IMG/VR virus record: IMGVR_UViG_3300031787_000380
Location: 1-37,293 of that record
Origin: a virus
Strand: one strand, 5' to 3'
Length of the DNA: 37,293 bases
The position numbers were made by a program, and so were the translations under genes. Under the pieces are notes generated by a model, which did no database searches, was not told the DNA's origin, and saw only the letters and a list, made by a program, of their open reading frames with translations. Numbering within the stretch: position 1 is the first letter of the stretch; the number at the start of each line of letters is the position of its first letter. Positions 1 through 37,293 of this stretch are shown one piece after another.

Positions 1-174
1 AGCCTGACAGAGACGTGTTGTTGAACGTCGACAACCTGAACGTGTCGAGGTCGAATCGGCAACACGTCGTCAACATGCAGGCGCACGCGCAGGCGATTTA
101 CAGCGGGATCACGCGCGAGACGAAGGAACTTGTCGGCGGCCCCGATAGCGTGATCGCAATCGGCTCTGGCGAGT
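1..174. repeat. Terminal redundancy, left copy
   Basis: Bases 1-174 are the same as 37120-37293 except for one base (A at 128, G at 37247). The difference is a synonymous GAA/GAG change in the portal gene. The simplest reading is an assembly overlap of a circular or circularly permuted genome. A short physical direct terminal repeat is less likely, because it would lie inside the portal gene. Confidence 0.9.
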
Positions 175-734
175 CGATGCAGTACCTCACGCCATCGGCG
201 GACCACGGCGCGATCGAGGCGTCGGCGTCGCGTGACCTGCAAGAGCTTGGTGTCTCGCGCGGCAATAGCCCCGATGCCTACAGCGTCACGCCTGGCGCGC
301 CGCAGAGTGGTGTCTCGCGCATCATCGCCAACGCCCCGCATGACCAACGCATCGAAGAGCAGCGCCCGATCTTCGAGGATTTCGAGGAGTCGGAATTGCT
401 GCCGATCGTGATCGACTTGCTGGCGCGTTTCTCGCCGGAAGCCCCGGCCGATTTCGGTGACGCCGTTCCATCGGTGACGCTGGGCCGTGCCAAGTCGTAC
501 GAAGACGACGCCAGCAAAACACAGCGCGTGCTCGACCTCCTGAATGCCAAGATCATCGACGAGGCAGACGCGCGCGTGATGCTCGGTCTCTCGTCGACGC
601 GCGCCGATGCGCAGGCGTATCTCGAGCAGTTGCGCGCGCCTGTGGTGGCCGGCGCGCCTCGCCTCGTGGGCGGCGTAACGGGCTCGCCTTTCGAGTCGAT
701 GCGAGAGACGACGGCGTCGGCGGGGAATGAATGA
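1..734 (+). CDS. Portal protein, C-terminal part (continues from 36312-37119)
   Basis: This is the C-terminal 244 or so codons of the portal gene that begins at 36312. The frame is preserved across the contig join, so the whole protein is about 513 residues, a normal size for a siphophage portal. Portal forms the dodecameric ring at one capsid vertex through which TerL pumps DNA. The call rests mainly on gene order (TerL, this gene, then a MuF-type minor head protein) and length; I see no single diagnostic motif. The stop codon overlaps the next start as ATGA, which suggests coupled translation. An apparent ATG at 15 is internal to the gene and is not the real start. Confidence 0.8.
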   Translation, partial: PDRDVLLNVDNLNVSRSNRQHVVNMQAHAQAIYSGITRETKELVGGPDSVIAIGSGESMQYLTPSADHGAIEASASRDLQELGVSRGNSPDAYSVTPGAPQSGVSRIIANAPHDQRIEEQRPIFEDFEESELLPIVIDLLARFSPEAPADFGDAVPSVTLGRAKSYEDDASKTQRVLDLLNAKIIDEADARVMLGLSSTRADAQAYLEQLRAPVVAGAPRLVGGVTGSPFESMRETTASAGNE

Positions 735-1549
735 GCGGCGCGGCCCTTGCCGGGCCGATCGCGGACGCCGCGATCGAGGACCTCCGCGCGCTGGCGTCCG
801 TGCTAGAGCGCGACTTGCTCGCCATCCTATTGCGCCTCGACACCGAACCGGGGGAAGACTCGCTTGTCCGACGACAGGGACAAACCGCCGCCGCCGTCTA
901 CCGGCAAATCGTCGCGCGGTTGGAGCAGGAAGGCGCGACGGTTGCGCGCACTGCGGGCGCGCGTGCTGTGGAGGCGGTTGAGGCCGTCGTCGGTGCTCCG
1001 CCTGCTACGCTCCCTCTCGACATCCGACGAGAGCTAGACCAGATCGTCAACGAACAAGTCTCCGACGTCGTCAAAGTTTTTGGTGAGTCTGCGGACCTGA
1101 TTCGCCGCGCGGCGCAGCAAGGCATCGCGTCGGGTGGTTCGCTCGCTGAAATTGTGGCCATGGTGCAAGCGCAAATGCGCACGACCTGGTTTCGTGCGCA
1201 GTCCGCCGTCGACGCTGCGGTGATGGCCGTTGGCCGTCGTTCGGTCATGGCGGACGCAGCCGAGGCAGCCGCCGAAGGCATCGATCTGGTCTATCTCTAC
1301 GTTGGCCCGCGCGACGGCAAGAATCGGCCGTTCTGCGCGCAATGGGTGGGCAAGGCGGTGCTCAATCCGTCGACGATGGACAACGGGCAAAAGCTCCCCG
1401 TCGAAGACTACTGCGGCGGGTACAATTGCCGCCATTCGTGGGCGCCGCTCACGGTGTCGTCTGCGGTCGAGAAGGGCTATCGCGTGTATGACACGACGAA
1501 GAATCCGCCGGAAGACGTGACGGCGCGGCTACGCGCGGAAGGGGGCTAG
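731..1549 (+). CDS. Minor head protein, MuF / SPP1 gp7-like
   Basis: A 272-residue protein whose start overlaps the portal stop (ATGA). The N-terminal two thirds are helical and Ala/Arg/Glu rich. The C-terminal part carries the typical phage Mu F-like signature: a GPRDGKNRPFC segment near residue 192, then a CGGYNCRHSW segment near residue 226, which gives conserved Cys and His residues. Members of this family (PF04233) are injected or capsid-internal minor head proteins that bind portal and are needed for head assembly or DNA ejection. Position right after portal fits. No toxin domain is fused to the C terminus, unlike some MuF proteins. Confidence 0.85.
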   Translation: MSGAALAGPIADAAIEDLRALASVLERDLLAILLRLDTEPGEDSLVRRQGQTAAAVYRQIVARLEQEGATVARTAGARAVEAVEAVVGAPPATLPLDIRRELDQIVNEQVSDVVKVFGESADLIRRAAQQGIASGGSLAEIVAMVQAQMRTTWFRAQSAVDAAVMAVGRRSVMADAAEAAAEGIDLVYLYVGPRDGKNRPFCAQWVGKAVLNPSTMDNGQKLPVEDYCGGYNCRHSWAPLTVSSAVEKGYRVYDTTKNPPEDVTARLRAEGG

Positions 1550-1550
1550 C

Positions 1551-2138
1551 GTGGGAGTAACCATCACCCGTCGAGGGACGCCGCCGCGATTCGATGCCAA
1601 GCGCATTGCCGCGGTGATCAAGGGCACCGCGCCCGGCATGATCCTGGAGCGCACCAACAAAGGCATCGACGCCAACGGGCAGCAATTTGCGCCCTACAGC
1701 AAGCGCTACAAAGAACGCTTGCGCCTTATGGGCGAGTCGCCGCAGATCGATTTGCGCCTTTCGGGTGGCCTGCTGAATTCGGTAAAGGCACGCGGCGCGA
1801 CGCTGCATCCTGACCGCGTCGAAGTCATCATCGCGCCCGACACGGGCACGTCGCCGGTGTGGGCGCCGAAAGCGGGAGGGCAAGCGCGTTACGATCGCGC
1901 CATGCGCAAATTCGAGAAGTTGTCTGCGCGCGGTGACTACTCCACGCACGTCGCCGGGCGCCAAGCGGCGCGCGCTTTTCGCTCGCGTCGCACGGGCAAA
2001 CAGAGCCCGCCGCACAACATCGTCGGCTATTGGCTGCACTACGGCACGAAGACGATGAAGGCACGCCCATGGATGGGCTTGACCGATGCGCAATACACCG
2101 AGCTTGTGCGCGACATTGCGCGCGTCTGCTTCCGTTGA
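1551..2138 (+). CDS. Phage virion morphogenesis protein (Mu gpG-like)
   Basis: A 195-residue basic protein with a GTG start one base after the preceding stop. The middle has a LRLSGGLLNSV stretch, and the C-terminal part has a HYGTKTMKARPWMGLTDAQ stretch. The latter matches the pattern of the phage virion morphogenesis family (PF05069), where a Gly-Thr loop is followed by an ARPxLGL segment. In Mu and P2-like phages these proteins act in tail completion or head-tail joining. Here it sits between the minor head protein and the scaffold, earlier than the usual neck position, so the exact role in this phage is inferred. Confidence 0.7.
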   Translation: MGVTITRRGTPPRFDAKRIAAVIKGTAPGMILERTNKGIDANGQQFAPYSKRYKERLRLMGESPQIDLRLSGGLLNSVKARGATLHPDRVEVIIAPDTGTSPVWAPKAGGQARYDRAMRKFEKLSARGDYSTHVAGRQAARAFRSRRTGKQSPPHNIVGYWLHYGTKTMKARPWMGLTDAQYTELVRDIARVCFR

Positions 2139-2164
2139 CGGTTACATAAGCAGTGCAGTAGGAT
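2135..2164 (+). promoter_or_regulatory. Candidate late promoter before scaffold-capsid genes
   Basis: TTGACG (2135-2140), an 18-base spacer and TAGGAT (2159-2164) form a good sigma70-like promoter. The start codon at 2172 is only 7 bases past the -10 box, so a transcript would begin at or next to the ATG, and no Shine-Dalgarno is visible. The spacer contains TTACATAAGC, which recurs exactly before the portal gene (36278-36287). Confidence 0.55.
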
Positions 2165-2171
2165 TGACGCC

Positions 2172-2852
2172 ATGACCACCACCTCCGCCCCTGAGGGCGC
2201 GCCTTCCGCCACCGCGCCGGCCGATGCCGGCACCGCTTCTGCGTCGTCGACGGAGCCCGTCGAAGACCTCGCCGCGCTGCGCGCTGCTGCTGCCGAATTG
2301 GCCGCGCTGAAAGCGGAAGCCGCTGCCGCGCGCAAGGTCGACCGTGACGCGCGCAAGCGTGCGCAGGAAGAGGCAGAGAAAGCGGGCGAATTGGCGAAGG
2401 CGCTCGAGACGGCGAAATCTCGCCTTGCCGAATTGGAGAGCGTTGAACCCCTCGCCGCGAAGTGGCGGGCCTACGAAGAAGCAGAATCGAAGCGGCTCGA
2501 CGAAGAGGCCAAGGCCCTGCCCGACGCCGTGCGTGACCTCTACGGCGCAGCAGCGGACATCGAGGGCCGCAGGAAAGTGCTCGCCGCGTTCCGGGCGATG
2601 CCGAGCGCGCCTGCGGCTGCTGCACCCAAAGCGGTTGGTGTGCCTCCGGCGCTCGGCGCCCCTCCTGGCGTGTCCACGCCCGACATTGAAGCGGCTCTCG
2701 CCGATCCCAGCGGGCGCAAGCTCGCCGAAATCAAGGCGCGCGATCCGAGTGCCGTCGCGTCGTTCTTCTCGTCTCTGCTTGGCCCACGCGGGCAGACAAA
2801 TTCCCTTGGCGTCGGGCGATTCGCCCGCCCGACTAAGGCGCAAAACACCTAA
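2172..2852 (+). CDS. Head scaffolding protein
   Basis: A 226-residue protein directly upstream of the major capsid gene. The first 20 or so residues are low complexity. Residues about 35-105 are Ala/Glu/Lys/Arg rich with heptad character, as expected for a long coiled coil. A Pro/Ala-rich linker and a basic C-terminal segment follow. Scaffolds of HK97-fold phages have this build and use a basic C-terminal helix to bind capsid protein. Function is inferred from composition and position, since scaffolds diverge fast in sequence. The start lacks a Shine-Dalgarno and lies just after a promoter, so the mRNA may be leaderless. Confidence 0.75.
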   Translation: MTTTSAPEGAPSATAPADAGTASASSTEPVEDLAALRAAAAELAALKAEAAAARKVDRDARKRAQEEAEKAGELAKALETAKSRLAELESVEPLAAKWRAYEEAESKRLDEEAKALPDAVRDLYGAAADIEGRRKVLAAFRAMPSAPAAAAPKAVGVPPALGAPPGVSTPDIEAALADPSGRKLAEIKARDPSAVASFFSSLLGPRGQTNSLGVGRFARPTKAQNT

Positions 2853-2879
2853 GCGGCCGCGCGCCGCGTCGAGGAAATC

Positions 2880-3869
2880 ATGGCCGTTACGTCGTCCACC
2901 ACCGTTGCCAATTGGATCCTTTCTGAGGTCATGTCGCAGATGGCGCTTGACCCGCTCCGCGGAAAGTATGCGCTGCTGCCTTTCCTGAATCAGGCGTCGA
3001 TCGCCGGCGGCTCCACCAAGGTTCGCAAGATCCGCAAGAAGAATGCGCTCGCCGCCGCTGTCGACGACACGGAAGCGCTCGCGTTCTCGAACCCCGCCAC
3101 CTACTCGGTTGCATCGAACATTTCGATTCAGCCGACCACGAAGGTGCAGGGCGTGCAGCTCACGTCGGACGCCATCGAGCTTGCGCTTCCCGGCGTGTCG
3201 CGTGATCAGGTGATCGCCGCGATTCAGAGCAACTCCCCCGCCGTGCTCCCGCTCGTGCGCGACGCGATGGCCGAAGTGCTGCAGGCCCACTACCTGCGCG
3301 CCGAGACCGACGCGCTTGGCCTCTTCCCGGGTCTCTCGGGCTCAAGCGGCACGACCAACACGGCGCTTTCGTTCGCGACGATGCTTGACGCGCTGACCAA
3401 GCTCCTCTCGAACAACGTCGAGAGCGAAGACCTCGTCTTCATGCTCGAAGAGAAGGGCGTGGGCGACCTCCGCGCGCTCGCCATCGCTGGCTCCGGCGCG
3501 CCGCTTTCGGCGATCTTCGGCGGCAACACCGCGGACATTTCGTTCTTCAACCACCGCCCCGACGCCTCGAAGGTCGGCTTCCGTGGTTCGTTCGCGGGCG
3601 TCCCGATCTACGCCGCGAACAAGAGCGTGATGCAGACGGCGAATGCGGGCGTCGACCGTGTCGCCGCGCTGATCGTTGCCGGCCGCGGCGAGACTGGCGC
3701 GCCGGGCAGCGTGCGTGGCTTCGCCGAATTGACGGAGCGCTACGCCCCGTCGCTCGGATTCCAGTATGACCTCGCCGACGATTCGCTTATGGGCGTCGGT
3801 CGCTGGTGCTGGGCCGTTGGCGAGCACACCGACGAGCACGGTGTGAAGCTGATCTATAAGAAGGACTGA
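2880..3869 (+). CDS. Major capsid protein (HK97 fold)
   Basis: A 329-residue protein following the scaffold, with a strong GAGGAAA ribosome site before ATG. It begins with a helical N-arm, then a basic KVRKIRKKN segment, then alternating strands and helices. The C-terminal part has a surface-type stretch FAELTERYAPSLGFQYDLAD followed by a strand ending in LIYKKD. Length, position between scaffold and neck region, and the strong terminator after it all fit the main head protein. It has no recognisable N-terminal protease-cleaved delta domain, consistent with a separate scaffold and with no prohead protease seen in the window. The HK97 fold is inferred from context. Confidence 0.85.
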   Translation: MAVTSSTTVANWILSEVMSQMALDPLRGKYALLPFLNQASIAGGSTKVRKIRKKNALAAAVDDTEALAFSNPATYSVASNISIQPTTKVQGVQLTSDAIELALPGVSRDQVIAAIQSNSPAVLPLVRDAMAEVLQAHYLRAETDALGLFPGLSGSSGTTNTALSFATMLDALTKLLSNNVESEDLVFMLEEKGVGDLRALAIAGSGAPLSAIFGGNTADISFFNHRPDASKVGFRGSFAGVPIYAANKSVMQTANAGVDRVAALIVAGRGETGAPGSVRGFAELTERYAPSLGFQYDLADDSLMGVGRWCWAVGEHTDEHGVKLIYKKD

Positions 3870-3876
3870 GCGTCCT

Positions 3877-3915
3877 AAGGGGGCGGCGCATTCGGCGCCG
3901 CCCCCTTTCCTTTTC
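3877..3915 (+). terminator. Rho-independent terminator after capsid gene
   Basis: An 11-bp perfect GC stem (3879-3889 with 3895-3905), extended by two A-T pairs, has a 5-base loop ATTCG and is followed by a T-rich tail TTTCCTTTT. It lies 8 bases after the capsid stop, so it would cap the most abundant late message. Confidence 0.9.
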
Positions 3916-3937
3916 CCTCACACGAGGCGCGCAAAAC

Positions 3938-4405
3938 GTGAAGCGAACGATCAAGTTGAAGAGCATCAGGGACGCCAACATCGTCGAATTCATCGACGGT
4001 GGCGTCGACAAAGAGGGCGAGCCGACCGGCCAGCGGCAAGCGCTGTCGCGCGTGCTGTCGAAGCGCGTCGCCGCGACTGTCGACGGCAAGGAAAGCAATT
4101 TCCCGGTGTTCCTCGTGCACCATGTCGGAGAGTGGCAGCTCTTCGGCGGCGAACAGATGCCGACGTCCGATGCTTTTCTCTCGTTCGAGGATGACGTCAT
4201 TCGTCGCGAGCACCCCGAACACATGATCGAGCGCTGGCACAAGGCACAGGCTGCATTTCTCGCCGAATCCGTCGAGGCACGACGACAGGCGGAGAAACGC
4301 CTGGAGAATGAGCAGGCGACCGCGCTCGCTGGTACGATGCGCGACATGATGCGCGCCTACTCGCAATCGGCGCCCGTCGCCGGAAAGAAAGGCGCCAATG
4401 TCTAA
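3938..4405 (+). CDS. Hypothetical protein, small head-region gene (155 aa)
   Basis: I do not recognise this protein. It starts at GTG about 30 bases after the capsid terminator, with a weak GAGG ribosome site. Residues 1-90 look like a small beta-rich domain with FPVFLVHHVGEWQLFGG at about 55-71. Residues 95-140 are a charged helix rich in Glu, Arg and Ala. It overlaps the next small gene by 8 bases. In many siphophages this slot between capsid and neck holds small virion proteins or head-completion factors, but nothing in the sequence proves that here. Confidence 0.6.
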   Translation: MKRTIKLKSIRDANIVEFIDGGVDKEGEPTGQRQALSRVLSKRVAATVDGKESNFPVFLVHHVGEWQLFGGEQMPTSDAFLSFEDDVIRREHPEHMIERWHKAQAAFLAESVEARRQAEKRLENEQATALAGTMRDMMRAYSQSAPVAGKKGANV

Positions 4406-4550
4406 TCAGGACGTCAAGCCCGCTGTCGTCGACAAGCTGGCGCAGAAGATCAAAGAGTCTTCCCCATCCATTTCCTCCGAGCAGGCGCGCAAGATCGCGC
4501 GCGAAAGCGCGGAGCGCGTCAACCGTGAACGCCGCGAGCGCGGCAACTAA
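4398..4550 (+). CDS. Small hypothetical protein (50 aa)
   Basis: A 50-codon frame starts at ATG 4398, inside the end of the preceding gene, and stops at TAA 4548-4550. The product is helical and highly charged, ending in a basic NRERRERGN tail. A clean start, an overlap typical of this genome and a Shine-Dalgarno for the next gene directly after its stop (GGAG at 4551) support it as a real coupled gene. Function is unknown. Confidence 0.6.
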   Translation: MSNQDVKPAVVDKLAQKIKESSPSISSEQARKIARESAERVNRERRERGN

Positions 4551-4561
4551 GGAGTTAGATC

Positions 4562-5068
4562 ATGTCCCTCGCAGCACTCAACACTGGCGGCACCCACAAC
4601 GCGGTCCACGTCGACGTTTCGGACGGCACCGGCTTCGCGATCACCGTCGCGGCCAGCGCCACCCCGCAGGCCGTCTTCAATGCTCTCCTGACCGAGAAGA
4701 AGAACACCACGGGCGGTGGCATCACGTTTGCCGCTGGCACTGGCGTCGCCACCGTCGCCACGCCCGCGGGTTGCGGTCGCTATCTCGCGATCGCGAGCGC
4801 TGGCAATACGCAGGGTCAGAATAGCGCGTTCCACAACGTGCAATTCTACGCGAAGGAAGGCGGCGTCGCCGCTGCGGCCAAGGGGATCAAGGCGCAGAAG
4901 CTTGAGGGCGCGGCCGCTGCGCAGGGCAATTGCGGCGTCGCCATGGCCGTCGTCGATCTTTCGGCCGTGGGCGACACGGTTGAGCTGCGCGTTGGCGTGC
5001 AGACGAACGGCAACGCGGTTACGTTCCGCGATCTGTCGATCGACCTGATCAAGATCGGCGAAGTCTGA
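4562..5068 (+). CDS. Putative virion structural protein (168 aa)
   Basis: A 168-residue protein with a GGAG ribosome site 7 bases before ATG, enclosed by the terminators at 3877 and 5086. It is rich in Gly, Ala, Val and Thr and has the alternating pattern of a beta-sandwich: HNAVHVDVSDGTGFAITVAA, then NVQFYAKEGG, then a final strand pair ending in DLIKIGEV. The composition and the terminator right after it suggest a highly made virion part such as a head decoration protein. That is an inference, and no family motif is recognised. Confidence 0.55.
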   Translation: MSLAALNTGGTHNAVHVDVSDGTGFAITVAASATPQAVFNALLTEKKNTTGGGITFAAGTGVATVATPAGCGRYLAIASAGNTQGQNSAFHNVQFYAKEGGVAAAAKGIKAQKLEGAAAAQGNCGVAMAVVDLSAVGDTVELRVGVQTNGNAVTFRDLSIDLIKIGEV

Positions 5069-5085
5069 TCGCTCGTGAATGACGA

Positions 5086-5125
5086 AGCGCCCCCGTCGTG
5101 GTAAGACGACGGGGGCGTTTCTTTC
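5086..5125 (+). terminator. Rho-independent terminator after 168-aa protein
   Basis: A 12-bp perfect stem (5088-5099 with 5106-5117) closes a GGTAAG loop and is followed by TTTCTTT. It is the second strong terminator within 1.3 kb of late genes, so genes from 5136 onward should be read at reduced levels or from their own promoter. Confidence 0.9.
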
Positions 5126-5135
5126 GAGGTGACCC

Positions 5136-5540
5136 ATGGCCGTCCGTATTGCCGACTCCGTCCGAAATTCACGCATCGACGAAATCCGAATCGCCATCGA
5201 CGCAGGCGCGGGCGCGGGGCTGCTGCGCATCTATGCGGGCAGCAAGCCTGGCACGAAGGGCGGCGCGCCCGCAGGTGCCTTGCTCGCCGAGCTTACCTGC
5301 GCCGATCCGTGCGGCTCGTCGTCGTCTGGCGTGCTCACGTTCACGACGCCGTTTTCCGACACGAGCGCGAACAACACCGGAACGGCGGCGTTTTTTTACC
5401 TGACCGACTCGACCGGTGCGTACGTCTGCGAGGGCGATTGCGGCACGTCGGGAAGCGATCTCAATCTTACGACGCTGTCGATCGTCTCCGGCCAGCCGGT
5501 GCAAGTCACGTCGCTGACGATCACTGACGGGAACGCGTGA
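5136..5540 (+). CDS. Putative virion protein, beta-rich (134 aa)
   Basis: A 134-residue protein with a GAGGTGA ribosome site before its ATG. The N-terminal part reads IRIAIDAGAGAGLLRIYAG, a beta-strand pattern common in small uncharacterised structural proteins of phages with rich virion gene sets. Four Cys residues occur in pairs (about 55-59 and 98-102), which could be disulphides in an exposed virion protein. No specific family is recognised. The start of the next gene overlaps its stop (TGATG). Confidence 0.5.
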   Translation: MAVRIADSVRNSRIDEIRIAIDAGAGAGLLRIYAGSKPGTKGGAPAGALLAELTCADPCGSSSSGVLTFTTPFSDTSANNTGTAAFFYLTDSTGAYVCEGDCGTSGSDLNLTTLSIVSGQPVQVTSLTITDGNA

Positions 5541-5764
5541 TGTCGTTCCCGGTCGACCCGTCGCGCAATCTGGGGCACGCCTCGTGGTCGCTGGCCGACG
5601 CGCCAGCGGGCGAGGCCGACGCAGACGACAAAGTCTTTTGGCGTTGCGATCGATGCGGCTTCGTCGTGGGCTTTTGGCGTGCGGGATTTGGGAGCGCGCC
5701 GACGTCTGACGAAACGGCGCCGCCCGACAACGTCGGCGTTTTCGTGGGATCGAATTGCGGGTGA
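5540..5764 (+). CDS. Small Cys-containing hypothetical protein (74 aa)
   Basis: A 74-residue protein overlapping the preceding stop by one base. A GTG one codon earlier (5537) is an alternative start. A single CDRC knuckle near residue 35, followed by hydrophobic VVGFW and a C-terminal SNCG, could make a small metal site, although only three Cys are present. It is acidic overall. Its place in a coupled run of virion genes suggests a minor virion or assembly role. Function is unknown. Confidence 0.5.
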   Translation: MSFPVDPSRNLGHASWSLADAPAGEADADDKVFWRCDRCGFVVGFWRAGFGSAPTSDETAPPDNVGVFVGSNCG

Positions 5765-5773
5765 GGTGACGAC

Positions 5774-6910
5774 GTGGCCAACGTGATCTCGCGTCTGTCG
5801 ACGCATGCGGGCAAGCTCGAACGATTCCTTGGCGCCGACGAGATCGCGCGGATCTCGTCGTCGATGACGCAGTGGCACGGCACGCGCCCGATCCTCGTCG
5901 GCGGTATGCCGGCGCGGCATGGTGTGTGGGTCGGCCGTGGCGGCGATTTCACGGGCAAGATCGACGGCGGTGGATTCGCGAGCGCCCTCGACGCCGTGGC
6001 CGACCGCGCAACGCGCGCGCTTCGCAAGGTGTCGCGGCAAAGCGCGGCGCGCCTCGACATGGCCGGCTTTTCGTCGCTGTCGGACCTGATTAGCGAGGCG
6101 ACGACGGGCGGCAAAAAGGCCGATTATCAATTCAACAAAGTCGGGACCACGGGCGTGCTTGGCGCGACCAATTCGCTGTGGCGCGTGGGCGCGCAGCCTG
6201 CGGCGGGCGCAGTCGCCAGCAACGCGCCTGGTGGCAATGTCCCGACGAGAACGACGACGGGGTCGCTTGGCTTGTGGAACCCGACCGTCTCGGGAGATAC
6301 GCAGCATTTCGTGCGTGCTGACGTCGTGTCGACGGTCGGCGGGAACACGCTGCTCATGTACGACCGGATCTTCGAGGTCAACAAGACCATGTCGTCAGCG
6401 ACGGCGGAGACGATCACGGGTGCGCCAAATCGCTACCAAGCGACCACAAACACCCCGGATTCGGCGGACGGAAATTTCATTTTTTTCGAGACACAAGTGG
6501 CGCTCGGCGCGACGGCGCACGCATGGGTGGCGACCTACACAGACCACGACGGCAACACCGGCACGTCGCTTCCGTCGCTCACGGGCAACGCGTCGTGTAT
6601 CGCTAACCGCCTGGACCATCCAACGGGGCAATTCTTTGCGCCCCTCGCGTCGGGTGACGTGGGTATCAAGTCCGTGCAGTCCGTGACGTGCTCAGCCAAC
6701 GTGACCGGCACGCTTGCCGTCGTGATCGGGCACCCGATCGCGTTCATCCCAACGCCGCTGGCCAACGTTTTTACGATCATCGACGGCATCAATTCGGCGT
6801 TCAACCTGACGCGCATTTTCGACGACGCCGCGCTCGGTTTCCTCGAAGTCATCAAGCCGTCGACCACCGCAGCAGCCTACGTCGGAAACATCGTCACCGT
6901 GGCAGGCTGA
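5774..6910 (+). CDS. Putative virion structural protein (378 aa)
   Basis: A 378-residue protein with a GTG start 9 bases after the preceding stop, with a GAGGTGA site upstream. Residues 1-110 are mixed helical, including an RATRALRKVSRQSAARLD helix. From about 115 on, the protein is Gly/Thr/Ser/Ala rich with repeated strands, such as TLLMYDRIFEVNKTMSS and HAWVATYTDHDGNTGT. That is typical of an exposed beta-structured virion protein. It contains no peptidase or lyase motif that I recognise. The location between capsid and lysis genes suggests a head fibre or decoration component, inferred from context only. Confidence 0.5.
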   Translation: MANVISRLSTHAGKLERFLGADEIARISSSMTQWHGTRPILVGGMPARHGVWVGRGGDFTGKIDGGGFASALDAVADRATRALRKVSRQSAARLDMAGFSSLSDLISEATTGGKKADYQFNKVGTTGVLGATNSLWRVGAQPAAGAVASNAPGGNVPTRTTTGSLGLWNPTVSGDTQHFVRADVVSTVGGNTLLMYDRIFEVNKTMSSATAETITGAPNRYQATTNTPDSADGNFIFFETQVALGATAHAWVATYTDHDGNTGTSLPSLTGNASCIANRLDHPTGQFFAPLASGDVGIKSVQSVTCSANVTGTLAVVIGHPIAFIPTPLANVFTIIDGINSAFNLTRIFDDAALGFLEVIKPSTTAAAYVGNIVTVAG

Positions 6911-6933
6911 TCGCGCGATAAGGAGGGCCCACC

Positions 6934-7833
6934 GTGGATCGTTTTTACGGCTACGGCCCCTCCGTTGTCTCGACCGCGCAGAAACAGTGGTCGACGTATT
7001 GGTGGACGCGCGGGCAAGAACCGTCCGCCTATCCGCTGATCATCGAAGACCCGACGAACGGCGTTGCCGCGGTCACGCTCGGCGACGCCACCGTGTCGGG
7101 CTCGGCGACGGTAGGCGCGGCCGGTGTCGACGGCACGGGCGCCATCACCCTCGACACCGTCGCGGTAGTGGGCAGCGGGCAGCAGACACACACGGCGACG
7201 GGCGCCATCACGCTTGGCGGCGTGACGTTCACATCGGCGGCGTCGCCCGTCGACGTGGGCACGGGCGCCATCACGCTCGGCGGGGTCACCCTTGCGGGCT
7301 CCGGCGACGTGGGCGCCGCCATCACGGCGACGGGTGCGATCACGCTCGGTGGCGTGACGCTTGCCGGTAGCGGTAAGCAGACGCACGTTGCGACGGGCGC
7401 CCTCGCCCTCGGGGCTGTAGCGGTCGCAGGCGCAGGATCGCCGGTCGATGTGGCGTCCGGGGCGGTCACGCTCGGCGCGGCCGCCGTGGCTGGCTCTGGG
7501 CGCTCCACGCACGTCGCGTCGGGCGCGCTCGCCCTCGATGCGGTGACGGTTGCAGGCGCAGGGCGGCAAACGCACTTGGCATCGGGCGCCGTGGTGCTCG
7601 ACGGGGTGACGCTGGCGGGTGTGGCCACGATCCCTGTGGTGGCTACAGGCGCCGTCACGCTGGACAGCATCACCCTTTCGGCGTCGGGCACCGCTGGCCC
7701 GACGACAGGCACGGGCGCCGTTACGCTTGGCGACATGACGATTGCGGGCGCTTTCGAGATCGCGTCCATCGTACCGACGAGGCCGCGCAAATTGTCGTCC
7801 CTACTGTGGACGACGCGCTCCCGTTTCGGGTAG
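6934..7833 (+). CDS. Repeat-built virion protein / putative head fibre (299 aa)
   Basis: A 299-residue protein with a strong AAGGAGG ribosome site. Residues 1-44 form a unique N-terminal anchor rich in Trp and Tyr. Residues 45-279 are eleven tandem repeats of about 21 residues of the form GAxTLGxVTxAGSGxxTHxA. The last 20 residues are basic. Such Gly/Ala/Thr/Leu repeats are expected to stack as a beta-solenoid or triple-stranded fibre, so the protein is probably an elongated virion spike or fibre joined to the particle by its N terminus. No enzyme motif is present. Position near the other extra virion proteins supports a structural role. Confidence 0.6.
   Translation: MDRFYGYGPSVVSTAQKQWSTYWWTRGQEPSAYPLIIEDPTNGVAAVTLGDATVSGSATVGAAGVDGTGAITLDTVAVVGSGQQTHTATGAITLGGVTFTSAASPVDVGTGAITLGGVTLAGSGDVGAAITATGAITLGGVTLAGSGKQTHVATGALALGAVAVAGAGSPVDVASGAVTLGAAAVAGSGRSTHVASGALALDAVTVAGAGRQTHLASGAVVLDGVTLAGVATIPVVATGAVTLDSITLSASGTAGPTTGTGAVTLGDMTIAGAFEIASIVPTRPRKLSSLLWTTRSRFG
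7066..7770 (+). repeat. Eleven in-frame tandem repeats of about 63 bp
   Basis: The central part of the gene at 6934 is eleven repeats of 19-24 codons, mostly exactly 21. Most begin with a GGCGCC-type Gly-Ala codon pair followed by a strand encoding ITLGGVTLAG or a variant. Repeats 2-5 are the most alike. Repeats 2, 5, 7 and 8 share a short xxTHxA turn, and 3 and 6 share SPVDV, so an alternation of two turn types is visible. Confidence 0.85.
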
Positions 7834-7876
7834 GATGACGGCACTCCCCCGGTAGGGGCGCACATCGGGGGTCTAT

Positions 7877-8119
7877 GTGATTGAGACGATCGCAACCGCT
7901 GGCCTCTCCGCAATCGCCGGAGGCGCCGCGGCATGGGCCACCCTGCAATCCCGCGTGGCGCGCGTCGAAGAGCTTGTGTCGGAATTGAAATCCGACAAGG
8001 CCAGCAAAGAGAGCTTGGACGCCGTGCGCGACGCCGTCGACCGCTTGCGCGACGACCTCGACAAGCGCTTTGACCGAATCGAGATCGCGATCCACGCGAT
8101 CGGAAAAGGGCACCCATGA
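7877..8119 (+). CDS. Small membrane-anchored coiled-coil protein, lysis region (80 aa)
   Basis: An 80-residue protein starting at GTG 7877 with GGGGG about 7 bases upstream. Residues 4-23 form a hydrophobic Ala/Gly-rich membrane segment. Residues 27-76 are a strongly charged coiled coil (ARVEELVSELKSDKASKESL onward). This N-in membrane anchor plus coiled coil resembles inner-membrane spanins and some holin-associated phage proteins. It overlaps the next gene by ATGA, and the endolysin follows two genes later. Holin accessory or spanin-like function is inferred from architecture and neighbours. Confidence 0.65.
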   Translation: MIETIATAGLSAIAGGAAAWATLQSRVARVEELVSELKSDKASKESLDAVRDAVDRLRDDLDKRFDRIEIAIHAIGKGHP

Positions 8120-8337
8120 TTGAGTCGTTCCTCCACAACGTCGCCACGCCGAACGCGCTGATCAACATCGTCGCCGTCTTGCTGGCGCTTTTTGCTCGTG
8201 ACGTCGTCGTCGGCGCCCTCCGTGCGCTTGCCAAGCGAGTGAAGGAGGACCGCGATCCAAGCAACGATTGGCTCGCCGACGCCGCGCTTGTCATCGTCGG
8301 CGCCGTCGAAAAAGTGCGCCTTCCGGGGCGCAAGTGA
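8116..8337 (+). CDS. Putative holin (73 aa)
   Basis: A 73-residue protein overlapping its neighbour upstream by ATGA and the endolysin downstream by GTGA. Residues 13-27 form a clear hydrophobic segment (ALINIVAVLLALFA). A second amphipathic stretch is at 28-38, then a charged middle (KRVKEDRDPSND), then a weaker hydrophobic stretch DAALVIVGAV at about 55-64. Small size, membrane segments and tight coupling to a lysin gene fit a holin, which would open the inner membrane at lysis time. There is no family-level match that I can name, so the call is contextual. Confidence 0.65.
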   Translation: MIESFLHNVATPNALINIVAVLLALFARDVVVGALRALAKRVKEDRDPSNDWLADAALVIVGAVEKVRLPGRK

Positions 8338-8873
8338 CGACGGCGAGATACAAACAAGCCGACGCGCGGTGGTCTTCCGCCGTGCTCGGGTTTGGCCCGT
8401 CGACCATCGGACGCGCGGGTTGCATGCTCGTATGTCTGTGCGAGGCCGCGCGCATGCTGCGCGGCGTTGAAATGCCGCCTCCGTTGCTCAATAGCGCGGG
8501 CATCGATCGCAAGGCGTTTCTGCACAGCATGGCGATCACGAAAGAGCTTGGCGCGCTCGCCGGGCTTGAGGTCGGGGAAAAGCAGACCGGCGACATTCCC
8601 ACGATGCGCGGCATGGTGGGCGAGACGCTGCGCGCGGGCGGGCTCGTGATCGCGCACGTCGACCACACCGGCGACGCTTTCGGCGACCATTTCGTGCTGA
8701 TCCACGGCGACGAGCACGACGCGAGCGGCTTCCGGCGCATGCTCTACGCCGACCCTGCGACGGGCAGGGATGCGCAGATCGACGCCGTGAACCTCGAAGG
8801 CGTGACGACGTGGGGAACGCGCGTCAAGACCTACCGCGTGCGCAACGTGCGGAGCGTGCGCGCCGCAAAATAG
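8334..8873 (+). CDS. C39-like cysteine peptidase, probable endolysin (179 aa)
   Basis: The GTG start at 8334 overlaps the putative holin stop. A longer upstream frame exists but would run through the whole end of the holin gene. The protein opens with YKQADARWSS, as in peptidase C39-like domains (PF13529), and has the catalytic pattern of that fold: Cys30 in a GRAGCM motif, His119 in GDHFVLIHG and Asp140 in YADPATG. These enzymes are papain-like and in phages often cut cell-wall peptide cross-links. With membrane proteins directly upstream, endolysin is the best call. No signal peptide is seen, consistent with holin-dependent release. The exact bond cut cannot be told. Confidence 0.75.
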   Translation: MTTARYKQADARWSSAVLGFGPSTIGRAGCMLVCLCEAARMLRGVEMPPPLLNSAGIDRKAFLHSMAITKELGALAGLEVGEKQTGDIPTMRGMVGETLRAGGLVIAHVDHTGDAFGDHFVLIHGDEHDASGFRRMLYADPATGRDAQIDAVNLEGVTTWGTRVKTYRVRNVRSVRAAK

Positions 8874-8881
8874 GGGGCAGC

Positions 8882-9661
8882 ATGCCAGCGAAAAAAGCGC
8901 GGCAGCGCAAGCGCTCCGACGTTGAATTGGTGCTCGTCTGCTCCGACGTGCACGTCCCCTATCACGATCCCTTCGCGTGGCGCGCGTTCCTCTTGCGCCT
9001 GGAGGACGTGCAACCAGATCGGCTCGTCATCAATGGCGACTTCGCCGATTTTCTCTCGGTATCGCTCCACGAGGATGGCCAACCGGCGCCCGATTTCGCG
9101 ATCGAGGTCGAGGCCGTGCGCAACGAATTAGCCAAGCTCCGCGCGGCGATGGGAACGCGGCCGATCCACTACTGCGAGGGCAATCACGAACACAGGCACG
9201 CCCGCTACGTCGCGAAAAAGGCACCCGTGCTGCGCGGGCGCGAGACGTGGCAATCGGCGCTCGGGCTCGCCGATTTCGGCATCACGTCGACGTCGTACGG
9301 GAAGGTCCACAAGATCGGACACCTCGGATTCACCCACGGCGTCTATGCGGGCGACGCCTATGCGAAGCAGCACCTCCTACGCTATGGCATGTCGCTGGTC
9401 ATCGGGCATTGTCATCGCGCGCAGATTCACACGCTGCCCGTCGCTGGCGCCGATGGCTCGCAGCACGTCCGCGGCGGATTCGGGATTCCGTGCCTCGCTC
9501 CCGTCGACGAGGCGCCCTATCTCAAAGGCCCTACGGGGTGGACGCAAGGCCACGGCGAATTCTGGATCGAGCGCGATAGCGGGCGATTCACCGCCGACGT
9601 CGTGATCTACACCGGGCAACGCTTCTGGCGCGATGGCAAGTGTTACGACGGGAGGGCGTGA
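8882..9661 (+). CDS. Calcineurin-like metallophosphoesterase (259 aa)
   Basis: ATG 8882 was chosen because GGGGG lies 7 bases upstream; an earlier in-frame start would overlap the lysin. The motifs of the calcineurin-like fold are in order: SDVHVPYHD (about 21-29), NGDFADF (about 51), GNHEHRH (about 98), THGVYAG (about 150) and GHCHRAQ (about 175). These carry the Asp, His and Asn ligands of a two-metal site. The enzyme should hydrolyse phosphomonoesters or diesters, possibly nucleic acid ends or nucleotides. Its place between lysin and neck genes is unusual for a replication enzyme. The substrate cannot be deduced. It overlaps the next gene by one base (TGATG). Confidence 0.85.
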   Translation: MPAKKARQRKRSDVELVLVCSDVHVPYHDPFAWRAFLLRLEDVQPDRLVINGDFADFLSVSLHEDGQPAPDFAIEVEAVRNELAKLRAAMGTRPIHYCEGNHEHRHARYVAKKAPVLRGRETWQSALGLADFGITSTSYGKVHKIGHLGFTHGVYAGDAYAKQHLLRYGMSLVIGHCHRAQIHTLPVAGADGSQHVRGGFGIPCLAPVDEAPYLKGPTGWTQGHGEFWIERDSGRFTADVVIYTGQRFWRDGKCYDGRA

Positions 9662-9915
9662 TGGATCTTCTCGACCTCATTGTCACGATCGTCGAGTGCG
9701 TGGCGATTGGCTTCGGCATGGAAGTGGGCGCCGTCGTCGCCAAGGCATTTGCCGTGCGCCTCCTGAACGGCGCATCACCCGTCACGGTGCACGACGTCGA
9801 GGGCGTCGAAGAAGACGCCGAAGAAGAGCCGGAAGAGGAGAAGAGCAAGCGCCGTCGTCGTGCTGCGCGCGGGCAGGGGGGAGCGTCGACACCCACCGCC
9901 GTGCGTGTTATGTAA
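9661..9915 (+). CDS. Small membrane protein with charged tail (84 aa)
   Basis: ATG 9661 overlaps the preceding stop by one base, with GGGAGG just upstream. Residues 3-33 are a long hydrophobic stretch (DLIVTIVECVAIGFGMEVGA onward). After it come an acidic run of Glu/Asp at about 46-60 and a basic run KSKRRRRAARG at about 61-71. The build suggests an inner-membrane protein with a cytoplasmic charged tail, perhaps a second holin or antiholin given the lysis genes upstream. Function is not recognised. Confidence 0.55.
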   Translation: MDLLDLIVTIVECVAIGFGMEVGAVVAKAFAVRLLNGASPVTVHDVEGVEEDAEEEPEEEKSKRRRRAARGQGGASTPTAVRVM

Positions 9916-9921
9916 GAGCCT

Positions 9922-10827
9922 ATGCTGCGCGTTCTTCTGGGCTCGACAGAGACGATCACGTCGTATCCGCGCCTCGCGGCCGATGGCGTCCTGACGTCGC
10001 ACGTCGCCACGAGCGCCACCGCTCGGCGCATCACGCCGACGAACCCCGACGCGGAGGGCGCCTACACCGCCGCCACGGTGGACAGCGTCTCGGCGACGAC
10101 GCAAGGCGCGCATCAAGAGGGCGACGATTCGATCACCGTTGGCGTTGCGCAGACATGGGTGGCCGGCCGGCGGTACTTGATCACCGACGCGACGGCGGGG
10201 CGTGAAATCGTCGTCGTCGCGACCAAGTCGGGCTCGTCCACTGAACTGTGGATGGCCGAACCGCTGCCGTGCGACATCGGCAATGGGTCGACGGTGCGCG
10301 GCATTGCCATCTCCGTCGCGTTGGGTGCGCTGCAAACCGCGTCTCCGGGCGCTGGCTATGTCCTCTTTCGTGCGACCATCGACGGCGTCGTGCGCGAATG
10401 GACGGAGCCGTTCCGCGTCGTCCGTCGCATCACGTCGATCGCGCTTACGCCAACGGACCTCACGCAGATTTACCCGGTCGTTCGCAAGCTCGCGTCGGCG
10501 ACGGACACGACGCTTGAAGAGGCGATTAACGCCGCGTGGCGTGTTGTCGTGCAGCCGGCGCTTGCCGCGCGCGGCATCCTCGACGAAGACATCCTTACCG
10601 ACGACGTCGTCATGCCGATGCACGCCGCTGCGGTCGTGCTGCATCTTGCGCGGCAGTGGCCGCAGGCGTCCGTCGATTTCGTGCAGCGCCTTGAATCGTC
10701 GTATGAGCAGATCAAGGCGACGACGTGGGACCGCATCGACCTTGCGACGGCGTCGCAGGATGACTCCACACCTGACGTCCCGACACCTGGTGCGCAGCCC
10801 CCGCGCTTTATGGCGATTTCGAGATGA
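9922..10827 (+). CDS. Putative head-tail connector / adaptor protein (301 aa)
   Basis: A 301-residue protein followed with a 4-base overlap by a probable tail-terminator and then the tail-tube gene. Residues 1-160 look beta-rich and Gly/Thr/Ala rich. Residues about 175-275 are helical and resemble head-tail adaptor proteins, including DLTQIYPVVRKLASATDTTL and a downstream pair of long helices. Neck adaptors bind under the portal and take the tail. The N-terminal beta domain is larger than in classical gp6/gp15-type adaptors, so this may be a fusion of an exposed domain to an adaptor. The call rests on helical content and order. Confidence 0.5.
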   Translation: MLRVLLGSTETITSYPRLAADGVLTSHVATSATARRITPTNPDAEGAYTAATVDSVSATTQGAHQEGDDSITVGVAQTWVAGRRYLITDATAGREIVVVATKSGSSTELWMAEPLPCDIGNGSTVRGIAISVALGALQTASPGAGYVLFRATIDGVVREWTEPFRVVRRITSIALTPTDLTQIYPVVRKLASATDTTLEEAINAAWRVVVQPALAARGILDEDILTDDVVMPMHAAAVVLHLARQWPQASVDFVQRLESSYEQIKATTWDRIDLATASQDDSTPDVPTPGAQPPRFMAISR

Positions 10828-11273
10828 GCTGGTCCGCCGCGCGCCCCGTGCTCGTGTCGATCATCGGCGCCGTCGCGCCGACGATTCGACGTCAAGGCTT
10901 GCCGACGAAGTTTCGTCACGACGAGAACGGCGACGAACTGAACCCGATCGGCGACTCGCGCCGGTACTGGCTGATCAGCAAGAGCGGCAACGCGATTGGG
11001 CATGTGCAGCCCACGGCGACCCGCTATCGCGTCTCCGTCGACGTCGTCGTCGAGTATGTCTTCGACGTGGATTCGTCGACGATGGACGAAGCGATCGTCG
11101 AGGATGCCGTGGAAATCATCCGCGCCCTTGCGTCGAGCGCCAACTGGCAGCGCCCCGCCTCTACGATCGTCGCTGTCTCGCCGGCCGGTGACAGCCTTGG
11201 GCCGTTCGTCGTCGAAGACGTCGACGGCGGCAAGCGGCTGCGCATCACCCTGGACGTGGAGTTTACCCGATGA
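10824..11273 (+). CDS. Putative tail terminator / tail completion protein (149 aa)
   Basis: A 149-residue protein overlapping the gene before and the tail-tube gene after by four bases each. It has an N-terminal helix, strands at YRVSVDVVVEYVFDVDS, a helix at about 87-105 (EAIVEDAVEIIRALA), and a last strand pair ending in LRITLDVEFTR. Length, alpha-beta pattern and the slot directly before the tail-tube gene match gpU/HK97 gp10-like tail terminators, which cap the tail tube at fixed length. The family is inferred from pattern and position. Confidence 0.55.
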   Translation: MSWSAARPVLVSIIGAVAPTIRRQGLPTKFRHDENGDELNPIGDSRRYWLISKSGNAIGHVQPTATRYRVSVDVVVEYVFDVDSSTMDEAIVEDAVEIIRALASSANWQRPASTIVAVSPAGDSLGPFVVEDVDGGKRLRITLDVEFTR

Positions 11274-12535
11274 CCGACATTAGCCGCCTGCAAACCCTCC
11301 GCTACCGTCTGCACAGCAACGCCACGACGTTCACCGGAATCGGCGATTCGCCGTTCACTGGTCTGGCCGGTGGGCTTGCCCCGGTGCCGCTGCAAATCAC
11401 CGACGACGGCTCGTCGTTCTTGCCGCGCCAGCGCACCCCGATCGATCGCTCGCTGCGTTCGCTGTCGGGCCGGCGCTTCCCGCACGTTCGCGGCGCGCAG
11501 GACACGGGCGACCTGACCGTCACGACGGAATTCAAGGGCGTGAACGCCAACAGCGGCGGCGCCGTCGCCGATTGGGAGGCGAAGATGGAGCAGGGCTACC
11601 TGCTTGCGTCTCTCTTCGGCGCTGTTGCTCCGGCGACGACGTCGACGGCGTCGACTGTCGACACGACGGGCCATACTCCCGCGACCGGTGTTTTGCAGGT
11701 TGTGTCCGGCACCAACTACAGCGTCGGACAGGTGATCGCGTTTGCCACTTCTGCCGGCTTGCAGATCGGGCGCATCGAAATCAAGGCAACCAACGTTCTC
11801 ACGTTGCAGCATCCCTACAGCGGCACGCCGACGACGGGCGCCACGGTGTTCCGTCTTGCGACCTACACCGTCAGCGATTCGGTCACGTCGCACGTTCACG
11901 CGTTCTTCTCGGCTGAAGGCGACAACTGGCGCCGCGACTATGCGGGCTGCGCGCCCATGTCGCTCAACATCGGCATTCCGAACACTGGCGTTCTCACCAT
12001 GTCGTCGGTCTTCTCGCCGACGTCGTGGTCCGACGTTGCGGAAGCTAACCCGGCCTATGCCGACCCGGTCGCCGGCAATCCGCTGGTCAACGACGGCGCC
12101 TACTTCCGCGTCGACGGCGTGGAGTACCTGCTTCGCAACGCGAGCATCACCTACAACTGCGCCACCGCGATCCGTGAGACGGCCAGCAAGACCAACGGCA
12201 AGCTCGGCGGCGTCTGCGGCACCGGCGACGGGAAGTCGTTCATGATCGAGGGCGAGCTGTACATCGGCGACAACGCCGGCACGATCGGCGAACTCGTCGA
12301 CAACACCGGCACGCCGTCGCTCGTGAACTTGCTCGGCAGCGACGTCGCCGCCGGCCAGATTTCGACGGCACGCGAAGTGGCGCTTCAGGTCGGCACCGAG
12401 ATCGGTGGTTGCCTCTACGCGCTCCTCCCGACCGCGGATTTCCGCGCGACGGTGCAGACGTCGGGCGCGTTCCCCGTCGTGAAGTTTCAGGCGATGGGCA
12501 CGGGGGCGTTGCCTGGTACGCTGGCAGTCGGCTAG
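11270..12535 (+). CDS. Major tail (tube) protein
   Basis: A 421-residue protein followed by the frameshifted chaperone genes and the tape measure, which is the fixed place of the tail tube gene in siphophages. It is rich in Thr, Ser, Gly and Ala with many strands, and has a repeated-domain look (ATSTASTVDTTGHTP linker near 130-150). At 421 residues it is longer than lambda gpV (246), so it probably carries an extra domain exposed on the tail surface, possibly residues about 125-200, which read like an inserted beta domain. The tail-tube call is firm from context. Confidence 0.8.
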   Translation: MTDISRLQTLRYRLHSNATTFTGIGDSPFTGLAGGLAPVPLQITDDGSSFLPRQRTPIDRSLRSLSGRRFPHVRGAQDTGDLTVTTEFKGVNANSGGAVADWEAKMEQGYLLASLFGAVAPATTSTASTVDTTGHTPATGVLQVVSGTNYSVGQVIAFATSAGLQIGRIEIKATNVLTLQHPYSGTPTTGATVFRLATYTVSDSVTSHVHAFFSAEGDNWRRDYAGCAPMSLNIGIPNTGVLTMSSVFSPTSWSDVAEANPAYADPVAGNPLVNDGAYFRVDGVEYLLRNASITYNCATAIRETASKTNGKLGGVCGTGDGKSFMIEGELYIGDNAGTIGELVDNTGTPSLVNLLGSDVAAGQISTAREVALQVGTEIGGCLYALLPTADFRATVQTSGAFPVVKFQAMGTGALPGTLAVG

Positions 12536-12545
12536 CGTCCGAAGG

Positions 12546-13196
12546 ATGGCACCCATCCTTATCTATCCGGGACAGCAGGGCGAGCCGGTCGCCCTGCTTT
12601 CCGTTTTGCGCGAAGCTCACGACGCGGCACGCGCGGCACGACAAGCGGAGATCGATGCGCGCGTCAAGGCGCGCGTTCCTCTCGACGACAGCACCAACTG
12701 GCAGGAGGCAAGCGAGGCAATCGCGCGCGCAAGCCTCGCCCACGGCGACCGCGATAGCGGCAAAGTCGCGGCGGCGGCGCGTGACCTGTTGGCGCACACC
12801 GAAAACAACGCGCTTGAACCCCTCGGCGATTTCGTTGCCGATCATGACCTCGACGGGATCGTGATGACGATGCGTGTCGTCGACGATGCGACGCGTAGGC
12901 TTTGGAACGCGCAGACGCAGGCGGCGTGGCTCGGTATCCGAAACGCCATGCGTGGCGACGACGTGGTGGCGCGACGCGAGGCGTACGATCGCCTAGAGCG
13001 CGCCTACGAAACCGTCGTCGTGGGCGTCGTGGCGAAGCTAGACGGCCTTGCAGGACTGCGCGACACGGTGGCCGACTCGATGCCCGCGCTGCGCCTCGCC
13101 GGGCTTCTCGTGCCGCTCTACACGGCCGCGCGGCACTTCTTGGAGTTGCCCCCGGGAAAAGCGTTGCGCTGTGGTCTGCTTCCGCCGTCGACCTGA
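12546..13196 (+). CDS. Tail assembly chaperone, short form (216 aa)
   Basis: A 216-residue, mostly helical protein between tail-tube and tape-measure genes. In siphophages this place holds the G protein of the G/GT chaperone pair, which binds the tape measure and recruits tube protein without entering the virion. A G GGA AAA heptamer sits in the right phase 36 bases before its stop and would allow a -1 shift into the following frame. The ribosome site is odd: GAAGG touches the ATG with no spacing, so its initiation may be weak or use another signal. No sequence family is recognised; the call rests on order plus slip site. Confidence 0.75.
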   Translation: MAPILIYPGQQGEPVALLSVLREAHDAARAARQAEIDARVKARVPLDDSTNWQEASEAIARASLAHGDRDSGKVAAAARDLLAHTENNALEPLGDFVADHDLDGIVMTMRVVDDATRRLWNAQTQAAWLGIRNAMRGDDVVARREAYDRLERAYETVVVGVVAKLDGLAGLRDTVADSMPALRLAGLLVPLYTAARHFLELPPGKALRCGLLPPST

Positions 13197-13516
13197 GCGA
13201 ATTCGATTGCGGCAAGTGCCCCGCAGCGCGGCGCAAGACCTTTGGCTGTCACGGTGGGGCGACGATGCAATTCTTCGCCGGCACCGAATATGCGACGCGG
13301 ACATGCCCGCGTCGTCACCTGATCGACCACCCCGACGTTAGCGGGCCGCTGTCGCTGTGGCGCGCCTGCGAGGGCAAGCCGGGGATCGAATCGCTCCGCA
13401 CGCTGTCGACGCACACCGTCGACGCTTTCAGCGTTATCGACGCGGGCAGAAGTGCTAAGATCGAGGACGAAGCGCGCGCGGCTCGCGAGGCGTCTGCCAC
13501 GTCGGCGAAGAGGTAG
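12546..13516 (+). CDS. Tail assembly chaperone, -1 frameshift fusion (about 323 aa)
   Basis: The predicted GT product is 205 codons of the short form up to the slip site at 13154-13160, then about 118 residues read from 13160 to the stop before 13516. The extension has two CxxC-like knuckles (DCGKC and, later, FGCHGG), then a TCPRRHLID segment, so it may bind zinc. It has no start codon of its own with a ribosome site near its beginning, which is what a frameshift-only extension should look like. The tape measure starts at 13519, two bases after this stop. The fusion normally links the chaperone to the tape measure during assembly. Confidence 0.75.
13154..13160 (+). promoter_or_regulatory. 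Programmed -1 ribosomal frameshift site GGGAAAA
   Basis: In the reading frame of the short chaperone the bases read G GGA AAA, the X XXY YYZ pattern and close to lambda's G GGA AAG. Slippage by -1 at this point leads directly into the open extension frame, which stays open to 13516. Confidence 0.8.
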
Positions 13517-13518
13517 CG

Positions 13519-15216
13519 ATGCAAGGTCAAACGATCGAAACCAAGGTCACGGTCGACGCGACGGACGCGATCGCTCAATTCGCGAAGTTTGAGCACGAGA
13601 CGAAGGCAGCGGAAAAGGCGTTGCGCGATGCCGATGCTGCGACGAAGGCGTTTCAGAAATCGCAGGCAGATGCGGTCGCTGCTGTCACCGCAATCGACCA
13701 AAAGATCGCCAGATACGAACGCGACATGATGGCGCTTGGCATGGCGATCTTGTCTGGCAGCGGAAACACGAAAGCCTATGAGGTAGAACTTCGCCAGTTG
13801 GGCAGAGAACTTGACGCGCTCACCGGCAAAACCGTGCCAGCGGCCAACAAGACACGTGAATTCTCAAAAGCCGTGAACGAAGTAGGGGTGAGCGGGCGCG
13901 GTGGCGGCATGGCCATGCTCGAATTTTCCCGCGCGTTTGAGGATGCACAATACGGAATCGGCGGCGTCCTCAACAACATCCCCGGATTGCTGACCGCATT
14001 GGGCGTCGGCGCTGGCCTCACTGGCGTTGCTAGCGTTGCTGCGGTTGGCATTTCGATGCTCACAAAGAATTTTGGCGGGCTTGATCCAGCCGCAAAAGAG
14101 GCATCCGACGCCGCAAAAGAGCACGTCAAATCACTTCGGGATGAAATTTCAGGGCTTCAGCGTGATTTGCGCGCTTTGCAAGTTGGCGCCGAACGGGCCT
14201 CAATGGAAGAGCAAGCACGCGCAGTGATGGCGGCGCAGGCGGAATTTGAGAAAGCTGTTTCGCCGATAGGAGGCGCGGAGCGCTTTGCCCGATTGCGCGA
14301 CAACGAAAAATTGGTCGGGACGATTGCCGTTCAGATGGAAACGGCGAAGCAAAAGGCATCCGATCTTGAGCTTGAAATCTCAAAGCTCGCCGGCATGCGC
14401 AGGATTCAGATTGAAAAGGACGATCAAAGACGCATTGACCTAGCCGTTGATACGGCTAACGCCATCACAGAGATCGAAAGAAAAGAAGCAGAAAAGCGAT
14501 CCAGCGCCGCGAAAAAAGAAGCGAGCAAAGCAAAAAAGGAAACTCAGCCAAAATTTGAATTCAACATCGGCCAGCGCGAGATGATCGACGTCGTCGGACT
14601 GGCGGCGCAGAAGCGCGAAGACATGCTGAACGACATTGCTTGGCAAGCGTCGCAAGTGCGTATCGGCATCGCCGAACAAGAGGCACAATCCATCTCCGGC
14701 ATCGTGATCGGCTCGCTTGGTGGGCTCGACCAAATCGCAACGGGCGCGGTGTCGACGGTGGCGTCTGGCCTGCAACAGATGACTACCGACATGCTCACCG
14801 GGCAGGAGCACATCGCCGAACGCTTCGGCGCGCTCGTGATGCAGCAGGCCGGGCAATCGCTCGTGTCGTCGGGGACCAAGCTCGCCGGTGAAGCTGTGGT
14901 GTCTGCCCTGACGCCTGGAGGGCAGGCGCTTGCGGTGACGCAGGCGGGCGCGGCGGCTGGCCTGATTGCCACCGGTATTGGGCTTGGCGGCGTCGCTGCG
15001 GGCATCGAGCACATGGCGGCGGGCGGCAAGATCGGCAAGCCGATCGAGAAGAGTGGCGAGCGCGACAAAGGCGTCGCGCCTCGAAGTAGCCGCGACCGCG
15101 GCGGCGGGCCGCTCGTGATCAATGTCTCCTACGGCGTCGGCGGGCCGCTGCCCGAAGATACCGCGCGCGAGATCGCCAAGGTACAGCGCCAAGGTGCGCG
15201 ACGAGGTGGGGCATGA
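13519..15216 (+). CDS. Tail tape measure protein (565 aa)
   Basis: A 565-residue protein starting two bases after the chaperone stop. Residues 1-115 are a helical coil rich in Ala/Lys/Glu. Residues about 150-180 form a Gly/Val/Ala hydrophobic stretch. A long coiled coil at about 190-355 contains Lys-Glu runs. A second hydrophobic Gly/Ala-rich stretch is at about 470-500. This is the normal build of tape measures, which set tail length. At roughly 1.5 angstrom per residue it predicts a tail of about 85 nm, rather short. Bases 13,900-14,570 are clearly more A/T-rich than the flanks, with more AAA/GAA/ATT codons, which suggests a separately acquired middle. Confidence 0.85.
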   Translation: MQGQTIETKVTVDATDAIAQFAKFEHETKAAEKALRDADAATKAFQKSQADAVAAVTAIDQKIARYERDMMALGMAILSGSGNTKAYEVELRQLGRELDALTGKTVPAANKTREFSKAVNEVGVSGRGGGMAMLEFSRAFEDAQYGIGGVLNNIPGLLTALGVGAGLTGVASVAAVGISMLTKNFGGLDPAAKEASDAAKEHVKSLRDEISGLQRDLRALQVGAERASMEEQARAVMAAQAEFEKAVSPIGGAERFARLRDNEKLVGTIAVQMETAKQKASDLELEISKLAGMRRIQIEKDDQRRIDLAVDTANAITEIERKEAEKRSSAAKKEASKAKKETQPKFEFNIGQREMIDVVGLAAQKREDMLNDIAWQASQVRIGIAEQEAQSISGIVIGSLGGLDQIATGAVSTVASGLQQMTTDMLTGQEHIAERFGALVMQQAGQSLVSSGTKLAGEAVVSALTPGGQALAVTQAGAAAGLIATGIGLGGVAAGIEHMAAGGKIGKPIEKSGERDKGVAPRSSRDRGGGPLVINVSYGVGGPLPEDTAREIAKVQRQGARRGGA

Positions 15217-16016
15217 GTTATCCCGTGATGCTTGGCGCCGTCGTGCTGACGGGGTCCAACAACGTGCTGCGTTTCACCGAAGGCGCATCGACGAACAACG
15301 CCACGATCGCGGCGGGTATTTACTACCTGCGCGGCGACGGCGCGGCGGGCGATCTGTGCCTCGCGTTGAAAACCGCACTGGAGGCAGCAGGCGCGTCGAC
15401 CAACACCTACACAGTCACGGTTGCGTGGAGCATCGATCCTGCCGTTGCAGGCGCGCGCATCACGATCACGCGCGCCACGGGCGCCGATAACTTCGGCGTG
15501 CTGTGGGCCGATGCACTGACGACATTTGACGAGGCGCTGCTCGGCTTTTCGGCAAACGACACGGTCAACGCCACGGCGAAGACCTCGACGAAGTCGTGCG
15601 CGTCGGTGTGGGTGTGCAACGACGTAGCGCGCGAGATCGAGCCGTTTTCGGAGCGTGTGGTGGCTGTGCCTCGTGCGGTGTCGGGCCGTGTGCAGGGCGT
15701 GACGCGCTCGGCGCGGATGCAATCGTGGCGCCTTGGGCTGGCCTTCGTCGACGAGCGGCGCACGTTTGTCGAGCACGCACTGGCCGGGCCGCAGGACACG
15801 CTAGAGGGCTTCATGGAGCGCTTTGGCGCGGGTGCTTCGCTAGAGCTTCACGAGGCGCAGGTTTCGTCGGGCACCACGCTTGCGGCGCTGTCGTCGTCCA
15901 CGCTGGTCGACGTGGCGCATTTCACCGAGGAATCCCTCACCACGTTCGAGCCCGCGCGCTTGGGGCCTGGCGTGCCGCTCTACTCGCTCGATCTTCGCCT
16001 GCACGCTAAGGTGTGA
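15213..16016 (+). CDS. Putative distal tail protein (267 aa)
   Basis: A 267-residue protein overlapping the tape measure stop by four bases. Residues 1-120 form an Ala/Thr/Asn-rich beta domain. Residues about 135-267 have strands such as VVAVPRAVSGRVQG and ARMQSWRLGLAFVDERR and end in VPLYSLDLRLHAKV. In siphophages the gene after the tape measure usually encodes the distal tail protein that links tube and tip. The place is right, but the fold is not provable by eye. Confidence 0.5.
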   Translation: MSYPVMLGAVVLTGSNNVLRFTEGASTNNATIAAGIYYLRGDGAAGDLCLALKTALEAAGASTNTYTVTVAWSIDPAVAGARITITRATGADNFGVLWADALTTFDEALLGFSANDTVNATAKTSTKSCASVWVCNDVAREIEPFSERVVAVPRAVSGRVQGVTRSARMQSWRLGLAFVDERRTFVEHALAGPQDTLEGFMERFGAGASLELHEAQVSSGTTLAALSSSTLVDVAHFTEESLTTFEPARLGPGVPLYSLDLRLHAKV

Positions 16017-16019
16017 GCC

Positions 16020-18281
16020 GTGCCATTCTTTACGACTCTCGCCGGAACCGATGGCCACGTCGATCTCGTGCTTGCCGTGAGAATCGAGGGCATCCCCGTC
16101 GCTTTTGTGGAGCGCGCGATCCCCGCGGCCGTCGCGGTTTCGCTCACGGGATACACGCAATTTGTCGGCATCACCCGGATCGAAGAGGGCGAGGCGATGC
16201 TTGACCTCGAAGAGCGCCGAGAAAAAGCGGCGTCGCTTGAATTCGATCTGCTCGACGACAGCACGCGCACGCTGCGCGCGTTGTTCGCCGTCAACACGCG
16301 CCGCACGGGATACTTCACCGGCAACAAAACGTCGTCGGACACGTCGCTTTCAATGAGCGCGGTTGGCACGCTTGCAAACAACCAAGCGATCTACACCGAC
16401 TCCGAGACGATCGACGCCGGCACCATCGGCGTCGGTGGTGTGACTGGCGCAGGCCGCGGTGCGTATGGGTCGACGGGCGCGGCTATCTTCGGCACGGCGA
16501 CGGCTGGCGATTCCTACTACACCACGCCGCCGAATTGGGTTGGTCGTCGTGCGTACCTGTACGGCTACACGCTCGACGCAGCGGGCGGCGGTGACGAAGA
16601 ATTGCTCGGAACTTGGATCGTCGACGAGCCGCCACGGTGCAGCGGTGACGATGCGTGGTCGATGACGCTGGCGTCCGTGGCGCAGGAATTCTACGAACGC
16701 GCGATCGGCTTCAACCTCGAAGAGGGCGAGATCCTGAGCGCCACGACGAGCGAAGTGGGCGGCGACACCGTCGTTGATTTCACCTTCACCGACGCGAACA
16801 TTTTTCGCACCGCTGCGGCGTGGCCGTCTTATCTGCTCGTCTCGTGGGATAGCGACGTTGCGGCGATCTATGAAATGATCAGCACGACGTCGACGACGGT
16901 GAGGATCAGAAGCGAGCCCGCTTTCGGCACGCTGTCGCCGATTGATTCGCAAATCCGCTACAACGCATACAAGCGGATCGCAGAAGAGGTTACGCTCGTC
17001 GACTGGACGACGGCGAAGAAGGCCCGGCAGATTGCGATCATCTCGGGCGGCACGTCGGGGCTGCACATCCCCTACCTGCTTCGATCCAACGAAGGCACGG
17101 GCGGGTCGTACGACGTGCTGCCTGGCCGCGTGGCGGCGTCATCGGACAGCCCCGGCTGGCGCATGGGCGCGGCATTCAAGGCGACCGAGATCGATACGGC
17201 CTCTTTTGAGTCGCTTGCGACGGGACCGATCACGACCATCCTGATCGATGGCGAGCGCAAGGTTTCCGAGGTGTTGCGGGAGTGGTGCTACCTGACAGGC
17301 ACAGCGACGCGCACGACGAGCGACGGCAGGCTTTCGACGTTCACCTTGGCGCCACCACGACAGGTGCTCACGACGACGTTGGACGCGAATAGCGTCGTTC
17401 CTGATTCGCGCGTCGAGGTGACCGCCGACGAGGGCGCGCTCGCGGCTCTGGCCACGGTGAAAATCGACTATTCGCCGCTGTCGAAAGAGTACCGGGGCAC
17501 GATCAACCTGTGCGACGTCGACTTGTCCAAGCGCTACGGGCGCGCGCCTCGACGTCGTGAATTTGAATTCCGCTCTTTCGGCTGTCAGGACGCGGCGCGC
17601 CTCGTGACAGGCGCGGCGCCGTTCATCCATCCGACCGATTTGAGTGTGTCCGAGGTGCCTTCCATCGTCGCGGACATTCTTGCCAGCGAAAGCGGTAAGG
17701 CGCGCGTGCTCGTGCGGCTCTCGCTCACGATGGCGCACCTTGGCCTGCGAATCGGCGACGTCGTCACGCTTTCAGGCTTGCCCGATGCTTTTTCGACGCT
17801 GCCCGACATGCAGGGCGGCACCCTCGACGGCACAAAGGCGCGCGTCGTGGCTCGTCGACCGCGGTACAACGACGCGCGCGTTGACGTCCAATTGCAGATC
17901 CTCGACCCGTTGCTCGTCGTCTGCCCGGCTGCGGTCATTGCTTCCGCCGCTGGCGCGGCGCTTACGCTCGCGACGACGGGGCCGGAGGTGTCGGGCGCGT
18001 CGCCGGGAAATGATTTTTATATCAACTCCTCCGTGCGCATCCATGACATTAGCCTCGGAACGTCGGAAACGCGCACGGTAACCGCGCGCACGTCGACGAC
18101 GATCACGCTCGCGTCTGCGCCGACAAACCCGATTCAGGCTGGCGTGGACTATGTCTGTTTCGAGCCGGATTTCAGCGATCCGGGCACGACGCCAAGCGGC
18201 TACACTCTCGAAGAAATGGCGACGTTGACCGACGATAACGAATTGGGCGGCGGTCCTCTGTTTGTGTCGAGGTGGCGCTAA
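16020..18281 (+). CDS. Tail tip / baseplate hub protein (753 aa)
   Basis: The largest tail gene after the tape measure, with a GTG start 3 bases past the previous stop. The protein is beta-rich throughout. Residues about 500-610 contain a GQxAARL-like helix followed by a LSLTMAHLGLRIGDVVTLSG segment. This resembles the OB-type hub region of siphovirus tip proteins, where a Gly-Asp-x-Val strand recurs. The C-terminal 120 residues look like a separate exposed beta domain. Hub proteins close the tail tube and carry receptor-binding or lytic modules; I see no enzyme motif here. Size and position make the hub call likely. Confidence 0.65.
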   Translation: MPFFTTLAGTDGHVDLVLAVRIEGIPVAFVERAIPAAVAVSLTGYTQFVGITRIEEGEAMLDLEERREKAASLEFDLLDDSTRTLRALFAVNTRRTGYFTGNKTSSDTSLSMSAVGTLANNQAIYTDSETIDAGTIGVGGVTGAGRGAYGSTGAAIFGTATAGDSYYTTPPNWVGRRAYLYGYTLDAAGGGDEELLGTWIVDEPPRCSGDDAWSMTLASVAQEFYERAIGFNLEEGEILSATTSEVGGDTVVDFTFTDANIFRTAAAWPSYLLVSWDSDVAAIYEMISTTSTTVRIRSEPAFGTLSPIDSQIRYNAYKRIAEEVTLVDWTTAKKARQIAIISGGTSGLHIPYLLRSNEGTGGSYDVLPGRVAASSDSPGWRMGAAFKATEIDTASFESLATGPITTILIDGERKVSEVLREWCYLTGTATRTTSDGRLSTFTLAPPRQVLTTTLDANSVVPDSRVEVTADEGALAALATVKIDYSPLSKEYRGTINLCDVDLSKRYGRAPRRREFEFRSFGCQDAARLVTGAAPFIHPTDLSVSEVPSIVADILASESGKARVLVRLSLTMAHLGLRIGDVVTLSGLPDAFSTLPDMQGGTLDGTKARVVARRPRYNDARVDVQLQILDPLLVVCPAAVIASAAGAALTLATTGPEVSGASPGNDFYINSSVRIHDISLGTSETRTVTARTSTTITLASAPTNPIQAGVDYVCFEPDFSDPGTTPSGYTLEEMATLTDDNELGGGPLFVSRWR

Positions 18282-19594
18282 TGGTCCGCAAGAAAAACAC
18301 CACATTCCAAGGCGTGCCATCCGTCGACACGGCGCGCGATGCGTCGATCTTCGCGCGCACGATCGCCAATACCGCAGGCGATCTAGCTCTCGTGCTCGAC
18401 AAGATCACCGGCGAGAACGGGCAGACGCCGATCGACCACAGCGGCACCGCGGGGCTTGGGTGTCCGCTTGGGCTGCCCGTCACAAGTCAGACGATCGACA
18501 AGTCGATCACGCTCGCCGGAGGGACGGCGGGGCTCTACGCCGTGCTCGTCGTTCCTGTGTATTGGGTGCCCGGCGTGACGCTCTATCGCCTCGACGTCGA
18601 TTTCTCCGTCTCGTCCGATACTTGGTTCGAGGTGCGCAATTCGTCGTGGGTGGTGACCACGGGCGGGCAAATGCGGGAAACCGTCACCGGTGACGGCGTC
18701 ATCTATGACACCGGGGAAGGCATCGTCCCGACTGTCAATTCGTGGGGATACGTCGTCATCTATCGTCGATTGAGCACGATCGTTGCCGAATCTGGCCGGA
18801 TAAAGCAGTGGCGGCTTTATCCTGTGTATCGTGCGGCGTCGACGACAGGGGCTCTTCCGCCATCGAACACGACGACAGGGTCGCCCTATGCCGCGTCGTC
18901 GACGTTCACGCCTGCGGTCATGACGGCAAACGAAATCGACACGGACATGCCATCCCCGATCTATGGCCTCGACGCCTATGTGTTGACGCGGCTCAACCGC
19001 ATGATCAACACCGCGTGGGAATACGTTACGGGCGGAAAGATTCCGGGCAATTACGCCTATCAATGCTCGACGACGTGGGACAACAACCGCGCTTCGTTCC
19101 TGAACGAGGGCCTTCCGGCGTTTCCAATGTTCGCGACGGCGACGTCGTGCGTGCATTATGATGCCGTCATCGGCGCGGGAAAAAACAATTTCCTCGGTAC
19201 GCTCGGGCCTGCTGCGCCTACGGTGGGTCCGACCGGATGGGCGCGGTATCCAACCGCACAGGCAGCGTCGATCGTGTTCGCGCGCACGCGCGGCTACACG
19301 CCGAAATTTCCCAACGGCGCGACAAGCAAGCTCACCGCCCGCGTGCTCGCATACGACTATGATCACGGCGGCGCGCTCGGCGCGTGGTCCGCCACGATTG
19401 CGACCGCGGCGGGCAGCAAAACGGCGGCATTCGCGCAAATCGGCGCGACGCGGTGGTGGGTCGCGGAGCTTACGGCGATCCCGTTCACGCAAGAATTGCG
19501 ATCCAATTTTACGCTGTCGCTGAGCCACACGACGCCTGGCGCGCTCGCCGATGAAATCATCGTGACGGGCTACACGCTGGCCTTCATCGCCTGA
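18281..19594 (+). CDS. Putative tail fibre / receptor-region protein (437 aa)
   Basis: ATG 18281 overlaps the hub stop (TAATG); a GTG three codons upstream is possible but less likely. The 437-residue product is rich in Thr, Ser, Gly, Ala and aromatic residues with strands across its length. Examples are YAVLVVPVYWVPGVTLYRLD (about 88-107) and a C-terminal beta domain ending in EIIVTGYTLAFIA. Being the gene after the hub, it probably belongs to the tail tip or fibre and could meet the host receptor. No known adhesin or enzyme domain is seen. Confidence 0.5.
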   Translation: MVRKKNTTFQGVPSVDTARDASIFARTIANTAGDLALVLDKITGENGQTPIDHSGTAGLGCPLGLPVTSQTIDKSITLAGGTAGLYAVLVVPVYWVPGVTLYRLDVDFSVSSDTWFEVRNSSWVVTTGGQMRETVTGDGVIYDTGEGIVPTVNSWGYVVIYRRLSTIVAESGRIKQWRLYPVYRAASTTGALPPSNTTTGSPYAASSTFTPAVMTANEIDTDMPSPIYGLDAYVLTRLNRMINTAWEYVTGGKIPGNYAYQCSTTWDNNRASFLNEGLPAFPMFATATSCVHYDAVIGAGKNNFLGTLGPAAPTVGPTGWARYPTAQAASIVFARTRGYTPKFPNGATSKLTARVLAYDYDHGGALGAWSATIATAAGSKTAAFAQIGATRWWVAELTAIPFTQELRSNFTLSLSHTTPGALADEIIVTGYTLAFIA

Positions 19595-19603
19595 GGTGAC
19601 CGC

Positions 19604-20260
19604 ATGTCGATGGGAAAGATCGTTTCGTCTCGACCGCTCACACAAGGTGACGTGAATTCACTGTCGCCAGCGTATGCGTCGATCGCGTCGTCGCTGGCCG
19701 GTCGCGTGCGCTATCTGTATGAGCTTGTCGCTGGCGAGGCAGCCTATCCCGCGGACGGCGTTGCGATTCCGCTCAATCCGCAGGGCAAGGTCGGGATCGA
19801 CCGCAGCGGGCCGCCGTGGGGCGACGCGCACATGCACCCGCTGTGGCACGTCGAGGGCGTGCCGCCCGACGCCAATTGCTACGGGCAGACGCCGATCGCG
19901 TCTATCTCGACGCAGAATGACACCGTGCGCCTCTTGGCGATCTTTCATTGCCGACCGTTTTTCGAGGCGCCGTTGGTCCCCTACTCGCGCGGCTATCTCG
20001 ACGTTACGGCTACGCGCATCGGCGGCGCGGGCACCGCGACGGCGACGGTTCGCATCTATGACCAACGTGGCTCCACGTCGTCGCACACCGGATCGCTTTC
20101 GGTGGCGTCGGCGACCGTCGCCGCGAACATGACCGGCACCCCGTATTGTCGCGTCAGGCCGGGGCGCAACGTGGTTCCTATCGAAATCACGCTCACGTCG
20201 ACAACCGGGATCAACATCATCAGTCTCGGATTGAATCAGGTTCAGCGTCGGACGCACTGA
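19604..20260 (+). CDS. Putative tail tip protein (218 aa), last late gene
   Basis: A 218-residue protein with a GAGGTGA ribosome site, the last plus-strand gene before the convergent left operon. Residues 1-60 are helical. Residues about 110-218 form a beta domain with FHCRPFFEAP, an ATATVRIYDQRGST strand pair and a Thr-rich C terminus. It is probably a virion tail-end protein by location. It overlaps the end of the opposite-strand gene at 20220 by 41 bases, and no terminator is visible between them. Confidence 0.5.
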   Translation: MSMGKIVSSRPLTQGDVNSLSPAYASIASSLAGRVRYLYELVAGEAAYPADGVAIPLNPQGKVGIDRSGPPWGDAHMHPLWHVEGVPPDANCYGQTPIASISTQNDTVRLLAIFHCRPFFEAPLVPYSRGYLDVTATRIGGAGTATATVRIYDQRGSTSSHTGSLSVASATVAANMTGTPYCRVRPGRNVVPIEITLTSTTGINIISLGLNQVQRRTH

Positions 20261-20459
20261 CGATCAAGGCCACCGCTCGGCGCTGGCCCTCCAATCGGCG
20301 CACCCGTGCGCGCAGCGTGGCGCGTTCTGAGCGCAGATCGTCGACCACCCGCACTAGCGACGCGATCCGCTGGCGAGCGCGCGTCAGGTGGTATCGTAGT
20401 TCGCCAGCCGTCATCCGATCGACGTCGCCGGTTGCGACGTGTTCAGTCGTCGATGTCAC
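20220..20459 (-). CDS. Small coiled-coil hypothetical protein (79 aa)
   Basis: I chose the GTG at 20459, which overlaps the stop of the upstream gene; a longer frame to 20552 would cover half that gene. The protein has a 25-residue N terminus and then a charged Arg/Ala/Leu coiled coil (RARQRIASLVRVVDDLRSER onward). It is the last gene of the left operon. It resembles small outer partners of phage spanin pairs only in size, with no lipobox, so the function is unknown. Confidence 0.5.
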   Translation of the reverse strand: MTSTTEHVATGDVDRMTAGELRYHLTRARQRIASLVRVVDDLRSERATLRARVRRLEGQRRAVALIVSASDAEPDSIRD

Positions 20460-20589
20460 GGCAGACCCTTTCGTCGTCGTACCATTGCGCGAGCCTGCGG
20501 TCGAAGTCGCGACGGCGGCGGGTGTGCGCCGCCTCCACGGCGCCCCACGCACACCCGGCGACGATGGCGAGCGCCACGATAATCGTCAT
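20443..20589 (-). CDS. Small single-pass membrane protein (48 aa)
   Basis: A 48-residue protein from ATG 20589, overlapping the stop of the gene upstream by ATGA. Residues 2-21 are hydrophobic (TIIVALAIVAGCAWGAVEAA). The rest is charged, with RRRRDFDRR and an acidic end. The membrane anchor plus overlapping coiled-coil gene downstream is reminiscent of overlapping spanin genes, but both are very short, so this is only a possibility. Confidence 0.5.
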   Translation of the reverse strand: MTIIVALAIVAGCAWGAVEAAHTRRRRDFDRRLAQWYDDERVCRDIDD

Positions 20590-20999
20590 CCCATGCGCTC
20601 CCGTGGAAGAATGACGAGCGCGTCGGGGCGCAGGCCAAGGCGATTGATGTCGCGAGGATTGGCCCACTTCGCCCGGCCGTCCGCCACGAGGTCATCGGCG
20701 ACGCCTCGGCAATGCCACGTCACGACGTAGTGACCGTCTCGGATCATGCGCTCTTCCGTCTTGCGTCGCACATAGCGCTTCCGGTCGGACTTTTCCCGCG
20801 CCATCGATCGGTGATTGCGCACACAGGTAGCGCACGTCTGCTTTCCCGTGCGCGCCTCGCTCGTGTGGCACTTCGCGCACATTGGCCGCGTGTGCACGAT
20901 GCGCGGCAACAGCTCGTCTTCGATGCACCGCACGGGCTTTGCCGCCCGCTCGCGTGGCGTGCGCTCGTCGTCGAAGACGCCCATTGAAAAGAGATCCAT
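20586..20999 (-). CDS. Zinc-ribbon hypothetical protein (137 aa)
   Basis: ATG 20999 follows the methyltransferase stop by four bases; upstream in-frame starts would lie inside that gene. Residues about 40-62 contain MCAKCH, then after 12 residues CATC and a following H, a treble-clef or zinc-ribbon type knuckle pair. A basic stretch REKSDRKRYVRRKTEER follows at about 66-82. A small globular C-terminal part has VVTWHCRG. A nucleic-acid-binding role linked to the methyltransferase upstream is plausible. No HNH catalytic pair is evident, so I do not call a nuclease. Confidence 0.6.
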   Translation of the reverse strand: MDLFSMGVFDDERTPRERAAKPVRCIEDELLPRIVHTRPMCAKCHTSEARTGKQTCATCVRNHRSMAREKSDRKRYVRRKTEERMIRDGHYVVTWHCRGVADDLVADGRAKWANPRDINRLGLRPDALVILPRERMG

Positions 21000-21003
21000 T
21001 GTC

Positions 21004-21894
21004 CTACTCCGCAAACAAAAGAGGTTGACGTTCGCTGCCATGCGCAACGGTCGCAAGGTTTTTGACGGCTTGGTCAAAATATGAACGCTTCAATTCTGCG
21101 CCGATAAACTTTCGACCCATTTCAAGCGAGACATAGCCTTCGCTGCCGATGCCCATGAAAGGAGACAGGACGATGTCGCCTGGGTTTGACCACAGTTTGA
21201 CGCCTCGTCGGATGACGCCAAGCTGGAGCGGGCAAATATGCTTTTCGTCGTCATCTTCGCGCGCGCTTCGGTGCTGCAACGTATCACTCTGGTCGATGTC
21301 CATCCAGACTGGCGAAGCATACTGCTGCCACATCTGAACCGGCATATCGTCGCCCTTGCCAGTGTGTGTGACCGGCTCAGGGTTTTCTCCGGGCTTGCGC
21401 ATGGTGACGAGGTAGTCGGGAATCCCCTGGCGGCTCATAGCGCTGTCTTTTTTGATCTGCTTGTGCAGCAGGCCGAGAGCCTTTGTACGCTGCATGGCTG
21501 TTACTGGATCCTTCCAGATAACGACCTCAGAATGGAAGACCCATCCGACCTCTTGAAACGCTCGAATAAGCTGCCCTCGGAAATCAGTAAGGCCGATGAC
21601 GCCGTCGCGCGCTTTTGACGTCGGGAGCAGCATGCAGTGGAATGAAAGAAGCCGCCCCGGCTTCATCACGCGATAAAGCTCGGGCACGAGATACCGGAAC
21701 TGCCCGAAGAACTCGTCGTGGTTTGCGCAATTTCCCATGTCACGCGGGCTTGCGCTGTAAGTATAGAGGCTCGCAAACGGTGGCGAGAAGATCGAATAGT
21801 GGACGCTGTTGTCTGGCATTCCGCGTAGCACGTCGACGCAGTCGGAATGGTATGCGGCGTAGTTGTTCTGGATGACCTGGTCGATGACGTTCAT
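21004..21894 (-). CDS. DNA methyltransferase, N4-cytosine/N6-adenine type (orphan)
   Basis: A 296-residue protein with an ideal GAGGGAG ribosome site. It has the permuted (beta-class) order: catalytic motif IV FSPPF at 36-40 near the N terminus, a KPGR turn at 78-81, and the AdoMet-binding LSPFMGIGSEG at 243-253 near the C terminus, followed by GAELKRSYF (265-273). This is the PF01555 fold, which transfers a methyl group from AdoMet to an exocyclic amino group. SPP-type motif IV is often seen in N4-cytosine enzymes, but the base cannot be settled by eye. No restriction nuclease is nearby, so it is probably a self-protection or regulatory enzyme. It lies ten bases downstream of an SNF2-type helicase. 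Confidence 0.85.
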   Translation of the reverse strand: MNVIDQVIQNNYAAYHSDCVDVLRGMPDNSVHYSIFSPPFASLYTYSASPRDMGNCANHDEFFGQFRYLVPELYRVMKPGRLLSFHCMLLPTSKARDGVIGLTDFRGQLIRAFQEVGWVFHSEVVIWKDPVTAMQRTKALGLLHKQIKKDSAMSRQGIPDYLVTMRKPGENPEPVTHTGKGDDMPVQMWQQYASPVWMDIDQSDTLQHRSAREDDDEKHICPLQLGVIRRGVKLWSNPGDIVLSPFMGIGSEGYVSLEMGRKFIGAELKRSYFDQAVKNLATVAHGSERQPLLFAE

Positions 21895-21904
21895 TTTTTC
21901 TCCC

Positions 21905-23278
21905 TCACTCTGAAACGAGCCACGACGGAATCGTCATGCTCACGTTGGCGTTGTATGCGTTGAATTCTCTGGCGGTGGCGCCGCTTACTTCGTTGCGGAC
22001 GCTGTCGATGACCTGAAGCGCCATTTCTGCGCCAAGGCGGGCGGCATCTGCCTCTTTGCGTCGATAGTTGTCAATCACAAGCTGCTCCGTTTCTGCGCGG
22101 ATGATGTGGACATCGACAGGGCGCGATTGCCCGAAGCGCCACGATCGCCGGATGGCTTGGTATGTCTGCTCGTAGCTGTGACTTGCCCCGGCGAAGACCT
22201 GGCGAGCGCAGTGCTGCCAGTTTAGGCCAAAACCTGCGATGCTTGGCTTCGTCACGATGACGCGCGCCTTTCCTGACGCAAACGCAGCTAGCTTTTCCTG
22301 TTTGACGTCGATGTCATCGCTACCCGTAACCTCGACTGCGTCCGGTATGGCGGACGCGATGGCCTCACTTTCGTCGTTCATCTCGCACCACACGATGACC
22401 GGGACATCGCACGATGCCACTTCGATGGCCTTTTGCGTGCGAGCATCAAGCGTCGCCCTCCGCGTGGCGCGCTGGTCCGATAGCGATGTAGCGTTGACAG
22501 CAAAGAGCATACCGGCGGCATGCGCTGTGGTGTGGTCGACAGGCAAGACGTGCTCGTGGAATCGCAACGGCGGCAGCGCGTATGATCCATCATCGTAGCC
22601 AAGGTCGGATGGCTTGCGGACTACGGCTCCCCACGTTGCTACCCATCTCCAAAAAGATTTGACCGCATGACCCTTTAGTCGCCAGTCCTGGGTCGTATCC
22701 ATGTCGTGCACGAAGTATTCGGCAAGCATCTCGACACGCGACTTTACGCCGAGGAATTCCGAATGATTGCCTAACTCAGTGAAATCGTTAGGTGCCGGTG
22801 TCGCCGTGGCGGCAAGCCTGTATGGCGTCGACTTGAACCCCGTGATGATGGCGTTGCGCGTTGACCCGTTGAAGCTCTTTAGAATGCTTGACTCGTCGAG
22901 AACGATGCCGACGAACGCGCCGAGGTCAAAACGATCCATCATCTCATAGTTGGTGATTGTGATCTGGTCACCGGCATCTGCGCGGCGATAGGCAATATCG
23001 ACACCGAACCGCTTTGCTTCTGCGACCGTCTGCTGGGCGACAGCAAGGGGCGCAAGGATGAGAACACGGCCGCGGTATGCGACATGGCGCGCCCATTCGA
23101 CCTGCATGGCTGTTTTGCCGAGGCCGGTATCCGCGAAAATAGCAGACCGCCCCTTGCGCAGCGCCCATCTGACAAGATCACGCTGATGCGGAAACAGATG
23201 ACCACTGATGTCGGCGTTTTCGATGCCATCGAAGACGCGAATGTCTGCCTTCATACTGATGAAGTCTTGATAGTCCAC
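21905..23278 (-). CDS. SNF2-type superfamily II helicase (457 aa)
   Basis: GTG 23278 has GAGGGAG upstream. Motifs: Q-like FPHQRDLV (29-36), Walker A ADTGLGKT (49-56), motif Ia LILAPLAV, Walker B VLDES (126-130, with DESS in place of DEAH), motif III TATPAPN (158-164), and a C-terminal SNF2-like motif VI QAIRRSWRFGQSRPV (374-388). These enzymes move along duplex DNA by ATP hydrolysis. The gene is directly coupled to an orphan methyltransferase, suggesting that they act together on DNA or in the same defence-evasion or replication step. Base use is more A/T-rich than in the flanking genes, a sign of separate origin. Confidence 0.85.
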   Translation of the reverse strand: MDYQDFISMKADIRVFDGIENADISGHLFPHQRDLVRWALRKGRSAIFADTGLGKTAMQVEWARHVAYRGRVLILAPLAVAQQTVAEAKRFGVDIAYRRADAGDQITITNYEMMDRFDLGAFVGIVLDESSILKSFNGSTRNAIITGFKSTPYRLAATATPAPNDFTELGNHSEFLGVKSRVEMLAEYFVHDMDTTQDWRLKGHAVKSFWRWVATWGAVVRKPSDLGYDDGSYALPPLRFHEHVLPVDHTTAHAAGMLFAVNATSLSDQRATRRATLDARTQKAIEVASCDVPVIVWCEMNDESEAIASAIPDAVEVTGSDDIDVKQEKLAAFASGKARVIVTKPSIAGFGLNWQHCARQVFAGASHSYEQTYQAIRRSWRFGQSRPVDVHIIRAETEQLVIDNYRRKEADAARLGAEMALQVIDSVRNEVSGATAREFNAYNANVSMTIPSWLVSE

Positions 23279-23290
23279 TTGTATCTCCCT

Positions 23291-23307
23291 CGCCGACGAT
23301 GTCGGCG
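23291..23307 (-). promoter_or_regulatory. Hairpin before the SNF2 helicase ribosome site
   Basis: CGCCGAC / GTCGGCG form a perfect 7-bp stem with a GAT-type 3-base loop, just upstream of the helicase Shine-Dalgarno. There is no U-run, so translational control or processing is more likely than termination. Confidence 0.4.
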
Positions 23308-23308
23308 C

Positions 23309-23398
23309 CTATTCTCCCGAATCCCTGAACGCTTCGAGCACGCACACGATGAGGATTCCCACGGCGAGTGCGAGCCCGGTAAGCGTGCTGGCGTCCAC
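23309..23398 (-). CDS. Very small membrane protein (29 aa)
   Basis: A 29-codon frame read from GTG 23398, which overlaps the stop of the gene upstream (TAGTG), to TAG 23309-23311. The product is one hydrophobic segment (about residues 5-24, TLTGLALAVGILIVCVLEAF) with a short charged end. The overlap and composition support a real gene, although at this size chance cannot be excluded. Confidence 0.45.
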   Translation of the reverse strand: MDASTLTGLALAVGILIVCVLEAFRDSGE

Positions 23399-23538
23399 TA
23401 GGTGCCGCCCATGTCTTTGTAGATTTTCTGCACGAGGCTCCAATCACGATCGCTAAACGCGCTTTCGGGCTTGCCTTTGCTTTCGCTCACGGCCTTTTTG
23501 GCGCGCGTCCATTTCGCTTCGTCTCGCTTGCCTGGCAT
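23398..23538 (-). CDS. Small basic phage protein (46 aa)
   Basis: I chose ATG 23538 because GGAG lies seven bases upstream; an ATG two codons earlier is too close to that site. The protein has the form KRDEAKWTRAKKAV at its N terminus and ends DWSLVQKIYKDMGG. Small proteins with this pattern (a charged KWxxAKK helix and a final xxLVxxIYxxM helix) recur in phages and prophages. Their role is unknown. Confidence 0.65.
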   Translation of the reverse strand: MPGKRDEAKWTRAKKAVSESKGKPESAFSDRDWSLVQKIYKDMGGT

Positions 23539-23540
23539 GG

Positions 23541-23873
23541 TCATTCTCCTTTGCCCTCGACGTGGTCGCGGAGGCGCCGCAGCAATGCGTCGCGTTGGTA
23601 CCAATCGAAAATCGCGCCCGACTCTAGCGCGGTGATCGTTGCCCGGACAGTCTCACGAAGGCGCCGCGCCTCGCTGTCGTCACCGGGCACGATGTCGAAG
23701 ATTTGCAGGGCAACGCGCACGGCGAGAAGCGCCGTTTCTGCGTTCGATAGCCTTTCCCGCAGCGCGTGCACCTGAAAGCCGGTCGCATCCTCGCGCGCCA
23801 TCGCTGCGTCGCGCTCCGCGCGTAGGCGCTCGATTTCGTCGGTGAGGATGGCGCCCTCGACGTCATGCGGCAT
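23541..23873 (-). CDS. Coiled-coil hypothetical protein (110 aa)
   Basis: ATG 23873 overlaps the end of the exonuclease gene by 11 bases. Residues 10-55 form a charged coiled coil (ILTDEIERLRAERDAAMARE onward). Residues 60-110 are a second helical part containing FDIVPGDDSEARRLRETV and a final RRLRDHVEGKGE. It is likely a small accessory factor in the recombination operon. No family is recognised. Confidence 0.55.
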   Translation of the reverse strand: MPHDVEGAILTDEIERLRAERDAAMAREDATGFQVHALRERLSNAETALLAVRVALQIFDIVPGDDSEARRLRETVRATITALESGAIFDWYQRDALLRRLRDHVEGKGE

Positions 23874-24603
23874 CGCTGTCCTCTTTCGCGCCCGGAAGGC
23901 GCGCGTCTTTCTTCGCCCAATACACGAGCAAGGCACCGTGGAAGACACGCCAACCAGCGTCGAGCTTTTCAGGCGTCAACGCGATCTCGTTGACGACGTC
24001 GCCTTCGATTGGCGCATGAAACACGACGCCGCCGCCGGTGATCAGGTGCTCGCGGTCATCGCGCGACCAATCCCAGAGATGACGATAGGCGGCCAACTGT
24101 GGCACGACCTCGTCGAAGGCGCCTTTGCCCGTCTTGAGATCGGCGACGTACGTGACTCCGTCTCGCTCGACGATAAAGTCGAGCGTTCCGCCCCATCCTT
24201 CGCCGACGTCGAAGATCGAACTATTCCATTCGCTGGCGACGACCCGGTAGCCACGCGCTGCGATGTGATCGATCACGCGCTGCGCACACGCGCGGGCCGC
24301 GTCGCTCGCATCCTCGGGCCATGCCTCGCCCGCGTAGTGCGCCTCAACGCATGCGTGCGCCTGCGTACCCGCGTCGGCGGCGTCTTGCCGGCGCTGAAAT
24401 GGCGCCTTGCGCCCGATCTCGATTGCCTGCTCCGCCGGCTGGCCGCCGTCGACAATCGCGGCGGCCGTGGCTTCTGCTGCGGCGCGCGCGGCCCATGGCA
24501 CGAGCGCCGGCTTGTCGAGCACCGCAAGAACGGTGGTGACACCTGGCAAGCGCTTGCCGTTGCTGTCGCGGTACTGCCTACGGGGCTTCTTTGTCGTCGT
24601 CAT
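23863..24603 (-). CDS. RecB/Cas4-like PD-(D/E)XK exonuclease (246 aa)
   Basis: ATG 24603 overlaps the HTH gene stop by ATGA. The nuclease core reads in order: GTQAHACVEAH (His83), an acidic Glu at about 125, GGTLDFIV (Asp142), VADLKTGKG (Asp155 and Lys157) and QLAAY (Gln169). This is the metal-binding pattern of phage RecB-like exonucleases, which trim duplex ends to give single strands for annealing. With the ATPase and ssDNA-binding genes upstream it completes a recombination cassette. No Cys cluster for an iron-sulphur centre is seen, so it is closer to RecB-like phage nucleases than to Cas4 proper. Confidence 0.8.
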   Translation of the reverse strand: MTTTKKPRRQYRDSNGKRLPGVTTVLAVLDKPALVPWAARAAAEATAAAIVDGGQPAEQAIEIGRKAPFQRRQDAADAGTQAHACVEAHYAGEAWPEDASDAARACAQRVIDHIAARGYRVVASEWNSSIFDVGEGWGGTLDFIVERDGVTYVADLKTGKGAFDEVVPQLAAYRHLWDWSRDDREHLITGGGVVFHAPIEGDVVNEIALTPEKLDAGWRVFHGALLVYWAKKDARLPGAKEDSDAA

Positions 24604-24968
24604 TGCTTCGTCTCCCACGTCGGGGGCTCTGCCTCCGACAAGTTGAAAACCTCAAGGATTGAATCGGCGCGCCATTGCGGGATGGCCGATCGCTCTGTCT
24701 CCCACAGGGACAGCAACGACGACGACACGCCGATGGCTTCGGCCAATTGCTTATTCGACCACCGCGCGCGCTGCCGCGCGATAGCGAGCGCGTGGCCACT
24801 ACCGGGCGGCAACGTCGGCAGGCCGTTGCCGCTGTCGCGGATCATTTTCAAGGCGCCGATCGACCGCGTGAGGGTGACCACCGCAGACTCTAGAGCTTTG
24901 ACGCGCTCGTCGAGGGACAACGCGGTCGGCGCGTTGTCGGCGTCGCTGCGTATGTGCGTGCGCTTCAT
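24600..24968 (-). CDS. Helix-turn-helix regulator with coiled-coil N terminus (122 aa)
   Basis: ATG 24968 overlaps the upstream gene by ATGA. Residues about 18-45 form a coiled coil (LDERVKALESAVVTLTRSIG). Residues about 60-112 are a Cro/CI-type HTH: ALAIARQRARWSNKQLAEAI then GVSSSLLSLWETERSAIP, with the recognition helix at about 81-92. There is no protease domain, so it is Cro-like rather than LexA/CI-like. A DNA-binding protein encoded within the left operon could feed back on the early promoters at 27.7 kb and 33.9 kb. Confidence 0.75.
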   Translation of the reverse strand: MKRTHIRSDADNAPTALSLDERVKALESAVVTLTRSIGALKMIRDSGNGLPTLPPGSGHALAIARQRARWSNKQLAEAIGVSSSLLSLWETERSAIPQWRADSILEVFNLSEAEPPTWETKQ

Positions 24969-25117
24969 CGATCGGCCTCGCGCTTCATTCGCGCGCGATG
25001 CGCGCGCACCGTTGAGACATGGCACCCCACGCGCTCGGCAATCGCGGCGTCGGGCTTGATCTTTTTGTGGAGCAGCGCCGCGATGTGCGCGCGCATGCGT
25101 TGGTCAGGCTTTGCCAC
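24965..25117 (-). CDS. Small HTH protein (50 aa)
   Basis: GTG 25117 lies inside the end of the RusA-like gene (14-base overlap). The 50-residue product is basic and has a homeodomain-like HTH: AAIAERVGCHVSTVRAHRAR at about 27-46, in which GC is the turn and VSTVRAHR the recognition helix. Such short HTH units occur as phage regulators and as parts of resolvases or transposases. A regulator is more likely here given its neighbours. Confidence 0.6.
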   Translation of the reverse strand: MAKPDQRMRAHIAALLHKKIKPDAAIAERVGCHVSTVRAHRARMKREADR

Positions 25118-25487
25118 TGTCGTCTCCCCACGCCAGCCGAATCTCGACGGCGTATTGCTTAGGCTGTCCCTTGCGTTGTTCGTACCGCCACGCGATCGGC
25201 CCCCTGGGCCCGTCGTCGACGCCGAAGAATGCGGCCACTTCGTCGCGAATGCTCTTGAACGCGCCTTGCAGGTTGTCGTCATCGAGCATGCGCGGCGCGA
25301 TACGGGACAGCGTGCACGACGTCGGCGGGCTGGCCGTCTCCACGTCGGGGAGCCACTGCGATCGCAGCGCCACGGCCACTACAGCGCGCTCCCGCTTGGC
25401 GCGCGCGGCCCTGCGGGTCCAGTGCACGCGCGCATTCAGCGCGGCGCCGAGTTTCATCCCGTCGATCGGGATCGTGATCGTCGTCAT
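25104..25487 (-). CDS. RusA-like Holliday junction resolvase (127 aa)
   Basis: ATG 25487 overlaps the preceding stop by ATGA; a longer upstream frame is not needed. The protein has the RusA pattern: N-terminal strand and basic LNARVHWTRRAARAKRER, then LDDDNLQGAFKSIRD with an Asp-x-Asp-Asn (69-72) and a following Lys78, and then GVDD (89-92). RusA binds and cuts four-way DNA junctions with these acidic residues. Length (about 120) is typical. It is part of the recombination operon and would resolve intermediates before packaging. Confidence 0.75.
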   Translation of the reverse strand: MTTITIPIDGMKLGAALNARVHWTRRAARAKRERAVVAVALRSQWLPDVETASPPTSCTLSRIAPRMLDDDNLQGAFKSIRDEVAAFFGVDDGPRGPIAWRYEQRKGQPKQYAVEIRLAWGDDSGKA

Positions 25488-25759
25488 TCCCACACCCGCA
25501 CGCTCAACGCTGGCGCAAGGTCGACGCCGAAGAGGGCCGCCAATCGGTCGCAGCAGCGGTCGTCGGGGACAGCGCGCTCTTGCTCCCACAGGCACACCGC
25601 CTGGCGCGTGACGCCGCATGCGCTGGCGACGTAAGCAAGGCTGTAGTTTCGTGCGATTCGCAGCGACGCGAGGCGCTCGCCGTCAAGTCGAATTCGTCGC
25701 GGCCCTCGGTATCTTTCGATCGTCACGTCGTATCCCTTGGAAAAAAGCCCCGACGTCAT
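25484..25759 (-). CDS. Cro/CI-type HTH protein (91 aa)
   Basis: ATG 25759 starts after a 68-base gap that holds a hairpin; the stop overlaps the next gene by ATGA. Residues about 30-85 form an HTH_3 domain: GERLASLRIARNYSLAYVAS, then ACGVTRQAVCLWEQERAVP, then a final helix DDRCCDRLAALFGVD. It is the size of Cro-like proteins. As the first regulator gene after the gap it may control its own operon. Confidence 0.75.
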   Translation of the reverse strand: MTSGLFSKGYDVTIERYRGPRRIRLDGERLASLRIARNYSLAYVASACGVTRQAVCLWEQERAVPDDRCCDRLAALFGVDLAPALSVRVWE

Positions 25760-25770
25760 CTCACCATCAT

Positions 25771-25791
25771 CCGGCGGCGGAATGCCGCCGG
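25771..25791 (-). promoter_or_regulatory. GC hairpin in the left operon gap
   Basis: A perfect 8-bp stem, CCGGCGGC (25771-25778) with GCCGCCGG (25784-25791), has a 5-base loop and lies between the DUF669 stop and the HTH start. No U-run follows on the minus strand, so it is more likely a pause, processing or attenuation element than a full terminator. Confidence 0.45.
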
Positions 25792-25827
25792 TTTGCCGCG
25801 CTCGGGGCCACACGCGGCGGGGATCGA

Positions 25828-26364
25828 TCAGCCCTGCGTCTGTCGACGAGACAAGAACGCGGGCGCATTCGCCGCAGGCTTCGCGGCAGGCTTCGACGCT
25901 GGCGTGGGCGCGCTCGGCGCCTGCCCGGCAACGGGCTCGCGCCGCTTGATTTTGTTGCGGGCCTCCCATTCCCCCTTGGCGGGCTCGACGTCGACGGCGG
26001 CGATGCACTCGCGCTCCAACATCGGCGCGAGGCTCGAGCCCGACACGCCGTACGCGGCGAGCATGCGCACGACGTCGGCGCGGCCGCGCGCCATCACCTT
26101 ACCGTCCGCATGTGCGACGACGTAGCGCGACCAAATCTTGCGGCCACGGTGCGGGCTCTCGTCGTCGCAAATCGTCTCTTCGATCGATGCCATGATCGTT
26201 GACGGGTTGTTTTTCGACGGCGCCACCTTCGCCGACGAACAGATCACGCGGTAACGGCCGGGCGGCAGCAGATCGAAAGAGGGCGCCTCGACTGTGCTCG
26301 TGTCGAATCCGAGATCCATTTCGTCGCCGGTGCTGCCGTTGTCGTCGTCGTTCCAATTGGTCAT
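25828..26364 (-). CDS. DUF669-family ssDNA-binding protein (178 aa)
   Basis: I chose ATG 26364; an in-frame ATG further upstream has no support. Residues 1-20 are acidic. Residues about 34-125 match the DUF669 pattern: LLPPGRYRVICSSAKVAPSK, a charged MASIEETI strand, HRGRKIWSRYVVAHAD, and a helix ADVVRMLAAYGVSG. The rest is a Pro/Ala/Lys-rich tail. DUF669 proteins lie beside phage AAA ATPases of recombination cassettes and are thought to bind ssDNA. This arrangement is exactly what is seen here. There is no acidic SSB-type tip; the C terminus is basic. Confidence 0.7.
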   Translation of the reverse strand: MTNWNDDDNGSTGDEMDLGFDTSTVEAPSFDLLPPGRYRVICSSAKVAPSKNNPSTIMASIEETICDDESPHRGRKIWSRYVVAHADGKVMARGRADVVRMLAAYGVSGSSLAPMLERECIAAVDVEPAKGEWEARNKIKRREPVAGQAPSAPTPASKPAAKPAANAPAFLSRRQTQG

Positions 26365-26437
26365 CGTGTGCCTCTGCTCGGTTGTGCGGGCGCCTATCTC
26401 CCGCGATCGGCTGGGCCGGATATGCTCCGGCGGGCGG

Positions 26438-26638
26438 TCAATCTTCGACAATCACGCGAATCGCTACATGCTCGCTTCCCGGAATAGGATCGCCCTGCAC
26501 CTTGTGTGCGTTGCCGAATTCGTCGTGGTGCCACCCTGGCTGTCTATGCAGAAAAACCATCGCTCCGACCAACGTTTCCAACGCTTTCGCAATTCGCCGA
26601 AGCTGATTCACTTGGTCCTTGTGAAGATCGTCGTTCAC
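26438..26638 (-). CDS. Small hypothetical protein (66 aa)
   Basis: GTG 26638 overlaps the AAA gene stop (GTGA). Residues 3-28 are a helix (NDDLHKDQVNQLRRIAKALE). The second half is a small beta part with PGWHHDEFGNAHKV and a final HVAIRVIVED strand. Coupling suggests an accessory of the recombination ATPase. No family is recognised. Confidence 0.55.
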   Translation of the reverse strand: MNDDLHKDQVNQLRRIAKALETLVGAMVFLHRQPGWHHDEFGNAHKVQGDPIPGSEHVAIRVIVED

Positions 26639-27333
26639 GCTGCACCGCCCATGATCTTCGCGACGACCGCACCGAGATCGGCGGGCTCATACGCATCGAG
26701 CTTGCCGCTGCGGTCTTTCGCGACGCTCTTCCCATCGGTAGCGGTCAGGAGGTAGCGAGACGCCACCTTGCCGCCCGCGCCATCGTCTTCGTCGATGACG
26801 ACGAGCCGGAAGACCTCATCGAAGAGATAGGGAAGCGCCTCGCCGAGTTTGGCGCCTGGCATTCCGATCGAGTGACTGACCTTGCCCGTCGTGTCGTCCT
26901 TCGTCGACGCGAGCTTGGCCGAGAAATACACGCCGCACGACAGATCGCGGAACGCGCGCATGATCTTGACCATCTCGTCGGACAGCGCGCCGTACGCTTG
27001 TCGCGGATCCTTGGTCTTCGCCTTCTCCGCCGATAGCACGATCTCCGCAATCTCGCTGACGCTGTCGAGCACGACCCACGCATACCCGTGGTCGCCAGCG
27101 CGAAGCTCGGCGTAGACGGCGCGCAGGGCTTCGATCGATGTCACTTCGACGACGTCGGCGTCGAGGTCCGCGCCAGCAAGCGAGAGAAGCCCCGCTTCCG
27201 CCGACAGGATCAGCACCTTGCCGGGCAGGCTGGCGATTAGAGTGGTCTTGCCTACGCCTGCGCCGCCGTACACAAGGATCTTGGGGACGATTGCGTTTAC
27301 TGCTTGGCGCAGTGCGGTTTTTTTGATCTGCAT
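26635..27333 (-). CDS. Sak4-like AAA ATPase recombinase (232 aa)
   Basis: A 232-residue P-loop ATPase with RecA-like core. Walker A is GGAGVGKT (23-30), Walker B is WVVLDSVSE (86-94), and a sensor-like VYFSAKLAS lies at about 135-143. It is of the AAA_24 type that includes Sak4 single-strand recombinases of phages. Such proteins bind ssDNA and promote annealing or strand exchange with a partner SSB and exonuclease, both encoded just downstream. The family is named with good confidence; the exact activity is inferred from it. Confidence 0.8.
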   Translation of the reverse strand: MQIKKTALRQAVNAIVPKILVYGGAGVGKTTLIASLPGKVLILSAEAGLLSLAGADLDADVVEVTSIEALRAVYAELRAGDHGYAWVVLDSVSEIAEIVLSAEKAKTKDPRQAYGALSDEMVKIMRAFRDLSCGVYFSAKLASTKDDTTGKVSHSIGMPGAKLGEALPYLFDEVFRLVVIDEDDGAGGKVASRYLLTATDGKSVAKDRSGKLDAYEPADLGAVVAKIMGGAA

Positions 27334-27344
27334 TGTGTGTCTCC

Positions 27345-27512
27345 CTACTTCGTCAGTGCGTCAAGGTACCCGTCAAGCCACCCGCGCAGGCTTTCAAGCC
27401 GCGCGATCCTCTCGACCAATTCTTCGATCCCGTCCGCTTTGTCTGCGTCGCGCCAGCACAACGTAACGACGGCGGAGGCGAGCATGATCTCGGGGTGTCG
27501 ATTGCGCCTCAT
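27345..27512 (-). CDS. Small hypothetical protein (55 aa)
   Basis: A 55-codon frame from ATG 27512, overlapping the stop upstream by ATGA, to TAG 27345-27347, with GGGAG for the next gene right after. The product is helical with a hydrophobic MLASAVVTLCWRD segment (10-22) and an acidic coiled part GIEELVERIARLESLRG. ATGA overlaps on this strand are a constant feature of real genes here, which supports it. Confidence 0.6.
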   Translation of the reverse strand: MRRNRHPEIMLASAVVTLCWRDADKADGIEELVERIARLESLRGWLDGYLDALTK

Positions 27513-27652
27513 GGCGCGCCACCGATGGCGGCGAAGAATTCGTCAATCGCGACACCGCGGCGGATGGCTTCGCGCATGATGGCGCGACGAAGTGCGGGGC
27601 GAAGTGTGGTCCATGACATGATGTGGTTCCCTGTGCTGTTGCCGGTCGTCAT
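27509..27652 (-). CDS. First gene of the left operon (47 aa)
   Basis: ATG 27652 has AGGGAG nine bases upstream and lies 40 bases past the start site expected from the leftward promoter; a second in-frame ATG follows at codon 12. The product is small and basic, with ALRRAIMREAIRRGVAIDEF as its core helix pair. First genes of phage early operons are often small regulators or host-takeover proteins. No homology is recognised. Confidence 0.6.
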   Translation of the reverse strand: MTTGNSTGNHIMSWTTLRPALRRAIMREAIRRGVAIDEFFAAIGGAP

Positions 27653-27698
27653 TGTCTGCTCCCTGTGTACCGGGTCGCTCCATGCGGCCCGTGGATGC

Positions 27699-27727
27699 AC
27701 TCTACGCCTGATCTGTGCTCGTGTCAA
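27699..27727 (-). promoter_or_regulatory. Early leftward promoter
   Basis: On the minus strand TTGACA (27722-27727), a 17-base spacer and TAGAGT (27699-27704) form a near-consensus sigma70 promoter. Its spacer, with GAGCACAGATC at its start, is almost the same as in the promoter at 33900. It should drive the recombination operon. Confidence 0.9.
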
Positions 27728-27735
27728 GCGCTCGA

Positions 27736-27764
27736 TTGACAGACGACGCAGATCGCGCTAGAGT
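27736..27764 (+). promoter_or_regulatory. Early rightward promoter
   Basis: TTGACA (27736-27741), a 17-base spacer and TAGAGT (27759-27764). Its -35 is 8 bases from the leftward -35, so the two promoters stand back to back and one bound protein or polymerase could affect both. It drives the helicase-primase operon. Confidence 0.9.
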
Positions 27765-27804
27765 GGCGTCACAACGCGGCAGATCCGCTGCGTGGGAGGC
27801 GTAA

Positions 27805-28032
27805 ATGTTTGCAGATCGATTGGCGCAACGTCGCGCGGTGTTCGACGGCGAAGATCGCAAGGTTGAGGTGTGGTGGCGGCATGACGGCTTGTTCGTCGTA
27901 TCTAGTCTTCGTCGGCGCGACCCGCAGCGACGGGCATGGATCGAAGTCAGGAGTGCGATCGAGAAAAGCGAGACGGCGGCGATGATGACCGCTGCGCTGT
28001 GGATGCGCGAGGCGCAAGGAGAAATGCCGTGA
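27805..28032 (+). CDS. First gene of the right operon (75 aa)
   Basis: ATG 27805 has GGGAGG upstream and lies about 34 bases past the expected transcription start. The 75-residue product is mixed alpha-beta: a helix, VEVWWRHDGLFVVSSLRR strands at about 20-37, then a charged helix to the end. No family is recognised. Its start codon region holds TTTGCAGATC, one base different from the repeated CTTGCAGATC motif of the 33-kb hub. It overlaps the next gene (GTGA). Confidence 0.65.
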   Translation: MFADRLAQRRAVFDGEDRKVEVWWRHDGLFVVSSLRRRDPQRRAWIEVRSAIEKSETAAMMTAALWMREAQGEMP

Positions 28033-28256
28033 TTCGTGACGCCTACCTGCCATGCCCCCTCTGTGACGCGCCCGCGATCCCCGCTAGCGGCAAACTCTTC
28101 GTCTGCCTCGGGCGCGAAGATCCGACGTGGACCGAAGACGACGAGGCCGACTGCCCCGGTTGCGGGGAGCACCTTCGCGCAAACATCACGGGCGACGGCG
28201 AGCGCGAGTGGATCGAAGCCATCCCGACGAACGAGGTGGTCGATGAAACTCCGTGA
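28029..28256 (+). CDS. Small zinc-knuckle protein (75 aa)
   Basis: GTG 28029 overlaps the stop of its neighbour. Cys pairs CPLC (about 9-12) and CPGC (about 42-45), with one more Cys at about 26, suggest a zinc ribbon. It is acidic and could help the helicase gene that starts inside its end (overlap 14 bases). Small zinc-ribbon proteins near phage helicases and primases are common, but their function is rarely known. Confidence 0.6.
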   Translation: MIRDAYLPCPLCDAPAIPASGKLFVCLGREDPTWTEDDEADCPGCGEHLRANITGDGEREWIEAIPTNEVVDETP

Positions 28257-29970
28257 CTACCAACAAGAGGCCGTCGACGCGGTGCTCGCCTACTGGGGCA
28301 AGGGTGGATCGAATCCTTTGATCGAAGTGCCAACAGGAGGCGGCAAGAGTGCGATCCTTGGCGAGCTTGCCCGCGTCGTCGTGCAGGAGTGCGGCGGGCG
28401 CGTCGTGATCGCCACGCACCGAGCGGAGCTTATCGAACAGGACGCCGCGGCGTGTCGGCGAGTGTGGCCGATGGCGCCGCTCGCGGTGTGGTCGGCATCG
28501 TTGAACAAGCGGGGCATCGCGCCGATCACGGTCTGCGGCGTGCAAACGGTGGCGAGGAAGGCGCGCGACCTTGGCGTCGTCGACGTGCTGATCGTCGACG
28601 AAGCGCACTTGATCCCGCCCGATGGCGCCGGGCAGTACCAGTCGCTCGTGCGTGGTCTGCGCGAGGCGAACCCGGCGCTACGCATCGTGGGGCTCACGGC
28701 GACGCCATACCGTCTCGGACAGGGATACCTAACGCAAGGCGACAGCGCGCTTTTCTCGTCGATCGTGTGCCGCGTGGAGATCCCCCGCCTTATCGCGGCG
28801 GGGCACTTGGCGCCGCTGGTGACGGGTGCCGTGTGCGTGGAGATCGACACGTCGGCGCTTGCGATCCGTGCCGGCGAATTCGCGACGCGCGACCTAGAGC
28901 TCGCGGCCGACATTGCCGAAGTAACCGACGAAGTGGCCGATGACGTGGCGGCGGCGCTGGCACAGGGGCGCACGTCGGCGCTGTTGTTTGGGTGCTCGGT
29001 GGCGCACGCGGAGCACCTGCGGGACGCGCTCGCGGCGCGTGGCGTCGAGTGTGCCACGATCACTGGTGAGACGGACCAATTCACGAGGCAAGCGATTATT
29101 GGTCGCTTCCGCCGTCGAGAACTGCCGGCGCTTGCATCGTGCGACGTGCTGACCACGGGATTCGACGCTCCCGTCGTCGACGTGCTCGCGGTTGTGCGCG
29201 CGACTGCGTCGCCCTCGCTGTATGTCCAAATCGTCGGCCGAGGCATGCGCCCGGCGGACGGGAAGCGGGACTGTCTTGTGCTCGACTATGGGGGCAACAT
29301 CGCGAGACACGGCCCCGTCGACGAGGTGAAGATCAAGCCCAAGTCGAAAGGCGAAGGCAAGGCACCGACGAAGACATGCGAAAATTGTGCGGCGGAACAG
29401 CCTGCCGGCGCGCGGGTGTGTAGTGAGTGCGACTACGAATTTCCGCCGCCGGAGAAGAAGGCAAACGCGCAAGCGTCGGCGTTGCCTGTGCTGTCGACGG
29501 GCGCGCTCGGCGGCGGACCGAAGTCAACGACGCACGCTATCGGGGAGACGCAGTACCACGTCCACCGCAAGCGCTCGGGCGACGGGCCGCCGACGGTGCG
29601 CGTGGACTACTACGGCGCGGAGCCTGAGAGCGCGTCCGCAGCGTGGGTGCCGACGAAAGTGGCGAGCGAATGGGTCTGCGTCGAGCATGACGGGTTCGCG
29701 CACGCAAAAGCCGCGAAGTGGTGGGCGCAGCACGTCGGCACGAAGATGCCGGCGACGGTGGTCGAGGCGGTCGAGCGCTTGCGGGCCGGCGAGATGCCGC
29801 GTGTCATCGAGATCGAAACGCGGCCGGACGGGGACTACACACGGGTAGTCCGTCTGCGGCAAGAGGCGGGGCGGCAACCTGGGGAGGACGACGAGGTGGA
29901 GGAGCCGCAGGCCGCGAAGGCTGAGGCGGCGCCGCTCGACCCATGGAACACCGACGATCTGCCGTTCTGA
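28243..29970 (+). CDS. DEAH superfamily II helicase with zinc ribbon and SSB-like tip (575 aa)
   Basis: ATG 28243 begins MKLRDYQQEA, a standard helicase Q-motif start. Motifs: PTGGGKS (30-36), IVDEAHLI (117-124), LTATPYR (151-157), and TTGFDAP with QIVGRGMRP (329-337). A four-Cys zinc ribbon follows (Cys379, 382, 393, 396), then a C-terminal region of about 170 residues rich in charged residues. The last residues are WNTDDLPF, very like the acidic tip of bacterial SSB (DDDIPF), which binds replication proteins. The enzyme is likely the replication or recombination helicase of the phage. The tip could recruit host factors that normally dock on SSB. Confidence 0.85.
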   Translation: MKLRDYQQEAVDAVLAYWGKGGSNPLIEVPTGGGKSAILGELARVVVQECGGRVVIATHRAELIEQDAAACRRVWPMAPLAVWSASLNKRGIAPITVCGVQTVARKARDLGVVDVLIVDEAHLIPPDGAGQYQSLVRGLREANPALRIVGLTATPYRLGQGYLTQGDSALFSSIVCRVEIPRLIAAGHLAPLVTGAVCVEIDTSALAIRAGEFATRDLELAADIAEVTDEVADDVAAALAQGRTSALLFGCSVAHAEHLRDALAARGVECATITGETDQFTRQAIIGRFRRRELPALASCDVLTTGFDAPVVDVLAVVRATASPSLYVQIVGRGMRPADGKRDCLVLDYGGNIARHGPVDEVKIKPKSKGEGKAPTKTCENCAAEQPAGARVCSECDYEFPPPEKKANAQASALPVLSTGALGGGPKSTTHAIGETQYHVHRKRSGDGPPTVRVDYYGAEPESASAAWVPTKVASEWVCVEHDGFAHAKAAKWWAQHVGTKMPATVVEAVERLRAGEMPRVIEIETRPDGDYTRVVRLRQEAGRQPGEDDEVEEPQAAKAEAAPLDPWNTDDLPF

Positions 29971-29978
29971 GGCGAACC

Positions 29979-30497
29979 ATGCAGTTGAATTTTTCTGTTG
30001 AATCATACGACGACGGGGCAAAAGCATGGCTCAAGAGATCGGGCCACTATCTCGACAACCCGCCGCCGGGATGCATCTTCTGCGTCGTCGTTCGTCGCGG
30101 TGTACCTGATCTGTTTGGTCAACCCATCGGCGGAAGTGAACGGCTGGGGATGTGTCTCGTCGGTCGGCCGATTGCTCGCATGCTCCCGCAAGACGGCAGC
30201 GTTGGCGAAGTCACGCGAATGGTGCTCGTCGATGGCCTTCCGCACGGTACCGCAAGCGCGGTGCTGCGGTTTGCCGGTGACGCCGCGCGACGTCGAGGGA
30301 TGGCAGCGCTTATTTCGTACCACGACCGCACACGCCACACGGGCTGCATCTACCGCAAGGCTGGCTTCCGCAAAGACGGAAAGACCACACCGCCAAAAGG
30401 CGCAGGCTGGGGATCGCGCGCAAGGCGAGATACCGAAGCACAAGCGGCGCCAAAGCAGCGGTGGCGTTTAGACCTGAAAAGCAACGCCCGGCGGTGA
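29979..30497 (+). CDS. GNAT-like protein, XF1762-type (172 aa)
   Basis: ATG 29979 is nine bases after the helicase stop. The core reads RPIARMLPQD, then GEVTRMVLVDGLPHGTASAV (about 77-96), then a helix, LISYHD, and TGCIYRKAGFRKDGK (about 121-135), ending in a basic KQRWRLDL tail. This strand-helix pattern with a final GxxYRKAGF is that of phage XF1762-type N-acetyltransferase-like proteins. GNAT-type proteins of phages include Mom, which modifies DNA, so DNA or protein modification is possible; the substrate is unknown. Its place between helicase and primase makes a DNA role attractive. Confidence 0.65.
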   Translation: MQLNFSVESYDDGAKAWLKRSGHYLDNPPPGCIFCVVVRRGVPDLFGQPIGGSERLGMCLVGRPIARMLPQDGSVGEVTRMVLVDGLPHGTASAVLRFAGDAARRRGMAALISYHDRTRHTGCIYRKAGFRKDGKTTPPKGAGWGSRARRDTEAQAAPKQRWRLDLKSNARR

Positions 30498-30599
30498 GGC
30501 CGGGCGACACGTCAACGGAGGGAGTGGCCGGCGACGTGGAGACAAGAGGCTAGCGTCGACACTGTCGGCGTGCAAGACGTGAAAGTGGGAGAAGACAAC

Positions 30600-32912
30600 A
30601 TGACCTCGATTGATCTGGCCCTGTCCCTCGCTGCGCGAGGGTGGCCCGTGTTTCCCGTTGGCAAGAACAAGCGACCGATCATCGGCGAGTGGACCGTGAG
30701 GGCCACGCGCGACGAGGCGAAGGTCCGCGAGATGTTCGCGCCCTATCCCGCGTGCGCGGTTGGCGTGCTGTGTGGCCTGCCGTCGCGGCTCTTTGTCGTC
30801 GACGTCGACAACGCGGACGCGGGCCATCCGATCCACGAGCGGCTAGAACCGACGCTCGTGATCGGGACGCCTCGCGGTGGCTTTCACTACTATTACGCGA
30901 TCCCCGATGACGTCGACGACGTCGAGGCCGAAGAGGTCTTGCGGAACACCCAAAAGGTTGAAGCGTGCCTCGGGTATCCTGACGTCGACACGCGCGGTTG
31001 CGGTGGGTACGTCGTCGGACCGGGCAGCATGACGAACGGCGGGCGGTACGAGATCCTCGTTGACGTCGAGCCGGCGCCGCTGCCGGCGTGGATCGTCGAC
31101 GCAATGCGCGCCTACAAGCGCCGCAAGGCGGCCGCCGTCTCGGCGCCACAGTTGCGGGCGCCTACCGCGTTCGTCGACGCTGGCGCTGCCTACGAACGCG
31201 CGCGGCGGTACGTCGAGCGCATGCCGCCTGCGATCGCCGGCAGTGGCGGCCACGTGGCGACCATGAAAGTAGCGCGCGCATGCGCGACGGGCTTCGGGCT
31301 TGGCGAGGGCGACGTGTTGGCGCTTCTGCGGGAATACAACGGCCGGTGTTCGCCGCCGTGGTCGGAGCGGGAGCTACAGCACAAAGCACGCGAGGCGACG
31401 CGCAAGCCCGACCCCAAGGGGAACACGCCGGGGCACTTGTTGGAACGCGCCTCGACGGACGTGATGCCCGGCGTCGTTTTTACTGGCGAGGAAGCGCTGG
31501 CCGTACGCGCCACCGTCGTTGCCGAAGTTGCCGAAGTCGTCGAGGGCGAGATCATTGACGAGACGGCCGAGGCGCGCACTTGGGTCAAGTTGCCGGAGCC
31601 GGACGACGCGGCGCAATGGGAGCTGCTTGACGAGATCAAGGCCCTTGGCGGCTTGTGCGACACGTTCGCGTCGTGGGTGATCGCTGGCGCCGACTACCCG
31701 CAGCCGGGGCTTGCGGTGGGCGCTACGCTGGCGCTCGGCGCGGCGCTTGGGCAGCGGCGGTGGACGTTCGAGCGCGCCACGTCGTCGAGCATCATCTGCG
31801 CCGTCGCTCCCACGGCGAGCGGCAAGGGCCGGCCGCAGAACGCGCTGGGGCAGGTCATGCGCGAACTGTGGCCGACTGCGATCGGCGCAAATGACCTGTC
31901 GTCGACGACGTCAACGATCGGGCGCATCGAAGAAGCGACCGGACATGGCGTCGGGCTGTTGCTCGTGCTCGACGAATACGGGCCGCGCCTGAAGGCGCTC
32001 TTCGACGCGCGCGCGAGCCATCAGCGCGACATGCGCGCGCTGTTGCTGGCCGTGTCCACGATCGGGTCCGGTAGCTACGTCGCTTCGACGTCGTCGACGA
32101 AAGGCGGGAAGGATCGCGTGATCCGTGCGCCGGGGCTGACGATCTTCGGTTCGTCGACGCCTGCGGCCTTGCATGACGCGGTGGGGCAGATGGCCATCGA
32201 CGATGGTTTCCTCGGGCGGCACCTGTGGGTCGAGGGCCTTGCCACCTTGCCGAAGCGCCAGCGGGCGGCGCCTGGTAGTGGGGCCATCCCGCGCGCGGTG
32301 GTCGACGCGGTGCAGGCGTGCCGGGAATCGCACGAGGCGTGGCACCGTGGCCACCCTGAGCTCGGGGACGCATCGAAGGGCGACCGACTGGCGATGTATG
32401 TCCCCGAAGAAGTCGAGGATGCGGGCGGCGCCGATCTTCTCGCGTCCTACGCCGAACACTGCGACGAGCGGCGAAGGGCGCCACAAGAGGGCGACGTGCC
32501 GGCGGCGCTGCTCGGGCGGTGCGCGGAGCACGCCACTAGGGCAGCGCTGGCGCTGGCCATCCTTCGGTGTGAGTGGCCCGCGTGGCCGACTGTAACGGCT
32601 CAGGTTGCGCGCGCGGCTATCAGGGTGGTCGAGGCATCGGCTTGGACCATCGCTCGCAGCCTGCGCGACCACAGAGCGCCGGCATGGGACGACATTGCGG
32701 GGCGCGTGGCCTACGTCGAATCGGCGATGCGCCGGATCGCAGACGATGACGGGTGGGTGTCCCGATCGGCGCTGCTGTTGGCGTGCCGCAAGCTTGACGC
32801 CGACACGCTCGACCGCACGCTGGTGCGGCTGATCGACGAGGGAAGCATCAAGGCGGAGAAGATCGCGCAAGCAAAGGCAGGACGGCCCGTGACGCGCTTG
32901 CGTCTGGCGTGA
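30600..32912 (+). CDS. Primase-polymerase with C-terminal helicase-like domain (770 aa)
   Basis: ATG 30600 has GGGAGAAG upstream. The N-terminal part is an archaeo-eukaryotic type primase-polymerase (PF09250-like): VVDVDN (66-71) with the DxD metal site, TPRGGFHYYY (90-99, His96), and DVDTRGCGGYVVGPGS (128-143). A PriCT-like helix (SERELQHKAREATRK, 255-269) follows. Residues about 345-600 form a DUF3987-like P-loop domain, with PTASGKG (404-410; Gly where Ser/Thr is usual) and LLVLDEYGP (454-462). The protein should lay primers and unwind at the phage origin. It is the last gene before the repeat-rich hub, where an origin is likely. Confidence 0.85.
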   Translation: MTSIDLALSLAARGWPVFPVGKNKRPIIGEWTVRATRDEAKVREMFAPYPACAVGVLCGLPSRLFVVDVDNADAGHPIHERLEPTLVIGTPRGGFHYYYAIPDDVDDVEAEEVLRNTQKVEACLGYPDVDTRGCGGYVVGPGSMTNGGRYEILVDVEPAPLPAWIVDAMRAYKRRKAAAVSAPQLRAPTAFVDAGAAYERARRYVERMPPAIAGSGGHVATMKVARACATGFGLGEGDVLALLREYNGRCSPPWSERELQHKAREATRKPDPKGNTPGHLLERASTDVMPGVVFTGEEALAVRATVVAEVAEVVEGEIIDETAEARTWVKLPEPDDAAQWELLDEIKALGGLCDTFASWVIAGADYPQPGLAVGATLALGAALGQRRWTFERATSSSIICAVAPTASGKGRPQNALGQVMRELWPTAIGANDLSSTTSTIGRIEEATGHGVGLLLVLDEYGPRLKALFDARASHQRDMRALLLAVSTIGSGSYVASTSSTKGGKDRVIRAPGLTIFGSSTPAALHDAVGQMAIDDGFLGRHLWVEGLATLPKRQRAAPGSGAIPRAVVDAVQACRESHEAWHRGHPELGDASKGDRLAMYVPEEVEDAGGADLLASYAEHCDERRRAPQEGDVPAALLGRCAEHATRAALALAILRCEWPAWPTVTAQVARAAIRVVEASAWTIARSLRDHRAPAWDDIAGRVAYVESAMRRIADDDGWVSRSALLLACRKLDADTLDRTLVRLIDEGSIKAEKIAQAKAGRPVTRLRLA

Positions 32913-32972
32913 TGTGCGGGTAGGCTAGCAGGGGTTCCGCGGGCAGGCAATTAATTGTTTGTTTGCGGACCC

Positions 32973-33008
32973 CATACCTACGAGAGCCTTTTCGCGTGGG
33001 TAGGTATG
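32973..33008. repeat. Inverted repeat CATACCTAC / GTAGGTATG
   Basis: Perfect 9-bp arms (32973-32981 and 33000-33008) are separated by 18 bases, just before the A/T-rich stretch. They may be a dyad protein site or the stem of an RNA hairpin after the primase gene. Confidence 0.7.
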
Positions 33009-33022
33009 TAAGAAAATAATTA

Positions 33023-33053
33023 ATCGGAATTATCAATTCCGATGTCTAGCCGT
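33023..33053 (+). terminator. Candidate terminator after primase operon
   Basis: A 9-bp perfect stem (33023-33031 with 33035-33043) has loop ATC and is followed after about 9 bases by TTTTT. The stem is A/T-rich and the U-run distant, so termination may be weak; an origin-associated hairpin is an alternative. Confidence 0.45.
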
Positions 33054-33137
33054 TTTTACAACTACAACGCATGCTCGTTTCGTCGCATTGCAACGCGGCG
33101 CGAGCGATTGGCGTGCCTCGACTGGCGGGGTAATTAC

Positions 33138-33170
33138 TTGCAGATCGGGGCCTGCAAATAATGCCCCGAT
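33138..33170 (+). promoter_or_regulatory. Two mutually exclusive hairpins
   Basis: TTGCAG (33138-33143) pairs with CTGCAA (33152-33157), while ATCGGGGC (33144-33151) pairs with GCCCCGAT (33163-33170). The loop and 3' arm of the first stem overlap the arm and loop of the second, so only one can form at a time, as in attenuators. Confidence 0.5.
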
Positions 33171-33198
33171 GGCGCACCGACCGCTTGGACGGGGCCGG

Positions 33199-33228
33199 CG
33201 TGAGCAATCGTGAGCAATCGTGAGCAAT
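33199..33228 (+). repeat. Three tandem copies of CGTGAGCAAT
   Basis: Three perfect 10-bp repeats are set in direct order, one DNA helical turn each. The last copy runs into GAGCAATGCTC, an 11-base palindrome. This is iteron-like spacing. Confidence 0.9.
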
Positions 33229-33284
33229 GCTCGGCCGTGCAGATCGAGCTGGACGCGGCGCGGGGCTTACGGGCACAAGAGGGC

Positions 33285-33500
33285 ATGATCGTGTGCGTGC
33301 CCTGCAATCGCGCTATGGTGCAAGCCGGCGACACCTCGACGGCGTGGATCAAGCAGACGAAGAAGGAGCACCCTTGCACCGTCGCCCATTGTCCCTCTTG
33401 TGGTGTCATCGTCGCCAACGTCAGCAAGCACAGTGAGAAGCGCGCCGAAGATCCGTGGCCCGGTGATCTCGTGCTTGATCTAAAGCTCGACGAGTCATAG
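33285..33500 (+). CDS. Small zinc-finger protein (71 aa)
   Basis: I chose ATG 33285, with AGAGG seven bases upstream; a longer frame starting at GTG 33210 would read through the tandem repeats. The 71-residue product has CVPC (about 4-7) and CPSC (about 36-39), a likely zinc ribbon, and ends in acidic residues. It lies between two sets of tandem repeats. It could bind DNA or RNA in this hub, but nothing more can be said. Confidence 0.6.
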   Translation: MIVCVPCNRAMVQAGDTSTAWIKQTKKEHPCTVAHCPSCGVIVANVSKHSEKRAEDPWPGDLVLDLKLDES

Positions 33501-33523
33501 GCGAGTCATAGGCGAGTCATAGG
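33491..33523 (+). repeat. Three tandem copies of CGAGTCATAGG
   Basis: Three perfect 11-bp direct repeats begin inside the last codons of the zinc-finger gene and include its TAG stop. Together with the triple 10-bp repeat at 33199 they flank that gene on both sides. Confidence 0.9.
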
Positions 33524-33666
33524 CAGATCACGCTGGCGCCGCGCGCTGGCGGATGGCATGGTGCGTTCACCCGTCGCGGTAGTGGTAACTCGCGGAGCCG
33601 GACGGTACGGAAGCGCATGGTCCGGCCGGCTTGCGCGACCGGCTCGGGGAAACCCGGGCGCTCGGG

Positions 33667-33744
33667 GTGGGTTGTCGGGACGGCTGACCGACGCCGCAAG
33701 GTTGGCGCGCAAGCGCACGGATGGTTCGACTCCATACGCCCACG
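33667..33744 (+). ncRNA. tRNA-like element (degenerate tRNA or tRNA-derived site)
   Basis: Acceptor-like arms GTGGGT (33667-33672) and GCCCAC (33738-33743) can pair. TCGG/CCGA (33675-33678, 33688-33691) closes a 9-base loop with GG as in a D-arm. GGTTCGACTCC (33723-33733) is an excellent T-arm. The anticodon arm is abnormal: the best stem closes a 6- or 8-base loop with no U33, so no anticodon can be assigned. It may be a decayed tRNA, a tRNA mimic or a piece of host tRNA in an old attachment site. Confidence 0.35.
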
Positions 33745-33769
33745 CCGCCGCAAGGCGGCGTTTTCTTTT
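33743..33769 (+). terminator. Rho-independent terminator in the hub
   Basis: CGCCGCC (33743-33749), a GCAA tetraloop, GGCGGCG (33754-33760) and TTTTCTTTT. This is a textbook terminator with no protein gene directly before it, which argues that the segment upstream is transcribed as RNA. Confidence 0.9.
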
Positions 33770-33772
33770 GCG

Positions 33773-33810
33773 CCTTGCAGATCACGCGCGCGCATGCTCG
33801 ATCTGCAAGG
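33773..33810. repeat. Inverted repeat of the CTTGCAGATC motif
   Basis: Perfect 11-bp arms (33773-33783 and 33800-33810) are separated by 16 bases. The same 10-mer occurs at 33137-33146 and, inverted, at 33873-33882. A small hairpin GGTAAA/TTTACC (33809-33824) and a 14-base palindrome (33849-33862) follow. This looks like a cluster of protein sites upstream of the promoter at 33900. Confidence 0.75.
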
Positions 33811-33899
33811 TAAAGCGTTTTACCTTAGCGTCGGATCTGCGGATCTGTGGCTTTGCAAAGCCGTGCGGCGTCGATCTGCAAGAAACGTCAAGAGAACGC

Positions 33900-33928
33900 T
33901 TGACATGAGCACAGATCGGGCGTAGACT
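33900..33928 (+). promoter_or_regulatory. Third early-type promoter
   Basis: TTGACA (33900-33905), a 17-base spacer and TAGACT (33923-33928). Over 33 bases it matches the leftward early promoter at 30 positions, including the spacer. It lies about 28 bases before the ribosome site GCAGGAG... and ATG 33957. Confidence 0.9.
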
Positions 33929-33956
33929 GAGCCCACACAGAACGCAGGAGACGCAG

Positions 33957-34280
33957 ATGACGAAGTCCTACATGAACAAGCTGGTCAAGATTGCTCGCAG
34001 CCTCCGCAACGTCGACGTGATGAGCAACCTGAGCAAGAACGAGCGCATCAATGCCAAGCGCGCCGCCGCCATCAAGGCTCGTAACTACGCCGTCGACATC
34101 GCTTGGAACCTCGGAATCGACACAGCGGCGGTTGAGGCGGAGATGCAGGAAATCGTCCGCGAAGCCGATGCGGATGAACAGTGGCAGTCGGAATACTACC
34201 AGTTCAAGACCGAACAGATGTCGAAGCGAGTGAAGACCGGGTGGGAAAAAGAGGTGATGGTGATGATCGCCGGTCACTGA
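33957..34280 (+). CDS. Isolated early small protein (107 aa)
   Basis: A 107-residue protein with its own strong promoter (33900) and ribosome site (AGGAG, 6 bases before ATG) and its own terminator (34285), so it is a single-gene unit. It is helical and charged, with a basic N-terminal third (KLVKIARSLRN, KNERINAKRAAAIKARN), an acidic middle helix and a basic end. This might bind nucleic acid or a host protein. No family is recognised. Separate strong expression suggests a regulator or host-takeover protein. Confidence 0.75.
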   Translation: MTKSYMNKLVKIARSLRNVDVMSNLSKNERINAKRAAAIKARNYAVDIAWNLGIDTAAVEAEMQEIVREADADEQWQSEYYQFKTEQMSKRVKTGWEKEVMVMIAGH

Positions 34281-34284
34281 AACA

Positions 34285-34311
34285 AGGCGCCCTACGGGGC
34301 GCCTCTTTCGT
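34285..34311 (+). terminator. Terminator after isolated early gene
   Basis: AGGCGCCC (34285-34292), loop TACG, GGGCGCCT (34297-34304), then CTTTCGTT. This is an 8-bp perfect stem placed four bases after the stop codon. Confidence 0.85.
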
Positions 34312-34364
34312 TGCGCGCGCGCTTGCTGCGTGCTACGACGAGCGGACAAGCCTCAGTGGGCTGG

Positions 34365-34389
34365 CGACGGGGGCATGGTGCCTCCGTCG
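34365..34389 (+). promoter_or_regulatory. Strong hairpin before the packaging genes
   Basis: An 11-bp stem with one G-U pair has a TGG loop and is followed by TCGTTTGTG. It stands second in line after the terminator at 34285 and so insulates or regulates the small terminase gene; it may be a backup terminator. Confidence 0.55.
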
Positions 34390-34434
34390 TCGTTTGTGTG
34401 GTAGTCTCAGAGCAGAACGACAGCAGGAGCCGGC

Positions 34435-34734
34435 GTGGCTAAATTCGTGAAGGGGCAAAGCGGCAATCCCGGTGGCCGTCCCAAGCTCCCACCTAACGCA
34501 ATGTCGAGGGCGGAGGCGCTGGCGTTCATCGCCTCTTGCGTCCCGGAAGCCCTTGAGCGCATGCGGCAGCACATGCAATCCGCCGATGACAAGGTGTCGA
34601 TGCGCGCGTGCGAACTCATCCTGGAACGCCACTTGGGCAAGGTTGCCGAAGCGCAGCCGGTGGCGAACGACGAGGGCAAGGTCGACACGGTCGATTTCAT
34701 CCCGGCGGTCGTCACACACACGGCGGCGGAATGA
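34435..34734 (+). CDS. terS: Small terminase-like protein (99 aa)
   Basis: GTG 34435 has AGGAG upstream. The N terminus has FVKGQSGNPGGRPK, a signature common in phage small terminase and DUF5681 proteins. A helical middle follows (about residues 24-65: MSRAEALAFIASCVPEALER onward), then an acidic tail. The small terminase subunit recognises phage DNA and stimulates the large subunit. The protein is shorter than typical TerS, so an accessory DUF5681 role is an alternative. It is two genes ahead of TerL and coupled by ATGA to the next gene. Confidence 0.65.
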   Translation: MAKFVKGQSGNPGGRPKLPPNAMSRAEALAFIASCVPEALERMRQHMQSADDKVSMRACELILERHLGKVAEAQPVANDEGKVDTVDFIPAVVTHTAAE

Positions 34735-34937
34735 ACGACGGCGACGGCATCGACGGCGCCTACTCGGTCGGGCTGGACGGAGAGCTTGTCGTGCTCGTCG
34801 TGGATGGGGCCGCGACGGTGGTGCGGATGCGGCTGCCCGCGCACGAGGCCCGGCGCATGGCGACCCTGCTACTTGCCGCGTGCGACATCGTCGAGGCAGC
34901 CGACGTCGACCAGATGATCGGTGGGTGGAGATCGTGA
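34731..34937 (+). CDS. Small hypothetical protein between terminase genes (68 aa)
   Basis: ATG 34731 overlaps the preceding stop by ATGA, and its own stop overlaps the TerL GTG by GTGA. The product has strands GELVVLVVDGAATVVRMRLP (about 18-37) and a helix AHEARRMATLLLAACDIVEA. It is acidic. Function is unknown; the coupling suggests a part in packaging. Confidence 0.6.
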   Translation: MNDGDGIDGAYSVGLDGELVVLVVDGAATVVRMRLPAHEARRMATLLLAACDIVEAADVDQMIGGWRS

Positions 34938-36274
34938 CCACGGCGCGCGGTGTTGCCCAATTCGGGCAACGACACCTGCAAGTGTTGGCCGACCGTGGGC
35001 CCGGCGTGCGCGTCGTCTCGGGTGGGTATGGGTCGGGCAAGACGAGCCTGGGCGTGGCGTTCTTGCTCGACCTAGGGATGCGTGCGGGCGCCGATGGCCC
35101 CATCCTCGGGTGCGAGCCGACGTACCCCATGGTCCGCGACGTGATGGAGCGGTCGATCGCCGAGAACCTCGACCGCTGGGGCGTGCCATATCGGCACTGG
35201 AAGCAGGCCCATATTTTCGAGATCGGGCGAAAAGTAAAATTCGAGGTGTGGTGTAGATCGCTTGACAGGCCAAGGTCGACGGAGGGGATCAACGCGATCG
35301 GCGCGTGGATCGACGAGTGGGAGCTTTGCGACGTCGAGGCGCTTGTTCCCGCCATGCAGCGCGTGCGCGTCGGCGGCGCGCTAGAGACGCTGCTTACCGG
35401 CACCCCGGAGGGCTTTGGCCCGGCGTATGATTTGATCCTCGCGCGCCCTGCCCCGACGACGCGGGCATACATCATCCGCACGCGGGACAACCCGTTTCTC
35501 CCGGCGTCGTACATCGACGACAGCAAGGCGCGCCTTGGCACTGACGAAGCGATCAGCGAGAAGCTCGAGGGCGTGCGCACGGCGCGCGGTGGGCGGGTTT
35601 ATGCCCGTTTCAGTCGACAGACGCACGCGGCGGGCGCGCCAGCGGTGCGCCCTGGACGTGGCAGCAGGATTGCGATCGGGTGCGACTTCAATGTGAGAGC
35701 GATGCAATGGGTCGTCGCCGAGATCGACGACGACAGGAGAGTGGCGCACGTCGTGGGCGAGGTCGTCAAAGAAGGGGGCACGACGACAGACGAGCACGCC
35801 GAACGGGTGGCGGCATGGATCGGGCGGTACCTGCAACGCACGCGAGGGCGCCACTACTCGCGCGACGAGATCGCGAAGATGCGGATCGCGGCCTACGTCG
35901 ACGCCTCGGGCACCGCGCTCAAGTCGACGTCGTCGCTGTCAGACGTGCACCTCTTGCTGCAAGCGGGATTCAGGCCGGTGCATGGCACGCGCAACCCGCC
36001 TGTGCGCGACCGCGTGAACACGCTCAATTGCCTCTTTCGTGACCGCAGGATCACCGTCGACGGCGACGCCTGCCCTACGTTGGTAAAGGCGCTCGAAACG
36101 CAAGCCTACGACCGCAGCGGCGAGCCCGAAAAGAAGACCGGGGCGGCTGACGTCAGCCACATCGTCGACGCGCTCGGGTATCTCGCGCACTGGCAGTGGC
36201 CGGTCCACCGGCCGGGCGGCGCGAGCGCCGTCACGGCGACGCACGCGACGGACGAATGGGGCGTCGTGGGCTAG
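34934..36274 (+). CDS. terL: Terminase large subunit (446 aa)
   Basis: GTG 34934 gives the GTGA overlap usual in this genome; a GTG three codons earlier is possible. ATPase motifs: Walker A SGGYGSGKTS (29-38), Walker B AIGAWIDEWE (121-130, Asp127 Glu128), and the coupling motif LLTGTPEG (153-160). The RNase H-like nuclease part has Asp251 in GCDFNVRA, Asp323 in YVDASGT and Asp412 in DVSHIVDALGY. TerL cuts concatemers and drives DNA into the prohead. All motifs are intact. The packaging strategy (cos or headful) cannot be read from the sequence by eye. Confidence 0.95.
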   Translation: MTTARGVAQFGQRHLQVLADRGPGVRVVSGGYGSGKTSLGVAFLLDLGMRAGADGPILGCEPTYPMVRDVMERSIAENLDRWGVPYRHWKQAHIFEIGRKVKFEVWCRSLDRPRSTEGINAIGAWIDEWELCDVEALVPAMQRVRVGGALETLLTGTPEGFGPAYDLILARPAPTTRAYIIRTRDNPFLPASYIDDSKARLGTDEAISEKLEGVRTARGGRVYARFSRQTHAAGAPAVRPGRGSRIAIGCDFNVRAMQWVVAEIDDDRRVAHVVGEVVKEGGTTTDEHAERVAAWIGRYLQRTRGRHYSRDEIAKMRIAAYVDASGTALKSTSSLSDVHLLLQAGFRPVHGTRNPPVRDRVNTLNCLFRDRRITVDGDACPTLVKALETQAYDRSGEPEKKTGAADVSHIVDALGYLAHWQWPVHRPGGASAVTATHATDEWGVVG

Positions 36275-36276
36275 CG

Positions 36277-36305
36277 CTTACATAAGCGCCCCAGCGTGGT
36301 AGGCT
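36277..36305 (+). promoter_or_regulatory. Candidate promoter before portal gene
   Basis: CTTACA (36277-36282), a 17-base spacer and TAGGCT (36300-36305); ATG 36312 is only 6 bases past the -10. TTACATAAGC (36278-36287) is the same as at 2142-2151. GCGCTTA/TAAGCGC also forms a small dyad. No Shine-Dalgarno precedes the ATG, so a leaderless message is possible. Confidence 0.4.
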
Positions 36306-36311
36306 TGGGCC

Positions 36312-37293
36312 ATGATCACGCCGAATTCCGCGTCCGATGCCGTCGTCGACCAGATCCGCCGCGATGCGGGCGTGTGGCGTGTGGACCAATTGCGCGACCT
36401 CCTGACGTCGGGAAGACGACAGCGCGCGGCGGACTACGACAGCGTCGTGCGTGGCATCGCGCAGCGGTACGCGGGCGATCAGCAATCGATCGTGCGCGGC
36501 GCGTTGGAGAAAGCCTACCCGCGCACCGGGTCGAAGATGCCGATCGATCCGGTCAATTGGATGCGCTTCTTCGCGCGGCAAGATTCGGGCGTCTATCAGG
36601 CGCCCGCGAAGCGCGAGCTTGTCGAGGGCGAGGACGGCGCGCCGCTCGACCCTGCCGATCCTCGCGCGGTGGCATTTGCCGAAGCCCTCGACGACATCGC
36701 CGTTGACGTTCTCATGCCGGAGGCGGAGCGACGCGCGGCGACGGGTGCGCGGGCGTGCGTCGTCGTACTCGGGTACCAGAAGATCGGCGTCGACGATCCC
36801 GGCGAATGCGCGGCGCACCTCTACTGGCCGCACGACGTCGTCACGATCTGCCATCCGTCCGCACCATCGGAAGACGAGGCGCTTTGGTTCGTCGCGCTTC
36901 GACAGGCGCGTGATTCGACGCAGGACGCGGCCGATGTGTGGTGGGTGTGGTCGCGCGAATTCGTCGAGGATGACGCGGGCGCGCTTGTGCGCTTCGGCCC
37001 GTGGACGCATCGCCGGGTGTCGGAAGACACATTGAAATCGACGCCGACGGAAACCTATGAGGGGATCCTTCCGATCGCGTTTCTGCGCACCGAGGCGCCG
37101 GCCGGTGGTTTCTGGCCGGAGCCTGACAGAGACGTGTTGTTGAACGTCGACAACCTGAACGTGTCGAGGTCGAATCGGCAACACGTCGTCAACATGCAGG
37201 CGCACGCGCAGGCGATTTACAGCGGGATCACGCGCGAGACGAAGGAGCTTGTCGGCGGCCCCGATAGCGTGATCGCAATCGGCTCTGGCGAGT
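36312..37293 (+). CDS. Portal protein, N-terminal part (continues at 1-734)
   Basis: The frame is open from ATG 36312 to the contig end and carries on in phase at base 1 after removal of the 174-base overlap. The N-terminal 270 codons encode a helical region (DQIRRDAGVWRVDQLRDLLT), an RTGSKMPIDPVNWMRFFARQ segment and a Trp-rich WVWSREF near residue 210. Together with the C-terminal part the protein is about 513 residues. It sits directly after TerL and before the minor head protein, the fixed portal place. It lacks an obvious ribosome site. Confidence 0.8.
   Translation, partial: MITPNSASDAVVDQIRRDAGVWRVDQLRDLLTSGRRQRAADYDSVVRGIAQRYAGDQQSIVRGALEKAYPRTGSKMPIDPVNWMRFFARQDSGVYQAPAKRELVEGEDGAPLDPADPRAVAFAEALDDIAVDVLMPEAERRAATGARACVVVLGYQKIGVDDPGECAAHLYWPHDVVTICHPSAPSEDEALWFVALRQARDSTQDAADVWWVWSREFVEDDAGALVRFGPWTHRRVSEDTLKSTPTETYEGILPIAFLRTEAPAGGFWPEPDRDVLLNVDNLNVSRSNRQHVVNMQAHAQAIYSGITRETKELVGGPDSVIAIGSGE
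37120..37293. repeat. Terminal redundancy, right copy
   Basis: This is the second copy of the 174-base overlap described at 1-174. Joining the copies gives a circle of about 37,119 bp and restores an uninterrupted portal gene. Confidence 0.9.

Follow-up and report, generated by a model that had tools for sequence, protein, structure and literature searches.

The early promoters of the viral genome studied here shared a short element, (C)AGATC, placed between their -35 and -10 boxes, and this element is very probably an operator for some sequence-specific protein. Among three HTH proteins encoded in the left operon, an 80-residue protein of the XRE family (25484-25726) was the most likely binder, an assignment to which we gave about an even chance.

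The window, by which we mean the whole 37.3-kb stretch of DNA that was analysed, carried a left operon for recombination and replication, driven by the leftward promoter PL, and a right operon, in which the rightward promoter PR drives small genes, a helicase, a Mom-like gene and a primase-polymerase (Table 1). Further along the left operon lay a helicase and an N6/N4 DNA methyltransferase (21004-21894). Two labels in this operon were derived partly from the appearance of the sequence, as the RusA-like ORF gave 0 family matches and the SSB-like ORF gave a weak PHROG match. Neither the DNA of the control region (27690-27800) nor that of terL had a similarity match among isolated phages, and bacterial and archaeal genomes gave no hit in a pattern search for a control region with mirrored CAGATC. 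Helicase relatives in genomes reached 31-46% identity at most and do not name a host.

Table 1. Features of the window, with positions, strands and descriptions.
Feature	Position	Strand	Description
Window			IMG/VR virus record, 37.3 kb; complete-looking; ends overlap by 174 bp with one mismatch
Left operon	from about 27.66 kb	-	Sak4-like annealing protein, SSB-like, XRE, RusA-like ORF, exonuclease
Right operon		+	small proteins, ResIII/DEAD helicase, Mom-like protein, primase-polymerase; then terS/terL
Second XRE-family protein	24600..25025	-	accessory; HTH_31
ORF with HTH_23 C-terminus	24965..25282	-	homeodomain-like; accessory
XRE-family HTH protein	25484..25726	-	candidate regulator; 80 aa; GTG start; Pfam HTH_31/HTH_3
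PL, leftward early promoter	27699..27727	-	TTGACA-CGAGCACAGATCAGGCG-TAGAGT; 17-base spacer; kept in 13 distinct phages
CAGATC in PL spacer	27710..27715	-	
PR, rightward early promoter	27736..27764	+	TTGACA-GACGACGCAGATCGCGC-TAGAGT; 17-base spacer; conserved
CAGATC in PR spacer	27749..27754	+	
CAGATC downstream of PR	27780..27785	+	31 bp from the spacer site
CAGATC at PR operon's first gene	27812..27817	+	at the first codons
Five CAGATC/GATCTG sites upstream of P3	33778..33878		33778+, 33800-, 33834-, 33842-, 33873-
Putative relic of a PR-like promoter	33863..33891	-	back-to-back with P3; TTGACG-TTTCTTGCAGATCGACG-CCGCAC; no -10
Insert relative to L002	33872..34307	+	P3, gene and terminator; moron-like unit between primase and terS; edges +/- 10 bp
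P3, third promoter copy	33900..33928	+	promoter of the moron-like insert; TTGACA-TGAGCACAGATCGGGCG-TAGACT; 17-base spacer
CAGATC in P3 spacer	33912..33917	+	
P3-driven gene	33957..34280	+	107 aa
Terminator-like hairpin	34285..34304	+	ends the P3 unit; AGGCGCCCTACGGGGCGCCT then CTTTCG

The promoters and their conserved spacer element

All three promoters that a preliminary description of this DNA had proposed were found where it had placed them, as 10/12 sigma70 promoters, with PL and PR back-to-back and 8 bp between their -35 boxes. A promoter scan of 23500-37293 returned these three matches and no others, with 1.4 expected. The match of 30/33 bases that had been described between PL and P3 was exact (27698-27730 vs 33897-33929), and the repeat was in fact longer, extending to 50 nt at 82% identity, which made it the top-ranking inverted repeat in the window (blastn E = 1e-9). 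A promoter profile derived from 12 relatives, with the window excluded, gave 53.9 bits for PL and 36.4 bits for P3, compared with a maximum of 5.5 in a control of 12 random genomes. Within 33501-33956, CAGATC occurred in 7 copies vs 0.15 in shuffles. The P3 score, far over random, and this clustering indicated that the PL/P3 repeat is more than chance. Sharing of CAGATC by the PR spacer also held, but the three spacers did not align column by column, since the PR copy lay 1 base further from the -35 box than those of PL and P3.

Relatives were selected by their helicase and not by the motif, yielding 73 viral loci, and mirrored promoter pairs were then searched without requiring any spacer motif. 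The window and its closest relatives were recovered, and the recovered pairs shared the same geometry, with 17-base spacers and back-to-back -35 boxes 8 bp apart. The resulting set held 26 spacers from 13 distinct phages (helicase-found relatives and the window). GATC was invariant in it (26/26), the A before it was present in 25/26 spacers, and the preceding C in 21/26; by side, PL spacers had GATC in 13/13 and AGATC in 12/13, and PR spacers had AGATC in 13/13. Most other spacer columns showed 26-72% pairwise identity, the exceptions being an A column by the -35 box and, on the PR side, a G column near the -10 box. The predicted start, CAC, was kept in relatives as well. Retention of AGATC while other spacer bases vary points to (C)AGATC as the putative operator core of PL, PR and P3.

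Both in P3 and in each of the 26 spacers, the element read in the sense direction of transcription. Its distance from the PR boxes differed by 1 bp between clades, a shift that favours an independent protein over a polymerase contact at a fixed place. A dyad beyond GATC was looked for around the 26 sites and none was seen.

The preliminary description had read conservation of the spacer as the mark of a regulator site. The invariant GATC bore this out, but constraint over the whole spacer did not stand, as about 6/17 bases were under visible constraint and the rest of the match is attributable to duplication. GAGCA, common to PL and P3, was not kept in relatives, so that its sharing reflects descent, and the longer PL/P3 match (GAGCA...GGCG) represents, for the most part, common descent by duplication. 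Loss of the spacer from phages that keep the boxes was not seen in this clade. It was seen in a neighbouring clade (L011, L086-L088), where the -35 boxes were back-to-back and the spacers held neither CAGATC nor AGATC (one spacer, in L086, had an unrelated CGATCG); the XRE helix there was different, CT[AGS]AAVSSWETE, which fits a regulator.

The candidate regulator and alternative explanations

Three HTH proteins of the left operon had been put forward as candidates, and the one encoded at 25484-25726 stood up to comparison with relatives. The other two were rejected as general binders because they were missing from most relatives: among close relatives, L001 and L012 alone had an orthologue of the 24600 protein, and the 24965 ORF, which shares the DNA of its N-terminal half with the RusA-like gene in a different frame, was matched over its full length only in L001. 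Orthologues of the 25484-25726 protein were present in all near-complete relatives and, by profile search, also in distant clades, and in every relative covered its gene sat in the PL operon, flanked by rusA and ssb. Its real start is at 25726, a start codon common to relatives. The AF2 model of the protein had a pLDDT of 91.6, and its nearest solved folds by Foldseek were P22 c2, SinR and CylR2; no sequence relative was found in the PDB. The recognition helix contains VTRQAVCLWEQER.

Across clades, the recognition helix and the operator type changed together. Helix VTRQAV was paired with AGATC spacers, helix CSVASLSVWENE with CTATCGG-N3-CCGATAG, helix RTAAA[VI]CSLEHE with TGTAGC-N4-GCTACA, and helix LA[VI]STIHAIETE with TTTCTC-N9-GAGAAA. 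Each palindrome occurred in one copy per fetched locus, at the switch, and in the distant palindrome clades the promoters appeared face-to-face with one palindrome in common. L034 was a separate case, as its helicase grouped with the GTAGC clade, yet its XRE was of the CT[AGS]AAV type and it had no GTAGC palindrome. In the helicase tree, each XRE/operator class formed one group, and support for the GATC class was weak (46/8). Phylogenetically independent covariation was rejected, as each class can have a single origin on a careful helicase tree. The covariation thus largely follows phylogeny and served as supporting evidence, rather than independent replication, for a putative link between XRE type and PL/PR operator type. 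A broader and more tentative proposal, which we regarded as somewhat doubtful, is that, in at least four clades, one syntenic XRE regulator acquired a new recognition helix along with a new operator (palindromic and face-to-face vs asymmetric AGATC and back-to-back), with incoming genes receiving copies of the early operator.

Two findings weighed against the XRE protein as the binder. CAGATC arrays stood upstream of terS in phages with a different XRE, and the site had no dyad, although XRE dimers usually bind palindromes and the sister clades do have them. We therefore put the odds of this assignment at about even.

In the proposed mechanism, sigma70 polymerase would start at PL, PR and P3 early after infection. 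The operator, read with transcription, occupies roughly -22 to -17, in the spacer between the two boxes, and a protein bound there would exclude sigma70 RNA polymerase from the promoter. As the XRE protein accumulated, it would silence PR and P3 along with PL, and hence its own operon, in a Cro-like early turn-off. That this protein binds (C)AGATC at all three promoters as a Cro-like early repressor is a proposal that could fall either way. The analysis established the promoters, the selective retention of AGATC, the XRE gene kept in the PL operon, its covariation with operator type and the insert, whereas we infer binding, repression and the XRE protein as binder, and the direction of the effect (repression) only from the position of the site. 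Phage_integrase and Resolvase had no match in 8 near-complete genomes, which makes a lysogenic repressor role unlikely and a Cro-like role in the lytic cycle more likely.

A possible alternative, tentative in our view, is that CAGATC is the operator of another group-wide protein, either a second phage regulator or a host factor, and that the XREs of the clades act elsewhere. CAGATC/GATCTG arrays stood upstream of terS, beside inserted-gene promoters, in L020, L038, L087 and L090, whose XRE helices differ; these arrays held 4 to 9 copies in 34-92 bp (9 in 92 bp in L020), with 2 in L087. The first four sites of the array upstream of P3 were conserved in L002 and two in L054, and both phages are without P3. 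CAGATC also occurred at the leader of the PR operon in several XRE classes, and in relatives it lay between the Shine-Dalgarno sequence and the start codon of that operon's first gene. Given arrays in phages with another XRE, a CAGATC factor other than the clade-specific XRE may act at the arrays and, by the same reasoning, at the spacers. Against such a factor, the left operon had no other conserved HTH protein, the PL/PR operator type changed with the XRE class, and the XRE of this clade would be left with no visible operator. The suggestion of one phage operator in the preliminary description was thus well supported as to the shared site but not as to a single phage-encoded regulator. Use of the arrays as terminase binding sites was rejected, since several relatives have terS without an array.

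Control by GATC adenine methylation, which would alter the access of RNA polymerase or of a regulator, was considered improbable. Phage Mu, with its mom promoter, is a precedent for control by methylation state, GATC was the sole fully invariant part of the element, and the phage encodes both the N6/N4 DNA methyltransferase noted above and a Mom-like protein. However, the flanking A and C were conserved too, the methyltransferases of relatives were only distantly related, the Mom-like gene was unique to the window, clade II promoters were mostly without GATC, and the 326 GATC sites genome-wide gave no sign of GATC being reserved. The XRE protein acting on (C)AGATC was preferred to both of these readings. 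Least probable of all was a spacer match without any regulator, arising by descent of duplicated promoters or from contact between RNA polymerase and the spacer: the variation of the non-core GAGCA between phages and the place of P3 in a recent insert agree with it, but descent alone gives no reason why GATC should stay at 26/26 next to saturated columns, the register shift is at odds with a fixed contact, extra CAGATC copies lie outside promoters, and clade II promoters work without CAGATC.

Relation to known early switches

What we describe is a variant of the early switches already known from phages. In the lambdoid/P22 switch, Cro and c2 are XRE-family repressors whose operators overlap divergent early promoters. 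Similarly, a small XRE protein is encoded here in the early operon next to divergent early promoters, the AGATC sites, as predicted operators, overlap the promoter core in 13 phages, and the predicted HTH fold is near that of P22 c2 (Foldseek). Unlike in that switch, each promoter has a single asymmetric (C)AGATC and no palindrome, the regulator gene lies mid-operon with no integrase and no second repressor, and a third promoter 6 kb away has the same site.

The L5 repressor of a Cluster A mycobacteriophage, a monomer of 183 residues, contains two DNA-binding domains and recognizes a 13-bp site; in the L5-type system, 20-30 sites are spread over the genome, most of them in the same orientation relative to transcription (PMC9283540, PMC6550527). 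As in L5, the sites here are asymmetric, point along transcription and occur at early promoters and elsewhere; the site motif varies from phage to phage in step with the repressor; and an R-Q pair opens the recognition helix (R45/Q46 in the L5 type, R41/Q42 here). In contrast to L5, the candidate has one 80-residue domain and a 5-6-bp core, the sites upstream of P3 occur in both orientations, and the spread over the genome is not beyond background. A genome-wide stoperator system was rejected, as CAGATC was not enriched at gene starts in this clade beyond the PR leader and the sak4 start.

For a phage group in which no cultivated relative was found, the control region becomes concrete, with a 6-bp core, an 80-aa candidate and natural variants. 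If the XRE/operator pairing is right, it shows a joint change of XRE recognition helices and operators, and it shows how an inserted gene was brought under early control through a copied promoter bearing the operator. Joint change in several clades, if true, would provide a ready natural series in which XRE specificity could be deduced from sequence. Natural variants are available for both partners, which makes the pairing worth testing.

The inserted P3 unit

Relative to L002, in which the flanks are contiguous at 33871 and about 34300, the window has an insert of roughly 430 bp. No third promoter copy was found in 21 searched relative records, seven of them 35.7-37.8 kb long, and the P3-driven protein had no relative among viral contigs. 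Like the morons of temperate phages, the unit is a gene between conserved genes, with its own promoter and terminator, that is absent from relatives. Unlike in morons, the promoter of the unit duplicates an early promoter of the phage itself, operator included, so that co-regulation with early genes is expected. Because P3 carries the shared operator, expression of the unit independently of the lytic programme seems doubtful.

The surroundings of P3 pointed to the same origin. The putative relic promoter gave a weak profile match (1.2 bits) and retained CAGATC behind TTGACG, and the spacings between CAGATC sites in the P3 region, 39 and 31 bp, are those at PL/PR. The region looks like a copied control region in which one promoter has died. 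P3 would in that case have been copied from the PL/PR control region onto the inserted gene with its terminator, placing the newcomer under the same control. The CAGATC site downstream of PR was also present in L002, L003 and L033 and was replaced in L001, L004 and L005, and the hairpin that ends the P3 unit was common to the window and L033.

CAGATC arrays and inverted repeat

Dense arrays of CAGATC and GATCTG, the two orientations of the putative operator core, were found in four related viral loci (L020, L090, L038 and L087) belonging to XRE classes, or recognition-helix types of the candidate regulator, other than that of the window. Copies within these arrays were often joined to GCTTTGCAA, and the arrays themselves lay upstream of terS, next to strong promoters belonging to inserted genes. 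In several clades, the first gene of the PR operon also had CAGATC in the stretch separating its Shine-Dalgarno sequence from its start codon.

At 33773-33810 the window carried an inverted repeat, CCTTGCAGATC...GATCTGCAAGG, whose 11-bp arms match perfectly across a gap of 16 bp. As the related locus L002 retained the inner GCAGATC/GATCTGC arms alone, the comparison favoured putative protein-binding sites over an RNA hairpin as the reading of the repeat.

Features in the window and related loci
Feature	Locus	Coordinates	Strand
Dense CAGATC/GATCTG array	L020	16460-16556	
Dense CAGATC/GATCTG array	L090	9710-9768	
Dense CAGATC/GATCTG array	L038	9286-9324	
Dense CAGATC/GATCTG array	L087	around 9510-9535	
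CAGATC between Shine-Dalgarno and start codon, PR leader	L001-L005, L033		
CAGATC between Shine-Dalgarno and start codon, helicase start	L016-L029		
Hairpin GGGGGCATGGTGCCCCC, then TTTGTGTGGTAGNNT	window	34362-34408	+
Mom-like DNA modification protein	window	29943-30497	+
N6/N4 DNA methyltransferase adjoining helicase-like protein	window	21004-23278	-
Repeat of 63 bp (21 residues), about 10 copies, in a structural-region ORF	window	7068-7740	

Hairpin upstream of terS

The GGGGGCATGGTGCCCCC hairpin recurred, with a conserved loop, at the equivalent position in L002, L003, L006, L007, L014, L033 and L054, and in relatives the hairpin and TTTGTGTGGTAGNNT stood immediately 5' of terS. This element may comprise a terminator for the early operon and, downstream of it, a late promoter of the extended -10 type.

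Modification genes and genome ends

The Mom-like gene, located in the PR operon, matched phrog_1384 (E = 8e-15), with a Pfam Mom score under the cut-off, and had no counterpart in any related locus examined. The methyltransferase and helicase-like pair had close relatives in L034 only and more distant ones in L040/L041. The window ends (1-174 and 37120-37293) overlapped by 174 bp with one mismatch; judged from this overlap, the assembly is circular or terminally redundant.
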